61,441 nt of DNA from an uncultured Prevotella sp. GTDB taxonomy: Bacteria; Bacteroidota; Bacteroidia; Bacteroidales; Bacteroidaceae. Within the stretch, counting starts at the first letter, position 1, and each line of letters starts with the position of its first letter. The notes beneath the pieces were generated by a model. That model saw only the letters and a list, made by a program, of their open reading frames with translations. It had not been told where the DNA came from and did not search any database. Made by a program: the position numbers and the translations under genes. The stretch is taken from positions 1-61,441 of the forward strand of contig ONQB01000019.1 of NCBI GenBank assembly GCA_900319905.1, read 5' to 3'. Of this stretch, positions 1 to 61,441 are shown piece after piece.

Positions 1-9
1 ATGTTATAA

Positions 10-627
10 TTAAATAAGCTGCCCCTGCCAGTCCTCGGGTCGGTTGATATTACTGAGCAACTGTGCAGAATCAGTCTTTATATAATAGGTGTCCACCGTA
101 CGAAGAAAAGCCTTCACACCATAGTGCTCATGCCGCATCTGCTCACGCAACTGTGGCAACACGCTTCGCTTGATGAGCAAAGGGAAGGGCGAGATGCTCC
201 CGTCGGACGCCCGCTGCCAGGCAAAGGCGCGGGGAAGACTGTCGTCAAGCGCATCCGACAGCTGTGCGTGGCTGATCATCTCATGTAGTGCCTCACTGCT
301 GACATAGGGCATGTCGCACGTGAGGACGAGCAGCCAAGGGGTCATGCAACGATTGAGCATCGCCTCCAGCCCTCCCAGTGGTCCGCAGTCGCTGTGCAGG
401 TCCTCTACAATATCCAGGCCTAAGAAGGCATAGGCCTCAGCATTGGCGTGACTGGCACTGACGAGCACCTGACGGCAGAGCGGACGGAGGAGCCCGGCAG
501 CCCTTTCTATCAGCGTCTCGCCATTGGGCGAGAACAGGGCTTTGTTGCTTCCGAAGCGGCTGCTATGGCCACCAGCAAGGATGCCGCCCGTCACGTCGAA
601 AAGGGGAGGAGACGAAGAATCACCCAT
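10..627 (-). CDS. mobA: Molybdenum cofactor guanylyltransferase MobA
   Basis: 205 residues. Expected to transfer GMP from GTP to molybdopterin, making the guanine dinucleotide form of the cofactor in the cytoplasm. The N-terminus shows the nucleotidyltransferase signature GGILAGGHSSRFGSNKA (about residues 14-30, Rossmann-type loop with the conserved Lys), and LTCDMPYV near residue 103 supplies the metal-binding Asp expected of the family. Length is normal for MobA. It lies 12 bases downstream of a small membrane-protein gene on the same strand and probably shares its promoter. The gene ends 9 bases from the window edge, so any downstream partner is not visible. Confidence 0.88.
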   Translation of the reverse strand: MGDSSSPPLFDVTGGILAGGHSSRFGSNKALFSPNGETLIERAAGLLRPLCRQVLVSASHANAEAYAFLGLDIVEDLHSDCGPLGGLEAMLNRCMTPWLLVLTCDMPYVSSEALHEMISHAQLSDALDDSLPRAFAWQRASDGSISPFPLLIKRSVLPQLREQMRHEHYGVKAFLRTVDTYYIKTDSAQLLSNINRPEDWQGQLI

Positions 628-639
628 TGTCTTTAGTCC

Positions 640-1074
640 TTATCCGACAGCTAAGGTGAGTGCCAAAGCCACCACAAAAGCGGGTACGGCGAGACGGGCC
701 TCCATCAGCGACCACTTAGCCTGACGCTCCCGACGTGGCTGAATGGCGAAAATCTGACTGATGACTGCTGTCATGGCTCCCTCCAAGAGGATGAAGAACG
801 CCGGATGCAGCACGCTCCAGGCAGAACCGGGCAGGACAAAGTCGATCAGCTTGATAGCCGCAGCCACGACAGCGGTCAGCATGACGGCCTGGGTGCCCTT
901 GCCGGAACGCGTTGCGGCAGCAAACATACACACGATGCCAAAGGCATAGAGGATATTGGATGTGCCGTGATGGATTTGGGCGGCATGCATCAACCAGCCC
1001 ATCGAGGCTTCGACAATGCCCCAGATGCTGCCCCAGAAGAGGACGGCCCACAAAAGATTCAGTTTGGATTTCAT
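640..1074 (-). CDS. Small integral membrane protein upstream of mobA
   Basis: 144 residues, not recognised as a named family. The sequence is mostly hydrophobic, with four or five likely membrane segments: residues about 7-25, 42-55, 63-82, 88-108 and a C-terminal segment at about 127-143. A basic loop (QPRRERQAK) precedes the last segment. A Bacteroidota-type promoter ends 26 bases upstream, and mobA follows after 12 bases, so it is the first gene of a two-gene unit. The linkage suggests a link to molybdenum or cofactor handling, but nothing in the sequence shows a substrate. A small transporter component is one possibility. Confidence 0.7.
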   Translation of the reverse strand: MKSKLNLLWAVLFWGSIWGIVEASMGWLMHAAQIHHGTSNILYAFGIVCMFAAATRSGKGTQAVMLTAVVAAAIKLIDFVLPGSAWSVLHPAFFILLEGAMTAVISQIFAIQPRRERQAKWSLMEARLAVPAFVVALALTLAVG

Positions 1075-1099
1075 CTAGTAATACTTATTTAGTTTGCTT

Positions 1100-1130
1100 C
1101 AAAGTTAGTCAATTTATCCATAGCCTCCAA
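1100..1130 (-). promoter_or_regulatory. Promoter of the membrane gene-mobA unit
   Basis: On the minus strand TAACTTTG (1107-1100) matches the Bacteroidota -7 box TAnnTTTG. Nineteen bases upstream is TTGG (1130-1127), one mismatch from the -33 box TTTG. It lies just ahead of the ATG at 1074. No other gene-like content was seen between 1131 and 1230. Confidence 0.6.
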
Positions 1131-1230
1131 CGATAATCGAGTTTTTCTTATCATCAAAACAATTATTTCAAGCAGACTGATAACATTTGTGACCAACAAA
1201 AGTTGAATAATGTTAAAATAAGCGGGTACG

Positions 1231-1270
1231 AAAAAGGAGATGCCGACAGACTCACGTCTGAGACATCTCC
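1231..1270 (-). terminator. Intrinsic terminator after glucokinase
   Basis: GGAGATG at 1236-1242 pairs with CATCTCC at 1264-1270, and an inner CAGAC/GTCTG stem extends the hairpin. On the minus strand it is followed by TTTTT (1235-1231). It sits about 37 bases beyond the stop codon of the ROK kinase gene. Confidence 0.85.
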
Positions 1271-1306
1271 GCATTTATTATTGATGAGAAAAGGATAACC
1301 TTATGA

Positions 1307-2284
1307 TTATAGATCCCAGCCAATGGCCGAAGCACCCAGCACAGCAGCCGAGCTGCCGTCGAGGCTGCTCACGAGGAACTTGGCATGGCCCTTGAAGATC
1401 TTAAGCACATGCTCGTCGTAACTCTTCTTGATAGGATCCATCAGCAGGTCGCCGGCCTTGGTCAGACCACCGAAGAACACAAAGGCTTCGGGAGAGCAGA
1501 AAGCTGCGAAATCAGCGCAGGCCTCACCCAGCATCTCACCCGTAAACTGATAGATCTCCTTCGACAGCTCGTCGCCCTTGGCAGCAGCCAGACTCACGTC
1601 GAGCGAGGTGATCTTATCAGGCTCCATGTCACGGAGCAGTGACAGGCGGTCGGTCTTCTGCAGCATCTCACGTGCCGTGCGAGCCACACCCGTTGCCGAG
1701 CAATAAGCCTCCAGACAACCCGTGCGGCCACAACCACACAGACGGCCGTTCTCACCACGTACCATGGTGACATGACCCAGCTCTCCGGCAAAGCCGTCGC
1801 TGCCATACACTACCTGACCATTGATTACGATGCCCGAGCCTACACCCGTGCCCAAAGTGATCTCAATGAAGTTCTTCATACCACGGGCAGCACCATAGGT
1901 CATCTCACCGATGGCGGCCGCATTGGCATCATTGGTGATGCCTACGGGAATGCCCAGACGCTCGGAGAACATATCAGCCAAAGGCACAATGCCGGAATGA
2001 CCCCACTTCAAGTTAGGAGCAAACTCAATGTTGCCCGTGTAGTAATTGGCATTCGGCGCACCGATACCCATGGACTTAATCTTATCAATGCCGCCCACCT
2101 GATCAATGATAATCTGCAGCGCATCGACAGAAGCCTTTACGTAATCCTCGACCTCGTCATAGGCCTGCGTCTTAATAGCGGTGGTTGCCTTTATATCGCC
2201 ACGGCTGTCAACAATGCCAAACACCGAATTAGTGCCTCCTAAGTCAAGACCAATGACATAGGGCTTTATTATTGGTTCTTCCAT
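1307..2284 (-). CDS. glk: ROK family glucokinase
   Basis: 325 residues. Predicted cytoplasmic sugar kinase phosphorylating glucose at C6 with ATP. The N-terminal phosphate-binding motif GLDLGGTNSVFGI (residues 12-24) and the ROK zinc-binding signature CGCGRTGCLEAYCS (about residue 183 on) are both intact, as is GTGVGSG in the middle of the chain. The length matches ROK glucokinases. The gene has its own promoter and terminator and is divergent from tsaC, so it is monocistronic. ROK members also include fructokinases and N-acetylmannosamine kinases; glucokinase is the best guess for a complete enzyme without a DNA-binding domain, but substrate cannot be proven from sequence. Confidence 0.85.
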   Translation of the reverse strand: MEEPIIKPYVIGLDLGGTNSVFGIVDSRGDIKATTAIKTQAYDEVEDYVKASVDALQIIIDQVGGIDKIKSMGIGAPNANYYTGNIEFAPNLKWGHSGIVPLADMFSERLGIPVGITNDANAAAIGEMTYGAARGMKNFIEITLGTGVGSGIVINGQVVYGSDGFAGELGHVTMVRGENGRLCGCGRTGCLEAYCSATGVARTAREMLQKTDRLSLLRDMEPDKITSLDVSLAAAKGDELSKEIYQFTGEMLGEACADFAAFCSPEAFVFFGGLTKAGDLLMDPIKKSYDEHVLKIFKGHAKFLVSSLDGSSAAVLGASAIGWDL

Positions 2285-2333
2285 GTTGTATGTTTTTAGT
2301 TTGTAATAATCTTATTAAATGATTGTACACTTG

Positions 2334-2341
2334 CAAAGGTA
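2334..2341 (-). promoter_or_regulatory. Glucokinase promoter -7 box
   Basis: TACCTTTG on the minus strand fits TAnnTTTG. Nineteen bases upstream is a T-rich tract (TTTT rather than TTTG). It is 50 bases ahead of the ATG at 2284. Confidence 0.5.
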
Positions 2342-2389
2342 GTAAAACATTTTAGAAAAGAAAAAGAAAAACGTTTTTTTTACAAAGTT

Positions 2390-2421
2390 TTTGTGCATCT
2401 ATAAATCTTTTCGTATCTTTG
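2390..2421 (+). promoter_or_regulatory. Promoter of tsaC
   Basis: TTTG (2390-2393), a 20-base spacer, then TATCTTTG (2414-2421): a full match to the Bacteroidota sigma-A pattern, 21 bases before the ATG at 2443. Confidence 0.75.
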
Positions 2422-2442
2422 CCCTGAGATTGCTATATAATT

Positions 2443-3012
2443 ATGACACAAGAAGAAGATATTAAGAATGCCGTCAAGGTTCTGAAGGAAGGCGGCGTCA
2501 TTCTCTACCCCACCGACACGGTATGGGGCATCGGCTGCGACGCCACCAATCCGGAGGCCGTGGCAAAGGTTTACAAGATCAAGCATCGCGACGATTCCAA
2601 GGCGCTTATCTGTCTTGTCGATTCCGACGCACGTCTGCAGCGATACGTGCGCAACGTACCGGCCGTGGCTTGGGACCTGCTCGACGCAGCCGTCAAGCCC
2701 ACCACCGTTATTCTGGACAACGCCGTCAACCTCGCGCCCAACCTCATTGCCGAGGACGGGAGCATCGCCCTGCGCATCACAAAGGAACCATTCTCAAAGG
2801 AACTGTGCTATCGCTTCCAGAAAGCGCTGGTGTCGACAAGTGCCAACATCAGCGGCGAACCGGCTGCACAGAACTACTGTGACATCAGCCAGGAGTTGCT
2901 CGACAGCGTAGACTACGTGTGCTGGACACGCCGACAAGAGCACAAGCCCCACACTCCCAGTTCAATCATCAAACTTAAGCCCAACGGCGAAGTAAAGATC
3001 ATCAGAGCATAA
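2443..3012 (+). CDS. tsaC: L-threonylcarbamoyladenylate synthase (TsaC/Sua5/YrdC)
   Basis: 189 residues. Makes threonylcarbamoyl-AMP from threonine, bicarbonate and ATP, the first step of the t6A37 modification of tRNAs reading ANN codons. The family core is clear: GGVILYPTDTVWGIGCDA (about residues 15-32), then KIKHRDDSKAL with the conserved KxR and SKxL elements, and STSANISGEPA near residue 131. It is the short TsaC form, lacking the extra C-terminal Sua5 domain. The ClC transporter gene begins 4 bases after its stop, so both are probably one transcript. The partner enzyme TsaD is encoded elsewhere in this window (46633-47658). Confidence 0.92.
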   Translation: MTQEEDIKNAVKVLKEGGVILYPTDTVWGIGCDATNPEAVAKVYKIKHRDDSKALICLVDSDARLQRYVRNVPAVAWDLLDAAVKPTTVILDNAVNLAPNLIAEDGSIALRITKEPFSKELCYRFQKALVSTSANISGEPAAQNYCDISQELLDSVDYVCWTRRQEHKPHTPSSIIKLKPNGEVKIIRA

Positions 3013-3016
3013 GCCC

Positions 3017-4801
3017 ATGTCCGACAGCGTATTTGACAAGGTACTCGTATGGCGGCAGCGCAATATGACCGACCGGCAAATGACCAGTCTGCTGGCGTTT
3101 GCCATCGGCATCTTTGCGTCGTTGGCAGCCTTTGCCCTTCACTCGCTCATCGGCGTTATCCAGCATCTGCTCACCGACGACTTTGTCTCGAACTCAGCCA
3201 ATGGACTCTTTCTGGTGTTCCCGGCCATCGGCATCTTCCTCACCACCATATTTATTAAGTATGTGGTGCGTGACAACATCTCCCACGGTATCACGCGGGT
3301 GCTGTATGCCATCTCTACCAAGCAGTCGAGACTGAAGGCGCACAACTGCTGGACGTCAATCGTGGCCTCTGCCCTGACCATCGGTTTCGGTGGATCGGTG
3401 GGAGCCGAGGCTCCTATCGTGCTGACCGGCTCGGCCATTGGCTCCAATCTCGGACAGTTGTTCAAGATGAGCAATCGCCAGCTGATGGTGCTCGTCGGCT
3501 GCGGTGCCGCCGCTGCCGTGGCAGGTATCTACAAGGCACCCATCGCCGGTCTGGTATTCACGCTTGAGGTACTGATGATCGACATGAACATGGCTTCTAT
3601 CGTGCCCATCCTCATTGCCACTATCACGGCCGACGTGGTGAGCTACATGCTTGCGGGCACCGCGACGATGTTCAACTTTCAGATGGACGCTGCCTGGAGC
3701 GTGGAACGCATACCAGGAACGGTGATGCTGGGCATCTTCTGCGGCTTCGTAAGTCTATACTTCATGCGGGGCATGAACTGGTGCGAGAGTCAGTACTCCA
3801 AACTGCGGCAAAAGCCTTATGTCAGACTCATCACAGGCGGTCTGCTGCTGAGCGTGCTCATCTTTTTCTTTCCCTCGCTCTATGGTGAGGGCTGGAACAG
3901 TCTGAGTGTCCTGCTCGACGGCAAGACGCAAGCCGACTGGGACCAGATCATGAACGGATCGCTCTTCTACGGGCACTCCGAACTACTGGTCGTGTATATA
4001 GGACTGGTCATCCTCACGAAGATCGTCGCCACCTCATCGACCAACGGCGCCGGCGGTTGCGGTGGTACCTTTGCGCCATCGCTGTTCGTGGGCGGCTTCG
4101 CAGGCTTCTTCTTCTCCCGCATCTGGAACATGGAGCAGATTGGTGTCTACCTGCCGGAGAAGAACTTCGTGCTGCTCGGAATGGCCGGCGTGATGGCCGG
4201 CGTGATGCACGCACCGCTCACCGGCATCTTCCTCATTGCCGAGATCACAGGAGGCTATCAGTTGTTTGTGCCCCTGCTCATCGTGGCTGTGGTCAGCGTG
4301 ATGGTCATCAGCATCTTCGAGCCTCACAGCATCTATGCCATGCGTCTGGCACGTGAGGGCAAACTCGTCACCCACCACACCGACCGCAGCGTGCTCACCC
4401 TGATGAGCATGGAGTCGGTAATTGAGAAACACGTGACAAGCGTCAGGCCCGACCTGCCATTGGGCAAACTGGTCAACGTACTGTCAAACAGTGACTACGA
4501 CTTTCTGCCCGTAGTGGATGATTCCGGCCGTCTCTTAGGCGAGATTGACATCACAAAGATACGCCACATTGTCTTCCGAACCGAGCTCTACCAGCGCTAC
4601 AATGCCTCACAGCTCATGACTCCTGTGGCCAGTTTCCTTTACAACAATGAGCCAATGGAGGACGTGATGAAGAAATTTGAAACGACCAATGCCAACGCAC
4701 TGCCCGTGGTCGACATCAACAACCACCTCATCGGTTATATCTCACGCCTGCGCATGTACAGCGTCTATCGCAAAATGGTTGCTGACTATTCTGCAGAATA
4801 A
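3017..4801 (+). CDS. ClC-type chloride channel/transporter with C-terminal CBS domains
   Basis: 594 residues. About ten helical membrane segments fill residues 20-430, followed by two CBS domains (about 440-590), which normally bind adenine nucleotides and gate ClC proteins. Anion-path motifs are present: GSVGAEAP (127-133; Glu131 is the gating glutamate) and GAGGCGGTFAPSLFVGG near residue 345. The equivalent of the internal proton glutamate of E. coli ClC (second Glu of I-I-E-E-M) is Val185 in FTLEVLMID, as in eukaryotic ClC channels. The usual GSGIP motif is replaced by SHGIT (89-93). It may therefore be a channel or an uncoupled transporter. It follows tsaC by 4 bases. Confidence 0.9.
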   Translation: MSDSVFDKVLVWRQRNMTDRQMTSLLAFAIGIFASLAAFALHSLIGVIQHLLTDDFVSNSANGLFLVFPAIGIFLTTIFIKYVVRDNISHGITRVLYAISTKQSRLKAHNCWTSIVASALTIGFGGSVGAEAPIVLTGSAIGSNLGQLFKMSNRQLMVLVGCGAAAAVAGIYKAPIAGLVFTLEVLMIDMNMASIVPILIATITADVVSYMLAGTATMFNFQMDAAWSVERIPGTVMLGIFCGFVSLYFMRGMNWCESQYSKLRQKPYVRLITGGLLLSVLIFFFPSLYGEGWNSLSVLLDGKTQADWDQIMNGSLFYGHSELLVVYIGLVILTKIVATSSTNGAGGCGGTFAPSLFVGGFAGFFFSRIWNMEQIGVYLPEKNFVLLGMAGVMAGVMHAPLTGIFLIAEITGGYQLFVPLLIVAVVSVMVISIFEPHSIYAMRLAREGKLVTHHTDRSVLTLMSMESVIEKHVTSVRPDLPLGKLVNVLSNSDYDFLPVVDDSGRLLGEIDITKIRHIVFRTELYQRYNASQLMTPVASFLYNNEPMEDVMKKFETTNANALPVVDINNHLIGYISRLRMYSVYRKMVADYSAE

Positions 4802-4809
4802 TAGAATTC

Positions 4810-4866
4810 GGGCGATGCGACTTTTATATCGCACTGACCAAAGGCTTATATCAGTCAGCATCGCCC
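4810..4866. terminator. Inverted repeat at the convergent gene ends
   Basis: GGGCGATGC (4810-4818) pairs with GCATCGCCC (4858-4866), with an inner CTGAC/GTCAG stem. It spans the end of the minus-strand Sel1 gene and the spacer after the ClC gene. There is no long T-tract on either side, so its terminator role is inferred from position. Confidence 0.4.
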
Positions 4867-6128
4867 AAGTATTCGTGGTCGTCATTGTAATTGTCTTCCA
4901 TTTCCTGCATTCGCTCAAGCTGCTCCGTCATTTCCTGTTCATAACGCGGCAAATAAGTTTGCTCGATGGCTGCCGCGTGTGAAGTGAGGAAGCCATTGCG
5001 ATAACCTTGCACTACGGTAGCGAGCGTGTCGCCGCCCAGCAAGAGCGATTTGTAGGCACACTCATAGGCATAAGCCTCATCGTATTCTTTGGGAGCCGTA
5101 TGATCGTCAAGTACCATCCGTGCCAGAGCAGCATAACAAGCAGAATCGCGAAGATTGGCACCGGCAGAATACCAACGCCAAGCCTCTGTGTAATCCTGAG
5201 GAAATCCGTAATTCCCACCTTCGTAATAACCACCGAGATAGAGTGCGCCGATACTCTCACCAAGCATACACGCATATTGCAGATCTTCATCAAGAGCCTT
5301 GTGTACCTCAGTCATATCTTCATCAGATAATGAATCAAACAAGTCCTCATCCACGAGCATGGCATATTCAAGAAAACCTTCCGAGGCAAAGACCTCACGC
5401 GCCCGTTCCATGACTTTGATGAATCCCTCACGGTCTTCTACAAATCCATGCTCATCGCAACAACCATAAAAAGCCGACCAGAAATAAGCTGCGCTGCAGC
5501 CCAATCGGGCTGCTTTCTCATAGTTGTCAAGTGCATTGCTCACCCTCCCCATCCTTAAGTCAGCATCTGCCAAAAGACTAATAAATTGCGGATCAATGTC
5601 GTGCTTGTCCCTTCGCGCCTTTTCGATGATTTGTTCTAATGTATCGTATGCAGCCGAAACATTCTCTTCCTTTCCAAATTGTCCATAAATGGCATCCCGT
5701 ATTTCCTGCTGCCGGGCTTTCTCACTGCCCTCCGCGGCGCTCTTTTCAATAAGCCTCCGATAGAGCGTAACATCGGCCTCGCCAAAGTCACCGTCTCGAT
5801 AGGCCAGCGCTAAAAAGGCGCGTGCATCAGCGATATGACCTAAGAGATAAGCCGATGAATAGTAATGTAACTTCTCATCATTTGAGTTTGATCGGAACTG
5901 AAGACAATCGTGCAACCGCGCCAAGGCATATTGCATGTAGGGATTTCCATTATCAGCCATTCGCTGAATCTTGTCCAAATCCTCAAATAGCAATGCCACG
6001 TTGTTACGAGCCCGCAATATCCGAAGAAAATAATCTTGGCGTTGATGGTCTTGTTCCACATTTTCGGCAGCCGCCCAAAAGGCTTCGCGTGTCTGATAAT
6101 TGATGATAAGTTGTTGTATTGGATTCAT
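4851..6128 (-). CDS. Sel1-like repeat protein, last gene of the Hsp70/GrpE-like unit
   Basis: 425 residues with no signal peptide or membrane segment. The chain is alpha-helical and repetitive. Sel1/TPR-type units are visible, for example ALDNYEKAARLGCSAAYFW (about 205-225) and GALYLGGYYEGGNYGFPQDY followed by TEAWRWYSAGAN (about 300-330), which has the A-x-x-W-Y-x-x-A pattern of Sel1 repeats. Such repeats usually make protein-binding superhelices. The C-terminus is acidic. It follows the 222-residue gene by 48 bases and is the last of six genes on the strand. Function unknown; a scaffold or client-binding role would fit the chaperone context but is inference. Confidence 0.75.
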   Translation of the reverse strand: MNPIQQLIINYQTREAFWAAAENVEQDHQRQDYFLRILRARNNVALLFEDLDKIQRMADNGNPYMQYALARLHDCLQFRSNSNDEKLHYYSSAYLLGHIADARAFLALAYRDGDFGEADVTLYRRLIEKSAAEGSEKARQQEIRDAIYGQFGKEENVSAAYDTLEQIIEKARRDKHDIDPQFISLLADADLRMGRVSNALDNYEKAARLGCSAAYFWSAFYGCCDEHGFVEDREGFIKVMERAREVFASEGFLEYAMLVDEDLFDSLSDEDMTEVHKALDEDLQYACMLGESIGALYLGGYYEGGNYGFPQDYTEAWRWYSAGANLRDSACYAALARMVLDDHTAPKEYDEAYAYECAYKSLLLGGDTLATVVQGYRNGFLTSHAAAIEQTYLPRYEQEMTEQLERMQEMEDNYNDDHEYLGDAD

Positions 6129-6176
6129 AATGCAAGTGTGTTATTATAATAAAAGAGATTTGATGAGGCAATAACT

Positions 6177-6845
6177 TTAATCGAACATGACACGGGGATT
6201 CATTACGCTGGGGCTTTTCCATTCCAAGTTATGACACCTAAGAACCAATGTCTTGGCATGCCAATAAGCGTGACAAAAGCCCATTCTCCTTGGTATGGCG
6301 GCCAACTGCACATCAGTTTCCCGTTCTACATCGTCAATAAGATTTTCGTAAGCCAGACTCCATTCTATTGGGTCGTGTTTAAGATGACCCGTGTTGACTA
6401 TCTCGTCAAAGCGTTTCTCGTCAGCCAGTTGAATGTTTCTTTCATACCTCACAATCTCCGCCTCCACTTCCTCATCTAAGGAGAGTTCATGGCCTTGAAC
6501 AGCCTCTATGCGGTGTATCACCGTCAACTTCATACGCAAAAGGCGCAACCGCAGCCGCTTATGTTCATACACGCAGTCCGTCATTCGCCGTACGGCGAGA
6601 TACAGATTATTCAACATGTGGTCGAAGCCCTCAAGATAGTTGCCATAATGCAGAAAAATCTCGGTCAAGCCCGATATTTCCCAAATGCGACGTTGTTCCT
6701 TTAGGTTATCCTCGGCAAGCAGCACACAGCCACAGCAAATATCGTTATATAGCTCAAGCGACGTTGCATCGCTCGCGAGCGGCAACCCTTTACATTGGTT
6801 CAAAGCATCGTTAAATGCCTTTCTGACAGAAAGATTGTTTTCCAT
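6177..6845 (-). CDS. Uncharacterised helical protein in the Hsp70/GrpE-like unit
   Basis: 222 residues, not recognised. The sequence is predicted mostly helical, rich in Leu, Glu and Arg, with no signal peptide or membrane segment. A strongly charged stretch (YEHKRLRLRLLRMKL, about residues 93-107) is followed by an acidic segment (DEEVEAEIVRYE). The C-terminal third contains several aromatic and His residues (FCHAYWHAK). It lies 13 bases after the DUF1963 gene and 48 bases before the Sel1 gene on the same strand, which supports translation as part of the unit. No catalytic motif could be identified. Confidence 0.65.
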   Translation of the reverse strand: MENNLSVRKAFNDALNQCKGLPLASDATSLELYNDICCGCVLLAEDNLKEQRRIWEISGLTEIFLHYGNYLEGFDHMLNNLYLAVRRMTDCVYEHKRLRLRLLRMKLTVIHRIEAVQGHELSLDEEVEAEIVRYERNIQLADEKRFDEIVNTGHLKHDPIEWSLAYENLIDDVERETDVQLAAIPRRMGFCHAYWHAKTLVLRCHNLEWKSPSVMNPRVMFD

Positions 6846-6858
6846 ATATCACTTTCTT

Positions 6859-7479
6859 TTAATAATAAAACAATTCGCCCGAGGCATTGTCAAACTTCAT
6901 ACGGCACAAGTCGCGCGCCGGTACGAAGAAATAATACATGCCACAGTCGTAGAAACGTAAACCCCAACGGTCATCCTCATCCACCTGCAACAAACACACA
7001 TCGCGCTCATGCAGGCTGCTGACTTCTTCCTGATAAGGCGTTCCGAGCATCATTATGCCATCAGAACAAGGATCCTCGGCCACGGTAAAAACTATTTTCT
7101 CAGCCGGCCGAAAAACACTTTCTCCCGTATCTTCCCAATGCAAATCGTATGGCTTTAAATTCTCTGTCCGTCGCGAATAGATTACCTTTGGCGGCATATG
7201 ATAGTCGAGCGGACTGTCTCTGTCACCAAGGAAATAGTCAAGTGGGGCAAAGAACCACAACATACCCTCATGAGGCAGCAGGTGGGCAGTATCGAAAGGA
7301 GCTATCTCGTCGCACCGTATCTGACAGATAAAAGTAAGGGGCTCGGCATATACCTCACTGTCTTCATGCACGTCCACTGTAGGATAAGGCACATCATCCG
7401 GCAGGTCGGGTGCTCCCCACCAGTGGCTTTTTCCAATGAGCGGCTTGGCGGATGGTTGAGTCAAAAGTTTTATAGCCAT
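6859..7479 (-). CDS. DUF1963 (YwqG-like) protein
   Basis: 206 residues. The opening pattern KSHWWGAPDLPDDVPYP followed by LTFICQIRCDEIAPFD matches the DUF1963/YwqG layout, where a G-G-x-P-x-L-P segment is followed by a Q-I-N/R strand. The rest is beta-rich and acidic, with a hydrophobic MLWFFAPLDYFLGD strand. There is no signal peptide, so it should be cytoplasmic. Biochemical function of the family is unknown to me. It starts 3 bases after the stop of the 700-residue membrane-protein gene, indicating tight translational linkage within the six-gene unit. Confidence 0.7.
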   Translation of the reverse strand: MAIKLLTQPSAKPLIGKSHWWGAPDLPDDVPYPTVDVHEDSEVYAEPLTFICQIRCDEIAPFDTAHLLPHEGMLWFFAPLDYFLGDRDSPLDYHMPPKVIYSRRTENLKPYDLHWEDTGESVFRPAEKIVFTVAEDPCSDGIMMLGTPYQEEVSSLHERDVCLLQVDEDDRWGLRFYDCGMYYFFVPARDLCRMKFDNASGELFYY

Positions 7480-7482
7480 AGT

Positions 7483-9585
7483 TCAAACACGTCTGTAGAG
7501 ATTACCATATTTGTCACGATAAAGCGTGTGACCGCCCGTACCGCCAAGCACTGCCAAGGCGAACAAGGCTGCCAGCACAACGAGAAGAATGCGCACAATA
7601 ACGAAGATGAGTGCTGTCACAGCTACAATGCAGCTCACGGCATAAACCAGGATGAAGACTGATATCAAGCTGCCTCGCAATGCACCTAAATCCTTTATAT
7701 TGAGCATAAAGGTCCTGACAATGCCCACGAGAATGATGAGCAGGAAGATGAAAACGCCCACCATCTCAGCCGTCTCGCCTTTCCAATGGAAGCCCAACTG
7801 CGTTACAAGGAAATAAACAATCAGTGTGGGGAAACTGACAAGAATCCCAATTACGGCTGGCTTAACATGTATTTCGCCGTCAATGGAACCGTCGCAGCAC
7901 AGCAGCAACTCATACATCTTGATGGAGAACAGTTGCACGGCTACCACCACTAAGAAGGGAATGACACGCAACAATGTTCCCAAGAAGCCGTAGCGGTTGT
8001 AATCGCACCACCAGAAAGCACCTGCGCCCATGAGTCTGTACCAGTATATTTCGATGACGGCTACAGCGAGCAAACAGAGTGGAACAACAACCAGCCCGGC
8101 CTCGCGCACCGACCTAACGCCCAACCGCATGCCAGTAATACTGATAGCGAAGACCATGACCAACAACCCGACGATAGTCCAGCAGGGGCCCATAGAAGCA
8201 AAGAATGCTGAAGTAGCATTGCTATATTGCCGTTCGCGATCGCTAAGTATATGCGTCACAACCGGATTGTTGGTCTGACTCCATATCAGATAGTCGCGAC
8301 TGAGGCGATAATACTTGCCGTGGCTCATAAAAACAAAATAGTGCTTGTCATAGGATTGCGGCACTGAGTCGATAAGTTCTCCTTTGGCAAGATAAATTCC
8401 GTTAGCATTTGCCTTGGGCTTCCACCCACTCGCTTCCTTTTTGTCTCTTACCACCCGCGTACAAAAGACGCTGTCTTTGATTGTCGGGCTAACGACATAT
8501 TGCGACAATCCGGAAGGACTAAGCGTGGCATGGTGTCGCGGTCCGCCAAGGCTATCGGCTCCTTCTTTGTGAAGGTCTATAGCGGCGGTTGACGCACCTC
8601 TGACGACAAGACCGGAAAGGCGATGTCCTTGCTTCCCCACAAAAAGCCGGTAGCGAGGGACAGTACTGTCGGCCTGTGTCTGAGCCGCTTCAGCTCGCAG
8701 GCTGTCCATCTCAGTCAGAAAGAGATAATAGCCCTCACGCGCAGAGGTAATACTACCGCCGACTGCCGACTGCCGCAATTGACCATCCTTAACAAAGAGC
8801 CTTCCCTGCATCGTATCGCCATTCACCGTATCAACGATGAGCGTAGCCGGATTGCCGTTCAACTCTCCGTGCCAGTTGCCGCCAAACAGTTTCTGTCCGT
8901 CAGCCAAAGCCACATTCGTATAAGTTTGGAAAAGTAGGAAACATCCAAAAGCAATTAGTGCTGTCAGACCTGCGCCTACACCTATACTAAGACCATACCG
9001 ACCAAACCACCGGCCAATTGGTTCTAACCAATGTGGGGAACGGGACGGAGGGTTAGCATCCTGCTGTCGTCCCGTTGCTGTCGGTCTGCCAGCGTACGGC
9101 ATAGCCTGTCGTTGGGGCTGTGGTTGTTGCCGCTGGGGGCGCGACTGCTGTGACTGAGGTCGGTTAATATGTGGTTTCGGCTGAAAATTTTGCGTTGTTT
9201 GCTGTTGCCGTGGCCGCTCATTGCGCCGTTGTTGCTGTTGGGGCGTCCGCCGCGGGCCGCCCATAGTCTGCTGCATGGCCGTACGAAACTGCTCAAGCGT
9301 CTCGGCATCAGCAGTGTACATCTCCTTGGCCACACCACGGAAATCCTTACTGGCCTGAATGATGTCTCGATTGTTGCCGTGCAGCTTGTCGGCATCACTC
9401 AGCACCTTCACCATACGCTCCACGCGCTGCGTGCACGACGGCCCGAAGCTCACCGTACGCCACAAATTCTTCAGCGCTCCAATAGCTTCCAACTCATCCG
9501 AATGAAGATTGTCGGTATTGGCATCAAGAATGGCAATGGCGTCAGTCCATTTCTTGAGGCGCATTTTGAATATCGTTTCCAGCAT
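7483..9585 (-). CDS. Large multi-domain membrane protein linked to the Hsp70-like chaperone
   Basis: 700 residues, not a recognised family. Parts in order: a helical N-terminal domain (1-108), a low-complexity Gln/Pro/Arg-rich linker (110-185), one membrane segment (about 198-222), a roughly 230-residue soluble part rich in beta strands (KLFGGNWHGELNGNPATLIV at its start), and a cluster of about six membrane segments (about 456-690). The C-terminal tail is short (RDKYGNLYRRV). No HPD tripeptide was seen, so it is not a J-protein. It begins 27 bases after the Hsp70-like gene. The N-terminal cytoplasmic region is the natural candidate to contact the chaperone; this is inference. Confidence 0.7.
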   Translation of the reverse strand: MLETIFKMRLKKWTDAIAILDANTDNLHSDELEAIGALKNLWRTVSFGPSCTQRVERMVKVLSDADKLHGNNRDIIQASKDFRGVAKEMYTADAETLEQFRTAMQQTMGGPRRTPQQQQRRNERPRQQQTTQNFQPKPHINRPQSQQSRPQRQQPQPQRQAMPYAGRPTATGRQQDANPPSRSPHWLEPIGRWFGRYGLSIGVGAGLTALIAFGCFLLFQTYTNVALADGQKLFGGNWHGELNGNPATLIVDTVNGDTMQGRLFVKDGQLRQSAVGGSITSAREGYYLFLTEMDSLRAEAAQTQADSTVPRYRLFVGKQGHRLSGLVVRGASTAAIDLHKEGADSLGGPRHHATLSPSGLSQYVVSPTIKDSVFCTRVVRDKKEASGWKPKANANGIYLAKGELIDSVPQSYDKHYFVFMSHGKYYRLSRDYLIWSQTNNPVVTHILSDRERQYSNATSAFFASMGPCWTIVGLLVMVFAISITGMRLGVRSVREAGLVVVPLCLLAVAVIEIYWYRLMGAGAFWWCDYNRYGFLGTLLRVIPFLVVVAVQLFSIKMYELLLCCDGSIDGEIHVKPAVIGILVSFPTLIVYFLVTQLGFHWKGETAEMVGVFIFLLIILVGIVRTFMLNIKDLGALRGSLISVFILVYAVSCIVAVTALIFVIVRILLVVLAALFALAVLGGTGGHTLYRDKYGNLYRRV

Positions 9586-9612
9586 CGTGTAGTACTTTTA
9601 AGCGTCATCACA

Positions 9613-11214
9613 CTATTCTACCATAGCCTTACTGATGGTGTCGATGGACTGTGACAGTTCCTCTCCCGACTTGACCCCCTGTATGCGCAGGGTAAAGTCG
9701 ATGGCCTCATCGCCCACATTGGCGTGAACGCTCAAGATGCCCTCGCTATCCACGTCGAATATCACAGTAATGGGCGTGCCCTTCGGCCAATTGCGTTTGA
9801 TTTCGAGCGACCGGTCTTCAAGCAGCGTGCAGAAGCGCTCCTCAACAGCCCTGTCGGTCTCTGGGTTGGTAAAATCACTTTCAAACACCTTCATCGGAAC
9901 AGTATGTTGGTTGTCGCACATGGTCTCGAACTCCTGTTCCATCCTTGCGGGCAGCGAAGAGTTGGCGAAAATAAGGTTGCCCACCATTGCCTGGCCTTCG
10001 GGCGTAGTGAAGTCGGTGCCGTAGGTCTTGCTCGTCACGTTGACCACCCTCGCCTTGGGTCCTCTGAGCGTCTTTGGCAAAGGCTTGTCACTGTCACCAT
10101 TTTCCACCTCTTCCACAGCCTTGCGGTAAGCCTCGTTCATGGCATAGATAGCCGCACCCTTAGCCACACACTGGTCAGGGTCGCTGAGTTTGGCATCGCA
10201 TCCGAATTCAGCGTCAAGCCGCTGTTTGACCTGTGGCATTCTGCTCGACCCGCCAACAAGCAGGAACTCAAAATCTGTATTGTAGCCCTTCTCGCGTGCA
10301 ATGTCGATGACCTTATGCGTGGCATCAATCGTCTCGTCAAGATGGGCTTTTGTCAATGTGTCAAAAATTTCGCGTGTCACCTCGAAGCGCGCCGACTGAC
10401 CGTCATACTGCACGTTACACTTCACGACATCCTTGCCCGTGAGCTGTTTTTTCTTCATTTCAGCCTCAAGCAACAGCGTGTATTTCAGTTCCTCATTATC
10501 CATTGTGTAGCTGCAGCCCGTTTGCTGGTTAAACTGGTCAAGCATGTAATTAGCCAGTTCGGTGTCCCAATCCACACCGCCAAGATGGTGGTCACCACCC
10601 GTGGCAATTACCTTAATGGCACCACCATTGACATTGATAATGGTCACGTCGAAGGTGCCGCCGCCCAAGTCATACACTAAGACGGTTTTGCGCTCAGTGG
10701 TCTTCATGCCGTAGGCTATGGCAGCCGCCGTGGGCTCGTTGATGATAGCCAACACGTTGAGACCGGCTATCTCGCCCGCCTGCTTGGTCTGCATGCGCTC
10801 CTTGGTGCCGAAGTATGCGGGGCAAGTAATGACCACATCCTTCACCGGCTCGGGATTGTCGCCCAAATCGTTGGCGTCCTGAACGAGTTTCTTCAGAATA
10901 AGGGCCGAAATCTCCGATGGGTCAAAATGGTAGGGAAATTTATTGGTAGCCTTGTCGAAGTCGGCATCAATACCCATCGAGCGCTTGACAAAACTCACGG
11001 TGTTCTGCGGTTCAGTGGCAAGCATGCCCTTTGCTTCCTGACCCACAATAATTTTGTCGGGACCTTCAAAATATACAACGGACGGCGTAGTGTTGGTTCC
11101 TTCGAAGTTGGTCAGCACGATGGCCTGGTCGTATTGATCGACCTGCGCGATGCAGCTGTATGTGGTTCCTAAGTCAATGCCATAAACGGCACGTGTTTTA
11201 TCGGTTGTTGACAT
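9613..11214 (-). CDS. Hsp70-family chaperone lacking the C-terminal lid
   Basis: 533 residues against about 635 for DnaK. The ATPase domain is intact: GIDLGTTYSCIAQV (12-25), INEPTAAAIAYG, VYDLGGGTFDVTII and LLVGGSSRMPQVKQRL. The beta-sandwich substrate domain is recognisable (DNQHTVPMKVFES, FDVDSEGILSVHA), but the chain stops soon after it, so the helical lid is missing. The linker region does not show the D-V-L-L-L-D pattern of DnaK; ARVVNVTSKTYGTDF occupies that place. It is 55 bases downstream of a GrpE-like gene and 27 bases upstream of a membrane-protein gene. It is thus a dedicated paralogue rather than the housekeeping DnaK. Confidence 0.88.
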   Translation of the reverse strand: MSTTDKTRAVYGIDLGTTYSCIAQVDQYDQAIVLTNFEGTNTTPSVVYFEGPDKIIVGQEAKGMLATEPQNTVSFVKRSMGIDADFDKATNKFPYHFDPSEISALILKKLVQDANDLGDNPEPVKDVVITCPAYFGTKERMQTKQAGEIAGLNVLAIINEPTAAAIAYGMKTTERKTVLVYDLGGGTFDVTIINVNGGAIKVIATGGDHHLGGVDWDTELANYMLDQFNQQTGCSYTMDNEELKYTLLLEAEMKKKQLTGKDVVKCNVQYDGQSARFEVTREIFDTLTKAHLDETIDATHKVIDIAREKGYNTDFEFLLVGGSSRMPQVKQRLDAEFGCDAKLSDPDQCVAKGAAIYAMNEAYRKAVEEVENGDSDKPLPKTLRGPKARVVNVTSKTYGTDFTTPEGQAMVGNLIFANSSLPARMEQEFETMCDNQHTVPMKVFESDFTNPETDRAVEERFCTLLEDRSLEIKRNWPKGTPITVIFDVDSEGILSVHANVGDEAIDFTLRIQGVKSGEELSQSIDTISKAMVE

Positions 11215-11269
11215 AACTGTTGATGATTAATGATTGAAAAATAAATGATAAGCGTATATAAACAGGAAA

Positions 11270-12022
11270 TCAGGCTTTTTTCCGATAGACGGCAATTCGC
11301 GCCTGCCTCAGCACCCGGTTGGTCTCGCAATTGCGGAAACCGCCGGCAATGCATTCGGCCACTGTTCCGCCCTTGTCGATCTCATCAGTCTCTACCACGC
11401 GAATGGCGCGATGGGCCTTCGGGTCGTAGGATTCGCCCGCTGATGGCTCAAAATACTCCACCGAATACTCATCAGCCAAATGGTCGCGTATATATAAATA
11501 GGTGTTGGTGACAAGCCGCTTTGCCTTCTGCGCGTCATAGTCGGGCGCATCCGGCTGAATATGCCTGTCGGTGTCGCCCATTCTTTCGCAGATGCTGAGA
11601 ATGTCGGCCAGGTAATCCTTCTTCAAGTCTTCTATCAGTCCCTTCTTTAGCTGCACCAGTTCCTGGTGCATGTCCCGAATAATCTTCTCCTGATAGGCTG
11701 CAGTGTCTATCTTCTCACCAAGCGACTCCATCTTACCAGCCAATGCTTGCAGGGCATCGGCCACTTTGCCGTCTGAGAGCGGAGACTGCGGCACTGCGGT
11801 TTCCGTTGTCTGTCGTTCCTCGGCGTTAGGGACTGTTTCGGGGTCACTGCCGTTCTCCACCATAGCGGGCGAAGCTTCCGCCTCAGACGGAGACGGCGTA
11901 CAAGGTGGAGTAAGATGCTCGCATACCTTGTCAAGCACCTCGCGCAAATCGTGCACTTGCTTTTGCAGCGTCTGCACATCGTCGCGCAACCTGGTCATTT
12001 CTTCATTGTTGAAAATACTCAT
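11270..12022 (-). CDS. GrpE-like nucleotide exchange factor
   Basis: 250 residues. The C-terminal 55 residues match the GrpE beta domain: AGESYDPKAHRAIRVVETDE (195-214) aligns with the G-E-x-F-D-P-x-x-H-x-A-V motif, followed by GGTVAECIAGGFR and RVLRQARIAVYRK, as in GrpE. Before it lie a helical region (88-190), a Pro/Glu-rich linker (40-85) and an N-terminal coiled coil (7-35). The linker and spacing differ from housekeeping GrpE. It is the first gene of a six-gene unit whose second gene is a lidless Hsp70, so it should release ADP from that partner. Confidence 0.82.
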   Translation of the reverse strand: MSIFNNEEMTRLRDDVQTLQKQVHDLREVLDKVCEHLTPPCTPSPSEAEASPAMVENGSDPETVPNAEERQTTETAVPQSPLSDGKVADALQALAGKMESLGEKIDTAAYQEKIIRDMHQELVQLKKGLIEDLKKDYLADILSICERMGDTDRHIQPDAPDYDAQKAKRLVTNTYLYIRDHLADEYSVEYFEPSAGESYDPKAHRAIRVVETDEIDKGGTVAECIAGGFRNCETNRVLRQARIAVYRKKA

Positions 12023-12047
12023 GGCTAATCTTTGTTATCGGTTTCCG

Positions 12048-12055
12048 CAAATTTA
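12048..12055 (-). promoter_or_regulatory. Possible promoter of the GrpE-like/Hsp70 unit
   Basis: TAAATTTG on the minus strand fits the -7 box. The nearest TTTG (12074-12071) is only 15 bases upstream, shorter than the usual 19-20, so the site may need an activator. It lies 26 bases ahead of the ATG at 12022. Confidence 0.45.
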
Positions 12056-12078
12056 GGTGTGAAACACGCACAAAGGCT

Positions 12079-12105
12079 GTCAATACGTTGAATTTACCTA
12101 TTGAC
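12079..12105. promoter_or_regulatory. Inverted repeat upstream of the chaperone unit
   Basis: GTCAATA (12079-12085) and TATTGAC (12099-12105) form a perfect 7-base dyad with a 13-base centre. It sits immediately upstream of the weak promoter of the chaperone unit and in the divergent gap shared with the AraC-type gene, so it may be an operator. The binding protein is unknown. Confidence 0.35.
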
Positions 12106-12171
12106 ACCCTATGTTTTTATCAATCGACCGAAAATTTACGCTTTGACCGCCCGAAAGCGTCGGGAAATGTT

Positions 12172-12179
12172 TAACTTTG
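12172..12179 (+). promoter_or_regulatory. Promoter -7 box of the first 7-TM/AraC gene
   Basis: TAACTTTG matches TAnnTTTG. No TTTG lies at the expected distance; the nearest is 26 bases upstream. The ATG follows at 12229. Confidence 0.45.
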
Positions 12180-12228
12180 CAAAAAATAAACATGAGACAA
12201 TATACAACCTACATATCAACTTCAAATA

Positions 12229-13317
12229 ATGGATTTTGCAAGCCTTCATCGCCTTAGGGACTTTTCCTGTGGGATTATCTTTATGTTTCAAATCATGGGC
12301 ACTCTCATGCTCTATCTGAAAGGACGCACGCACCGCTTGCAGCGTGTGCTCTTTTGGCTGATGCTCTGTCTGTTGGGTGTCAGCTGCTTCGAATTCTATG
12401 TATTTTTCATCCACAATTTCCTTGGCTCACAGCTACGGCCTGTCACCAACATACTGCAGCTTACGGCGGTTCCCTTGTGCCTCATGGTCATCTACGCCGT
12501 TACGCACGACCGATTCATGCAGTGGAAAATTGTCTTGGCCAACATTCTGCCCTACGCCATCGCCTTGGCTGTTTATCTTGCCAGCAACTCGGCCGTAGCT
12601 TATTACGGCATCATCGGCTTTGGCGGAATCCATGCCATAGGCATTATCAGTTATGGCTTTGTCGCTATCAACCATTATAATAAGGAGTTGCAGGACAATT
12701 TTTCCAATGCCGGACAATATTCGATCAACTGGCTCCGCTACATGCTCCTGCTCTATATTGGCCTTGCCGTTACCTGGACTATGGCCACGTTCAACGACTC
12801 TCACATCATGGCAACAATATACAACCTGATGTGTGTGGTCATTTTTGCCCTGCTCTATTACTTCGTCTATCGGCAGGAGAATATGGTTGAGGCCTTAGCC
12901 ACTTCTAATACTGAAGACGCGGCACGCATGCCAACAAATTCGCCGGAAGACAATTCTGCCGACAGCGCGGAAAGCAACAGCCAACCTAACTATCTCTTTG
13001 CCGACCGGTTGGAGTCCGTCTTCAGCAAAGGCAAGATTTATCTCAATGCCACCCTCACTCTCAACGATCTGGCCCGCGAACTCGGTACCAACCGCACCTA
13101 TCTGTCCAACTATCTCAACCAACAGTTGCACACTACCTTTTACGAATATGTCAACCAATGGCGCGTTCGGCGTGCCAAGGAGCTGCTTCGTGCCAACAGT
13201 CTGCCGTTGGAAGACATTGCCCTGCAGTCGGGCTTCAATTCCATGAGCAGCTTCCGACGTTATTTCATCGCACATACTGGAATGTCACCACTCGAATACC
13301 GAAAAGCCAGGACATAG
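12229..13317 (+). CDS. 7-TM membrane protein with C-terminal AraC-type DNA-binding domain
   Basis: 362 residues. Residues about 12-235 contain seven hydrophobic segments, then an acidic and Ser/Asn-rich linker (about 238-262) leads to a two-HTH AraC domain (about 265-360). The AraC part shows LTLNDLARELGTNRTYLSNY and LEDIALQSGFNSMSSFRRYF, ending in TGMSPLEYRKAR. The layout predicts a membrane-bound sensor that binds DNA directly. A second protein of identical architecture is encoded at 27323-28450. It is divergent from the chaperone unit across a 206-base gap, so it could regulate that unit; this is inference. The signal sensed is unknown. Confidence 0.85.
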   Translation: MDFASLHRLRDFSCGIIFMFQIMGTLMLYLKGRTHRLQRVLFWLMLCLLGVSCFEFYVFFIHNFLGSQLRPVTNILQLTAVPLCLMVIYAVTHDRFMQWKIVLANILPYAIALAVYLASNSAVAYYGIIGFGGIHAIGIISYGFVAINHYNKELQDNFSNAGQYSINWLRYMLLLYIGLAVTWTMATFNDSHIMATIYNLMCVVIFALLYYFVYRQENMVEALATSNTEDAARMPTNSPEDNSADSAESNSQPNYLFADRLESVFSKGKIYLNATLTLNDLARELGTNRTYLSNYLNQQLHTTFYEYVNQWRVRRAKELLRANSLPLEDIALQSGFNSMSSFRRYFIAHTGMSPLEYRKART

Positions 13318-13383
13318 ACCATAAAAAAACGCCAAAACGAGAAAATTTGGGCGCAAGCATTATCCAAAATAAAATAAAAGGCG

Positions 13384-13391
13384 TACCTTTG
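13384..13391 (+). promoter_or_regulatory. Promoter -7 box of the LysE gene
   Basis: TACCTTTG fits TAnnTTTG; no clear TTTG is spaced correctly upstream. It ends only 12 bases before the annotated ATG, implying a very short leader or a downstream start at 13451. Confidence 0.45.
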
Positions 13392-13402
13392 CACTTAGTA
13401 TT

Positions 13403-14068
13403 ATGCCGTATCTTTTCCATATAGACCTGTTTGAGCTTATTCTCAAGGGTATGCTTATAGGCATTATCGCCTCGGCCCCAATGGGCCCCGTGGGTATCTT
13501 ATGCATTCAGCGCACCATCAACAAGGGGCGTTGGTATGGGTTAGTTACTGGCATTGGCGCTGCGTGCAGCGACATCATCTATGCGCTGATTACAGGTCTG
13601 GGCATGAGTTTTGCCATGAACCTTATCACCAACCCATCAAACAAGTTCTGGCTTCAGATCGTCGGCAGCACAGTATTGTTGTTCTTCGGCGTTTATTGTT
13701 TCCGCTCAAAGCCGAAACGCCATCTCAGCCATACCAATAAAGGGAAAGGCACTTATTGGCACAACGGCATTACAGCCTTTCTCATTACTTTTTCCAATCC
13801 ACTTATCATCTTCCTGTTTATGGCGGCATACGCGCAACTTGCGTTCGCCATTCCCCATCGGCCGCTCGAAATGTTGTTGGCCTTTATGTCCATTTTCGGT
13901 GGTGCACTGCTTTGGTGGTTTGCCCTGACATGGCTTATCGACAAAGTGCGAGGCCGGTTCAATGACTCCAGTCTCGTGCTTATCAACAAAATTATTGGTT
14001 CCATCGTCATGGTGTGCTCCATCGTGGTGCTCATCGGCACGATCTTCAACCTCTATTCCTTTCACTAA
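13403..14068 (+). CDS. LysE/RhtB-family amino acid exporter
   Basis: 221 residues with about six membrane segments. The first segment ends in GMLIGIIASAPMGPVGILC, the P-M-G-P form of the LysE family signature, followed by GLVTGIGAACSDIIYAL. The family exports amino acids or related small molecules across the inner membrane; the substrate cannot be told here. The -7 box ends 12 bases before this ATG, so the in-frame Met17 (13451) is an alternative start, although it would shorten the first helix. The DUF4924 gene starts 23 bases downstream and prfC after it, so a three-gene transcript is likely. Confidence 0.82.
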   Translation: MPYLFHIDLFELILKGMLIGIIASAPMGPVGILCIQRTINKGRWYGLVTGIGAACSDIIYALITGLGMSFAMNLITNPSNKFWLQIVGSTVLLFFGVYCFRSKPKRHLSHTNKGKGTYWHNGITAFLITFSNPLIIFLFMAAYAQLAFAIPHRPLEMLLAFMSIFGGALLWWFALTWLIDKVRGRFNDSSLVLINKIIGSIVMVCSIVVLIGTIFNLYSFH

Positions 14069-14091
14069 GGCATCAGCTTTATCATTATATC

Positions 14092-14643
14092 ATGTACATC
14101 GCTCAAGAAATACGCAAGAAGTCTATCGCCGAATACGTCTTATATATGTGGCAGATAGAGGATCTCATCCGTGCCTATGGCTGTTCGCTGTCGCGCATCC
14201 GCGACGAGTATATCAACAAGTTTGACTACACTGACGAACAGAAGGAAGACGAGACCGACTGGTTTGGCAACCTCATACGCATGATGAATGAGGAAGGCAA
14301 ACGGGAGAAAGGACATCTGAACATAAATGCTGTGGTGGTGCAGGATCTCAACGACTTTCACAACCAACTGCTCGAGTCAAATCATTTTCCCTTCTACAAC
14401 GCTGAGTACTACAAGGTGCTGCCCTATATCGTTGAGTTGCGCAACAAAGGCAACCGGGAGGTGAGCGAGGTAGAAACCTGCCTCAATGCGCTCTACGGCG
14501 TGATGGTGCTGCGATTGGAAAACAAGGAAATCTCACCAGAGACAGAGCACGCCATCAATGAAATCACCACTTTCGTGGGTATGCTAAGTGATTATTACAT
14601 CAAAAACCGCGACGAGGGACTTGACTTCGGCGACAATGATTAA
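14092..14643 (+). CDS. DUF4924 family protein
   Basis: 183 residues from the ATG at 14092 (sequence begins MYIAQEIRKKSIAEYVLYMW). An upstream in-frame start at 14014 would overlap the LysE gene by 55 bases and adds a low-quality N-terminus, so the internal start is preferred. The conserved-looking opening and the WQIEDLIRAYG segment are what I recall for DUF4924, a Bacteroidota-restricted family of unknown function. It is helical, acidic at the C-terminus, with no signal peptide or membrane segment. It ends 6 bases before prfC, so the two are probably translated from one message. Confidence 0.7.
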   Translation: MYIAQEIRKKSIAEYVLYMWQIEDLIRAYGCSLSRIRDEYINKFDYTDEQKEDETDWFGNLIRMMNEEGKREKGHLNINAVVVQDLNDFHNQLLESNHFPFYNAEYYKVLPYIVELRNKGNREVSEVETCLNALYGVMVLRLENKEISPETEHAINEITTFVGMLSDYYIKNRDEGLDFGDND

Positions 14644-14649
14644 ACACAA

Positions 14650-16239
14650 ATGAACAAGCAAATAGAAAGAAGGCGCACGTTCGCCATCATCTCTCACCCT
14701 GATGCCGGTAAGACCACACTCACCGAGAAGTTCCTGCTCTTCGGTGGACAGATACAAGTGGCCGGCGCGGTGAAGAACAACAAGATACGCAAGACCGCCA
14801 CGTCTGACTGGATGGACATAGAGAAGCAACGTGGTATCTCTGTCTCCACTTCGGTCATGGAGTTTGACTATCTGCCGGAGGGGCAGAGCGGTGAGCCTTA
14901 CAAGGTGAACATCCTCGACACCCCGGGTCACCAGGACTTCGCTGAGGACACCTACCGCACACTGACCGCCGTAGACTCTGCCATCATCGTAGTCGACTCA
15001 GCCAAAGGCGTGGAGGCTCAAACCCGTAAGCTCATGGAGGTGTGCCGCATGCGCAACACACCCGTCATCATCTTTATCAACAAGATGGACCGTGAAGGCC
15101 GTGACCCCTTCGACCTGCTCGATGAGTTGGAGCAAGAACTGCACATCCATGTGCGACCCCTGTCGTGGCCTATCGGACAAGGTATGAAATTTAAAGGCGT
15201 GTACAACATCTATGAGAACAACCTCAACCTCTTCACCCCCGACAAGCAACGCAAGACCCAGAAGGTGGAGGTAGACGTGCAGTCGGCCGACCTGGAGCAA
15301 CATGTCGGAGAGGACTTTGCCAAACGGCTGCGCGATGACCTCGAGCTCGTCGATGGTGTCTATCCGGAGTTCAATGTTGACGACTACCGCAAGGCAGAGG
15401 TCGCTCCGGTGTTCTTCGGTTCGGCTCTCAACAACTTCGGTGTGCAGGAGCTGCTCGATTGCTTTGTGCAGATTGCGCCCAGTCCACAGCCCACCAAGGC
15501 CGAGGAACGGATGGTGAAACCAGATGATCCGAAGTTCACAGGCTTCATCTTCAAAATTACTGCCAACATCGACCCCAACCACCGTTCGTGCATCGCTTTC
15601 TGCAAAGTGTGCTCCGGCAAGTTTCTGCGCAACCAGCCTTACTATCATGTGCGCCTCGATAAGACCGTGCGCTTCTCGTCGCCTACGCAGTTCATGGCAC
15701 AGCGCAAAAGCACCGTTGACGAGGCATGGCCCGGCGACATCGTGGGACTGCCCGACAACGGCATCTTCAAGATTGGCGACACGCTCACCGAGGGCGAGCA
15801 GCTACACTTCCGCGGACTGCCATCCTTCTCTCCGGAGCTTTTCAAATACATCGAAAACGATGACCCAATGAAGAGCAAACAGTTCCAGAAGGGTATCGAA
15901 CAGCTAATGAACGAGGGTGTAGCACAGATGTTCGTCAACCAGTTCAACAACCGCCGCATTATCGGTACTGTAGGCCAACTGCAGTTTGAGGTCATCCAGT
16001 ACCGTCTTGAGCATGAGTACAACGCCAAGTGCCGGTGGGAACCTGTCCACCTCTATAAAGCATGCTGGATAGAGAGCGACGATGCCGACGAACTCGACAA
16101 CTTCAAGAAACGCAAATACCAGTACATGGCCAAGGACATTGAAGGACGCGACGTCTTCCTCGCCGACAGCAGCTACGTGCTGAGTATGGCAGAGCAAGAC
16201 TTCAAGCACATCAAGTTCCACTTCACTTCTGAGTTTTAG
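14650..16239 (+). CDS. prfC: Peptide chain release factor 3
   Basis: 529 residues, the usual RF3 length. A translational GTPase that removes RF1/RF2 from the ribosome after termination. The G-domain motifs are complete: SHPDAGKTT (15-23), the RGIS switch region (61-64), DTPGH (90-94) and NKMD (144-147). [17 protein letters not shown] just after the P-loop is characteristic of RF3 rather than EF-G. It is the last gene of the LysE-DUF4924-prfC stretch. A MITE-like repeat lies between its stop and the convergent trpG gene. Confidence 0.95.
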
Positions 16240-16261
16240 CCATTCGGCTGACAAATAACAA

Positions 16262-16413
16262 AGAGGGTGTATCAAAATTGGAGAAGTCCAGGAGTTCAGA
16301 AGTCCAGGAGTTCAGTCATTACTATGATGATAACTTATTATCAGATACTTATACATTTGACAGAACTTCCTAACTTCCGGGCTTCTGAACTTCCTCAATT
16401 TTGATACATCCCC
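16262..16413. repeat. MITE-like element, copy 1
   Basis: About 150 bases with inverted ends. The left end reads GAGGGTGTATCAAAATTGG and the right end is its near-complement (CAATTTTGATACATCCCC). The arms extend imperfectly inward through runs of AAGTCCAGGAGTTCAG-like sequence, so the whole unit could fold into a long hairpin. The centre (GTCATTAC, then TTATCAGATA and CATTTGAC) is shared with the copy at 27056-27200. It has no coding capacity and lies between the convergent stops of prfC and trpG, where it may also act as a terminator. Confidence 0.7.
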
Positions 16414-16436
16414 TTCTGCATTATACAAGACCACCG

Positions 16437-17009
16437 TTAATCGGCCGGATGATCCAACCAATTCTTCATGATTGTTTTGCCCATTGGCGTCAGCACGCTC
16501 TCTGGATGGAACTGGATGCCATGTACATCGTACTGGCGGTGCTTCAATCCCATGATTTCACCATCGGGACTCATGGCTGTGATTTCCAAACAATCGGGAA
16601 ACTGCTCCTTGCTCACCACCCAACTGTGATAGCGGCCCACCTCGAAGTGGCTTGGCATACCGTCGAATAGGTAGTCATTGCCAAGCTGCTCACAGTCGGT
16701 GGCTACCCCATGGTAAACCTGTGAGAGGTTGGTGAGCTTAGCGCCAAAGACCTCGCCAATGGCCTGATGGCCAAGACAGACGCCGAGTATGGGCTTCTTC
16801 CCGGCATACGTCTTGATCACATCGAGCAACAGACCGGCTTCCGACGGGATGCCGGGGCCCGGGCTGAGGATAATCTTATCGTAAGCCTCCAACAGAGGCA
16901 GTGCAAACTGGTCGTTGCGCACCACATCAACCTCAGCACCCAACTGTTTTACAAGATGTGCGAGGTTGTAGGTAAATGAGTCGTAATTGTCTATAATGAT
17001 GATTTTCAT
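16437..17009 (-). CDS. trpG: Anthranilate synthase glutaminase component
   Basis: 190 residues. Class I glutamine amidotransferase that supplies ammonia to TrpE. The nucleophile motif is ILGVCLGHQAIGE (Cys near residue 79) and the catalytic His/Glu are in GIQFHPESVLTP near the C-terminus; LSPGPGIPSEAG is also typical. Its ATG overlaps the trpE stop by four bases (ATGA), favouring translational coupling and equal amounts of the two subunits. It is the last gene of the trp operon. It could also serve folate synthesis as PabA in organisms with one such subunit; not decidable here. Confidence 0.93.
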   Translation of the reverse strand: MKIIIIDNYDSFTYNLAHLVKQLGAEVDVVRNDQFALPLLEAYDKIILSPGPGIPSEAGLLLDVIKTYAGKKPILGVCLGHQAIGEVFGAKLTNLSQVYHGVATDCEQLGNDYLFDGMPSHFEVGRYHSWVVSKEQFPDCLEITAMSPDGEIMGLKHRQYDVHGIQFHPESVLTPMGKTIMKNWLDHPAD

Positions 17010-18415
17010 AGCTTCTCTGCTTCTTTTATTGCTTTGACCAATGCGCCGAGCTTGTTGTTGCTCTCCTGCAGTTCATATTCGTCGTTGCTCTTCGCCGTCA
17101 CGCCGCTGCCGGCCTGGAACCACAGTTCACCATTGCGGCTGATGAAGGTACGGATGACGATGGCATGGTTGAGGTCACCATTGAAGTTGAAACAACCGAT
17201 GCAACCACCATAGGCACCACGGTTGTGCGGTTCCATGTCGTTAATAAGCTGCAAGGCCCTCACCTTCGGCGCACCGCTCAGCGTGCCGGCCGGGAAGGTA
17301 TCGATGAACTCCATGATGCGGTCGGCTCCCTTGTCAAGCTCACCACGTACACGACTGACCAAATGGATGACATGGCTATAAAACTGCATGTCCTTGTAGT
17401 ACTCCACTGTCACATTGTGGCAATGGCGGCTCAGATCATTGCGGGCCAGATCAACGAGCATCACATGTTCGGCATTCTCCTTCGGGTCGTTGCGAAGGAA
17501 CTCGGCATTCTTGCGGTCCTGTTCCACATTGCCCGTGCGCTTCGTCGTACCGGCAATAGGATCGATGAAGGCATAGTTGCCCACTACACGGTTGTGTGTC
17601 TCCGGTGACGATCCGAAGATGCGGAAGCCACCAAAGTCAAAGTAAAACAGGTATGGGCTGGGATTGATGGCACGCAACGCACGATAAAGCTTGAAGTCAT
17701 CCCCCTCGTACTTCTGCACAAAACGGCGGCTGATGACGATTTGGAACACGTCGCCGCGCAGGCAGTGCTTCACGCACCGACGCACGTTGGCCTTGTGTTC
17801 CTCATCGGTAAGCGTCGACGTAGCCTCACCAATGGCGCGGAAGTCATAAGGCTTCACATTGGAACGGTTGGCGGCCGTCAACAGCAGTTGCAAATCGTCG
17901 TCCGAACCCAAGGTGACGAAGTCCATCATATTGTTGAAATGGTCGAACACGATGATATCCTTGTAAAGGATGTAGAGCATGTCGGGCGCATCGTTGCGGG
18001 CCATCGTCGTGTCCTTCACCGGAATATTCTCAAAGTAGCGCACGGCATTGGAAGCCGTGTAGCCGAAGATGCCATAATAAGCACTACCCTCGCCCTCAAT
18101 GTGGAAAGCCTTCATGAAATCGTTGAAAGCATTTGCCACCGCACGCTTGGGCTTGTCAGAGTTCTCCACCGGCACCTTGCGGTCCACCCTGCTGCCATCA
18201 GGAAAGAGCATGCTGATGACACCATGATTGACTTGAATGGAGGCCATTGGGTGAATGCCGATAAAGCTCTTGGCATTCTCATTGCCGTGGTAGTCAGAGC
18301 TCTCCATGAGCATCGACTGAGGATAGAGGTCGCGCAGACGCATGTAAAGCGACACGGGCGTAAACAAGTCGCCTAAGATCCGCTTGCTGTTTGTTGTATA
18401 ATTAAAAGTTGCCAT
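17006..18415 (-). CDS. trpE: Anthranilate synthase component I
   Basis: 469 residues from the ATG at 18415. A longer frame reaches 18469, but the chosen start (MATFNYTTNSKRIL) gives a normal N-terminus and overlaps the trpB stop by 14 bases, suggesting coupling. It converts chorismate plus ammonia to anthranilate. The feedback-site element LMESSDYHGNENAKSF near residue 37 resembles the L-L-E-S Trp-binding motif, so allosteric inhibition by Trp is likely retained. Chorismate-domain motifs are present: PSPYLFYFDFGGFRIFGSSPE, DPIAGTTKRT, DLARND and FPAGTLSGAPK. TrpG follows immediately. Confidence 0.94.
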   Translation of the reverse strand: MATFNYTTNSKRILGDLFTPVSLYMRLRDLYPQSMLMESSDYHGNENAKSFIGIHPMASIQVNHGVISMLFPDGSRVDRKVPVENSDKPKRAVANAFNDFMKAFHIEGEGSAYYGIFGYTASNAVRYFENIPVKDTTMARNDAPDMLYILYKDIIVFDHFNNMMDFVTLGSDDDLQLLLTAANRSNVKPYDFRAIGEATSTLTDEEHKANVRRCVKHCLRGDVFQIVISRRFVQKYEGDDFKLYRALRAINPSPYLFYFDFGGFRIFGSSPETHNRVVGNYAFIDPIAGTTKRTGNVEQDRKNAEFLRNDPKENAEHVMLVDLARNDLSRHCHNVTVEYYKDMQFYSHVIHLVSRVRGELDKGADRIMEFIDTFPAGTLSGAPKVRALQLINDMEPHNRGAYGGCIGCFNFNGDLNHAIVIRTFISRNGELWFQAGSGVTAKSNDEYELQESNNKLGALVKAIKEAEKL

Positions 18416-19610
18416 ATTCACCAGCCATGTCTTTATGTTTGAGATAAGTAGCCATATCCTTGTCACCACGTCCGCTCACGGTGAGCACCACGACGTCGTC
18501 AGGCTTGAAAGTCACTTTTTTGAGCGCAGCCAACGCATGTGCGCTTTCAATGGCCGGAATGATGCCCTCAGTGCGCGTGAGTTCATAGCCGGCATGAATG
18601 GCCTCATCGTCGTTGATGGCCAGCACCTGTTCCCGTCCGGTCTTTGCAAGGTAGGCATGCATGGGGCCAATGCCGGGATAGTCGAGGCCTGCCGAGATGG
18701 TGAAGGCTTCCTTGATCTGACCGTCGTCGGTCTGCATGACAAGGGTGCGGGCTCCATGGATGATACCCTCTGTGCCACAGTGGATAGTAGCTGCCGTATA
18801 GTCAGTATCGATGCCGTGACCACCAGCTTCAGCGAGGACTATCTTCACACGCGGGTCGTCAACATAGTGATAGATGGTGCCGGCCGCGTTGCTGCCACCA
18901 CCCACGCAGGCAATGAGCACGTCGGGATAGTCACGTCCGATCTTTTCTTGCAACTGCCATTTGATTTCCTCACTGATGATGCTCTGCATCTTGGCAACGA
19001 TGTCGGGATAAGGGTGTGGTCCCATCGTCGAGCCAACGAGATAGAACGTGTTATCGGGGTGGCAGCACCAGTCGCGGATGGCGGCCGAGCAGGCATCACT
19101 GAGTGTCATATTGCCTGTGGTGACGGGATGCACCTTGGCACCCAGCATCTTCATGCGCTCCACATTGGGATGCTGACGCTCCACGTCGGTCTTGCCCATG
19201 AAGATCTCGCACTCCATATTGAACAGCGCACACACCGTGGCAGTAGCCACACCATGCTGTCCGGCGCCTGTCTCGGCAATGATACGTGTCTTGCCCATCT
19301 TGCGGGCCAACAGAATCTGGCCGATGGCGTTGTTGATCTTATGGGCTCCGGTATGATTAAGGTCCTCTCGTTTGAGATAGAGCTGACAACCATAGCGCTC
19401 GCTCATACGCTTGGCGAAATAAAGTGGTGACGGGCGGCCTACATAGTCCTTGAGCAGTGAACGATACTCCTTCTTAAACTCCTCGCTCTCAATGATTGGC
19501 AGGTAGGCGTCTTGCAAGTCATGTACACATTTATATAATATCTCGGGGACATAGGCTCCACCGTATTGTCCGAAGAAGCCGTCTTTGGTTGGATTGGTCA
19601 AATTCTTCAT
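18402..19610 (-). CDS. trpB: Tryptophan synthase beta chain
   Basis: 402 residues. PLP enzyme joining indole and serine to give tryptophan. The PLP lysine motif KREDLNHTGAHKINNA, the ETGAGQHGVATA glycine loop and the phosphate-binding CVGGGSNAAG are intact. The start at 19610 gives MKNLTNPTKDGFFGQYGGAYVP, the usual TrpB1 beginning. It lies 4 bases after trpA and overlaps trpE by 14 bases. The order trpA-trpB is reversed compared with the trpB-trpA order found in many bacteria. Confidence 0.96.
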   Translation of the reverse strand: MKNLTNPTKDGFFGQYGGAYVPEILYKCVHDLQDAYLPIIESEEFKKEYRSLLKDYVGRPSPLYFAKRMSERYGCQLYLKREDLNHTGAHKINNAIGQILLARKMGKTRIIAETGAGQHGVATATVCALFNMECEIFMGKTDVERQHPNVERMKMLGAKVHPVTTGNMTLSDACSAAIRDWCCHPDNTFYLVGSTMGPHPYPDIVAKMQSIISEEIKWQLQEKIGRDYPDVLIACVGGGSNAAGTIYHYVDDPRVKIVLAEAGGHGIDTDYTAATIHCGTEGIIHGARTLVMQTDDGQIKEAFTISAGLDYPGIGPMHAYLAKTGREQVLAINDDEAIHAGYELTRTEGIIPAIESAHALAALKKVTFKPDDVVVLTVSGRGDKDMATYLKHKDMAGEYGNF

Positions 19611-19614
19611 GATG

Positions 19615-20391
19615 TTATTTCTTTAATGCTTCCTGAAGTTGGTCAAGTGCTTTGTCAGGGTCTTTGGTCTCGTTGAGCAGCGTCACAAACTTACTGCCAA
19701 TAATCGCGCCGGCGGCATTGGCCTGCGCACTTTCCAACGTCTGTTTGTTACTGATGCCAAAGCCTATCATGCGAGGGTTGCGAAGGTTCATGGCATTGAT
19801 ATGGTTGAAGTAAGCAATCTTCTTTTCGTTGAAACTCTGTTGGGCTCCCGTCACGCTGGCCGAGCTCACCATATAGATGAAGCCATCGGTGTTGTTGTCT
19901 ATGAAGCGGATGCGGTCGTCGCTTGTCTCGGGAGTGATCATCATGATGACGCGGATGTCGTATTTGTCGGCAATGGGCTTCACCACATTCAGATAGTCCA
20001 CGAAGGGCAGATCGGGGATGATGGTGCCCGACACCCCACTCTCCACACAGCTTTGAAAAAACTGCTCAATGCCGTAGTGCATGATGGGATTGAGATAGCC
20101 CATGAGGATGAGTGGGATATGAATATCATCCTTGATGGCCTTGAGCTGGGCAAAGAGATGACGCACGGTCATGCCGTTTTTCAATGCCACCGTACCGGCC
20201 GACTGTATGACCGGACCGTCGGCCAAGGGGTCGCTGAAGGGGATGCCCACCTCCACGAAATCGATGCCGTGACGCTCCATGGATTTGATGACGTCGCCGG
20301 TACCCTCAAGCGTGGGACAGCCCGCACAGAAGTACAGACTCAGCAACTTGCGGTCGCCACGCTTGGAAAAGACTTGATTGATTTTATTCAT
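19615..20391 (-). CDS. trpA: Tryptophan synthase alpha chain
   Basis: 258 residues. Cleaves indole-3-glycerol phosphate to indole and glyceraldehyde-3-phosphate. The catalytic pair sits in FVEVGIPFSDPLADGPVIQ: Glu of VEVG and Asp of PLADGP. The loop YMVSSASVTGAQ and the phosphate-binding GFGIS are present. Its start overlaps the trpF stop by 8 bases, and trpB follows after 4 bases. Full length for the family. Confidence 0.95.
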   Translation of the reverse strand: MNKINQVFSKRGDRKLLSLYFCAGCPTLEGTGDVIKSMERHGIDFVEVGIPFSDPLADGPVIQSAGTVALKNGMTVRHLFAQLKAIKDDIHIPLILMGYLNPIMHYGIEQFFQSCVESGVSGTIIPDLPFVDYLNVVKPIADKYDIRVIMMITPETSDDRIRFIDNNTDGFIYMVSSASVTGAQQSFNEKKIAYFNHINAMNLRNPRMIGFGISNKQTLESAQANAAGAIIGSKFVTLLNETKDPDKALDQLQEALKK

Positions 20392-21091
20392 CTTTGATTT
20401 GCTTTATAAACTTTCTTAATAACTCCACATCCTTCATGGCAGGAGCCGTCTCGAACTTGCTGTTTAGGTCTATGCCCACGCACCTGGGATGGTTGAACGC
20501 TTTCACACGCTCCGCATCGTCCGGTCCGATGCCACCACTCAGTAAGAATGGCACACTGCCATGGTAGGCATTGAGTACGTCCCAGTCGAACTGCGTGCCA
20601 CTTCCTCCTTTTGTCGGACAACGAGTGTCGAAGAGAAATAGGTCGGCATGCCCCTCGTAAGCCTCACACTGCTGAAGATCGTCGGGCGAAGAGATGCCAA
20701 AGGCCTTGATGATCTTAACATCGGGCACTAAGTCAGGCACCAGTGTGCGGCGCAGGTTGTCGATGAGCGTCGGAGACTCTGATCCGTGCAACTGGATGTA
20801 GTCAAGCGCATAGTTGTAGACATACGTAATGATGGTTTGCGGCATCTCGTCGACAAACACACCCACACGCTTCACGTGCTCAGGAAAGACATAGTTGCGC
20901 GTACCGTCGGCATTGACGGCCAGATTGTATCGTTCTGGACTGTAATCAGGGATGATACCGGCCTGGGATGAGATCATCTGCACGAAACGGGGACTCCGGG
21001 GATAGAAAATAAACCCCATCATATCTATGTCCAAACCCGCTACCTCGCGAATATTCTTGGCATCGCGCATACCACACACCTTGATAATCAT
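20384..21091 (-). CDS. trpF: Phosphoribosylanthranilate isomerase
   Basis: 235 residues. Third step after anthranilate: isomerises phosphoribosylanthranilate to CdRP. KVCGMRDAKNI at residues 4-14 carries the catalytic Cys, and GFIFYPRSPRFV, DYIQLHGSE, LFDTRCPTKGGSGTQFDW (catalytic Asp) and LLSGGIGPDDA are all standard. It is 45 bases after trpC and overlaps trpA by 8 bases. Slightly longer than E. coli stand-alone TrpF domains because of an insertion near residues 50-65. Confidence 0.94.
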   Translation of the reverse strand: MIIKVCGMRDAKNIREVAGLDIDMMGFIFYPRSPRFVQMISSQAGIIPDYSPERYNLAVNADGTRNYVFPEHVKRVGVFVDEMPQTIITYVYNYALDYIQLHGSESPTLIDNLRRTLVPDLVPDVKIIKAFGISSPDDLQQCEAYEGHADLFLFDTRCPTKGGSGTQFDWDVLNAYHGSVPFLLSGGIGPDDAERVKAFNHPRCVGIDLNSKFETAPAMKDVELLRKFIKQIKDE

Positions 21092-21136
21092 AATGCCTTA
21101 ATCATTTGTTTTGAACCTTTGAGCCTTGCGTCTTGA

Positions 21137-21925
21137 TCACAGAGCCTCGATAAATTGTCTGAGGGCAAGTCCGGGTTGTTCGGCCTTCATGAAATGCTCG
21201 CCCATGAGAAATCCATTGAATCCAGCCTTACGCAGCGCCTTCACCACCTCGGGATCACTGATGCCGCTCTCGCTCACCTTGCACACGCCGTCAGGCAGGC
21301 GCTCGGCCAAGCGGAAGCTATTGTCTACATCGGTGACAAACGTTCCAAGGTTGCGGTTGTTGATGCCATACATATCCGGTTCCAGCTCCGCATACTCGAA
21401 GTCACGGTCACCATGCATCTCAAGCAGTGTCTCCAAGCCTAAGGCATGAGCCATGTCCTGTAAATGCCTGCACTCGTCCTTGGTCAGCGTGGCAGCAATA
21501 AGCAACACAGCCGAAGCTCCACAGAAGCGGGCCTGAAAGAGTTGATAATCGGTAATGATGAAGTTCTTATATAAGATAGGTATCGTCACCCCTGCCTTGC
21601 GGGCCTGTTGTATGAACTCATCGTAACCGCCAAAGTACATAGTGTCTGTGAGGATGCTCAGCGCGCTGGCTCCACCTTCCTGATACATGGGTGTGACCTC
21701 TTCCACACGTGCGTCACGATGGATCCAACCTTTTGAGGGACTCTTGCGTTTAAACTCGGCAATGATGCCTGTCGGTGACTGCATGAGGGCCTTGCGCATG
21801 GAGGCCGGTTTGCCTGCGTCGACCATGCGCTGCACGTCGCCAATGAACTGTTGCAACGGCACATAGCGTTCACGCTCAGCAATCTCCTCACGTTTGTGAG
21901 CAACGATTTCTTCTAAGATATCCAT
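21137..21925 (-). CDS. trpC: Indole-3-glycerol phosphate synthase
   Basis: 262 residues. Closes the indole ring from CdRP. Motifs: IIAEFKRKSPSKGWI (catalytic Lys region), SALSILTDTMYFGG, PILYKNFIITDYQ, and the second half GINNRNLGTFVTD and VSESGISDPE. It is a stand-alone enzyme, not fused to TrpF. It starts 21 bases after trpD and is followed by trpF after 45 bases, in a single minus-strand operon. Confidence 0.95.
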   Translation of the reverse strand: MDILEEIVAHKREEIAERERYVPLQQFIGDVQRMVDAGKPASMRKALMQSPTGIIAEFKRKSPSKGWIHRDARVEEVTPMYQEGGASALSILTDTMYFGGYDEFIQQARKAGVTIPILYKNFIITDYQLFQARFCGASAVLLIAATLTKDECRHLQDMAHALGLETLLEMHGDRDFEYAELEPDMYGINNRNLGTFVTDVDNSFRLAERLPDGVCKVSESGISDPEVVKALRKAGFNGFLMGEHFMKAEQPGLALRQFIEAL

Positions 21926-21946
21926 TGGGCTTGCGTGTAAGAAAGG

Positions 21947-22951
21947 TTACTTATTGAGTTCCACGAACTTCTTGAACGTGCGCAGGGCTGCGCCGCTGTC
22001 GATGCTCTCACGTGCGATGTCGATGCACTCCTCGATAGGTTTCTTGCCACGTTCCAGCACCTGGATGGCAAAGGCGGCATTGGCCAGCACGATATTCTTC
22101 TGTGCGGGCAGTGCTGTATTGGACAGTACATGGTCGAAGATATCCTTTGCTTCCTCCTCTGTTGCGCCACCCACGAGTTCCTCAGGCTTAGCCACGGCAA
22201 AGCCAAGGTCGGAAGGCTTGAACACTCTCTCATAGTCATTGGTGATGACCTTGAAATCACCGGTCAATGAAATCTCGTCGTAGCCGTCAATGGAGTTGAC
22301 GATGCCATAATCGATGCCAATCTTCTGATACACTTGCTGATAGAGGCGCATCTGATTGAGAGTGGCAGTGCCAAGCAGCTGACACTGAGGCTTTGAGGGG
22401 TTGATGATGGGGCCAAGAAGATTGAAGAAGGTAGGGAACGGCAGCGCTTTGCGAATGGCTCCCACGAACTTCATGGCCTTGGCAAAAAGCTGGGCATGAA
22501 GATAGACGATGCCGCATTCGTTGATGGATCGGTTGAGTTTGTCGATATCGTCGGTAAACACCACGCCATGGTTCTTGATAACATTCGAAGCACCACTCAC
22601 GCTTGTGGCGGCATAGTTGCCATGCTTGGCCACCTTGTAACCGGCACCGGCAATTACGAAGCACGCGGTCGTAGAGATGTTAAACGTATTCTTACGATCG
22701 CCGCCTGTACCAACGACGTCGATGTAACGGTCGCAGTCGAGAGGCACCGGTACGCCAGTCTCCAAGATACCGTCACGGAAGCCGAGAAGTTCATCAACAG
22801 AGATGCCGCGCATCTGAATGGCCGTCAGCAATGCCGTGATTTCTGGATCAGAGAGTTCACCACGTGTGATGGCAATCAGCAATTCCTTTGTCTCCTCACG
22901 TTTCAGCTCTTCATGATTGAGCAACCGATTGAAAATGTTCACAATGTCCAT
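21947..22951 (-). CDS. trpD: Anthranilate phosphoribosyltransferase
   Basis: 334 residues. Attaches phosphoribose from PRPP to anthranilate. Family motifs are in place: VVGTGGDRKNTFNISTT (PRPP binding), VAKHGNYAATSVSGASNV, and FLFAxxxH-equivalent LHAQLFAKAMK followed by NLLGPIINPSKP. It is the first structural gene of the operon, 195 bases downstream of the end of a Trp-rich leader peptide, with an intrinsic terminator between. This makes it the first gene switched by attenuation. Confidence 0.95.
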   Translation of the reverse strand: MDIVNIFNRLLNHEELKREETKELLIAITRGELSDPEITALLTAIQMRGISVDELLGFRDGILETGVPVPLDCDRYIDVVGTGGDRKNTFNISTTACFVIAGAGYKVAKHGNYAATSVSGASNVIKNHGVVFTDDIDKLNRSINECGIVYLHAQLFAKAMKFVGAIRKALPFPTFFNLLGPIINPSKPQCQLLGTATLNQMRLYQQVYQKIGIDYGIVNSIDGYDEISLTGDFKVITNDYERVFKPSDLGFAVAKPEELVGGATEEEAKDIFDHVLSNTALPAQKNIVLANAAFAIQVLERGKKPIEECIDIARESIDSGAALRTFKKFVELNK

Positions 22952-23074
22952 AGTCGTATATTTTTATAAGTATTACCTTGTTTAAATTATCTGTCTTTTT
23001 ACGAACAGCTAATAACTGTTCCAAGATGTCTGTGCTATCAACTGCCAAGAGACCGATGCACCTCCTTGAAGAAA

Positions 23075-23108
23075 TTAAAAAAGGCCTGTCGTGAAATACG
23101 GCAGGCCC
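23075..23108 (-). terminator. trp attenuator hairpin
   Basis: On the minus strand GGCCTG (23107-23102) pairs with CAGGCC (23088-23083) around a small loop, and CG/CG pairs extend the stem inward. TTTTTT follows (23082-23077). It lies between the leader peptide and trpD, the expected place for an attenuator. The loop segment TCACGA is complementary to TCGTGA at the end of the leader frame, a possible alternative pairing. Confidence 0.85.
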
Positions 23109-23146
23109 AGGTATATCTTCTTGGAGTATCTACATGGCTCAGCGAC

Positions 23147-23206
23147 TCACGACTTTATCAATCTTGAGTTACGCCACCACCAATATGCAGATACTTGATT
23201 CATCAT
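23147..23206 (-). CDS. trpL: trp leader peptide with three consecutive Trp codons
   Basis: 19 residues plus stop. Reading from the ATG at 23206: Met-Met-Asn-Gln-Val-Ser-Ala-Tyr-Trp-Trp-Trp-Arg-Asn-Ser-Arg-Leu-Ile-Lys-Ser, then TGA at 23149-23147. Three TGG codons in a row at 23182-23174 are a classic regulatory signature: ribosomes stalled there when charged tRNA-Trp is scarce would change downstream RNA folding and prevent termination at 23075-23108. The promoter is about 30 bases upstream. I recall a Bacteroidota trp leader RNA class (Bacteroid-trp) that this may belong to; not checked. Confidence 0.88.
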   Translation of the reverse strand: MMNQVSAYWWWRNSRLIKS

Positions 23207-23234
23207 AGTCTTGTATGTTTGTTCTAATCGACAG

Positions 23235-23265
23235 CAAAGTTAGCGTTATTATTTTAAACTGCAAA
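23235..23265 (-). promoter_or_regulatory. Promoter of the trp operon
   Basis: Minus strand: TTTG (23265-23262), 19-base spacer, TAACTTTG (23242-23235). Full match to the Bacteroidota promoter. Transcription should begin near 23228, giving a leader of about 275 bases before trpD. Confidence 0.8.
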
Positions 23266-23342
23266 CTTTTTGGCCAAGAAAATAACGAAGCACCATTATT
23301 TTAACACTTATGAAGATTTACAATGTTAAAGGGCGGAAAATA

Positions 23343-23374
23343 TTTGTATTATTGGTAAGGATAACCTATATTTG
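23343..23374 (+). promoter_or_regulatory. Promoter of a candidate small RNA
   Basis: TTTG (23343-23346), a 20-base spacer and TATATTTG (23367-23374). A full consensus promoter that points into a region without any open frame and stops at a terminator about 65 bases downstream. Confidence 0.7.
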
Positions 23375-23379
23375 CAAAT

Positions 23380-23455
23380 GGGTTTAAAGATTTCATCCTT
23401 TTTTGAAATCGCACTTGAGGTTGGCTGCGTCCTGCGCCAACCTCTTTTTATTTAT
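23380..23455 (+). ncRNA. Candidate small RNA of about 70 nucleotides
   Basis: The span between a consensus promoter and a strong terminator holds no start codon with a useful frame. Two hairpins are visible: GATTTC (23389-23394) with GAAATC (23405-23410) around a U-rich loop, and the terminator stem GAGGTTGG (23417-23424) with CCAACCTC (23437-23444), followed by a T-rich tail. This matches the size and build of a free small RNA with an exposed U/C-rich loop. It is not a leader of the sigma-factor gene, which has its own promoter at 23643. The family is unknown. Confidence 0.55.
23417..23455 (+). terminator. Terminator of the candidate small RNA
   Basis: An 8-base perfect stem GAGGTTGG/CCAACCTC, then TTTTTATTTATTT. 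Confidence 0.8.
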
Positions 23456-23528
23456 TTCGGTCACCGAACTAGATAAGAATTAGGAGAAGGAAGACAACAG
23501 AAGTGAGATGAGAGGGATAAAGGATGAG

Positions 23529-23580
23529 ATGCCACGAACTGAAAACGGTACAATATGCCACGAACTGAAAACGGTACAAT
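23529..23580. repeat. Perfect 26-bp tandem duplication
   Basis: Two adjacent identical 26-base units, each beginning ATGCCACGAACTGAAAACGG and ending TACAAT. They lie between the small RNA terminator and the promoter of the ECF sigma gene. The rest of 23456-23642 shows no gene. Confidence 0.85.
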
Positions 23581-23642
23581 GATGCGATAGCGAAGGCGCA
23601 AATACATATTTTCGGTGTTTATTGCATTTTTCATGTTAAAAA

Positions 23643-23674
23643 TTTGGCTAAAAGAATTAAAACCTTTACATTTG
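23643..23674 (+). promoter_or_regulatory. Promoter of the ECF sigma gene
   Basis: TTTG (23643-23646), 20-base spacer, TACATTTG (23667-23674); leader of about 75 bases to the ATG at 23755. Confidence 0.75.
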
Positions 23675-23754
23675 CAGAAAAGTTAGATCATTCACCCCTA
23701 TAAAACACATTTGCCTATTGAGGAGACTTTACTTCATCATCAAGTAAGTAAAAA

Positions 23755-24351
23755 ATGAGAAATCTTGCAGAGCTGACCGACGAAGAGTTGGCCATTAGCT
23801 ACATGGAGGGCGATAACAAGGCTTTTGAACTGTTGCTAGCGCATAATCAGTCGAAGGTCTTCTCTTATATTTTATTTGTCGTCCATGACGAAGACAGGGC
23901 GAACGACATCTTCCAAGACACCTTTATCAAGATCATTGCGAAGTTGCAGAAAGGCCTTTATACACCAACAGGTAAGTTCAGTGCCTGGTGCATGCGCATC
24001 GCGCATAATGTCATCATGGACCACTACCGTGGCATCAGAAACGGCCACATCGTAGAACCGACTGAGGACAACGACTTGTCGAACCTCAGTGGCGAGAACA
24101 TGGAAGTGACCAATATCGAGAACGATTACGTCAATCAACAGGTGCTCGACGATGTGAAGAAAATGATGCGGCTGCTGCCTGCACCTCAGCGTGAGGTGGT
24201 CTACATGCGTTTCTACCAGCAACTGTCGTTTAAGGAGATTGCCGATGTGACCAACGTGAGCATCAACACCGCCTTAGGACGCATGCGTTACGCATTGCTC
24301 AACATGCGTAAGATGGCACGCGATCATAACCTGCAACTGCAATTGGTCTAA
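23755..24351 (+). CDS. ECF-type RNA polymerase sigma factor
   Basis: 198 residues. Region 2 (about 15-85) shows FSYILFVVHDEDRANDIFQDTFIKII and WCMRIAHNVIMDHYR, the -10 recognition/melting helix pattern. Region 4 (about 130-190) contains LPAPQREVVYMRF and LSFKEIADVTNVSINTALGRMRYAL, a helix-turn-helix for the -35 element. Regions 1 and 3 are absent, as in ECF sigma factors. No anti-sigma gene is adjacent; the next gene, rpe, is convergent. It is transcribed from a normal housekeeping-type promoter, so activity may be set at the level of expression or by a distant partner. Confidence 0.88.
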   Translation: MRNLAELTDEELAISYMEGDNKAFELLLAHNQSKVFSYILFVVHDEDRANDIFQDTFIKIIAKLQKGLYTPTGKFSAWCMRIAHNVIMDHYRGIRNGHIVEPTEDNDLSNLSGENMEVTNIENDYVNQQVLDDVKKMMRLLPAPQREVVYMRFYQQLSFKEIADVTNVSINTALGRMRYALLNMRKMARDHNLQLQLV

Positions 24352-24371
24352 CTTACAGCCGTAAGTCTATC

Positions 24372-25028
24372 TTACAGTTGTTTCAATTCATGGATGATGG
24401 TTTCCGGACTGTCAGCCTTGAACACGTAGCTTCCACTCACCAGCACGTCCACCCCTGCCTCCACCAAACGCGGTGCAGTAGTGGCATTGACACCGCCATC
24501 CACTTCGATGAGGGCATGCGAACCGCTCTCAGCAATGAGACGACGCAACCGGCGCACCTTATTGAGCGTGTTCTCAATGAACTGCTGCCCGCCAAACCCA
24601 GGGTTGACACTCATGACCAACACCATGTCGACGTTGGCAATGACATCCTCCAGCAAGCTCACGGGTGACGACGGATTGAGAGCCACGCCGGCCTTCATGC
24701 CAGCCTCATGAATCTGATAGATCAGACGGTGGAGATGCACGGCTGCTTCCTGATGCACCGTCATCATCATGGCACCTGCCTTCGCCGCCGCATCGACATA
24801 GCGTTCGGGCTGCACAATCATAAAGTGCATATCGAGCGGCTTGCGGCATATACTATGTACGGCTTGCAAGACGGGGAAGCCAAATGAAATGTTGGGAACA
24901 AACACACCATCCATCACATCGCAGTGCAACCAGTCGGCTTCACTTCGATTTATCATATCAATGTCGGCTTTCAGATTGGTGAAGTCGGCAGCGAGCAATG
25001 ACGGCGAAACGAGTATAGGCTTATTCAT
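24372..25028 (-). CDS. rpe: Ribulose-phosphate 3-epimerase
   Basis: 218 residues from the ATG at 25028; the longer frame to 25082 begins with a TTG and adds residues with no family match. It interconverts ribulose-5-phosphate and xylulose-5-phosphate in the pentose phosphate pathway. Motifs: VSPSLLAADF (start of the barrel), WLHCDVMDGVFVPNISFG (metal His and Asp), DMHFMI, VMSVNPGFGGQQFI and IEVDGGVNATTAP (catalytic Asp). It is convergent with the sigma gene, 20 bases apart. The gene stands alone on its strand. Confidence 0.93.
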   Translation of the reverse strand: MNKPILVSPSLLAADFTNLKADIDMINRSEADWLHCDVMDGVFVPNISFGFPVLQAVHSICRKPLDMHFMIVQPERYVDAAAKAGAMMMTVHQEAAVHLHRLIYQIHEAGMKAGVALNPSSPVSLLEDVIANVDMVLVMSVNPGFGGQQFIENTLNKVRRLRRLIAESGSHALIEVDGGVNATTAPRLVEAGVDVLVSGSYVFKADSPETIIHELKQL

Positions 25029-25385
25029 GGTTAATGCGCTAATATTATCCGCAGTAAAGAGGTCAGTTACGACAGAGGTCAATTACGACCACGCCAAATC
25101 CAACGGTTCGGCCAGCTCCTGACTGCCAGAAGCCTTATGCCTCCACAACCGCTTGCAAGCCACCTTGCGGATGATAAAAAGTGACAACTCTGATGGTTGC
25201 GCGTCTTGAAGTAAAACATATTTCATAGGCAATACGTTGAATTGTGTAAAGGTTCTACCCTCTTATTGTTATTACAACGTAGGCCTTATTGGTTTTATTT
25301 TTCAAAGCTATTAATTTTTTGCGACTTAGGCGAAAATAAAGGTAAAATAGTCAGTCGTTTATGCGTAAGTTACGGGGGTTTTTAT

Positions 25386-25393
25386 TAACTTTG
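25386..25393 (+). promoter_or_regulatory. Promoter -7 box of the secreted-protein gene
   Basis: TAACTTTG 31 bases before the ATG at 25425. No correctly spaced TTTG. The 396-base stretch 25029-25424 otherwise holds only a weak 47-codon frame on the minus strand (25226-25083). Confidence 0.5.
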
Positions 25394-25424
25394 CTACATC
25401 ATAAACCAATTAACACATCACTTT

Positions 25425-27002
25425 ATGAACAAAATTTTACGTTTTACACTCGGTCTCGTTGCCTTGTGTCTCAGCAGTGCTCTTTATGCAGCCGAGACGG
25501 CAATCGACTTCACCGCGCAAACCATTACAAAGACCGATAATGGTTTCACGCTCACCGTTGATCCCTTTACTTTCACGGCGCTGAAGAATAATGGTGCTAC
25601 TGCTCCTACTCAAAATGGTAACTCTAAGGATCTCCGGCTCTATGCCAAGAATTCCCTGGAAGTTCAAAGCAACACTACCATGACGTCTATGGTGTTCACT
25701 GTGTCTAAGCAGGGCAAGAAGCGCCTCACCGACATCACGCCGAGTACCGGTACAGTTACTATTGATACAGAGGCTTGGACAGTTACATGGACCGGTTCTG
25801 CTTCCGAGGTTACTTTCACAGTGGGTGACAAGGCCACTTATGGCACAGATGGTAAAGATAAAGGCGGTCAATTCGACGTTGACAACGTCACCATCACAAC
25901 CGGTGCCAGCACCCCAATTGTAGATGTTGCCGAGCCTACCATCTCCGGCAAGACACCGTTCACCGGCAGCACGACCGTGACTATCTCCATTCCTGAGAAC
26001 ACAACGGTCTACTACACCACTGACGGTTCCACACCTAACGACAACGGTGACGAATACACCGATCCCTTTACCATCAGCGCTACCACAACCGTCAAAGCTG
26101 TCGCTTACGACAAGGCAGGTAATGCCAGCAACGTGGTGACCAAGGAATTTGTCATGAATCGCACCGGCAAGGGCTCCGCAACTGATCCTTATACTGTCAG
26201 CGAGGTTCTCGCCCTTGAGTCTGCCCCCGCTGACACCATCTACATCACCGGTAAGGTTGTAGCTGGCGTGGCAGGCACGTCTTTCAACAACGCCAGCTAC
26301 TACATCTCTGACGACGGCACTGCCGACAACCAGCTCGAGGTGTACCGTGGCAAGTATATTGATGGTGGCAACTTCACTCCAAGCCTGAAGCTGACCGCAG
26401 GTGACGTAGTTGTGATCAAGGGTGTCCTGACAACTTACAACGATACCTATGAGGTGACCGCAGGCAGCAGCATCGTGACCATCAATGGCACGAAAGATCC
26501 TGAAACTGTCGAGATCGATCCTAACGCCAAGGGTACTGAGAACAATCCTTACACCGCCGGCGAGGTGATGGCTCTGACCACACTCCCCGTTTATGAGGTC
26601 TATGTCTCCGGCACTGTTGTAACTACAGTTTCCGGCAGCGATCAGTATAAGAACGCCGACTATTACATCTCTAACGATGGTACCGAGAACAATCAACTCA
26701 AGGTTTTTCGTGGCAAGTGGCTCGGCGGTGCCAACTTCACTTCCGCTCAGACACTGAACGCTGGCGACAAGGTTGTCGTGAAGGGCACCTTAACTGATTA
26801 CACCAACAAATCAGGTGTGACCACTCGTGAATTCGCTCAGGGCAGTCAGATTGTTAGCCTCAATGGCACAACCACTGCCATCAGCAGTATCAAGAGCAAT
26901 ACCGTCGACAATGCTGCCATCTACAATCTCGCAGGCCAGCGCGTAAGCAAGACCTACAAGGGCATGGTCATCAAGAACGGCAAGAAGTATATTGCCCGCT
27001 AA
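25425..27002 (+). CDS. Secreted protein with chitobiase-type and duplicated OB-like domains and a C-terminal sorting motif
   Basis: 525 residues, with a signal peptide (residues 1-22, ending ALYA-AE). Residues about 24-160 form a beta-rich domain; about 168-243 resemble a chitobiase/beta-hexosaminidase C-terminal domain (VYYTTDGSTPND, TVKAVAYDKAGN); 248-355 and 369-481 are two copies of one domain, both with the pattern Y-T-x-x-E-V-x-A-L, Y-Y-I-S-x-D-G-T, N-Q-L-x-V-x-R-G-K and G-D-x-V-V-x-K-G. The C-terminus (AIYNLAGQRVSKTYKGMVI, then KNGKKYIAR) resembles sorting tails of Prevotella surface proteins. No catalytic residues were identified. Surface adhesion or glycan or nucleic-acid binding are possible roles. 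Confidence 0.8.
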   Translation: MNKILRFTLGLVALCLSSALYAAETAIDFTAQTITKTDNGFTLTVDPFTFTALKNNGATAPTQNGNSKDLRLYAKNSLEVQSNTTMTSMVFTVSKQGKKRLTDITPSTGTVTIDTEAWTVTWTGSASEVTFTVGDKATYGTDGKDKGGQFDVDNVTITTGASTPIVDVAEPTISGKTPFTGSTTVTISIPENTTVYYTTDGSTPNDNGDEYTDPFTISATTTVKAVAYDKAGNASNVVTKEFVMNRTGKGSATDPYTVSEVLALESAPADTIYITGKVVAGVAGTSFNNASYYISDDGTADNQLEVYRGKYIDGGNFTPSLKLTAGDVVVIKGVLTTYNDTYEVTAGSSIVTINGTKDPETVEIDPNAKGTENNPYTAGEVMALTTLPVYEVYVSGTVVTTVSGSDQYKNADYYISNDGTENNQLKVFRGKWLGGANFTSAQTLNAGDKVVVKGTLTDYTNKSGVTTREFAQGSQIVSLNGTTTAISSIKSNTVDNAAIYNLAGQRVSKTYKGMVIKNGKKYIAR

Positions 27003-27024
27003 TCAGACAGATAGTCAATAATGG

Positions 27025-27042
27025 TCCGCAGCCAACTGCGGA
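27025..27042 (+). terminator. Short hairpin after the secreted-protein gene
   Basis: TCCGCAG (27025-27031) pairs with CTGCGGA (27036-27042) around CCAA, 23 bases after the stop. It is followed by TTATAC only, so the T-tract is weak; the MITE-like unit downstream may add termination. Confidence 0.5.
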
Positions 27043-27055
27043 TTATACACCCAAA

Positions 27056-27200
27056 GGAGGGTGTATCAAAATTGGAAAAGTTCAGGGGTTAGGAAGCTCT
27101 GTCATTACCATAATGACATCTTATTGTCAGATACCTATGCATTTGACTGAACTTCCGGACTTCGGGTCTCCCGGACTTCTCCAATTTTGATACACCCTCC
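27056..27200. repeat. MITE-like element, copy 2
   Basis: 145 bases. The left end GGAGGGTGTATCAAAATTGG and right end CCAATTTTGATACACCCTCC are perfect 20-base inverted repeats. The interior shares GTCATTAC, TCTTATTGTCAGATA and CATTTGAC with the copy at 16262-16413. It has no open frame. The inverted arms continue imperfectly inward. It sits between the secreted-protein gene and the second 7-TM/AraC gene. Confidence 0.8.
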
Positions 27201-27288
27201 TTCTTATTGTGCCTCTTACGCTGTGTGTTGTAGTAAGGATTTAATATTTTTATTGCAAGAACAAGGCGGCAATATCGAACAAAATCAC

Positions 27289-27296
27289 TACATTTG
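27289..27296 (+). promoter_or_regulatory. Promoter -7 box of the second 7-TM/AraC gene
   Basis: TACATTTG fits TAnnTTTG and lies 26 bases before the start at 27323. No good -33 match. Confidence 0.5.
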
Positions 27297-27322
27297 CAAT
27301 ATCAATACCAAAAGACTTCAAC

Positions 27323-28450
27323 GTGACCTCATTATTTATCATACAACTGGTTTGCTGCACGGTGACGGCGCTGCTGGCTCTACAGTTAGCCATCACAAGT
27401 CTGCAAGTGAGATGGAGAGTACGGCGCTACGAAGTGTCGAGATGGCTGCTTTGCGCCTCCATGCTTCTTTTTACCATACATTACCTCCTGCAGATGATCA
27501 AAGGACTGCGCGCCCAGGGAGCCGACGTGGGGGCTGAGTTCAACATTCTGTTCTATACGCCGGTCTCGTTTGTCGTCACCCTCTCCATCATCAATATCGA
27601 AAGCACCGCAAGCAAGTTGCGCCGCTATTGCCTGTGCAGTGCCATTGCCTATGTGGTCATCGTCGCAGTCTTCGTTATCGGTGTGCTGACCAGCCACAGT
27701 CTTCACATAGGCAATCTGCTCTATGTCATGCTCGCATTGTTCGTCATTAGCATGGCATATTTCATTGTTGTCAATCGTCGTGAGATGAACAGACAAAGAA
27801 AACGTCTTATGCTGAATTACGGGCGCGATTTAGCTCTCTTCGAGCGGTTCTCCCAAGTCAGCAACTTAATGCTGTGTATTGCAGGCGGTCTTCTGCCATT
27901 GGCCATTCTCTTCAACAATATAATAAAATACGCAGGACCGTTGATGCTGCTCACCATTGTTATATACACCCAAACGTTTATTTCATTGGGCTACTACCTC
28001 ACGCCCAATGAGGAAGTCGAAGATGAAGAAGAGAAATGCGTGGCAGACGAAGAGACTGCCAACGCCACACAGACAGGTGAAGACTCAGTGACCACGACAA
28101 CGACACTATCTGAGAGTAGAAGACAAGAGATAGAACGGGCTCTCAGCAAATGGTGCCAGGAACGGCACTATCAAGACTGCAACGCCACCATTTATACACT
28201 GGCCACTGATATCAACTGCAAGAAGAGCGAATTGACGGAATATTTCAATCTGTCGTCTTACACCAACTTCCGCACATGGCTCAGCGACATCCGCTTCAAT
28301 GAGGCCGTGCGCATGATGAAGAACTTCCCCCAATACAGCAACGATGCCATCTCGACTGAGTGCGGCTTCTCGTCGCACACGCAAATCTATAGGCTCTTCA
28401 AACAGAAGACGGGGCTCTCGCCCAGCCAATGGCGCGACCAGTTCGTATAG
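27323..28450 (+). CDS. 7-TM membrane protein with C-terminal AraC-type DNA-binding domain (second copy)
   Basis: 375 residues from a GTG start at 27323, placed just after the promoter box. Seven hydrophobic segments occupy residues about 4-235; an acidic linker (NEEVEDEEEKCVADEE) follows, then an AraC domain (about 268-372) with IYTLATDINCKKSELTEYF and AISTECGFSSHTQIYRLF, ending TGLSPSQWRDQF. Same layout as 12229-13317 but diverged in sequence. The predicted role is a membrane-bound regulator responding to an envelope or extracellular cue. It is monocistronic with a strong terminator downstream. Targets are unknown. Confidence 0.85.
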   Translation: MTSLFIIQLVCCTVTALLALQLAITSLQVRWRVRRYEVSRWLLCASMLLFTIHYLLQMIKGLRAQGADVGAEFNILFYTPVSFVVTLSIINIESTASKLRRYCLCSAIAYVVIVAVFVIGVLTSHSLHIGNLLYVMLALFVISMAYFIVVNRREMNRQRKRLMLNYGRDLALFERFSQVSNLMLCIAGGLLPLAILFNNIIKYAGPLMLLTIVIYTQTFISLGYYLTPNEEVEDEEEKCVADEETANATQTGEDSVTTTTTLSESRRQEIERALSKWCQERHYQDCNATIYTLATDINCKKSELTEYFNLSSYTNFRTWLSDIRFNEAVRMMKNFPQYSNDAISTECGFSSHTQIYRLFKQKTGLSPSQWRDQFV

Positions 28451-28509
28451 AGACACACGTACGCTCCAACTTCAGGACAAAGCTTTTCTACCCTACGCCC
28501 CCGCCCTAT

Positions 28510-28545
28510 AAGGTGTTGCATTTCCACAAATGCAACACCTTTTTT
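28510..28545 (+). terminator. Strong intrinsic terminator
   Basis: A perfect 13-base stem, AGGTGTTGCATTT (28511-28523) with AAATGCAACACCT (28528-28540), loop CCAC, then TTTTT. It follows the second AraC-type gene by 60 bases. Confidence 0.9.
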
Positions 28546-28612
28546 CGTATAAATGCAACAAATACCGTACAAAAGCAACAGTCCTGCTTGGCTGAAATAT
28601 ATTAATTTTGCC

Positions 28613-28620
28613 AGACTGCA
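28613..28620 (+). promoter_or_regulatory. Promoter -7 box of the small membrane gene
   Basis: TAATTTTG fits TAnnTTTG, about 116 bases upstream of the ATG at 28737, leaving a rather long leader. No -33 match at the right distance. Confidence 0.4.
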
Positions 28621-28736
28621 AAACATATGGGAGAAACGACAGCTAAAGAAGTACCGTAAGCGCTTATCTACCGAAGTCCAACACCCAACCTAAGGCAGTA
28701 CAAGTACATAGACAAACTTACAAAAACAAATAAGAG

Positions 28737-29147
28737 ATGAGACAGTTCATATTAGCCCATCGTTCATCCATTCTGTACACTGCCTTATTGTCTATAGGCA
28801 TCGAGATATGCCTTGTAGATCATTCGTTGGTGGCAAAGAGTATCGTGGAAGCAGTCGCCATATTTGTATGCGTTCTATTTATCGTCAGTATTGTGGGAGA
28901 CATCAAGAATAACAAATATTCCTTTGTGTCAAAGCCAAAGAGAAGGAATGTCTTTTCCTACATTGATGTGGCAATTTGCCTTATTGGCGTAAATGTCAAT
29001 ATTCTATCTGAATCGGAACATTGCTTCTGGGTCTTCATGCTCGTAATTACAGTTCTAAAAATCATTCTGCCCTACATCACAGCTAAGATCGGGAATTACT
29101 TCATTAGGATAGGTAACAAGAGAAGTCATTCAAGTCTTGCAAGATAG
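28737..29147 (+). CDS. Uncharacterised small membrane protein
   Basis: 136 residues, no recognised family. Four likely membrane segments: about 11-25, 33-52, 73-90 and 96-118. Charged loops (DIKNNKYSFVSKPKRRN) and a basic tail (RIGNKRSHSSLAR) follow the positive-inside rule. Codon use is more AT-rich than in neighbouring genes, which may indicate more recent acquisition. It is isolated between the AraC-type gene and the convergent glucan module. The function is unknown. Confidence 0.6.
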   Translation: MRQFILAHRSSILYTALLSIGIEICLVDHSLVAKSIVEAVAIFVCVLFIVSIVGDIKNNKYSFVSKPKRRNVFSYIDVAICLIGVNVNILSESEHCFWVFMLVITVLKIILPYITAKIGNYFIRIGNKRSHSSLAR

Positions 29148-29210
29148 ATAGATTTGCAGCAGGTGAGTGCGCAATGGCAAGACGGAGAGACACCTTTCAG
29201 CAATGAGCAA

Positions 29211-29233
29211 GGCGCGGTCTTTATGGCCGCGCC
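29211..29233. terminator. GC-rich hairpin between convergent genes
   Basis: GGCGCGG (29211-29217) pairs with CCGCGCC (29227-29233). No T-tract in either direction, so a terminator role is only positional. Confidence 0.35.
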
Positions 29234-29321
29234 CTGTAATAGGTTCTACTGTACACACAGGCGAGAGCACCTGTACAACAGCAGGAAAATGGTAAGACCG
29301 TATACTTAAGAAGCCGCTCGA

Positions 29322-30734
29322 TTATTTAGCCTCAGTCTTAGCCTCCTCTTTATTCACTTCCTCACCAGCCTTTTTAGCAGCGGGTTTCTTGGTAGCCGTC
29401 TTCTTGGCTACTTTCTCACGCAGTTTCGTTTCGGCTGCCTCCATCTTCTCAATGCGTGCCTTGAGACGTTCTATCTCCTTGTCTTTCATCTCAATCTCGT
29501 CGCCTTCGTTCTTGATGGTCGTCAGCAGCGAGTTGAGCTCATCGTTGTCGATTTCAGAAGGATAGAGCGCATTGACACGGTTGATGAAGTCACCCAGGAT
29601 ATTCATATAGTTGGTGAAAGCATCAAACGGACTGCTATAGATTCCTCTGTCGATGCCCACCTGTGACGGTTTGGTGGTCATGAAGCGGAAGTTGTTGCTT
29701 GCCTGCAAGTAGTTCCAGTCCAAGTTGATCTTCGGGTCGTTGGCAATATGCACGCGGTCGGCCATGCTGTAGAGCTTGTTGAAAGCCTCACGCTGCATCG
29801 AGTTGCCGAGGAAGCTGCTCACGTCGCGTTCCTCATCGGTCCACGACAGCGTGTCAGGCACATTGAGGTCGCCGACGCTCTTGAACTCGTCGCAGATCTC
29901 CGACGGTGTAGCGAAGCCGATGCCCTTTTCCTTGGCAAATCGTGGCAGTGCCTTGAGGAATTCAAGGATGTTGCTTGACAACGGCTGTGCGATGCCTAAG
30001 GCAGACAGTTCCATGAAGATATTGATCACTTGCTCTTCCTCGGGGAACTGGGCAATGCGGTCGATGTACTGGTCGGCAAAGAGCGGATAGCCTTCCCAGT
30101 CGCTGTCGTTGAAACGCAGGCAGATGTCGTCGCTCAGCGCAATGTCGCGCAGCAGCAGTTTGAGTTTCGGTGCCAGGGCGCAGTTGTACACGTAGTGTGG
30201 CGACTTCCACCCCAGCACGTGCTTGGCACCTTCGGTGAGCATACCCTTGAAGCCCATGCGAGCCACTTGCGAGCCAATGTCATCGCTGTAGATGAGTGAA
30301 GAGTTACGCAGCACCTTCGGCTTTTGTCCAAACGTCTCCACAATCTTCTTACATTGTGCCTTGACATTGGAGGCAAAGGCCAGGGGGTCAACGAGCGACG
30401 AGAGACCATGGGCATAAGGCTCCGCCAGGAACTCCACACAGCCGGTCTTGGCAAGCTCCTGGAGTTTCTCAATGACCTCAGGCGCATAGAGTTCCAACTG
30501 TTCCATGCCGACACCGGAAAGTGAGAACGCCACACGGAAGTAGTCACCGTTCTCGGCAATCATGTCACCGATGGCATTGAGCGCAGGGATATACGAATGC
30601 TGCGCGATGTTAGTAATGGTACGCTCGTTCTCGTAATCGTCGTAGTAGTAATGGTCAGTACCAATATCGAAGAAACGATAACGTTTCAAGTGTACGATCT
30701 GATGGATCTCGAAATATAGACAAATCTTTTTCAT
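29322..30734 (-). CDS. GH57 alpha-amylase-like protein, probably catalytically inactive
   Basis: 470 residues. The N-terminus CLYFEIHQIVHLKRYRFFDI and GCVEFLAEPYAHGLSS are GH57 conserved regions. From memory, active GH57 alpha-amylases carry the nucleophile in F-R-N-T-E-L-I-Y and the acid/base in F-M-D-Y-E-T-F-G; here these read LRNSSLIY (142-149, Ser146) and FMELSALG (241-248, Glu243), so both residues are replaced. The C-terminal 90 residues are a coiled coil followed by a Lys/Ala-rich tail. There is no signal peptide. It is the last gene of a unit with GT4 and GH133 genes, 68 bases after the former. It may be regulatory or glucan-binding. Confidence 0.85.
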   Translation of the reverse strand: MKKICLYFEIHQIVHLKRYRFFDIGTDHYYYDDYENERTITNIAQHSYIPALNAIGDMIAENGDYFRVAFSLSGVGMEQLELYAPEVIEKLQELAKTGCVEFLAEPYAHGLSSLVDPLAFASNVKAQCKKIVETFGQKPKVLRNSSLIYSDDIGSQVARMGFKGMLTEGAKHVLGWKSPHYVYNCALAPKLKLLLRDIALSDDICLRFNDSDWEGYPLFADQYIDRIAQFPEEEQVINIFMELSALGIAQPLSSNILEFLKALPRFAKEKGIGFATPSEICDEFKSVGDLNVPDTLSWTDEERDVSSFLGNSMQREAFNKLYSMADRVHIANDPKINLDWNYLQASNNFRFMTTKPSQVGIDRGIYSSPFDAFTNYMNILGDFINRVNALYPSEIDNDELNSLLTTIKNEGDEIEMKDKEIERLKARIEKMEAAETKLREKVAKKTATKKPAAKKAGEEVNKEEAKTEAK

Positions 30735-30802
30735 TTTTCCTTTGGGCTTTTACGTTCGAGCAATCGATTGCTCAAGCAGGTAGTTGGTGTATGACTTAAT
30801 GA

Positions 30803-32071
30803 TTACTTCCAGTGCAGGGTACGGAGATACAGTTCTCTTATCCATGCCCCCACCTTTTCCCAGGTGATTTGTGCCACTTCTTTCTGCCCTTCCTCCGAGA
30901 GATAATGGAAGAGGCTTTCGTTGTGGCAGATGCTGTAGATGGCGTCAGCCAGGGCGTTGATGTCCCAGTAGTCTATCTTGAAGCAGTTGTCCAGTATTTC
31001 GGCGCATCCGCTCTGCTTGGAGATGATGGTCGGCGTGCCGCACTGCATGGCTTCGAGTGGTGAGATGCCAAACGGCTCACTGACCGATGGCATGACATAG
31101 ACGTCGGAGTCTTTAAGACATTCATACACCTGCTTGCCACGCATGAAGCCAGGGAAATGGAAGCGGTCGGCAATGCCCCGCTCGGCGGCCAGATAGATCA
31201 TCTGGTCCATCATATCACCCGAGCCGGCCATGCAGAAACGAATGTTATGGGTGCGGTGCAGCACCATGTTGGCAGCCTCAACGAAATACTCCGGGCCTTT
31301 CTGCATGGTGATACGCCCGAGGAACGTCACTATCTTTTCCTTTCCGGTATGGTCCGGTCTCGGGATGGCGGCATTCTCAGCACTCAGCGGATAGACGGCA
31401 TTGTGCACGGTAAACACCTTGCGCGGGTCTTGGTGATACTGGTTGATGACGGTCTGTCTGGTCAGTTCCGACACACACATGATGCAGTCGGCATGGTCCA
31501 TACCATCTTTCTCGATGCCATACACAGTAGGATTGACATGACCGCGCGAGCGGTCGTAGTCAGTGGCGTGTACATGGATGCACAACGGCTTGCCGCTCAC
31601 CTGCTTGGCAAAGATGCCGGCAGGATAGGTGAGCCAGTCGTGGGCATGAATGATGTCAAACTGCTCGGTGCGAGCTACGACGCCGGCAATGATGCTGTAG
31701 TTGTTGATCTCGTCGTGAAGGTTACTGGGGTAGCCTCCGGCAAACTCCATGCATCCCAGATCATTGACATGCATGTAATTGAAATCGGCATACAAGTGGT
31801 CACGGTAGCGGTAATAGTCATTAGGGTCCATTAAGTTACCGATACGTGACTTTACATAATCATAGTTGACATCACGGTAGACGATAGGCACACAGTTCAT
31901 GGCCACAATACGGGCGAACGTATGATCCTCATCGCCCCAGGGCCGGGGCAGGCAGAGCGTGATGTCGATGTCGCCCTGTGCGTGCAATCCCTCGGAGATA
32001 CCGAAGTTGGCAGTGGCAAGGCCGCCATACACATGAGGAGGATACTCCCATCCAAACATTAATACTTTCAT
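30803..32071 (-). CDS. GT4 glycosyltransferase, probably glycogen synthase
   Basis: 422 residues, cytoplasmic, two Rossmann domains. The N-terminal acceptor-side motif MKVLMFGWEYPPHVYGGLA resembles starch/glycogen synthase K-x-G-G-L segments. The C-terminal donor domain has TFLGRITMQKGPEYFVEAA and the E-x7-E motif SEPFGISPLEAMQCGTP. Placed between a GH133 debranching enzyme (18 bases upstream) and a GH57-like gene, it most likely extends alpha-1,4-glucan chains from nucleotide-glucose, but the donor cannot be told from sequence. Full length for GT4. Confidence 0.85.
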   Translation of the reverse strand: MKVLMFGWEYPPHVYGGLATANFGISEGLHAQGDIDITLCLPRPWGDEDHTFARIVAMNCVPIVYRDVNYDYVKSRIGNLMDPNDYYRYRDHLYADFNYMHVNDLGCMEFAGGYPSNLHDEINNYSIIAGVVARTEQFDIIHAHDWLTYPAGIFAKQVSGKPLCIHVHATDYDRSRGHVNPTVYGIEKDGMDHADCIMCVSELTRQTVINQYHQDPRKVFTVHNAVYPLSAENAAIPRPDHTGKEKIVTFLGRITMQKGPEYFVEAANMVLHRTHNIRFCMAGSGDMMDQMIYLAAERGIADRFHFPGFMRGKQVYECLKDSDVYVMPSVSEPFGISPLEAMQCGTPTIISKQSGCAEILDNCFKIDYWDINALADAIYSICHNESLFHYLSEEGQKEVAQITWEKVGAWIRELYLRTLHWK

Positions 32072-32089
32072 TAGCAGGTCCTCCTTATA

Positions 32090-34033
32090 TTATTCATTAT
32101 AGGTTTCTAACAGTTCAGCGGCTCTCAGGATCTCGGCCACATTGGCCGCAAACGAGATAGCGCCTCGTCCACGGAACGGCGGGTTACCGTCGAAAAGTTC
32201 CGGCAGCGTTCCTATGCAGTGGTTGAACATCTCATCCTCGTAGCCGATCATCTGCCGCTGGATAAAGCTCAGACGCGACCGCTTGTACAGCTTAAGGCAG
32301 GCCTCGATGTAGAAGCCTTCAAGCCAAGGCCACGCAGTGCCCTGGTGATAAGCCAGATCACGTTGTGCCTGCGGTCCGACATACATTGGGTTGTAGCCTG
32401 TGCTCTTAGGAGAGAGCGTGCGCAGACCTTTGGGCGTAAGCAGCTCACGCGTGCACATGTCCAGCACGCTGCGCTTCTGCTCTGGGGTGAGCGGTGAATA
32501 GTCGAAGGCTACCGGGAAAATCATGTTTGGACGCACGCACAAGTTAGGTTTGTCACCATCGACGAAATCATAGAGATAGCCATAAGGGTTGACAAACGTC
32601 TTGACGAATGCCTCTCCGCACTTGACAGCCATGTCGTGGAGCCGTGCGGCACGCTCGTTGTCACCCTTCGCATTGGCCAACTGCTCAGCGAAGCAGAGGT
32701 CGTTGTACCACAAGGCGTTGATCTCTATCACATAGCCAGTACGCGGCACCACGGGCAGGCCTTTGGATGTAGAGTTCATCCACGTAACGGCTTTCTTCGT
32801 GCCGTCGACCTTGAGCAAGCCGTTGTCGTCAAGCTCGACGATGGGATGCTTGTTGGCAGAAAGATAGTCGATGATGTCGTCGACCAACTTGCCATAGTGC
32901 TCCATGCAGGCCTCGGAGCCCACCTTATGGTCATATTGCTGAATGGCCCACAATGCCCACAGTGGCACGTCGGGCTGTTCCATTTCCTTAATGAGGCCGG
33001 TCTGCTCCTTTTCTTCCATGAACTGCCTCAGCTGTCGCGTAGCCGTCTTCATGGCATCCTCGAAATAATCTACCTCGTCGATGCTCAGCGTCAGGCCCGG
33101 CAGCGACAGGAATGTGTCGCGGGCCCTGCACTTGAACCACGGATAGCCTGCCAGCAGATAGCGCTCGCCGTTCTTATCGTGAACGTGGAACTGGTGGGCC
33201 GCATTGATCAGACAGTGGATGAAGTTGTCACGTGGAGTACGCTCGGCAGCCTCCTCTGTAAAGAGGGCTTTCAATCCGCGGGGCTTCGACTCACTGGTGG
33301 AGGCTGCAAAGACGATGCTCTCACCTTTCTTAATAGGAATGGAAAAATAGCCGGGCACATACAAGTCCTCGTTAGACGAATAGCCTCGTTCCTGCTCCTT
33401 GGGATACTCTATCCCGCGGTACCAGTCGGGCTGAAACACGAACTCGCCCTTCTTGGAGAACTGCATGTAGAGATAAGGATAACCGTCGTACATGCGCGTG
33501 CGGATGCCATTTGGCACCTCCTCGTAATCACGACTGGCCACGCTGTTCTCATGGGTGAACTGCCTCACGCTGCGAAAGGCGAGGAAGGGCCTGAACTGCA
33601 ATGTGGTGGCCGAGTGCGCATCCACCAAGGTGTAACGTATGAGAATACGGTCCTGGTAATGCTGAAAGACGGTCTCCCGCTTGAGGATCACGCCTCCCAC
33701 CCGATATGTGGTAGTAGGAATCTTATTGCAGTCAAACTCCTGGATGTACTTATGTCCGTTAGGGCTGAAGGTATTGCCTTGATACTTGTGAAGGCCAAGG
33801 TTAAAAGCTGCGCCATGCTGTATGACGGAGCAGTCAAAAGAAGACAGCAGCACATGATTGTCATCGTCCATCTCCGGAACTGGAACCACCAGCAGACCGT
33901 GATATTTGCGCGTATTACAGTCTACGATGGTCGTACACGAATAGGCACCCGAGCGATTTGTACGAATCATCTCCTTTTGGAGCGACTCCTGCAAATTGAT
34001 CATCAAGGGCCTTTCAAATTTGAGATAGCTCAT
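32090..34033 (-). CDS. Amylo-alpha-1,6-glucosidase (glycogen debranching enzyme, GH133)
   Basis: 647 residues, without signal peptide. The N-terminal domain opens with the family pattern EMIRTNRSGAYSCTTIVDCNTRKYHGLLV, a beta-sandwich followed by a six-hairpin (alpha/alpha) barrel. In the barrel, AGYPWFKCRARDTFLSLPGL carries a conserved Asp of the catalytic region, and GTAWPWLEGFYIEA is typical near the end. It removes alpha-1,6 branches of glycogen. It is the first gene of a three-gene alpha-glucan unit; the GT4 gene starts 18 bases later. A consensus promoter lies 85 bases upstream. Confidence 0.9.
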   Translation of the reverse strand: MSYLKFERPLMINLQESLQKEMIRTNRSGAYSCTTIVDCNTRKYHGLLVVPVPEMDDDNHVLLSSFDCSVIQHGAAFNLGLHKYQGNTFSPNGHKYIQEFDCNKIPTTTYRVGGVILKRETVFQHYQDRILIRYTLVDAHSATTLQFRPFLAFRSVRQFTHENSVASRDYEEVPNGIRTRMYDGYPYLYMQFSKKGEFVFQPDWYRGIEYPKEQERGYSSNEDLYVPGYFSIPIKKGESIVFAASTSESKPRGLKALFTEEAAERTPRDNFIHCLINAAHQFHVHDKNGERYLLAGYPWFKCRARDTFLSLPGLTLSIDEVDYFEDAMKTATRQLRQFMEEKEQTGLIKEMEQPDVPLWALWAIQQYDHKVGSEACMEHYGKLVDDIIDYLSANKHPIVELDDNGLLKVDGTKKAVTWMNSTSKGLPVVPRTGYVIEINALWYNDLCFAEQLANAKGDNERAARLHDMAVKCGEAFVKTFVNPYGYLYDFVDGDKPNLCVRPNMIFPVAFDYSPLTPEQKRSVLDMCTRELLTPKGLRTLSPKSTGYNPMYVGPQAQRDLAYHQGTAWPWLEGFYIEACLKLYKRSRLSFIQRQMIGYEDEMFNHCIGTLPELFDGNPPFRGRGAISFAANVAEILRAAELLETYNE

Positions 34034-34117
34034 ATCAACAGTGGTTTTTATAGGTTCGACTAAGGGGTGTTAAACGCATCAAGAACAGAGGACCGAAGCT
34101 CTCCCCCTTTTGCACCC

Positions 34118-34148
34118 CAAAAATACAGAAAAAAACAGGCACAGCAAA
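34118..34148 (-). promoter_or_regulatory. Promoter of the alpha-glucan unit
   Basis: Minus strand: TTTG (34148-34145), 19-base spacer, TATTTTTG (34125-34118). The leader is about 75 bases to the ATG at 34033. Confidence 0.7.
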
Positions 34149-34185
34149 GATTCAGGCAGTATTTTTAAATTATTTTAAATTTAAT

Positions 34186-34226
34186 GCAACCGATTTCCTT
34201 GGCAAGCACCTAAAATATGCGGTTGC
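34186..34226 (-). terminator. Inverted repeat after miaA
   Basis: GCAACCG (34186-34192) and CGGTTGC (34220-34226) flank a 27-base loop, just beyond the miaA stop; AT-rich sequence follows on the minus strand. Confidence 0.4.
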
Positions 34227-34229
34227 AGC

Positions 34230-35159
34230 TCATCGGCCATCAAATAAATTGAGTATGGCATTCACCTTCTCATCCATCGGTTTTGAGGCACTAATCCAAT
34301 GAATTTGCGTGCCCCGCCGCTCCATGCCGCGAAACCAGGTCATCTGCCGCTTGGCAAACTGATGAATGGCGATTTCCAACTGACGGAACATCTCGTCGTA
34401 GGACAGTTGGCCGATGACATACTCCGTGACGTACTTGTATTCCAACCCATAATAAATAAGGTCATCAGGCTTCACGCCACTGTCAAGCAGGCTCCGTATC
34501 TCCTCCACCATGCCATTGTCGAGACGCTGCCTCAGTCGGGCCGTGATCTTCCGCCTGCGCTGCTCCCGGTCGATGTCTACACCGATGACAAGCGAGGGCA
34601 CCGGCGGCATCTGTCGCAGCTCCGTAGCATGGTCAAGGTTGTAGGTTTCTATCTCTATGGCACGGATGGCGCGCTGACAGGAGTCCACATCGGTGGTATT
34701 GTGCATCACCGACCCTGTCCGCTGCTTCAGTTCCACAAGCATTGCCGTCAGTTCCTCCAGCGACTTACCCTCAAGCCGGAGGCGCAGTTCCGGGTTTTGT
34801 GGTACCGGCGAGAGCGCATAGCCCTTGAGTACGGCCTCAATGTACAATCCCGTACCGCCACAGAGCACGGGCACACGGCCGCGGCCTACAATGTCATCGT
34901 AAGCCACATGGAAATCGCGCTGATACTGGTAGAGGTTGTACTTCGTGCCAGGCTCGGCAATGTCGATGAGGTGGTAAGGCACCGGCTCGCCGTCAACAAC
35001 ATAGTCGGCCAAGTCCTTGCCCGTGCCGATGTCCATGCCGCGGTACACCTGACGGGAGTCAGCGCTGATAATCTCGCCATGAATCACGTGGGCCAGACGG
35101 GCGGCCAGGTCCGTCTTGCCACTGGCGGTAGGACCGAGAATAGTAATCATTGTCTGCAT
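34230..35159 (-). CDS. miaA: tRNA dimethylallyltransferase
   Basis: 309 residues from the ATG at 35159. The longer open frame to 35330 runs through the promoter region and adds residues not expected of MiaA; Met at 35150 is an alternative. Transfers dimethylallyl from DMAPP to A37 of tRNAs reading UNN codons. The P-loop is ITILGPTASGKTDLAARL, followed by EIISADSRQVYRGMDIGTGK (DSxQ substrate motif), YHLIDI and VLCGGTGLYIEAVLKGY. The short swinging domain near residue 130 is present. It is divergent from pgk. Confidence 0.92.
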   Translation of the reverse strand: MQTMITILGPTASGKTDLAARLAHVIHGEIISADSRQVYRGMDIGTGKDLADYVVDGEPVPYHLIDIAEPGTKYNLYQYQRDFHVAYDDIVGRGRVPVLCGGTGLYIEAVLKGYALSPVPQNPELRLRLEGKSLEELTAMLVELKQRTGSVMHNTTDVDSCQRAIRAIEIETYNLDHATELRQMPPVPSLVIGVDIDREQRRRKITARLRQRLDNGMVEEIRSLLDSGVKPDDLIYYGLEYKYVTEYVIGQLSYDEMFRQLEIAIHQFAKRQMTWFRGMERRGTQIHWISASKPMDEKVNAILNLFDGR

Positions 35160-35221
35160 GTGTAGAGTATTAATCCGTCGCATGCGCTCACCGTGAAAGC
35201 AGTAAGGACGCATTGCAACGG

Positions 35222-35229
35222 CAAAAATA
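35222..35229 (-). promoter_or_regulatory. Promoter -7 box of miaA
   Basis: TATTTTTG on the minus strand, 63 bases ahead of the ATG chosen. No -33 match at the right distance. Confidence 0.4.
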
Positions 35230-35303
35230 ATGAATTTAATCGTCACTATCATTGAAAAAAGCAAAAAAGTGGTGCACGCTTCATTTGTTTTCCATCTTTT
35301 TAG

Positions 35304-35311
35304 TATCTTTG
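35304..35311 (+). promoter_or_regulatory. Promoter -7 box of pgk
   Basis: TATCTTTG fits TAnnTTTG. A TTTG lies only 16 bases upstream, slightly closer than usual. The leader of about 45 bases is A-rich before AAGGTAAAATG. Confidence 0.6.
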
Positions 35312-35362
35312 CAAGCAAAGAAAAGAACATTTAATTTATTCAACAACAAAACTTAAGGTAAA

Positions 35363-36616
35363 ATGACAATCGATGAATTCAACTTTGCCGGCAAGAAGGC
35401 AATCGTTCGTGTAGATTTCAATGTGCCATTGGATGAGAATGGCCACGTGACCGACGACACCCGTATCCGCGGTGCACTGCCCACTCTGAAGAAGATTCTG
35501 GCTGACGGCGGTGCTGTCATCATGATGAGCCACATGGGCAAGCCTAAGGGCAAAGTCAATCCCAAGCTGAGCTTGAAGCAGATTGTGCCCAACGTGTCTG
35601 AGCGTCTGGGTGTGGAAGTGAAGTTCGCTCCCGACTGCGCCAAGGCAGACGCCGAGGCTGCTGCTCTGAAGCCAGGTGAGGCTCTGCTGCTGGAGAACCT
35701 CCGCTTCTATCCCGAGGAGGAAGGCAAGCCCGTTGGTGTCGAGAAGGGTACTCCCGAATACGACGAGGCTAAGAAAGAGATGAAGGGCCGTCAGAAGGAC
35801 TTCGCCAAGAAACTCGCCAGCTACGCTGACGTATATGTGAACGATGCCTTCGGTACCGCTCACCGCAAGCACGCTTCTACCGCTGTCATCGCTGACTACT
35901 TCGATAAGGACAGCAAGATGCTCGGCTACCTCATGGAGAAAGAGGTAAAGGCCATCGACAACGTCATGAAGAACGCCAAGCACCCCTTCACTGCCATCAT
36001 CGGCGGTTCAAAGGTCAGCTCTAAGCTCGGTGTCATCAAGAACCTGCTCGACAAGGTCGACAATCTGATCATCGGCGGTGGCATGGGCTATACCTTCATC
36101 AAAGCACAGGGCGGCCACATCGGCAACTCTCTGCACGAGGACGACCTCATGCCCGAGGCTCTCAACGTCATCAAGATGGCTAAGGAGAAGGGTGTGAACC
36201 TCAGTCTCTCCGTGGCTACGGTCTGCGGTCAGGAATTCACCAACGACACACCGCGCAAGGTATTCCCCATCAACGAGATTCCCGACGGATGGGAGGGCAT
36301 GGATGCCTCTGAGGAGAGCCTCGAAAACTGGAAGAAGATCATCCTCTCTTCCAAGACCATTCTGTGGAACGGTCCTGTCGGCGTGTTCGAGCTTGAGAAC
36401 TTCGCTCACGGCACCGGCGAGATTGCCAAGGCTGTAGCACAGGCTACTCAGGAGAACGGTGCTTACTCTCTCGTTGGCGGTGGCGACTCTGTGGCTGCTG
36501 TCAACAAGTTCGGCCTGGCCGACAAGGTGAGCTACGTCTCTACCGGTGGTGGTGCCATGCTCGAGGCTATCGAGGGCAAGGTGCTCCCAGGTGTGGCTGC
36601 CATCAAGGGCGAGTAA
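35363..36616 (+). CDS. pgk: Phosphoglycerate kinase
   Basis: 417 residues. Glycolytic kinase producing ATP from 1,3-bisphosphoglycerate. The signature [13 protein letters not shown] (residues 15-27), the substrate-binding SHMGKPKG and [11 protein letters not shown], and the nucleotide site [14 protein letters not shown] and [14 protein letters not shown] are intact. AAGGTAAAATG gives a purine-rich ribosome site. Codon use is strongly biased to a few preferred codons, as expected for high expression. It has its own promoter and terminator. An extended middle segment ([20 protein letters not shown]) is a variant I recall from other Bacteroidota Pgk. Confidence 0.96.
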
Positions 36617-36661
36617 TCGTCACACCATATAGGTGAGTATTCATCACATTATAATACCATG

Positions 36662-36699
36662 AATCCCGCAAGCCCGCATGATGGACTTGCGGGATTTTT
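36662..36699 (+). terminator. Terminator of pgk
   Basis: AATCCCGCAAG (36662-36672) with CTTGCGGGATT (36686-36696), then TTT. The hairpin ends just before the ATG of the next gene at 36715, which therefore needs its own promoter or read-through. Confidence 0.88.
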
Positions 36700-36714
36700 C
36701 GTAAGATTGCTCAT

Positions 36715-37974
36715 ATGAAACACGTTATTGCTCTACTGTATGTTCTCTTCGCCCTCGCGTCCTCCACAAAGGCACAGCGCAATGAGATACTGGCACCCAA
36801 CATCGCGTCGCTGCAGGTCATCGCCAACAACGATTGGATGAGTCTGCCCGTCATCACGCTCGACAACGGCGAGTACGTGACCATCGGCTTCGACGAACTG
36901 TCACACGTCGTCCATCGCTATTGCTACAAGATAGAGCACTGCGAGGCTGACTGGACCACGTCGGAGGAGCTCTTTGAGAGCGACTTCGTCAACGGCTTTG
37001 CTACAGGCAACACCATCGACGATGCAGAACAGTCCATCAACACCAACACGCTCTACACCCACTATGCCTTCACGTTGCCCAACGACAAGTGCGCGCCACG
37101 GCTCAGCGGCAATTACTGCGTCACGGTGTACGACGAGAACAACGACAGCCAGCCCGTGCTCACGGCGTGTTTCATGATTGTGGAACCAGGCATGAAAGTG
37201 GGCCTCAGCGTCACCAGTAACACCGACATCGACATCAACCACAGCCATCAACAGGTGAGCATGAGTGTGGACTATGGGGGACTGCGCGTCACCGACCCTG
37301 CCACGCAGATACGTACCGTCATACTGCAGAACGAGCGATGGGACAACGCGGTGGTCAATGCCAAGCCACAGTATGTACGCAGCGACGGACTGATGTGGGA
37401 CCACAACCGCGATCTTATCTTCCCCGCTGGCAACGAATACCGCAAATTCGAGATGCTCGACGTCACGCATACCACTATGGGACTGGAAAGCATAAAGTGG
37501 GACGGACAGCAATATCACGCCTGGGTGTGGCCCGATGAACCGCGACCAAGCTACGTCTACGACGAGGATGCCAACGGTGCCTTCGTCATCCGCAACTCAG
37601 ACAACGAAGAGATCAACACTACGTCGGACTATGCCATTGTTCATTTCCGACTGAAATCGCCACGTCTCGGCAACGACATCTATCTCAACGGCAACTGGAC
37701 CAACGACCGCTTTCTGCCCGCGTATCGCATGGAATGGAATGCGGAAAAACAGCAGTACGAAGGGGCCGTTCCTCTGAAACAGGGCTATTACAGTTATCAG
37801 TACCTGCAAATGACGTCCGACGGCACCCTGCAACCCATCCCGTCTGAGGGCTCGTTCTATCAGACTGAAAACAAATACCAAGCCCTCATCTATTATCGTG
37901 GACAAGGACAGCGCACCGACCGCCTGGTAGGATATGGCGAAGTAGGCATGAAACCAGACGGCAGCAACCAATAA
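36715..37974 (+). CDS. Secreted T9SS plug-type protein (DUF5103)
   Basis: 419 residues with a signal peptide (1-20, ending TKAQ). The body is beta-rich; an N-terminal Ig-like domain (RNEILAPNIASLQVIANN start) is followed by a second domain with IYLNGNWTN and YYSYQYLQM. This is the layout I know as DUF5103, now described as a plug protein of the type IX secretion translocon. It would act in the periplasm or outer membrane. No other T9SS gene is adjacent. It follows the pgk terminator by 15 bases, so expression probably relies on read-through or a promoter inside the hairpin region. Confidence 0.75.
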   Translation: MKHVIALLYVLFALASSTKAQRNEILAPNIASLQVIANNDWMSLPVITLDNGEYVTIGFDELSHVVHRYCYKIEHCEADWTTSEELFESDFVNGFATGNTIDDAEQSINTNTLYTHYAFTLPNDKCAPRLSGNYCVTVYDENNDSQPVLTACFMIVEPGMKVGLSVTSNTDIDINHSHQQVSMSVDYGGLRVTDPATQIRTVILQNERWDNAVVNAKPQYVRSDGLMWDHNRDLIFPAGNEYRKFEMLDVTHTTMGLESIKWDGQQYHAWVWPDEPRPSYVYDEDANGAFVIRNSDNEEINTTSDYAIVHFRLKSPRLGNDIYLNGNWTNDRFLPAYRMEWNAEKQQYEGAVPLKQGYYSYQYLQMTSDGTLQPIPSEGSFYQTENKYQALIYYRGQGQRTDRLVGYGEVGMKPDGSNQ

Positions 37975-38267
37975 GTGACCAGCCAACTACATGTGAGCAC
38001 CACAACGGGGTGCCACCATTGCTCTCTAAGCACCGGGTTTGCCGGGTGCACCGTATTATTACCCAATGGACAGTTTCTTCAAACATCACAAGACATTCAT
38101 TTTTGGGGGGATGGGAAATCCTATGGCAAAACAGAAGACGCTGTCTTATGTCTCAATAATTGTCCTATAAAATGACAATATTTTAACATTTGGGAAACAC
38201 GCTGTTTCGTTCGAAACAAGCACGAAATGGGGAATAAAAGAAGACGAGGAAGCTGAAAAATCGGGTT
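37975..38267. other. Intergenic stretch without recognisable genes
   Basis: Nothing recognisable: no convincing frame, tRNA or consensus promoter on either strand. A 65-codon frame begins at 38277 but runs through the tandem repeat and is not supported. Confidence 0.5.
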
Positions 38268-38401
38268 CTCAGGCCGATGTCAGCACCAACAATTCGGATT
38301 CTCGCCGAAATAGTACTGGCTTCTCGCCGAAGAGCCAACGGAGTATCGCCGAATAAGCAACGGCTATACGCCGAGAAAGCAACGGAGTATCGCCGAATAA
38401 G
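38268..38401. repeat. Degenerate 22-bp tandem repeat array
   Basis: Units at 38314-38335, 38336-38357, 38358-38379 and 38380-38401 are each exactly 22 bases; the second and fourth are identical (beginning CAACGGAGTATCGCCGAA). All share a GCCGA core. Two more diverged units with the same GCCGA-type core precede them from 38268. The period is not a multiple of three, so it is not a protein repeat. Confidence 0.75.
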
Positions 38402-38586
38402 CGATATGATATGGGCGATATCGATATGGTCATTTGGTATTGCTTCCTTCCTTTTTGGCTATCTGATTAAATAATCATCTTATAGTCAGCAGCTTACTAA
38501 AAATGTGCAAGAATGCGCTATTTGAAGGCAATGGATCGATGAGTTCAGAATATCGCAGTCTTGAGAAGGGTACTGTAATGTTTTTT

Positions 38587-39011
38587 GGCCCCACCCCCGC
38601 GCTACGCGCGGACCCTCCCCCAAATGGGGAGGGATAGTTTCCATTGACGGATCAATGGGAAGAAATGGGAATGGGAATGGGAATTGGTTTATTAGAACCC
38701 CCTTGGGGGTTCTCTAATTACAGTCGGCCCCACCCCCGCGCTGCGCGCGGACCCTCCCCCAAATGGGGAGGGATGGTTTCCATTGACGGATCAATGGGAC
38801 GAATTGGGAAATGTAATTGATTTATTAGAACCCCCTTGGGGGTTCCGGTACCATAGCGAGGGGATGAGGTGAGCGTAGCGAACCTCTTCCCCTCGTAACA
38901 TGGTTGAGGATATAATAAATCGCTACCCCCTTGGGGGTTGCGGCAATGTTAACGGCGCACCCGAAAAACCTCGCTCGTTCCTCGCTGAATTAGAACCCCT
39001 TGCGGGGTTCT
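38587..39011. repeat. Tandem 139-bp repeat and palindrome cluster downstream of carB
   Basis: Two copies start at 38587 and 38726, each with the same string of palindromes: a CGCG-rich hairpin, CCTCCCC/GGGGAGG, CCATTGA/TCAATGG, and AGAACCCCC-TT-GGGGGTTCT. Further palindromes follow: CGAGGGG...CCCCTCG (38857-38895), ACCCCCTTGGGGGT (38925-38938) and AGAACCCC/GGGGTTCT (38992-39011). The last is 22 bases beyond the carB stop and may help end transcription. There is no coding potential. Confidence 0.8.
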
Positions 39012-39033
39012 AACTGAATATTACAAACCAAGC

Positions 39034-42000
39034 TTACTTATATTCGGCCCACGACTTGATATCAATGTCGTCGAGACTCAGCGTGCAGAACGCATTGATG
39101 AAGGCGGAGGCCAGACGGCTGTTGGTGATCAGAGGTACGTTGAGGTCGATGGCTGCACGGCGAATCTTATAACCATTGGTCAGCTCTCCGGCCGTCAGGT
39201 CCTTCGGGATGTTCACCACCATGTCAATCTTCTTCTCATGCAACAGTTCGAGTGCCTGCGGCTTCTTGTCCTGTTCCGACGGCCAGTAGACGAGCGTGTT
39301 GGGCACACCATTCTCGGTCAGGTACTTGGACGTACCGGCCGTGGCATAGAGCGCATAGCCGTGTTCGACGAGATTGCGGGCAGCATCGAGCATATCAGCT
39401 TTCTGTTTGGCACCACCCGTAGAGAGTAGCACAGTGTGCTTGGGCACACGCTGACCCACAGAGAGCATAGCCTTCATCAGGGCCTGGTTGGTATCGTCGC
39501 CAAGACAACCCACCTCACCCGTCGAGCTCATGTCGACACCGAGCACCGGGTCGGCCTTCTGCAGACGATTGAACGAGAACTGACTGGCCTTGATGCCTAC
39601 GTAGTCGAGGTCGAAGAGATTCTTGTTGGGCTTTTCAACGGGCACGCCGAGCATCACCTTTGTGGCCAGCTCGATGAAGTTGATCTTCAGCACCTTGCTC
39701 ACAAACGGGAACGAGCGTGAGCTGCGCAGGTTGCACTCGATGACGAGGATGTCGTTCTCGCGTGCCATATACTGGATGTTGAACGGACCATTGATATGCA
39801 GGGCAGCAGCAATCTTACGGCTGACGCGCTTGATGCGGCGCACGGTTTCAACATAGAGCTTCTGCGGCGGCAGCTGCAGGGTGGCATCACCGGAGTGAAC
39901 ACCCGCAAACTCGATATGCTCACTGATGGCATAAGCCAGAATCTCACCGTCGCGGGCCACAGCGTCGAAGTCTATCTCCTTGGCATGCTCAATGAACTTG
40001 GAGACGACCACGGGGTGATCCTCGCTGACGTTGGCTGCCAACTGCAGGAAGCGATGCAGCTCATCCTCATTGGAACAGACGTTCATGGCCGCACCCGACA
40101 GCACATACGACGGACGCACCAGCACGGGGAAGCCCACACGCTTGACGAAGGCATCGATGTCGTCCAGGCTCTTCAGGGCACTCCACTCTGGCTGGTTGAT
40201 GCCGAGCTCATTGAGCATCTCAGAGAACTTGGCACGGTCCTCGGCATGGTCGATGTCCTTGGCCTGCGTACCGAGGATAGGCACGTTCTCGGCATCGAGA
40301 TACATGGCGAGGTTGTTGGGTATCTGACCGCCCGTAGAGACGATGACACCATAAGGCTGCTCCATGTCGATGATATCCATGACGCGCTCAAAGGTCAGTT
40401 CGTCGAAGTAGAGACGGTCGCACATGTCGTAGTCGGTCGACACGGTCTCTGGGTTATAGTTGATCATGATGCTGCGGTAGCCATGCTTGCGGATGGTGTG
40501 CAAGGCCTGCACACCGCACCAGTCAAACTCCACCGACGAGCCGATGCGGTAGGCGCCCGAGCCAAGCACGATGACCGAGCGGTGATCGTTGCTGAACGTG
40601 ATGTCGCTCTTCACACCGGCATAGGTCACGTAGAGGTAGTTGGTCTGAGCGGGATACTCGGCTGCGAGGGTATCAATCTGCTTCACCACAGGCAGGATGC
40701 CGTAGCTCTTGCGCAGACTGCGCACCACGAGCAGGGCTTTGTGCATGTTGTGGTATTCATCCTCCAGACCCACGGCACGGGCTATCTGGAAGTCGGTGAA
40801 GCCATAGACCTTGGCTTCGCGCAGCAAGTCGCGGCCGAGGGTGTTGATGTTGCACTTCTTCAGCCGCTCGTCGATGTCGATGATATGCTGCAACTTATAG
40901 AGGAACCACTTGTCAATCTTGGTGAGGTCGTGTATCTGATCGACGGTGTAGCCCTTGTGCATGGCCTTGGAGATGACAAACACACGCTTGTCGGTAGGCT
41001 CGCGCAGGGCCAGGTCGATGTCTGGTATCTCCAGTTCTTTGTTCTCCACATAGCCATGCATGCCCTGCCCAATCATGCGCAGGCCTTTCTGTATGGCTTC
41101 CTCGAAGTTGCGGCCGATGGCCATCACCTCGCCCACCGACTTCATGCTTGAGCCGAGCTCCTTGTCGACACCACGGAACTTGGAGAGGTCCCAGCGCGGT
41201 ATCTTGCACACCACATAGTCGAGCGCAGGTTCGAAGAAGGCGGATGTGGTCTTGGTGACAGAGTTCTTCAGCTCAAACAGTCCGTAGCCCAGTCCAAGCT
41301 TGGCTGCGACAAAGGCCAATGGATAACCCGTGGCCTTAGAGGCGAGGGCCGACGAACGGCTCAGACGGGCGTTGACCTCAATGACACGGTAGTCCTCGGA
41401 GTTCGGGTCGAAGGCGTACTGCACGTTGCACTCGCCCACGATACCGATGTGGCGCACAATCTTGATGGACAGCGCACGCAGCTTGTGATACTCCGAGTTG
41501 GTGAGCGTCTGCGACGGCGCGATGACAATACTCTCGCCCGTATGGATGCCGAGCGGGTCAAAGTTCTCCATGTTACACACGGTGATGCAGTTGTCGAAAC
41601 GGTCGCGCACCACCTCGTATTCTATCTCCTTCCATCCCTTGAGGCTCTTTTCGACGAGCACCTGCGGTGAGAACGAGAAGGCCTTCTCGCAGATGCGCTG
41701 CAGCTCATCGTCGTTGTCGGCAAAACCGGAGCCCAGTCCACCCAAGGCGTAGGCGGCGCGCACGATGACGGGATAGCCCAGGTCCTTGGCGGCTTTCATG
41801 GCCTCATCCATATTCTCGCAGGCCTCACTCTTGATGGTCTTTACATCTATTTCGTCGAGCTTCTCCACAAAGCGCTCACGGTCCTCAGTGTCCATGATGG
41901 CCTTGACGGGCGTGCCGAGCACCCTGACGTTGTATTTCTCCAACACACCGCTCTCCTCCAGTTCCACACCGCAGTTGAGCGCGGTCTGTCCGCCGAAGCT

Positions 42001-42261
42001 CAGCAGGATACCGTCGGGACGTTCCTTTTCGATGACACGCTCTACAAAGTAGGGCTGCACGGGAAGGAAGTAAATCTGGTCGGCCACACCCTCCGAGGTC
42101 TGCACCGTAGCAATATTAGGATTGATAAGAACAGTCTCAATGCCCTCCTCGCGCAGCGCCTTCAGAGCCTGCGAACCGGAATAGTCGAACTCGCCGGCCT
42201 CACCAATCTTCAGCGCACCGGAGCCGAGAAGCAACACCTTATTTATATTATGATCTTTCAT
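39034..42261 (-). CDS. carB: Carbamoyl phosphate synthase large subunit
   Basis: 1075 residues, full length. Makes carbamoyl phosphate from bicarbonate, ammonia and two ATP for pyrimidine and arginine synthesis. Two homologous ATP-grasp halves are visible: the first with [29 protein letters not shown] and [20 protein letters not shown], the second with [29 protein letters not shown] and [16 protein letters not shown]. The C-terminal regulatory domain (about 935-1075) ends with [15 protein letters not shown]. It begins 8 bases after carA. A hairpin 22 bases downstream may terminate the transcript. Confidence 0.97.
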   Translation of the reverse strand: [1075 protein letters not shown]

Positions 42262-42269
42262 GCGTTACC

Positions 42270-43346
42270 TTACTTTAATGTTTCAACAAACTTATCGAAC
42301 ATAAACTCCGTGTCGACGGGGCCTGAGCAGGCCTCGGGATGGAACTGTGAGGAGAACCAGGGATTGGTCTTGTGACGGATGCCCTCGTTGGAGCCATCGT
42401 TCATGTTGACGAACAGCTCTTCCCAGTCCTTGCCAAGCGTAGAAGCGTCGACGGCGTAACCGTGGTTTTGCGACGTGATGTAGCAGTGGTCGGTACCCAC
42501 GAGGCGCACGGGCTGGTTGTGGGAGCGATGACCGTACTTCAGCTTGTAGATGGTGGCTCCTGCGGCTTTGCCCAGCAACTGGTTGCCCATGCAGATGCCA
42601 CAGATAGGCTTGCGGCTCATAGAGATCTGCTTGCGGATGATGTCGACGGCAGCCTGACAGGTATCGGGGTCGCCGGGGCCGTTGGCCAGGAACAGACCAT
42701 CGAAGTCCATGTCGGTATAGTCGTAGTTCCAAGGCACGCGGATAACCTCCACGCCACGGTCAATGAGACAACGGATGATATTGGCCTTGACACCGCAGTC
42801 GACGAGCACCACTTTCTTTCCGGCACCCTCGTTGTAACGGATGACGCGCTTGGTGGAGACCTTGTCGACGAAGTTGACACCCTGATAGGTGGCCTCCGGC
42901 ACATTGTCGGGCTCGTCGTCGAAGATGATCTGGCCCATCATCACGCCATGTTCGCGGAGCACCTTGGTCAGCTCACGCGTATCGATGCCCGTGATGCCGG
43001 GCACATGTTCGCGCTTGAGCCAGTCGGCCAAGCTCTCCACGCCGTTCCAGTGGTTGTAGCGCTCACTGTAGTCGGCACAGATCATGGCAGCAACATATAT
43101 CTTGTCGCTCTCCATGAAGGTGGGCAGGCCATTGGGCTCGATGGTGAACGGCGGCACGCCGTAGTTGCCAATGAGCGGGAAAGTGAATGTTAAGATCTGA
43201 CCGGCATAAGAAGGATCGGTGAGTGATTCGGGATAACCCATCATAGCAGTGTTGAACACTACCTCGCCGGCTACCGGTGCATCGTATCCAAACGACTTGC
43301 CATGGAAGCGGGTGCCGTCGGATAACACCAAGGTGACATTTTTCAT
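42270..43346 (-). CDS. carA: Carbamoyl phosphate synthase small subunit
   Basis: 358 residues. Glutaminase subunit supplying ammonia to CarB through a tunnel. N-terminal domain: LVLSDGTRFHGKSFGYDAPV and EVVFNTAMMGYPESLTDPSYAGQ. C-terminal class I amidotransferase: KPICGICMGNQLLG (Cys near residue 250), and FHPEAC near the end provides the His and Glu. The ATG overlaps the purF-type stop (ATGA at 43346-43343), and carB follows after 8 bases, so the three genes are one operon. Confidence 0.96.
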   Translation of the reverse strand: MKNVTLVLSDGTRFHGKSFGYDAPVAGEVVFNTAMMGYPESLTDPSYAGQILTFTFPLIGNYGVPPFTIEPNGLPTFMESDKIYVAAMICADYSERYNHWNGVESLADWLKREHVPGITGIDTRELTKVLREHGVMMGQIIFDDEPDNVPEATYQGVNFVDKVSTKRVIRYNEGAGKKVVLVDCGVKANIIRCLIDRGVEVIRVPWNYDYTDMDFDGLFLANGPGDPDTCQAAVDIIRKQISMSRKPICGICMGNQLLGKAAGATIYKLKYGHRSHNQPVRLVGTDHCYITSQNHGYAVDASTLGKDWEELFVNMNDGSNEGIRHKTNPWFSSQFHPEACSGPVDTEFMFDKFVETLK

Positions 43347-45226
43347 AAGACTGAATTATTCAAAACGTAGTTGATGAACGCTATATTGCAAAGTTTGTTT
43401 CCTCCTGGGGTGGGATAATGACCGGTGAAATACCAGTCGCCACGGTTATTGGGTATGGCCTTGTGGAGGCCGTCGATGCTTTGGAACACGATGTCGACAG
43501 GTGTCGTCATGCCACTGGGCCGCAACATCTCAACAATCTTGCGGTTGATCTCCTCCACGGTGAAAGGCTCGTAGATGGCTCGCACGGCATTGTGCATCTC
43601 GGCAACAGGTTTCTTGAGCTCGGCCTGGCAAGCATCGAACACTTCCTTAAGCACATGCTCCATGCCACGCTCACGCAGCAGGGCGACGGTGGCGCGGAAC
43701 ACGCAGAACTCCTCCAGACGGGGCATGTCGATGCCGTAATAGTCGGGGTAGCGGATCTGAGGCGCCGAACTCACCATGACAATCTTCTTGGGATGCAGGC
43801 GGTCGAGGATGTGGAGGATGCTCTCACGCAGCGTGGTGCCGCGCACGATGCTGTCGTCGATGATGACGAGGTTGTCCTCATAGGGCGTGATGCTGCCATA
43901 GGTTACATCGTACACATGGGCCGCAAGGTCGTTGCGGGCTGACCCCTCGGTGATGAACGTGCGGAGCTTGATGTCCTTCCAGGCTACCTTCTCCGATCGC
44001 ACGGCCTGTCCGAGGATGTGGGTAAGCTCCTCGTGGGTGGGTTTATGATCGAGTGCCTCTATCTGTTTGATGCTCTGTTCGTTGTAATACTTCTTGAAGC
44101 CATCCAGCAGACCGTAGTAAGCCACCTCGGCTGTATTAGGGATAAAAGAGATGACCGTGTGGGCTGTGTCGCCGTCGACAGCGTCAAGCACCTTCTGGGT
44201 GAGCTGTTCTCCGAGCTTCTTGCGCTCATGGTAGATATCACGATCGGAACCGCGCGAGAAATAGATGCGCTCAAAAGAGCAGGCATAGTTATCTGCGGCA
44301 GGCAGGATGCGCTTGATGGTCGACTCGCCGCTCTCTCGCACGAGGAGTGCCGTACCGGGCTCGAGCTCGCGGATGTCCTCATATTCGAGGTCGAAGGTGG
44401 TCTGCAGCACGGGGCGCTCAGAGGCCAGCACCACCACCTCGTCGTTCTTATACCAGTAAGCAGGACGTATGCCGTTGGGATCACGCATGGCAAACATCTC
44501 GCCACTGCCCGTCAAACCGCACATCACATAGCCGCCGTCGAAATGACGCATGGTGGTTTCCAGCACATTCTCCATGCGCACGTTGTGGTCAATGTAGTCG
44601 GTAATGTCGGTGCCTTCGAGCCCCTTGGCCTTAGCCTCAACGAAGTTGCGTTCCACCTCGCGGTCGAGGCGGTGGCCCATGAGCTCAAGCAGGATATAAC
44701 CGTCGCTGTAGATGCGCGGGCACTGGCCCTGGTCGGTAAGGCACTTGAACACCTCGTCGACGTTGGTCATGTTGAAGTTGCCGCAGATGCAGAGGTTCTT
44801 TGCACGCCAGTTGTTGCGACGGAGGAAGGGATGGACATATTTGACACCGCTCTTGCCCGTCGTGCTGTAACGCAGATGACCCATATAAAGCTCTCCGGCA
44901 AAGGGCAGCTCGTCGAAAGCCTCCGTGTCGACCTCCTCTTCTTTCATCACCTGTTTGATCTGCTTGTGGGCGGTGCCGAAAATCTCAGTGATGGCATTGG
45001 CGCCCTCTGCACGCTCACGAAACATGTATTCGTGACCGGGCTTGGTGTTGAGCTTCACCGATGCGATGCCCGCACCTTCCTGTCCGCGGTTGTGCTCTTT
45101 CTCCATCATGAGATAGAGCTTGCCCAAGGCCCATTTCCACGAACCGTACTTATGCTGATAATAGCTCAGCGGTTTGAGCAGCCTGATCAGTGCTACACCA
45201 CAATCTTCATGGATGTTCGTTTCCAT
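43343..45226 (-). CDS. purF: Amidophosphoribosyltransferase-type enzyme, long form
   Basis: 627 residues against about 470-505 for most PurF. N-terminal class II glutaminase domain: the nucleophile Cys9 follows METNIHED, so a short propeptide must be removed; NRGQEGAGIAS and GHLRYSTTGKSG are standard. The C-terminal phosphoribosyltransferase domain has the PRPP motif LVIIDDSIVRGTTLRE. Extra length lies mainly between the domains and at the C-terminus. It would commit PRPP to purine synthesis. Being in one operon with carA and carB joins purine and pyrimidine entry steps. A second shorter PurF may exist elsewhere; not visible here. Confidence 0.85.
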   Translation of the reverse strand: METNIHEDCGVALIRLLKPLSYYQHKYGSWKWALGKLYLMMEKEHNRGQEGAGIASVKLNTKPGHEYMFRERAEGANAITEIFGTAHKQIKQVMKEEEVDTEAFDELPFAGELYMGHLRYSTTGKSGVKYVHPFLRRNNWRAKNLCICGNFNMTNVDEVFKCLTDQGQCPRIYSDGYILLELMGHRLDREVERNFVEAKAKGLEGTDITDYIDHNVRMENVLETTMRHFDGGYVMCGLTGSGEMFAMRDPNGIRPAYWYKNDEVVVLASERPVLQTTFDLEYEDIRELEPGTALLVRESGESTIKRILPAADNYACSFERIYFSRGSDRDIYHERKKLGEQLTQKVLDAVDGDTAHTVISFIPNTAEVAYYGLLDGFKKYYNEQSIKQIEALDHKPTHEELTHILGQAVRSEKVAWKDIKLRTFITEGSARNDLAAHVYDVTYGSITPYEDNLVIIDDSIVRGTTLRESILHILDRLHPKKIVMVSSAPQIRYPDYYGIDMPRLEEFCVFRATVALLRERGMEHVLKEVFDACQAELKKPVAEMHNAVRAIYEPFTVEEINRKIVEMLRPSGMTTPVDIVFQSIDGLHKAIPNNRGDWYFTGHYPTPGGNKLCNIAFINYVLNNSVL

Positions 45227-45271
45227 CTCTACTTCTATTCTCCTTTATTAGACTCCTTGTTAAATACTATG

Positions 45272-45460
45272 TTAAATACTATGTTTATAATAAACGAAAA
45301 AGAGATTGAAAGCATCACAGCCTTGAACAAGGCAATGTGATAGTTTCAATCTCTTCCTCAAACCGAAAAGCGCTGATGACATAAGCCGACAATCCAAGTG
45401 AACCGCCATTATCTTGGTAATGGCGCACTTAATGATAGACTGGTGACTGTAATGCATCAT
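45272..45460 (-). CDS. Possible leader peptide spanning the purF-carAB attenuator
   Basis: 62 codons from tandem ATGs at 45460/45457 to a stop at 45274-45272. It starts about 20 bases after the predicted transcription start and is read through both the upstream hairpin and the intrinsic terminator, ending beyond it. That geometry is like the E. coli pyrBI leader, in which translation to the attenuator prevents termination. The peptide has no run of one regulatory amino acid. Whether it is translated is not known; this is an inference from layout. Confidence 0.4.
   Translation of the reverse strand: MMHYSHQSIIKCAITKIMAVHLDCRLMSSALFGLRKRLKLSHCLVQGCDAFNLFFVYYKHSI
45297..45354 (-). terminator. 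Attenuator-like terminator in the purF-carA-carB leader
   Basis: On the minus strand AGAGATTGAAA (45354-45344) pairs with TTTCAATCTCT (45311-45301), with inner TCACA/TGTGA and GCCTTG/CAAGGC stems, followed by TTTT. It lies upstream of purF and downstream of the promoter, so it should cause premature termination unless relieved. Confidence 0.8.
45396..45430 (-). promoter_or_regulatory. Leader hairpin upstream of the attenuator
   Basis: AAGTG...CACTT encloses an inner GCCATTA/TAATGGC stem. It lies about 40 bases before the terminator in the same leader and could be a pausing hairpin or part of a ligand-binding fold. No known riboswitch was recognised. Confidence 0.55.
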
Positions 45461-45487
45461 GAACGTTACTCTCGTGCTTATTCTTTG

Positions 45488-45519
45488 CAAAGTTAAGACA
45501 TATTTTCGATAACGGCAAA
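45488..45519 (-). promoter_or_regulatory. Promoter of the purF-carA-carB operon
   Basis: Minus strand: TTTG (45519-45516), 20-base spacer, TAACTTTG (45495-45488). A full match; the resulting leader is about 255 bases. Confidence 0.78.
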
Positions 45520-45720
45520 GAAACCGCGCAAAATCATTTCAAAATTATTGCATGCAGCATGCTTTCCTCTGTTATTGCGTGTCGTGCGGCAAGCCGCCAA
45601 CCTCAATACCTACGGCGACCGTTTATTCCCTGAAGACCACAGTGCGAGCTGTTCTTTGGCAAATCTTAGATGAACTCTAACTTTTTAAGAGCTATGTGAC
45701 TACTTTCGAGCTAAAAGTGT

Positions 45721-45728
45721 TAACTTTG
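45721..45728 (+). promoter_or_regulatory. Promoter -7 box of map
   Basis: TAACTTTG, 29 bases ahead of the ATG at 45758. No correctly spaced TTTG upstream. Nothing else was seen between 45520 and 45720. Confidence 0.5.
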
Positions 45729-45757
45729 CACCTCAGATTAAAAAGACACATTATATT

Positions 45758-46624
45758 ATGGTGATGAACAAGAAAAAGCGCTGGCACTGCCTGTCGGGCC
45801 AGCCCATCACAGAACTGGACAAGCAGGTGATGTATTGGGAGAGCAAAGGCAAACTGGTGCCGACCCGTGACATGATCAGGACGCCGGAACAGATTGAAGG
45901 CATCCGCATTGCGGGTAAGTTGAACACGGGTTGCCTTGACGCTGTGGCCGACATGATCAAGCCGGGCATCAGCACACAGGACATCGACGACGTGGTGATG
46001 CAATACTGCAAAGACCATGACTGTCATCCTTCCTGCCTCAACTACGAAGGTTTTCCGAAGGCCGTCTGCACCAGCATCAACGAGGTGGTGTGCCACGGCA
46101 TTCCTAAGAAGGAGGACATACTGCAGCCGGGCGACATCGTCAACGTGGACATGACGCTCGACTACAACGGATACTACGGCGATGCCTCACGTATGTTCAT
46201 CATCGGTGGCACCACCACTCCTGAGAAGGAGCAACTCGTCAGAGTGACGAAGGAATGCCTCGACCTCGGCGCTGAAGCCGCCAAGCCATGGGGCTTCCTG
46301 GGTGACATCGGCCATGCCATACAGAAGCATGCCGAGAAATATGGCTACGGCGTGGTGCGCGACCTCTGCGGTCACGGTGTAGGACTGGCCATGCACGAAG
46401 ACCCCGAAGTGCTGCACTACGGGCACCGGGGCACAGGCATGCTGTTGGTACCCGGCATGACCTTCACCATCGAGCCAATGATCAACATGGGGACATGGAA
46501 AGTGTTTATCGACGCCGACGACCCCTACGGATGGGAAGTCATCTCTGGTGATGAACAACCGTCGGCACAGTGGGAGCACACATTCCTCATGACCGAGCAT
46601 GGCGTGGAAATACTTTCTGAATAA
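45758..46624 (+). CDS. map: Methionine aminopeptidase, type I
   Basis: 288 residues. Removes the initiator Met from new proteins. All five metal ligands are present: Asp131 (VNVDMTLDYNG), Asp142 (GDASR), His206 (GHGVG), Glu239 (TIEPM) and the Glu of QWEHTFLMTE; His113 (VVCHG) is the substrate-binding residue. There is an N-terminal extension of about 35 residues (KKKRWHCLSGQPITELDKQV) before the catalytic domain. tsaD starts 8 bases after the stop, so both are co-transcribed. Confidence 0.95.
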   Translation: MVMNKKKRWHCLSGQPITELDKQVMYWESKGKLVPTRDMIRTPEQIEGIRIAGKLNTGCLDAVADMIKPGISTQDIDDVVMQYCKDHDCHPSCLNYEGFPKAVCTSINEVVCHGIPKKEDILQPGDIVNVDMTLDYNGYYGDASRMFIIGGTTTPEKEQLVRVTKECLDLGAEAAKPWGFLGDIGHAIQKHAEKYGYGVVRDLCGHGVGLAMHEDPEVLHYGHRGTGMLLVPGMTFTIEPMINMGTWKVFIDADDPYGWEVISGDEQPSAQWEHTFLMTEHGVEILSE

Positions 46625-46632
46625 AAACAACA

Positions 46633-47658
46633 ATGGAAGACATCTATATCTTAGGTATTGAGAGCAGCTGCGACGACACATCGGCCGCCGTACTGAGAAA
46701 CGGCGTGCTGCTGAGTAATGTCACTGCCTCGCAGGAGGTGCACCGTGCCTACGGCGGCGTGGTGCCCGAGCTGGCCAGCCGTGCCCACCAGCAAAACGTG
46801 GTGCCGGTAGTCGACCAGGCCATCAAGCGTGCCGGCATCACAAAGGAACAACTGTCGGCCGTGGCCTTCACACGTGGGCCAGGGCTCATGGGGTCGTTGC
46901 TCGTGGGCGTGAGCTTCGCCAAAGGCTTCGCACGTAGCTTGAACATCCCGCTCATCGACGTCAACCATCTGCAAGGACACGTCATGGCGCACTTCATCAA
47001 GGAGAATGACGACGACAACCACATGCCGCCACTGCCATTCATCTGCCTGCTGGTGTCAGGCGGCAACTCACAGATCGTGAAGGTCAACGCCTACAACGAC
47101 ATGCAGGTGCTGGGACAAACTATCGACGACGCTGCCGGCGAAGCCATCGACAAATGCTCGAAAGTGATGGGGCTGGGATATCCAGGCGGACCAATCATCG
47201 ACAAACTGGCCAGAAAAGGCAACCCGAAAGCATATAAGTTCTCCGAACCGCACATCCCCGGCATGGACTATTCCTTCTCGGGACTGAAGACCTCATTCCT
47301 CTACAACCTGCGCAAGTGGGTGGCAGAGGATCCTGACTTCGTGGAGCACCACAAGGAGGACCTGGCGGCAAGCTTGGAATATACCATCGTGGACATCCTG
47401 ATGAAAAAACTGCGCATGGCTGTCAAACAAACAGGCATCACCCACGTGGGTGTGGCTGGCGGTGTATCGGCCAACACCGGACTGCGCAATGCCTTCCGTG
47501 AACATGCAGAGAAATACGGCTGGACCATCTACATACCAAAGTTCAGCTATACCACCGACAACGCAGCCATGATTGGCATCGTGGGCTACTTCAAGTACCT
47601 CGACAAGGACTTCTGTCCTATCGATGCCCCCGCCTTCTCAAAGGTTACGTTTAAATAA
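46633..47658 (+). CDS. tsaD: tRNA N6-threonylcarbamoyladenosine transferase subunit
   Basis: 341 residues. Transfers the threonylcarbamoyl group made by TsaC onto A37 of tRNA. The metal-binding HLQGHVMAH places His112 and His116 as ligands; GIESSCDDTSAAV (8-20), VAFTRGPGLMGSLLVG and LLVSGGNSQIVKV form the ASKHA nucleotide fold; GGVSANTGLRNAF is near the C-terminus. Length is standard. It follows map by 8 bases and precedes the CinA/PncC-type gene by 55 bases. The TsaC partner is encoded at 2443-3012. Confidence 0.96.
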   Translation: MEDIYILGIESSCDDTSAAVLRNGVLLSNVTASQEVHRAYGGVVPELASRAHQQNVVPVVDQAIKRAGITKEQLSAVAFTRGPGLMGSLLVGVSFAKGFARSLNIPLIDVNHLQGHVMAHFIKENDDDNHMPPLPFICLLVSGGNSQIVKVNAYNDMQVLGQTIDDAAGEAIDKCSKVMGLGYPGGPIIDKLARKGNPKAYKFSEPHIPGMDYSFSGLKTSFLYNLRKWVAEDPDFVEHHKEDLAASLEYTIVDILMKKLRMAVKQTGITHVGVAGGVSANTGLRNAFREHAEKYGWTIYIPKFSYTTDNAAMIGIVGYFKYLDKDFCPIDAPAFSKVTFK

Positions 47659-47713
47659 CTGGCGGCCACATTGCTCATAGGCTGCTCTCATATCAACAAG
47701 AACCCAAGACAAA

Positions 47714-48217
47714 ATGGAATTGGAAACAAAGGTGCTCAGTCACCAAATTCAAGAGGCCATGTACAACAACAATGAGACGCTGTCGACTGCCGAGAGTTGT
47801 ACAGGAGGCCGCATCGCAGAGTCAATCATCGCCACACCCGGTGCCTCACAATATTTCAAGGGCGGCATCGTGTCGTATACCAATGAGGTGAAAGAAAACC
47901 TCCTCCACGTCTCCCACGAGGTGCTGGAAGAGCAAACCGCCGTGTGCGAGGAAGTGGCTAAAGAAATGGTCGTCGGAGCATGCAAGGCGCTCAACACCAC
48001 CTATGCCATCTCCGCTACCGGCGTAGCTGGTCCCACAGGCGGCACTCCCGACATCCCGGTGGGCACCATCTGGATTGCTTGCGGTAACAGCGACGACATT
48101 CGGACCTTTAAGCTGACAGAGGACTTCGGACGCGACATCAACCTCGAAATTGCCACCAACAAAGCCCTCCACCTCTTCCTCGACTACTATAAGGAGAAAC
48201 ACGGCGGCAATCAATAA
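47714..48217 (+). CDS. CinA C-terminal/PncC-type nicotinamide-nucleotide amidohydrolase
   Basis: 167 residues. The stand-alone CinA C-terminal domain, expected to deamidate NMN to nicotinate mononucleotide in pyridine-nucleotide recycling. The family block LSTAESCTGGRIAESIIATPGAS is near the N-terminus with the catalytic Ser, followed by FKGGIVSYTNEVKENLL and the GVAGPTGGTPDIPVGTIWIA block. There is no N-terminal CinA MoaB-like domain, so it is the PncC form. It lies 55 bases after tsaD; ribosomal genes follow behind their own promoter. Confidence 0.9.
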   Translation: MELETKVLSHQIQEAMYNNNETLSTAESCTGGRIAESIIATPGASQYFKGGIVSYTNEVKENLLHVSHEVLEEQTAVCEEVAKEMVVGACKALNTTYAISATGVAGPTGGTPDIPVGTIWIACGNSDDIRTFKLTEDFGRDINLEIATNKALHLFLDYYKEKHGGNQ

Positions 48218-48252
48218 AAATACTTAAAAAACAAACATAGTGAGCTGATTAC

Positions 48253-48283
48253 TTTGCAGTTCTAAGGATTTTTTGTAATTTTG
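48253..48283 (+). promoter_or_regulatory. Promoter of rpmB-rpmG
   Basis: TTTG (48253-48256), 19-base spacer, TAATTTTG (48276-48283); about 47 bases of leader to the ATG at 48337. Confidence 0.78.
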
Positions 48284-48336
48284 CACTCTGTTTGGAATAA
48301 GTAGTTAAAAACGAAATCAAAAAGCAAAGAATAGCG

Positions 48337-48600
48337 ATGTCTAAGATTTGTCAGATCACCGGAAAGAAGGCACAGTTAGGTTGCAATGTGTCTCACTCAA
48401 AGCACCACACGAAGCGCAGCTTTGATGTCAACCTGTTCAGCAAGAAGTTCTTCTATGTAGAAGAGAATTGCTGGATTTCCCTCAAGGTCAGCGCAGCCGG
48501 CCTTCGTCTTATTAATAAAATTGGTCTTGACGCAGCTCTTAAGCAGGCCGTTGCAAAGGGATATTGCGAGTGGAAAGACATTAAAGTTATAGGAGATTAA
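48337..48600 (+). CDS. rpmB: 50S ribosomal protein L28
   Basis: 87 residues, basic. [19 protein letters not shown] at the start and [20 protein letters not shown] are standard L28 blocks. First gene of the cluster L28-L33-DUF4295, with rpmG starting 5 bases after the stop. Full length. Confidence 0.96.
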
Positions 48601-48605
48601 TCACC

Positions 48606-48794
48606 ATGGCAAAGAAAGCTAAGGGCAACAGAGTACAGGTTATCCTGGAATGCACCGAGATGAAGAACTCGGGCCTGCCAGGCACTAGCCGCTACGTCAC
48701 GACAAAGAATCGCAAGAACACTCCGGAGCGTCTCGAGCTGATGAAGTACAACCCCATCCTCAAGAAGATGACACTCCACAAGGAGATCAAGTAA
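48606..48794 (+). CDS. rpmG: 50S ribosomal protein L33
   Basis: 62 residues. [18 protein letters not shown] followed by [22 protein letters not shown] is the L33 pattern. It contains one Cys only, so this is the zinc-free form. The DUF4295 gene starts 24 bases later. Confidence 0.96.
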
Positions 48795-48818
48795 TTAATA
48801 CTTTAAAGACAACAAACT

Positions 48819-48974
48819 ATGGCAAAGAAAGCAGTTGCTACCCTTCACGAAGGCAGTACCGACGGCCGCGCCTATTCAAAGGTCATCAAGATGGTGAAGA
48901 GCCCTAAGACTGGCGCTTACGTCTTCGATGAGCAGATGGTGCCCAATGAGGCCGTTAAGGATTTCTTCAAATAA
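48819..48974 (+). CDS. DUF4295 small basic protein
   Basis: 51 residues from the ATG at 48819 to TAA at 48972-48974; too short for many gene finders. It begins MAKKAVATLHEGSTDGRAYS and ends VPNEAVKDFFK. It is rich in Lys and conserved in position after rpmB-rpmG in Bacteroidota, where it may be ribosome-associated; that role is inferred only from context. In genomes I recall, ftsY follows this gene; here a terminator and a gene-poor stretch follow. Confidence 0.85.
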   Translation: MAKKAVATLHEGSTDGRAYSKVIKMVKSPKTGAYVFDEQMVPNEAVKDFFK

Positions 48975-49030
48975 GCAAGAAGACTTCCCGAAACAATAGA
49001 AGTTACTTTGATAGAATACTATAAGAGAAA

Positions 49031-49069
49031 AGAGCCCTTGCAAGAAGCCAAGCTTCTTACGAGGGCTCT
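49031..49069 (+). terminator. Terminator of the rpmB cluster
   Basis: AGAGCCCT (49031-49038) pairs with AGGGCTCT (49062-49069); an inner AAGAAG/CTTCTT stem is present. Followed by TCGATT, a weak T-tract. Confidence 0.7.
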
Positions 49070-49438
49070 TCGATTAATCCACCTCAAACTTATTACCTAA
49101 ACAAGTCCCCCTACCCTTGCATCCCACCGAAGACAGAGAAGCTGCCAGAACTGTTCAATAAGCCCCCACACAATCCTATTGACATACATTTGTACTGAGT
49201 TATCAAGACACAAGCTTCTTAACCACCGACAAGGCTGCCCATATATGACAGCAAGGTAATCACAATGCATTACTAAGGCTATCAGAGCCTCACGAAGGAT
49301 CTCAAGCACTCCATCCAACGTTTTCATCAATTCGCAAAGGTACCAGAGCCAGAACGCCTTTATTGACCAATCAAAAGAGACTAGCACAGTGACAGTGCAA
49401 AATAGTAGTCCGCAAGCGCCCGGCAGACAGAAGGGCAT
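49070..49438. other. Gene-poor stretch between rpmG cluster and tRNA genes
   Basis: No convincing gene. A 118-codon minus-strand frame (49453-49097) overlaps the tRNA terminator and has Cys/Trp-rich composition unlike a real protein. Confidence 0.5.
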
Positions 49439-49472
49439 AAAAAAACTGCACAAAGGACGAACCTTTATGCAG
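49439..49472 (-). terminator. Terminator of the tRNA-Asp pair
   Basis: CTGCATAAAGG and CCTTTGTGCAG form an 11-base stem with one mismatch (49446-49472), loop TTCGT, followed on the minus strand by TTTTTTT (49445-49439). Confidence 0.85.
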
Positions 49473-49485
49473 CTCTTGTATTCAG

Positions 49486-49559
49486 CGGTGCGTACGAGAC
49501 TCGGACTCGTGACCTCCTGCGTGACAGGCAGGCATTCTAACCAACTGAACTAACGCACC
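49486..49559 (-). tRNA. tRNA-Asp (anticodon GTC), downstream copy
   Basis: 74 nucleotides without encoded CCA. Acceptor GGTGCGT/ACGCACC with discriminator G, anticodon loop CTGTCAC (GTC) on stem CCTGC/GCAGG, T-stem ACGAG/CTCGT. The T-loop reads TCCGAGT, so position 55 is C instead of the near-universal U. Identical to the other copy 23 bases away. Confidence 0.93.
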
Positions 49560-49582
49560 AGTGTAATTCTCAGAAGTGTTGG

Positions 49583-49656
49583 CGGTGCGTACGAGACTCG
49601 GACTCGTGACCTCCTGCGTGACAGGCAGGCATTCTAACCAACTGAACTAACGCACC
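49583..49656 (-). tRNA. tRNA-Asp (anticodon GTC), upstream copy
   Basis: 74 nucleotides, identical to the copy at 49486-49559, including the C at T-loop position 55. The pair is transcribed from one promoter at 49687-49717 and ends at the terminator at 49439-49472. Confidence 0.93.
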
Positions 49657-49686
49657 AGGAAATGTGCTTCTTTCGAATTGCGAGTG

Positions 49687-49717
49687 CAAAGGTAGGCAAA
49701 TTATTTCATTCCTCAAA
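49687..49717 (-). promoter_or_regulatory. Promoter of the tRNA-Asp pair
   Basis: Minus strand: TTTG (49717-49714), 19-base spacer, TACCTTTG (49694-49687). The -33 box lies inside the last codons of the GNAT gene. Confidence 0.75.
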
Positions 49718-50272
49718 ACTTTTCGCAACCTTTTTGCAAAAAAAATTCATCAGAAGGGCATCATGATAGGTATCACCGTCTGAAAGCCAGTCTTTAAGCA
49801 CTGCTTCACGTTCAAATCCCGCTTCCTCAAAGCAGCGGATGCAGGCTTCATTATCAACACTCGCAATGGCATATAGCTGGTGGATGTGAAGTACATCAGA
49901 AGCATACCGGATGAGCTGGTTAAGAACCGCCTGTCCGTAGCCCTCATAGCGATAGGGTCGGCGGATGACAATGCCTACCTCTGCACGATTGTGCTGTGGA
50001 TTGAAGTTAACCAAGTCGACAATGCCCACCACGTCGCCCTCTACGTTGTTGATGATGAGCCGAAGCTGCTTGTCAGTATAGATATCGCCACTGACCGAAG
50101 CAATGTACTCATGAAGAAAGAAACGGGAATAGGGCATATTGGTGTTGCCTATATTCCATAGCTCACGGTCGTTCTCAATGGTATAGAGCAGGTCAAGGTC
50201 TTCGGGCTCTAAGGCACGAAGTCTGACGACGGGCAGTTGCTGATGATTCAATGATTGTAATGATTGTGTCAT
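49706..50272 (-). CDS. GNAT family N-acetyltransferase
   Basis: 188 residues. RimJ/SpeG-like GNAT fold: VRLRALEPEDLDLLYTIEND at the start, then GIVDLVNFNPQHNRAEVGIV (strand 4), RRPYRYEGYGQAVLNQLI (the acetyl-CoA loop R-x-x-G-x-G/A, here YEGYGQA), and NEACIRCFEEAGFE (C-terminal block). It would acetylate an amine of a protein, polyamine or small molecule; the acceptor cannot be assigned. It is 34 bases after the GT2 gene on the same strand. Its end overlaps the tRNA promoter. Confidence 0.85.
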   Translation of the reverse strand: MTQSLQSLNHQQLPVVRLRALEPEDLDLLYTIENDRELWNIGNTNMPYSRFFLHEYIASVSGDIYTDKQLRLIINNVEGDVVGIVDLVNFNPQHNRAEVGIVIRRPYRYEGYGQAVLNQLIRYASDVLHIHQLYAIASVDNEACIRCFEEAGFEREAVLKDWLSDGDTYHDALLMNFFCKKVAKSFEE

Positions 50273-50306
50273 AACAACAGTATGATTAAGGATTTAGGCA
50301 GAGATC

Positions 50307-51494
50307 CTACAGAAAAGAGATGACCTCGCGGTCGGTAATCAACATATCGCGCTCAGGATAATAGATGGCCACCAGCATCTGATGGGCGCCATTGGAGATG
50401 CGTTGGAGGATCTCGTCATAGCTATAAGCTGAAGCGTCATAGACGACGTAAACGACGCGATTGGACCTTGCGGCATTGCTATCCTCTGTCACGAGCTTAT
50501 TGTCATCATGAAACTCAGCCCATAAGCCCTTACGACGCACGAACTCCTGACAGCGCTTAAGATTGGATGGCTTTACGTAAAAGACGAACAGAGCGTCGTC
50601 TGTTCGACCTTCGGACACAAAACCAAGGCTGCGGCGTGCTCTGCCGAAAAGCATTGAGAAAAGAGACAATGTGGCCTTAAAATAGATGGCAGCCTGTACC
50701 GGTGCCGTGAGCAACCAACTGAGATGGCCGAAGTGTTTCTTAAAGAAGATGAGCATGGACTCGTAGAACACATGCACATAGCGGAAGCTGGACTTCTGCG
50801 TACTCTCACCTTTATAATGCAGAATCATTAAAGGCAGGTACCAGTTCTCCCACCCTCCTTTGAGCAAACGGTAGCTGAGATCTATGTCCTCACCATACAT
50901 AAAAAAGTCCTCATCAAGAAGGCCCACCTGCTCAAGGGCTTCCCTTCGAAGCAAGCAGAACGCCCCACTGATAATCTCTATCTGTTCAGGCTGATCCCAA
51001 GGAAGATAACTCATGTAATACTTCCCGAAGCGATGACTTCTAGGGAAGCGCTCACAGAGACCGGTCATCTTATAGAAAGCCGTGAACGGAGTGGGCACGC
51101 CACGACGCGATTCCATGGCATTGCTGCCGTCGGTCTTTAGCATCCTCACGCCCACTCCACCAGCCTTGGGATGCTGTTCCATGAAGGAGACAGCGTCGTA
51201 TAACGTATGCTCTCCCACGATCGTGTCGGGATTGAGCAACAATACATAACGGCCGGAACTTTGATGAATGGCACGGTTATTGGCTTTGGCAAAACCAACA
51301 TTGTGATTGCTACTGATGAAGTTGACGTCAGGGAAACGTTTGGAAAGGTAAGCCACTGAACCGTCACGCGAATGATTGTCAAAGACTATGATCTCCGCAT
51401 CAAGACGGCTTAAAGCCTTGACAACCGCACTAAGGCATTGCTCTAAATAATACTTGACGTTATAACTGACAATAATGACAGACAGCTGCTTCAT
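50307..51494 (-). CDS. Glycosyltransferase family 2
   Basis: 395 residues. N-terminal GT-A domain: LSVIIVSYNVKYYLEQCL (5-22), DNHSRDGS, NHNVGFAKANNRAI and YVLLLNPDT (the D-x-D-like NPD). EDIDLSYRLLKGGW is the E-D-x-D-x-x-x-R acceptor/catalytic motif. The C-terminal part (about 265-300) has a hydrophobic segment that may touch the membrane. Resembles rhamnosyl/glycan transferases of cell-surface polysaccharides; the sugar is unknown. It starts 3 bases after a small membrane gene, so the two are coupled. Confidence 0.85.
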   Translation of the reverse strand: MKQLSVIIVSYNVKYYLEQCLSAVVKALSRLDAEIIVFDNHSRDGSVAYLSKRFPDVNFISSNHNVGFAKANNRAIHQSSGRYVLLLNPDTIVGEHTLYDAVSFMEQHPKAGGVGVRMLKTDGSNAMESRRGVPTPFTAFYKMTGLCERFPRSHRFGKYYMSYLPWDQPEQIEIISGAFCLLRREALEQVGLLDEDFFMYGEDIDLSYRLLKGGWENWYLPLMILHYKGESTQKSSFRYVHVFYESMLIFFKKHFGHLSWLLTAPVQAAIYFKATLSLFSMLFGRARRSLGFVSEGRTDDALFVFYVKPSNLKRCQEFVRRKGLWAEFHDDNKLVTEDSNAARSNRVVYVVYDASAYSYDEILQRISNGAHQMLVAIYYPERDMLITDREVISFL

Positions 51495-51497
51495 AGT

Positions 51498-51929
51498 TTA
51501 CTCTCCGGCCTCCTTACCGGTCTCCGACTCACAACGTTGTCTGGACGGATATACGAATAACATGCTCAACAAGCCTATGATACCCATATAGCCGAAGGCA
51601 ACGTTCATGAATTGATAGTACAAGAACGTATTGACGATCATGGGTAGAGAAAGCATTAACAAGCGGACATTGCCCCACAGATGCAATGCATGAAAGGCAT
51701 CTTTCGCCAGATCTCGCTTCACAAAGCCGAACTTAAAAAGTCGCAGTGAGACAGGAATGAGACATATAGTAAGGAGTTCCATGACAATAGCACAATAGTA
51801 TTCAGCAATATTATTGTTGGACCATGCGGCTGGCAGCAACCAATCATTCTCGTATACAATGACGAGAGCTATACAAATGGCAATGGACAACCAGAAATGG
51901 GTCTGTAGTAAGCGGTAATTTGACTTCAT
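51498..51929 (-). CDS. Uncharacterised membrane protein paired with GT2
   Basis: 143 residues, four likely membrane segments (about 10-25, 42-62, 90-106 and 110-127). Charged loops include FVKRDLAKDAFH. No recognised family. The next gene (GT2) starts 3 bases after its stop; recR lies 108 bases upstream. A role in helping the glycosyltransferase, for example as a membrane partner, is inference. Confidence 0.65.
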   Translation of the reverse strand: MKSNYRLLQTHFWLSIAICIALVIVYENDWLLPAAWSNNNIAEYYCAIVMELLTICLIPVSLRLFKFGFVKRDLAKDAFHALHLWGNVRLLMLSLPMIVNTFLYYQFMNVAFGYMGIIGLLSMLFVYPSRQRCESETGKEAGE

Positions 51930-52037
51930 AATAACTGAATACTCTCCTTATTGTGTAATGTAATAGTGGTAACCCACCGTGATAAAAGAACGGCAAAAGA
52001 CATGTCTCCTACAAGAAAGGCAGGTACCGGCCCAATG

Positions 52038-52643
52038 TTATTCAATAGGCGTACGATTGACAATGGACCGGCCGAGCGTCACCTCATCGGTATACTCCAG
52101 CTCATTACCCACCGAGATGCCCCGTGAGATGACGGTCACCTTCACATCGTACGGCTTCAGCTGGCGCGAGATATAGAAGTTGGTAGTATCACCTTCCATC
52201 GTACTGCTCAAGGCAAGAATCACTTCCTTAATGCCGCCATGTGCCACCCGGTCGACAAGAGAGTCAATCTGCAAGTCACCAGGGCCGATACCATCCATGG
52301 GAGAGATGATACCACCCAATACATGATAAAGGCCGTGATAAGACTGCGTATTCTCCACAGCCATGACATCCTGCACATTCTCCACCACACAAACGATGGA
52401 TTTATCGCGGTGGGGGTCGGAGCAGATAGGACACACATCGGTGTCACTGATGTTGTGACACACCCGACAATACTTGATATCCTTGCGCACATGCTCAATG
52501 GCCGAAGCAAACGCCTCGGCCGATGAGACAGGCTGGCGAAGCACGTAAAGCACCAGGCGAAGCGCCGTCTTACGCCCTATGCCTGGCAGCTTACTGAACT
52601 CCCCAACTGCTTTCTCAAGAAGAACTGAAGGATACTGCTCCAT
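52038..52643 (-). CDS. recR: Recombination protein RecR
   Basis: 201 residues. Loads RecA in the RecFOR pathway. The N-terminal HhH region [15 protein letters not shown] is followed by the C4 zinc finger (Cys59, Cys62, Cys71, Cys74) and the Toprim domain with [12 protein letters not shown] and [12 protein letters not shown]. It starts within the stop codon of the barrel gene (TGATG, one-base overlap), so the two are co-translated. Confidence 0.95.
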
Positions 52644-53134
52644 CAGTCATTGCCCAAATAAATGCCGAAGCCTATCTGAAGGCCTATCGTGCTATAGTTG
52701 GAGTGATCCTTAAAACTCTGCTGGTAGTAAATGCTCGGTTCGATGGTCACTGTGCGGCTGACAAAAAAGGCGTAGCCCACTTCTACCCCAGGCATGAAGT
52801 CGTTGTAGTCGCTGTTAGCATGGATATACTTCACATTAGCACCCAAGAAGATGCCATTCTGAGTGATGTAGTAACGACCACCTGCACCGACGCTAAAATA
52901 ATCGTCAATGTCCTTGCCCGCATGGTCATAGCCCGCTGTTCCATAAAGCAGGAGGTTATCGGCAACGAAGCAACCAGCCTTGCCCTGTACGCCAAAGCTC
53001 AATTCCTTGCTTCCATTATAACTCAGGTCCAAGCCCGAAAGCGAAGCACCAACATATTTTTTACCTTCTTCAAACTGAGCACTGGCTGTCAGCGTAAGCA
53101 ACAGCGCTGCAAAGAGCATAAGAACTTTTTTCAT
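52643..53134 (-). CDS. Outer-membrane beta-barrel protein
   Basis: 163 residues from the ATG at 53134, which starts a clear signal peptide ([20 protein letters not shown]). A longer frame to 53221 has a Cys/His-rich N-terminus and is rejected. The mature part alternates hydrophobic and polar residues in eight strand-like segments ([42 protein letters not shown]), the pattern of small OmpA/OmpW-like barrels. The function is unknown. recR overlaps its stop by one base. A -7 box (TAAGTTTG) lies at 53226-53219. Confidence 0.8.
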
Positions 53135-53418
53135 CGTTGTACTATTTAATTTCATTACATACACAATCCGATTGCCAATACATATATCCGAGCAATGGCA
53201 AAGGATTCTACATAAGTGCAAACTTACGCATTTTTTTTCAAATAACTATGTGATGATGAAAAAACTTTATCAACAGATTCATTTTCCAGTTAAATAAAGA
53301 AGGAATCACATTAACTGACAACCATACACGCACCGTAACAACATCAGTCGCGCGTCGGCATAGTGGAAGAGCTCGTACTTCACGCACTCCCCCTCTTTGA
53401 AACAGGCAAAAAAAATGA
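53135..53418. other. Spacer with the barrel promoter
   Basis: TAAGTTTG on the minus strand (53226-53219) is a -7 box for the barrel-recR unit; no correct -33. A minus-strand 106-codon frame overlapping this area crosses a terminator and is not supported. No other gene content seen. Confidence 0.5.
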
Positions 53419-53453
53419 GGAGCAAGAGAAAGGATATGCCTTTCAGATGCTCC
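53408..53453 (-). terminator. Terminator of the polysaccharide cluster
   Basis: GGAGCA (minus, 53453-53448) pairs with TGCTCC (53424-53419); the inner GAAAGG/CCTTTC stem has loop CATAT. TTTTTTTT follows (53415-53408). It lies just beyond the stop of the last gene. Confidence 0.9.
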
Positions 53454-53469
53454 ACAATTCAACGGAGTT

Positions 53470-54861
53470 TTACTTAATATTACTGATGAGATGTGCAGGT
53501 ATATTGATGGTGAACGGTTGGACAGCACCCCGATAGTTGTCGTCAGCGTCGGCCACAACCACCATCGTGCATTTCAAGCTGCGACGGCTGTTGTCCCAAC
53601 CGGCCTCGTAAGGATAGAGTCGGAATGTCGTGGCATTGATTTTCTTGATAGGTCCCGCCACCACCTCAATACGGGGCGTGCCCTTACCGTGGGCAGCCGA
53701 CAGTGTCCCGTGCGTGGCGCCGGTATAGACACCTTTGAGCCGGATGGTGATGCTATCCTTGCTGTCGGAGTGGAAGTCGATGCCCATCCCGGTCTGCAGC
53801 TTCGGGTTGATTTTCACCAACTGGCCCTGATACTCCAATCCCACGTACTGCCGCTTCTTACCGCGGCTTTGTGCGTAGCGCTGTTCGGTGAGGCGTGCCA
53901 TCTCCTCGTCTGGATACCAAAAAGTATCGTGCTTGTCGCCCTGATAAATAGCATAGGGAGCCGCAGGAGCATAGCCCTGACCGTCATACACGCCCTGTCC
54001 CTTGCCGTCGCCGTCATTCTCAGGCAGATCAGCACGGTAACGGCAAGCCAGCCATCCGTCTTCACGATTCACTTTGCGCAAGCTGCCATCAGCATTGAGA
54101 CGCAGCTGCATCGACTTCTCAATAAACTTAACCAAATAGCGTGCCGTAGTCTCACCGCAACCGAAATGACCGCGACCGGTGTCGCAGAGAAACGAAATGA
54201 CGCTTTCAGGGTACATCATCTGAAAAGCCAGTGCAGGACGCACACGAGCCTCCCACCATTCGTATTCACCCTCGACCATCAGTCCGGGTATGCCATCGAT
54301 GTTTCGATTACGACCCCATTCCACGTTGGCCCTGCCATAGCCCGTGAGGTTGGTGCGGGGTGCATCGCCGTGGAAGGAGATGATGCAGAGCGTCCGGTTG
54401 GGATTCCATGCTGCAAAGTTCCATGGGAAGGTGGCTTGTGCCGAATGACCTAAGGGCACAACGGGTACCGAACCTATCTCTTTGTGGCTGCTTTGGTAGC
54501 CGATATTCTTCATCATATCCTCAAAGATGGTCTGACAGCCGGTCTGCGGATCCCAATTCTGCGAGAAGGCAGGAGCCACCCAGATAAGGGCAATGCCTAA
54601 GCGCTTCATTTCCTTGCGGAAGGTGTCCATCTTGAAGATACATTCCTCCGTCATGTTTTGTTGGGCTAACACGACGGCCTTCACCTGACTGATGCCATCG
54701 GGAATCCAGATATAAGCCACCGGAGCCTTACCTGTCTCTGACGAAAGCGGACCGTCAAGTGTTACCGAGAACTGATAGGGTCCCGAGGTCTCAGTGCCCA
54801 CAGCGTATGTCAGCATGGGCAGTAATGCAAGCACAATGCCAATGAAGAATTGTTTTATCAT
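53470..54861 (-). CDS. Secreted alpha/beta-hydrolase-like protein
   Basis: 463 residues from the ATG at 54861, which begins a signal peptide (MIKQFFIGIVLALLPMLTYA). The longer frame to 54930 overlaps the GH97 gene by 35 bases and lacks a signal. The hydrolase elbow is PLGHSAQATFPW with a likely nucleophile Ser, and DTGRGHFGCGE supplies a candidate catalytic His. The C-terminal 120 residues are beta-rich (FRLYPYEAGWDNSRRSLKC). As the last gene after GH88, lyase and GH97, it may be an esterase trimming acyl groups from the same glycan; this is inference. Confidence 0.72.
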   Translation of the reverse strand: MIKQFFIGIVLALLPMLTYAVGTETSGPYQFSVTLDGPLSSETGKAPVAYIWIPDGISQVKAVVLAQQNMTEECIFKMDTFRKEMKRLGIALIWVAPAFSQNWDPQTGCQTIFEDMMKNIGYQSSHKEIGSVPVVPLGHSAQATFPWNFAAWNPNRTLCIISFHGDAPRTNLTGYGRANVEWGRNRNIDGIPGLMVEGEYEWWEARVRPALAFQMMYPESVISFLCDTGRGHFGCGETTARYLVKFIEKSMQLRLNADGSLRKVNREDGWLACRYRADLPENDGDGKGQGVYDGQGYAPAAPYAIYQGDKHDTFWYPDEEMARLTEQRYAQSRGKKRQYVGLEYQGQLVKINPKLQTGMGIDFHSDSKDSITIRLKGVYTGATHGTLSAAHGKGTPRIEVVAGPIKKINATTFRLYPYEAGWDNSRRSLKCTMVVVADADDNYRGAVQPFTINIPAHLISNIK

Positions 54862-54895
54862 ATTCCTATCGGTAGTTCCAACTAATAATACAGTC

Positions 54896-56809
54896 TTATC
54901 GTGACAACGTAAACCGCATAGCTGCTCCACCGGAGGGCTGGAGCTTAAGCCGCAACGTTTGTCCGCCCTTCACTTTCAGTTGTTCCGTACGAACGTTGGT
55001 GCGCGTCTTGAGCGTAGGGTCATCGGTATAAAGGTGGAGCGTGTAGCGCTTGCCCTTTGTCAGGAACAAGGCGGTGTTGATAACTACTTCACGCGCCTCA
55101 AGCCCGTTCATTACACCCACATACCAGTCTGACGACGACCGGCGCGCCTGGACAATATATTTACCAGGTTCGCCGCCAAGGCAACGGCTGTCGTCCCATG
55201 TCGTCGGCACGTCCTTCCAGAACTGCAGTTCGGCCTCACCTTTATACATCTGAGGCTTGTCGTACCAGAGCAGGAACTCGACGGGACTGTAATAGACGAC
55301 TGCCATTGCCAGCTGGTGGGCATGGGTATTCTTTATGCGATTGCTGAAATAGCATGGCGTATAATCAGCAGGTCCGCAGAGGAAACGCGTGAAGGGCAAC
55401 ACGGTATTGTGTCTGGCATCGGGCATTTCTTCGTTGCCGCCAATACCTTCTTGCGTTATCAGATTGGGCAGCGTGCGGCTGACACCTGTAGGCCGGTATT
55501 CGTCGTGAATATCGACCATCAAGTGGTGCTCCGCACATTTGCGCACAGCGTTGTGAAGCCATGTTGTCCAACCCTGCGATCCTACCTGTACAAAGCCGAA
55601 CTTCACGCCCTTCATGCCAAGGCGCTCATAGATGGGCAAAATAGTGTCAAGCTGTGTGGCGAGCGCGCGCTGGTTGACATAGAGCCAGATGCCAATGCCG
55701 CGACTGCGTGCATAGTCGGTGATATCTTTGAGTGTAGTCTGCCAACGCTGTATCATCTCTGTGGGACGCGACGCGACTTGCATTTCAGGACCATACCAAC
55801 CTGCGTCAAGCTCAACATATTGGAAGTTCATGGATTTGGCGAAGTCAATAGAAGCCTTAATTCGATCGCCCTGCAGGTCGCTTCGGAAAGCCTTGCCCGG
55901 TCGCACAAAGGAAAAGTCGCCCTTGGCTGGCTCATTGAGATTGAGTAACAGTTGCTTGTTATTAATAAGGTCAACAGCCTTGTCACCAGCCATGACGACT
56001 CGCCATGGAGTTGAGTAAGGCGTGATGAGGTCGGCATCGTCATAGAGTGAGACCTGGAGCGTGTTGTCAGCTTTCAGACGGAACTTGCCTCTCGGATAAT
56101 CGATAAGTGCAGCCTCGCCCAATGCCACCCACGTGCCATCGGCAAGATGGAGAAGCAGAGGACGCTCGCTCTCGTCGGTCCATTCAGCACGCGTGAGGCC
56201 TGTCTCGTGGAAAGGGCCTTGCGCCCAATGCTCCTGCCAGGCCTTGGTACCTGGTGCGAAGACAAATGACGTGAGCTCATCAGTGACATGCATGAAGAGA
56301 CCGTTGGTGGCTTCGGGAAAATGATAACGTATGGCCACACCCTCGTCATAAGCACGCACCACAATATCCAACAGATAGCTCTTGCGTTTCTCAAAGCCCA
56401 TATTAACACTCTCGAGTTTCTTGCCCTTGATGAAATGAAGCGTAAGCTCGTGGTAATGGTCGCGCAACATGGTGTATTCTCCATAGAGCGGAATCCACGT
56501 GGTGTCCTTTTCTACAACATCGCTACCGGTCAGGTTCATATCGGCTGTCCATATAGCGGCACTGTCGCGCGGCACACCCATAGCCTGCTCCACGAGATGG
56601 TTGTCTATATTAAGTCCCAAGTCACCATGGGTAATCTCGCGACCCTGGAAGTTGATGACATAACGCATCTGCCCGTCAGTTTTCTGAAAGGTGAAGACGT
56701 ATCGGCCGTCAGGTGAGGCAATAGTGCTGACTGGTTGCGCTGCCATGGTATGGAAGAGACTGCCAAAACAGACGACGAGCAAAAGTAGGATTCTCAATTT
56801 GAAATGCAT
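54896..56809 (-). CDS. GH97 alpha-glycosidase
   Basis: 637 residues with a signal peptide (1-23, ending TMAAQ). N-terminal beta-sandwich (about 25-280), then a TIM barrel (about 285-550) with YVELDAGWYG, GIWLYVNQ and HHLMVDIHDEYRPTGVSRTLPN. In retaining GH97 enzymes the nucleophile is an Asp in this segment (VDIHDEYRP-type), unlike inverting SusB, so a retaining alpha-galactosidase-type or related activity is more likely than SusB-type alpha-glucosidase. QEGIGGNEEMP carries candidate acidic residues. It acts in the periplasm or at the surface. It is 43 bases after the lyase gene. Confidence 0.88.
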   Translation of the reverse strand: MHFKLRILLLLVVCFGSLFHTMAAQPVSTIASPDGRYVFTFQKTDGQMRYVINFQGREITHGDLGLNIDNHLVEQAMGVPRDSAAIWTADMNLTGSDVVEKDTTWIPLYGEYTMLRDHYHELTLHFIKGKKLESVNMGFEKRKSYLLDIVVRAYDEGVAIRYHFPEATNGLFMHVTDELTSFVFAPGTKAWQEHWAQGPFHETGLTRAEWTDESERPLLLHLADGTWVALGEAALIDYPRGKFRLKADNTLQVSLYDDADLITPYSTPWRVVMAGDKAVDLINNKQLLLNLNEPAKGDFSFVRPGKAFRSDLQGDRIKASIDFAKSMNFQYVELDAGWYGPEMQVASRPTEMIQRWQTTLKDITDYARSRGIGIWLYVNQRALATQLDTILPIYERLGMKGVKFGFVQVGSQGWTTWLHNAVRKCAEHHLMVDIHDEYRPTGVSRTLPNLITQEGIGGNEEMPDARHNTVLPFTRFLCGPADYTPCYFSNRIKNTHAHQLAMAVVYYSPVEFLLWYDKPQMYKGEAELQFWKDVPTTWDDSRCLGGEPGKYIVQARRSSSDWYVGVMNGLEAREVVINTALFLTKGKRYTLHLYTDDPTLKTRTNVRTEQLKVKGGQTLRLKLQPSGGAAMRFTLSR

Positions 56810-56852
56810 TGGATGAAGATTTGGAGGGTTCGAATTGATGTGATATAATGGA

Positions 56853-59150
56853 TCAGGGTTGCTTCGTGATAACCTTGTAATAGCCTTTCACCCTCATGCC
56901 TTGGTAACGCATCTCAGCGCCAGTAGCTGAGGAGAAAATATAGTCAGTGCGTCCCGACTTGAGTCGGACAATGATGCCTACGGCAGATGCGTCGTTGCTC
57001 TTCGGTGTGAAATAATCGACCGATGCTATTTCGGAAGGCTCGCTCTTTGACGATGGTTCGTAGACGCTAACAAAGGGATGGTTCCACGCCTCACCCAGCT
57101 GGCGTGCCACGAAGGTGAGCACCGGCTGTTTTCCGATGGGGTAAGGCTGATCGGGCATGCGGTCATACTGCATGTTGACCGGGGAGAGTGCCTGATACAC
57201 CTTGCGCTGCTTGTCGGCCTTCATCCACATTGTCATGGTAATGGTGTCGTTGACCACAAACTGGGCCTTGATGTCTTTAACCATCGATGCGCCTTTCTTG
57301 TCATAAATATAGGAATAGGCATAGAGGTGACCACCGGCAAAGGCCAAGTCGTCAGTAGGCTTGAGGTTGAGCGTGCTGCCGTCGGCTGCTGTCAGCATCA
57401 TATGCTGGCCAAGGTTATGATAGAAATAGTCATGTGTTTTGTCTTTGCCGTCCATGCGTTGTGAACGGAAGATGTCAACGTAGTAGCCACCGGTGGGTGA
57501 CGTACGTACAATGCCGGTGGTGCGTTGCTGTTCACTATTGGTCTCAGGCTCGATGAAGTTCAACACACTGTGTGAACGTCCCACCGTGCCGCAGGTATCT
57601 ACCACCGTGAAAGGATGCTGGCTCCACATGACAGCATAGGTGGAGATGCCATCGACGACCACTGTATTGTGGGCGGGCATTTGACTGTAGTATTCCTTAT
57701 AGTCGTCACCGCTGTAGAGATATTTTCCGATGCCAGCATCAGGACCAAGCATATAGCCTTTGCCGAAGAGTTCAAGAGAAATGCCATTGGCATGTTGGTG
57801 ATTGCCAAGACTGCCATTGAGTGCCGCCATCAAGTCGTGACGCGGGGTCATGCCTGTGCGCTGCACGAGCCAGGAGGCATTAGGCGAATAGAACAGCGGG
57901 CGCACATAATGTTCAATGAGCGATGCTGGGGCTTTGGGCTGAACAGCCTGTCGCAATGAGTCAAAACGGGCATAGAGGGTATCGTTGTGGTGGCGTCGCG
58001 CATAACTCAGCACATTGTCGATGCTCTTAGTCGAGAACCACGTGGGGTGGCTGTCACCATAGCCGATAAACATGCGGGCGGGTGTGAGATATTCCATTGC
58101 GGCAGGAATAGCCTTGAGCAGCACCGGCAATTGCTGGTAGAGGTCGATACCGGCCTTCTCGTCAAGCAGATTGGCAAAGTCACTGAAGTCGCCCAGCACG
58201 GTAATGCTGTAGCCCGGTGACTCGTACCAAATATAAGTGTGAGGGTCGAAGCCATAATCGGCCAACTTCTTTACACTCCACTGGCGCACGCTATTCTCGT
58301 TGAGAATGTAGTTGAGATAGTATTCTCTGCCATGTCCGTCGGCATAGGCACTGTCTGGCTGCAGTATCAGACCTATCTTTGCGATAAACTCAGCCTGAAA
58401 TAAATCCCAGTTGTTATGCGGTACGCCATTGGCGATAATGTTCTCAGCCCACTTCTTCAGGGCTTCGTCGCAAATGGCCTGATCGTCACTGCTCATGAGC
58501 GGGCGAAGGATGGGATAGGTTTCATAGAGTGTGGCAATGGCATCCTCGTGGATGACCTCAAAAGTGGTCATGCCATAGAGTGTCTGCATATGGCCATGAT
58601 TGATGTCGGTAGCGACATTTCGGTAATAGATACCACCGAGAAAAACGCGCACCACGGGCAGAGCCAGGTCGGCATAGCGGCGGTCGTCTGTGAGCTGATA
58701 CAAGCGGGCAGCATCGCGTGCGATAGAGAGAATCTGATTATTGAGCGCTGCAATGTTACAGCCAGTCTTGTTAGGGCTCGTCTTTTCCATCTTACCAGTC
58801 GTGGCATTGACAAAGGTCACACTTCCTTCATCATCGTCATCGTAAGGCACGACATCCTCAATTCTCGGCCGGTTGTAATCCGACTTTGTACTACGCGTGC
58901 CGTTCATTTTCACGGTCGGCTCTGGTGCACGTTTTCCACCCACATGGTCGTAGGTTTCGCCGTTGCAGAACACGTCAGTGGCATGAGTCTTCCAGTACAT
59001 CTGCAGGCGTGAATAAAGCCAGTCTGACTGTTGTGCCACATGCGTCAGATAAGGATCGACCTTCTTCTTCAACTGATCAACTTCGTTCGCCTGAACACAG
59101 AGCGACATCAGAGTGAATAATAATATAATGCAAAGGAAAGAACGTTTCAT
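56853..59150 (-). CDS. Heparinase II/III-family polysaccharide lyase
   Basis: 765 residues with a signal peptide (1-21, ending CVQAN). Helical toroid for the first ~410 residues (WDLFQAEFIAKIGLIL, GYSITVLGDFSDFANLL), then a beta-sandwich. The heparinase II/III-like block LGNHQHANGISLELFGKGYM with GPDAGIGKY and AHNTVVVDG is intact, with His residues likely in catalysis. It should cleave a uronic-acid-containing chain by beta-elimination, giving unsaturated ends that the neighbouring GH88 can remove. It follows GH88 by 9 bases. The polymer (glycosaminoglycan, gellan-like or pectin-related) cannot be told. Confidence 0.85.
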   Translation of the reverse strand: MKRSFLCIILLFTLMSLCVQANEVDQLKKKVDPYLTHVAQQSDWLYSRLQMYWKTHATDVFCNGETYDHVGGKRAPEPTVKMNGTRSTKSDYNRPRIEDVVPYDDDDEGSVTFVNATTGKMEKTSPNKTGCNIAALNNQILSIARDAARLYQLTDDRRYADLALPVVRVFLGGIYYRNVATDINHGHMQTLYGMTTFEVIHEDAIATLYETYPILRPLMSSDDQAICDEALKKWAENIIANGVPHNNWDLFQAEFIAKIGLILQPDSAYADGHGREYYLNYILNENSVRQWSVKKLADYGFDPHTYIWYESPGYSITVLGDFSDFANLLDEKAGIDLYQQLPVLLKAIPAAMEYLTPARMFIGYGDSHPTWFSTKSIDNVLSYARRHHNDTLYARFDSLRQAVQPKAPASLIEHYVRPLFYSPNASWLVQRTGMTPRHDLMAALNGSLGNHQHANGISLELFGKGYMLGPDAGIGKYLYSGDDYKEYYSQMPAHNTVVVDGISTYAVMWSQHPFTVVDTCGTVGRSHSVLNFIEPETNSEQQRTTGIVRTSPTGGYYVDIFRSQRMDGKDKTHDYFYHNLGQHMMLTAADGSTLNLKPTDDLAFAGGHLYAYSYIYDKKGASMVKDIKAQFVVNDTITMTMWMKADKQRKVYQALSPVNMQYDRMPDQPYPIGKQPVLTFVARQLGEAWNHPFVSVYEPSSKSEPSEIASVDYFTPKSNDASAVGIIVRLKSGRTDYIFSSATGAEMRYQGMRVKGYYKVITKQP

Positions 59151-59159
59151 AGTCTTATA

Positions 59160-60371
59160 TTACAAGTTTAGAGCCTTGGCACGAAGCAAAGCCTCAAGAT
59201 AATAATAATCAGCATATATAATGCTCGCGTCAATCTCGGAACCAGCAGGATGATGCCCTGTAGAATGGAGCAGGAAACTCACATTGCGCTTGCCGGAACG
59301 ATACCTCTTACCAGCAAGTTGCTTGAGCATCTTCACAGCGGCCTCTCGGTAGCGCTGTTGCTTTTCACCCTTCACATAACCTTGTAGCTCAAGCAGTGCA
59401 TCGGCAACGACGCAGGCTGCAGAAGCATCCTTGACGTTACGGTCGGGTGCATCCATGTCCCACACGGGTATCATGTCGTCGCTGGTCTCGCTAAGGCGCT
59501 TCAGATAGATGTCGGTCACCTTTTGAGCAAAGTCGAGAAACACTTGCTTGTGAGTATATCGGTATACCATAGTGTAACCATAAATGGCCCACGACTGTCC
59601 GCGCGACCACATAGAGTAATCGGCATAGCCCTGGTGGGTAACGCCCTTGATGAAATCGCCGCTAATCGTATCATAGACAGCTACATGATAACACGACCCG
59701 TCGGAACGGAAATGATGACGCATAGTAGTCATGGCGTGTGTGACAGCGAGATCATAGAGCAACGGATTGCCGCCGTGTTTTGCTGCCCAAAACATCAGGT
59801 CGAGATTAATCATGTTGTCCATAATGGTGTTGTGGGGCCAGTGGCGTGGCTTTACCTCGCGGGGCCAACTGAGAAGAGTACCCACAACAGGATTGAACAA
59901 TGTGGCCAGCGAGTCAGCCGAGGCGAGCAACACTTGACGGTAATCGTCGTTGCGTGTAACCTCATAGCCCTTGCCGTAGGAACACATCATCAGGAAACCA
60001 ATATCGTGATCAAAGACAGGCCGGTAGGCAATGCCGCGCAGACTCTCAGTGTAGCCGCGGGCGGGGCGAAGCAATACTGTGTCACCGCTTGCAATATAGT
60101 CCATCCACAATACACCAGGCCAGAAACCGGAGCACCATTCCTCAGCTGTGGCCTTACGCACGTTCCAGCCGATTTGATGGTCGGTAGAGAGAATGTTACG
60201 AGGCTCCATGGTGAAGTCGTAGTCTCCGCCGTTCCGCAATTCCGCAAGTGCACGCAACACCTGTCGGTGGCAATAACTCAGGTCGTCATCAACCCGAAAG
60301 TCTGACTCAGAATAGGACGATGTGCTAATTAGACCCAGCAGCAGGCACAAGAATAGTCGCAATGTTTTCAT
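59160..60371 (-). CDS. GH88 unsaturated glucuronyl hydrolase
   Basis: 403 residues with a signal peptide (1-19). An (alpha/alpha)6 barrel enzyme that removes 4,5-unsaturated uronic acids left by lyases. FDHDIGFLMMCSYG carries the first catalytic Asp, and NTIMDNMINLDLMFWAA the second; WSRGQSWAIYGYT and DASAACVVADALLEL are standard. First gene of the four-gene cluster, 9 bases before the lyase. The cluster lacks SusC/SusD homologues in this window. Confidence 0.92.
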   Translation of the reverse strand: MKTLRLFLCLLLGLISTSSYSESDFRVDDDLSYCHRQVLRALAELRNGGDYDFTMEPRNILSTDHQIGWNVRKATAEEWCSGFWPGVLWMDYIASGDTVLLRPARGYTESLRGIAYRPVFDHDIGFLMMCSYGKGYEVTRNDDYRQVLLASADSLATLFNPVVGTLLSWPREVKPRHWPHNTIMDNMINLDLMFWAAKHGGNPLLYDLAVTHAMTTMRHHFRSDGSCYHVAVYDTISGDFIKGVTHQGYADYSMWSRGQSWAIYGYTMVYRYTHKQVFLDFAQKVTDIYLKRLSETSDDMIPVWDMDAPDRNVKDASAACVVADALLELQGYVKGEKQQRYREAAVKMLKQLAGKRYRSGKRNVSFLLHSTGHHPAGSEIDASIIYADYYYLEALLRAKALNL

Positions 60372-60536
60372 CGTTGGATGTGTTTTTTATTATTATACGT
60401 ACAGTCTTTCCAAAATACTTAATCAATAATATAGTTTATCATCGTCAAATGGATCGTCGGTAAACGAGGTAGGTTAATTGAGTCATAATAATAAAGAAGG
60501 GAAAATAAAAGGAAATAGAAGAAATAGATGAGACCG
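60372..60536. other. Spacer upstream of GH88
   Basis: AT-rich. No full promoter match was found for the GH88 unit; no gene content. Confidence 0.4.
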
Positions 60537-60578
60537 AAAATGCGACAACAAGAAGATAGAAGTCTTTCTTGTGTCGCA
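60537..60578 (-). terminator. Terminator of the lytic transglycosylase gene
   Basis: TGCGACA-CAAGAA (minus, from 60578) pairs with TTCTTG-TGTCGCA (to 60541) with one bulge; TTTT follows (60540-60537). It is 20 bases beyond the stop at 60598. Confidence 0.8.
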
Positions 60579-60597
60579 TAGAAAAGTCATAAAGACC

Positions 60598-61035
60598 TTA
60601 AAGAGAACGCAAAGCGCTCATCACTTTATTATAGTATTGTTGCGTTCGTCTAATGCTATAGTGAATACCTCCATTCCACGATCGAATGGCCTTTTCAATA
60701 TTATTCTTAGGATTATAAAAGCTCTGAATAAGCAAGAACATCTCAATAGACTTTGCCACATTCAAACGATCTTTCAATTTATATCGCTTCTTGCTCTTCC
60801 GTGCTCTTAGAATGTTATTACATTCTGCAACCAATAAAGGTGTAATCTGCAAAGCACCAACAGAAGCACCACTAACAGCATTTGGATTACCATTACTCTC
60901 AACCTTCATGATAGCATTCACAACAGGTTTCCAGTCAAAATCAGAATCTGAGTCAGAAGCCACATGTGCGTCGGCAAATAATGGGAACAATAAAATACTA
61001 ATAAATAAGAATACTCTCTTTAATGATTTCTCCAT
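60598..61035 (-). CDS. Small secreted lytic transglycosylase (SLT fold)
   Basis: 145 residues with a signal peptide (1-23, ending FADAH). The SLT signature is clear: IMKVESNGNPNAVSGASVGA with catalytic Glu46, then LQITP, and SWNGG near residue 125. Full SLT proteins are longer; this is close to a bare catalytic domain. It should cut peptidoglycan glycan strands in the periplasm, with a 1,6-anhydro product. It is monocistronic. A phage- or conjugation-linked origin is possible because such minimal SLT proteins occur there, but nothing mobile is adjacent. Confidence 0.78.
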   Translation of the reverse strand: MEKSLKRVFLFISILLFPLFADAHVASDSDSDFDWKPVVNAIMKVESNGNPNAVSGASVGALQITPLLVAECNNILRARKSKKRYKLKDRLNVAKSIEMFLLIQSFYNPKNNIEKAIRSWNGGIHYSIRRTQQYYNKVMSALRSL

Positions 61036-61161
61036 AACAAGTAATTTATGGAACTTTGCGATAAAGAATCGCTACGATCATGTGCTTGAGAAAATGATTA
61101 CGCATGATCTCATTCCGTTAAACTTCGAAAGCCTATAAAGCTATCCTTAAATACGATAATG

Positions 61162-61169
61162 CAAAGTTA
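61162..61169 (-). promoter_or_regulatory. Promoter -7 box of the SLT gene
   Basis: TAACTTTG on the minus strand; the leader is about 125 bases to the ATG at 61035. No correct -33. Confidence 0.5.
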
Positions 61170-61246
61170 CAAAAAATAATCGACAAAAAGGCAATTATCA
61201 AGCACAAAATATCTTACCAACAAGTAAAGGATGATAAAAGTTAAGA

Positions 61247-61354
61247 GCCTACCCTGCCTATCCAGCCTACCCTGCCTATCTCGCCTATCCTGCCTATCCT
61301 GCCTATCTCGCCTACCTTGCCTACCTCGCCTACCCTGCCTATCTCGCCTACCAC
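61247..61354. repeat. Twelve-unit 9-bp tandem repeat next to the rrn terminator
   Basis: Twelve exact-length 9-base units with consensus GCCTAYCYN run without interruption from 61247 to 61354. The T-tract of the rRNA terminator follows at 61356. Strand asymmetry is strong: nearly no G besides the first base of each unit on the plus strand, a purine-rich RNA-like strand opposite. Confidence 0.9.
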
Positions 61355-61355
61355 C

Positions 61356-61398
61356 AAAAAAGCAGTCCCGGAACAAGCTCTTCGCTCGTCCCGGGACT
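61356..61398 (-). terminator. rrn operon terminator
   Basis: AGTCCCGG (minus, 61398-61391) pairs with CCGGGACT (61371-61364); TTTTTT follows (61361-61356). It lies 20 bases beyond the 5S rRNA 3' end. Confidence 0.88.
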
Positions 61399-61418
61399 TC
61401 TGCTCTTGTTTAAAAGAA

Positions 61419-61441
61419 GGCGGCTGCCTACTCTCCCGCAT
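61419..61441 (-). rRNA. 5S rRNA gene, 3' end only
   Basis: The minus strand from the window edge reads ATGCGGGAGAGTAGGCAGCC plus GCC, the typical 5S 3' end (GGGAGAGTAGG helix). Only the last 23 bases are inside; the rest of the rrn operon lies beyond the right edge. Confidence 0.8.

Follow-up and report, generated by a model that had tools for sequence, protein, structure and literature searches.

A lidless Hsp70 predicted to lack the J-protein docking site, encoded between a GrpE-like protein and a membrane adaptor in Prevotella

The window analysed here, a stretch of 61,441 nucleotides from an uncultured Prevotella sp., encodes an Hsp70 (gene 2) that, judged by alignment with E. coli DnaK, has lost the canonical J-protein docking residues while keeping those of the ATPase, and is therefore probably a dedicated membrane-linked switch rather than a general folding machine. 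It lies between genes for a divergent GrpE-like protein and a membrane adaptor, and we put at roughly even the chance that this core is a J-independent Hsp70 switch on the inner membrane used for stress or conflict signalling. The preliminary description reported six minus-strand open reading frames with gaps of 55, 27, 3, 13 and 48 bases, an arrangement that we checked and found to be correct, and a regulator gene diverges from gene 1.

11270..12022, minus strand: gene 1, divergent GrpE-like protein, 250 aa (Pfam GrpE)
9613..11214, minus strand: gene 2, lidless Hsp70 with ATPase and beta substrate domain, 533 aa (Pfam, E. coli DnaK alignment)
7483..9585, minus strand: gene 3, membrane adaptor, 700 aa (open reading frame, sequence comparison, hydropathy)
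6859..7479, minus strand: gene 4, DUF1963 protein, accessory, 206 aa (Pfam)
6177..6845, minus strand: gene 5, protein with a conserved C-terminal motif, accessory, 222 aa (alignment A10)
4851..6128, minus strand: gene 6, Sel1-like protein, accessory, 425 aa (repeat match below cut-off)
12229..13317, plus strand: AraC-family regulator with a membrane N-terminal part, divergent from gene 1 (HTH_18, 7.8e-24)

The order GrpE-like protein, lidless Hsp70, third gene is kept in all 24 loci examined (near copies counted), and these three genes make up the conserved core, joined by a fourth wherever the membrane module has a gene of its own. The earlier proposal of an Hsp70 and a GrpE dedicated to each other, standing apart from the main DnaK and accompanied by a third protein tethered to the membrane, is supported, but one fixed machine of six genes is not: five of the 24 loci contain relatives of genes 5 and 6 and four contain relatives of gene 4, in altered order. 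Genes 4 to 6 are accessories. The system is present in 5 of the 299 genomes of the host's genus and represents a sporadic but recurrent bacterial lineage.

Gene 2 falls within the Hsp70 superfamily by its predicted ATPase phosphate and catalytic residues, and the seven catalytic positions (D8, T11, K70, E171, D194, T199 and D201) are all kept in each of 25 lidless Hsp70s. The Pfam HSP70 match (5e-100) covers only positions 1–501 of the 599 in the profile, and the protein ends ~20–25 residues past the beta domain with the helical lid of DnaK absent, in agreement with its earlier description as a lidless protein of 533 residues. The DnaK-type hydrophobic linker is likewise missing as described, V-L-L-L-D being replaced at the following position.

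10039..10053, minus strand: interdomain linker A-R-V-V-N, residues 388–392 (E. coli DnaK alignment)

According to the available text of PMC8215388, the aspartate of the J-protein HPD motif bonds to DnaK R167 and Q378, and the literature, as far as available, supplies the DnaK positions compared here (R167, Q378, L391, P419, D477, D393, D481, N147 and D148). Three replacements in gene 2 affect these positions.

10747..10749, minus strand: codon of A156, replacing DnaK R167, a J-domain HPD contact (alignment)
10144..10146, minus strand: codon of Y357, replacing DnaK Q378, the second HPD contact (alignment)
10804..10809, minus strand: codons of G136-T137, replacing DnaK N147-D148 (alignment)

R167, Q378 and D148 are lost in 25/25 lidless Hsp70s and kept in 14 of 15 controls, the control L010 also being without R167 and Q378. 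Other J contacts are mixed in the lidless set, with P419 kept in 16 of 25, D393 in 7 and D477 in 6, although D477 is kept in only 9 of the 15 controls too; E206 is presumably also a J contact. Fifteen of the 25 sequences were retrieved by a substrate-domain search alone, and loss of the J site was therefore not selected for. The loss was probably a single old event (tree support 0.939), such that the 25 sequences are not independent. No HPD motif is present in any of the six proteins, and the earlier statement that no J-protein is encoded in the unit was, if anything, understated, as the Hsp70 itself is without the docking residues.

Gene 1 matches the GrpE profile (Pfam, 5.9e-11; 42.8 bits against a cut-off of 25.8), consistent with its earlier assignment as GrpE-like, and is the second GrpE of the host genome. 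The canonical GrpE gene adjoins a J-domain gene (G000:C27:123819-124301), a full-length DnaK is encoded on contig C6, and three J-domain loci are found elsewhere in the genome; because of these, gene 2 is a paralogue and not a broken DnaK. The alternative that a sequencing error cut short the main DnaK to give gene 2 is rejected both by the DnaK on contig C6 and by the occurrence of the lidless form in 24 loci. The GrpE signature loop (290–295) is deleted in gene 2, as it is in HscA and HscC, and pairing of the gene 1 and gene 2 products is therefore not to be assumed.

Gene 3 has no Pfam match. Its 700 residues include the Gln/Pro/Arg linker noted previously and seven hydrophobic segments identified with a hydropathy script, also as noted, and can be divided as follows.

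9241..9585, minus strand: N-domain, residues 1–115, five helices, predicted to be cytosolic (AlphaFold2)
8986..9240, minus strand: Gln/Pro/Arg-rich linker, ~residues 116–200 (sequence; pLDDT mostly <50)
8929..8985, minus strand: first membrane segment, residues 201–219 (hydropathy)
8401..8928, minus strand: beta-rich part, putatively periplasmic (low-confidence model, pLDDT below 70)
7486..8400, minus strand: C-terminal module, ~residues 396–700, six further membrane segments (L006 similarity, HMM)

The full-length model is poor (pLDDT 46.8) and the N-domain is predicted with a pLDDT of 91.3 and a pTM of 0.83. This five-helix domain is recognised in the third protein of 16 of the 24 loci; it is unrecognised in the other eight, where other adaptors must therefore serve. 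The C-terminal module shares 38% identity over 345 aa with L006 and has HMM matches in L007, L008, L052, L115–L117, L120 and L121, and gene 3 is, by these comparisons, a natural fusion; in several relatives its membrane module is encoded on its own, as either an SH3-carrying or a plain membrane protein. In 15 of the 24 loci the third protein is clearly membrane-anchored, in six its only membrane segment is weak (hydropathy 1.43–1.60), and in L049, L051 and L123 it has no convincing segment by hydropathy; some third proteins carry SH3_3, TonB_C or MORN. Neither gene 3 nor any other third protein of the 24 loci contains an HPD motif, and hhalign of the N-domain against the J-domain gives a probability of 0.04% (E 0.88). 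No J-domain stands out in the fold comparison, and a J fold is compatible all the same.

These features are consistent with a mechanism in which gene 2 would bind and hydrolyse ATP but would no longer accept the canonical J-domain trigger, its nucleotide state most likely being coupled instead to gene 3. From gene order, we infer that the five-helix N-domain is the Hsp70 partner and recruits gene 2 to the membrane. The open, lidless beta substrate domain would bind and release clients quickly, without DnaK-like trapping, and the dedicated GrpE-like protein would reset the Hsp70. The envelope-facing part and the six-helix module of gene 3 may sense the envelope or act on it, in whichever direction a signal might run, with genes 4 to 6 and the membrane AraC regulator as a putative accessory layer and stress or conflict signalling, not bulk folding, as the probable use. 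More tentatively, the triad may represent a class of Hsp70 machine of its own, with a membrane adaptor in place of the J trigger. A lidless, HPD-blind Hsp70 with its GrpE-like resetter would then act on membrane proteins that face the envelope, either as their ATP-driven switch or as an assembly factor, and the same motor would be in use also in GTPase- and kinase-based signalling islands. In the part available, PMC7289447 calls J-proteins obligatory cochaperones of Hsp70, and a lidless lineage with ATPase residues kept, docking residues lost and a GrpE-like partner of its own offers a natural test on two questions: what an Hsp70 can still do with neither J-protein nor lid, and in what way membrane signalling in Bacteroidales incorporates ATPase switches.

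Several known systems resemble the triad in part. The DnaK-DnaJ-GrpE system shares the ATPase core, the beta substrate domain and a GrpE-type partner, but gene 2 is without the lid, R167/Q378 and the GrpE signature loop, its linker is altered, and the adaptor would replace DnaJ. E. coli HscC with DjlB/DjlC (PMC8215388) is likewise a specialised second Hsp70 tied to membrane proteins, but HscC carries a lid, acts together with J-proteins and, according to the text available, is believed not to need GrpE, and it keeps R167 and Q378 in our alignment. Kaur et al. 2020 (PMC7159879) describe GAP1-N2 GTPase-centred conflict systems, of which the HSP70/GrpE branch also combines an HSP70, a GrpE and a large third protein, but uses, as far as the available text describes, a zinc-ribbon protein with a degenerate J-like part where a membrane adaptor is found here, and none of our six genes has a GAP1-N2 or DO-GTPase match (Pfam). 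Neither lid nor J site of the HSP70 is mentioned in the text available. TerY-P modules and CnuD of the CoCoNuTs (PMC11090510, available in part) similarly place a chaperone-like ATPase beside phospho-switch genes, but the Hsp70-like CnuD is described as having degenerate ATPase motifs whereas gene 2 keeps its catalytic residues, and the six genes have no kinase, TerY-like vWA or PP2C match (Pfam).

The gene neighbourhoods of the relatives point to stress or conflict signalling, as judged by domain matches. Triads L122 and L123 are adjoined by kinase, vWA and PP2C genes, a set that we take to be TerY-P, and the lidless relatives in L049 and L051 (L049a, L051a) sit in GAP1-N2/DO-GTPase2 systems. 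Both contexts have been associated with biological conflict, the GTPase systems being classed as conflict systems (PMC7159879) and the kinase-vWA-PP2C trio being linked to defence (PMC11090510), each in the text available. Relatives of genes 4 and 5 are also paired in L096 and L097, beside AAA, FHA, PP2C and DUF4062 proteins. Together with the patchy distribution, these neighbours would fit a system for defence against phages or for conflict between bacteria, with the membrane module of gene 3 as an effector gated by the Hsp70 switch. We regard this as unlikely: PADLOC (2023 library) returned no credible match, gene 1 giving one weak match (0.0046), no nuclease or toxin domain was matched in the six genes (Pfam), and protection against phages by this form is not reported in the literature drawn on, as far as available. 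Word searches of the literature, with most subscription journals outside their coverage, found no paper on the membrane-tethered form.

A membrane-recruited but otherwise ordinary envelope quality-control chaperone, using a general J-protein of the host through a rewired interface, seems rather improbable. Any of the three host J-domain loci could serve gene 2, the J contact P419 survives in most lidless sequences, and several third proteins look envelope-facing by their SH3_3 or TonB_C domains. The positions 426, 436 and 472, presumably of the substrate pocket, are also partly kept (F426 in 22/25, V436 in 20/25, I472 in 15/25). However, the uniform loss of R167, Q378 and D148 argues against such an interface, gene 2 is without a lid to hold a client, and occurrence this sporadic is unusual for a housekeeping function.

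A functionless, decayed remnant of DnaK and GrpE, as loss of the lid, linker and J site and the low GrpE similarity might suggest, is very improbable and already largely refuted by the invariant catalytic residues, the conserved gene order in 24 loci, and the 66–92% identity (best segment) that seven relatives, on seven contigs bearing the names Prevotella, Prevotellaceae, Bacteroides and Phocaeicola in their titles, share with gene 2 over practically the entire Hsp70. Gene 2 is thus conserved beyond chance, given these relatives and a dN/dS of ~0.035 against L003, but with a dS of 1.39 that is near saturation.

Returning to the accessories of the proposed membrane switch, gene 4 is a DUF1963 protein as previously described (Pfam, 1.2e-19), and gene 5 has no Pfam match above the cut-off and has relatives in 4 of 80 genomes. 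The assignment of gene 6 as a Sel1-repeat protein is likely, but its Pfam match is sub-threshold (0.037), as is that of its relative in L053 (1.6e-4, under the curated cut-off). The AraC-type regulator was absent from the preliminary description. No relatives of it were found in 19 of the 24 loci, and it stays with the six-gene form, its relatives adjoining the unit in L003, L004 and L005 and, more distantly, in L053.

The six minus-strand genes at 4851 to 12022 of the window encode a GrpE-like protein, a lidless Hsp70, a membrane adaptor, a DUF1963 protein, a protein without a named family and a Sel1-like protein (genes 1 to 6). Their coordinates and spacings (55, 27, 3, 13 and 48 bp) are both as claimed in the preliminary description, which rightly held the unit to be real and unusual. 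Pfam matches gene 1 to GrpE (5.9e-11), gene 2 to HSP70 (positions 1-501 of the 599 in the profile) and gene 4 to DUF1963, with no family above cut-off for genes 3 and 5; gene 6 had been called a Sel1-repeat protein, and a Sel1 match is present but sub-threshold. All NCBIfam matches of the six proteins fall under its cut-offs, and PADLOC gives no credible match among them. The window's genome encodes a complete DnaK elsewhere (profile 1-598/599) and has three J-domain loci, one adjoined by a canonical GrpE; with a full DnaK and canonical GrpE present, genes 2 and 1 must form an additional, divergent pair.

A genome-contig scan gave eight relatives of the lidless Hsp70, seven of them close (66-92% identity) and on contigs titled Prevotella, Prevotellaceae, Bacteroides and Phocaeicola; the eighth, locus L010 on an Acidimicrobiales contig, is an Hsp70-like protein of distant relationship (25% identity), kept out of the family and used as a control. 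The comparison covered 24 loci (the window, L003-L009, L053, L048-L052, L115-L123 and L125), among them near copies (L007/L008, L052/L120/L121, L115/L116/L117). The GrpE-like gene directly precedes the lidless Hsp70 in all 24, and a further gene lies downstream on the same strand, likewise in 24/24. With a profile built from the family of gene 1 the weakest GrpE-like matches are L123 (4e-7) and L125 (1.2e-5); those of L050 (3.4e-14) and L119 (9.9e-38) were recognised on second look. In L009 a second lidless Hsp70 separates the pair from the third gene; in L051 and L049 one or two additional Hsp70s do so. The tandem lidless genes of L009 (6121-9301; 66% and 57% identical to gene 2) represent a duplication within the triad.

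Relatives of genes 5 and 6 lie beside the triad in five loci (window, L003, L004, L005, L053) and those of gene 4 in the first four; the other 19, some of which end close by, have no accessory-gene relatives at 1e-4. Accessory gene order is altered in L004/L005, and in L053 these genes sit upstream. The six genes had been proposed as one unit, which is real, but beyond the triad the rest are accessory: the core is a lidless Hsp70 that has lost its J-protein docking site, paired with a GrpE-like protein of its own and, in the window, with a membrane adaptor. The same five loci also have an AraC regulator whose N-part is membrane-bound (69%, 54%, 54% and, more distantly, 33% identity in the other four). 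Flanking genes, judged by order and sequence starts, are common to L004 and L005 but not to the window. The L003 stretch immediately after the unit is matched by five other window genes (23755 to 34033), and the unit plus AraC gene is inverted relative to this region, so that for the window and L003 separate insertion and rearrangement inside a single region are equally likely.

PMC8215388 describes bonds from the J-domain HPD aspartate to R167 and Q378 of DnaK, contacts of the histidine with the L391 backbone and of the proline with P419, and a contact between J-domain K48 and D477; PMC7289447 and PMC4022485 add D393, D481 and residues near 146-148. An alignment of 15 lidless sequences and 15 controls (E. 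coli DnaK, HscA and HscC, six Prevotella DnaKs, two viral-contig Hsp70s, the three other L049/L051 Hsp70s and L010) was extended by ten more lidless sequences (n=25), with two duplicates excluded from the counts. D8, T11, K70, E171, D194, T199 and D201 are kept in 25/25 lidless sequences and 15/15 controls. In all 25 lidless sequences R167 is replaced (by A, G, S, D or T), as is Q378 (by Y, F, H or T), and D148 is lost, whereas all three are present in 14/15 controls, the exception being L010. Position 147 is Gly in 25/25 and N, S, D or E in the controls, which is less telling because the controls themselves vary there. D393 is kept in 7/25 versus 15/15, P419 in 16/25 versus 14/15 and D477 in 6/25 versus 9/15. 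An ATPase-domain tree (FastTree) splits the lidless sequences from the rest (local support 0.939), and loss of the J site was probably one ancestral change, kept since. The segment around the lost site (window residues 126-166) is nearly invariant in ten relatives, suggesting that a different partner may bind there.

Residues 290-295, the GrpE signature loop, which PMC8215388 reports as deleted in HscA and missing from HscC, are gapped in 25/25 lidless sequences and also in L049b, L049c and L051b (further Hsp70s of those loci). Lacking the loop, the lidless Hsp70 should not fit a canonical GrpE; the adjacent gene is predicted to encode its co-diverged GrpE-like partner.

Sixteen of the 24 loci have a recognisable gene 3 N-domain (window, L003-L009, L053, L048, L115-L119 and, weakly at 1.1e-5, L123); L049-L052, L120-L122 and L125 do not. 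From an alignment of ten N-domains, AlphaFold2 confidently predicts a five-helix bundle (pLDDT 91.3, pTM 0.83) with no significant Foldseek match in the PDB (best E 0.69), only tied, middling ones such as helical bundles usually give; the full-length model is poor (pLDDT 46.8), the N-domain being its best-predicted part. After the N-domain, gene 3 continues with a Q/P/R linker, a single membrane segment, a beta-rich part and finally a membrane module of six segments. In L006 the module has a gene of its own behind the adaptor (38% over 345 residues), as it does, by profile (E 3e-5 to 3e-10), in L007, L008, L052, L115-L117, L120 and L121; the profile has no match in L009, L048-L051, L053, L118, L119, L122, L123 or L125. 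The natural fusion supports a shared complex. SH3_3 occurs in the separate module genes of L008, L052 and L116, and is unmatched in that of L006 and in gene 3. Third proteins carry SH3_3 with TonB_C (L048, L052), SH3_3 (L007, L009, L123) or MORN repeats (L050, L118, L119). Fifteen of the 24 have a membrane segment at hydropathy >=1.6 (window, L003-L009, L048, L050, L053, L118, L119, L122, L125), those of L052, L115-L117, L120 and L121 have a weaker hydrophobic stretch (1.43-1.60), and those of L049, L051 and L123 have no convincing segment by hydropathy.

We give roughly even chances to a J-independent, membrane-tethered Hsp70 switch for stress or conflict signalling. Chaperone-centred signalling or conflict modules as a kind are published; apparently new, within the literature searched, are a stand-alone form tethered to the membrane and the loss of both HPD-binding residues.

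Profile searches find the Hsp70 in 5/299 genomes of the window's genus (its own counted), 11/129 of genus g26 and 3/61 of genus g27. Across the family sample 237/399 genomes match at a lenient threshold, because DnaK itself reaches ~40 bits; read by eye, the list has six, the window included, exceeding DnaK's score (52-297 bits, frames of 506-544 residues). In the phylum samples the N-domain of gene 3 occurs in 1/395 genomes (that of the window); the substrate domain occurs in 3/345, the other two with DnaK-like frames of 645-656 residues. Genome records G115, G235, G301, G1137 and G1217 are L003, L005, L009, L008 and L006, respectively, each counted once.

L049 and L051 resemble GAP1-N2 systems with HSP70 and GrpE (described in PMC7159879): DO-GTPase2 and GAP1-N2 matches above cut-off lie beside GrpE and the lidless Hsp70, and the zinc-ribbon third protein is above cut-off in L051 and just below in L049; the L051 FN3 match falls under it. 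Their third proteins share a J-like segment (hhalign 91.7%, E 1e-7, from two sequences only) with no HPD. Among their further Hsp70s, a vWA domain replaces the lid in L051 (5708-7828; VWA 4.4e-16) and L049c (9131-11194; 6e-18), and these paralogues retain R167 and Q378. Just ahead of the L049 system, at 676-5094, lie genes for a coupling protein of conjugation (T4SS-DNA_transf 2.1e-64) and for a DA1-like protein; an integrative element likely carries the system.

Kinase, vWA and PP2C genes precede the triad in L122 and L123. Relatives of genes 4 and 5 are adjacent in L096 (6931-8396, with AAA, FHA and PP2C proteins) and L097 (556-1959, with DUF4062 and AAA proteins), with no lidless Hsp70 within view in either. 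Primase and MobA relaxase genes adjoin a GrpE-like gene and a 170-residue Hsp70 frame on an IMG/VR contig (L054, 262-4863), where the unit may be flanked or broken up by a mobile element. Triads of two genera (L048, 4421-11461; L115, 1481-13323) adjoin ribosome recycling factor and rsgA genes (Pfam) on different sides, a possible insertion hotspot. A TIR-domain protein of 1089 residues (TIR_2 1.1e-14) lies opposite the triad in L050 (2750-6019), and the window itself has a tandem pair of tRNA-Asp genes at 49485-49656.
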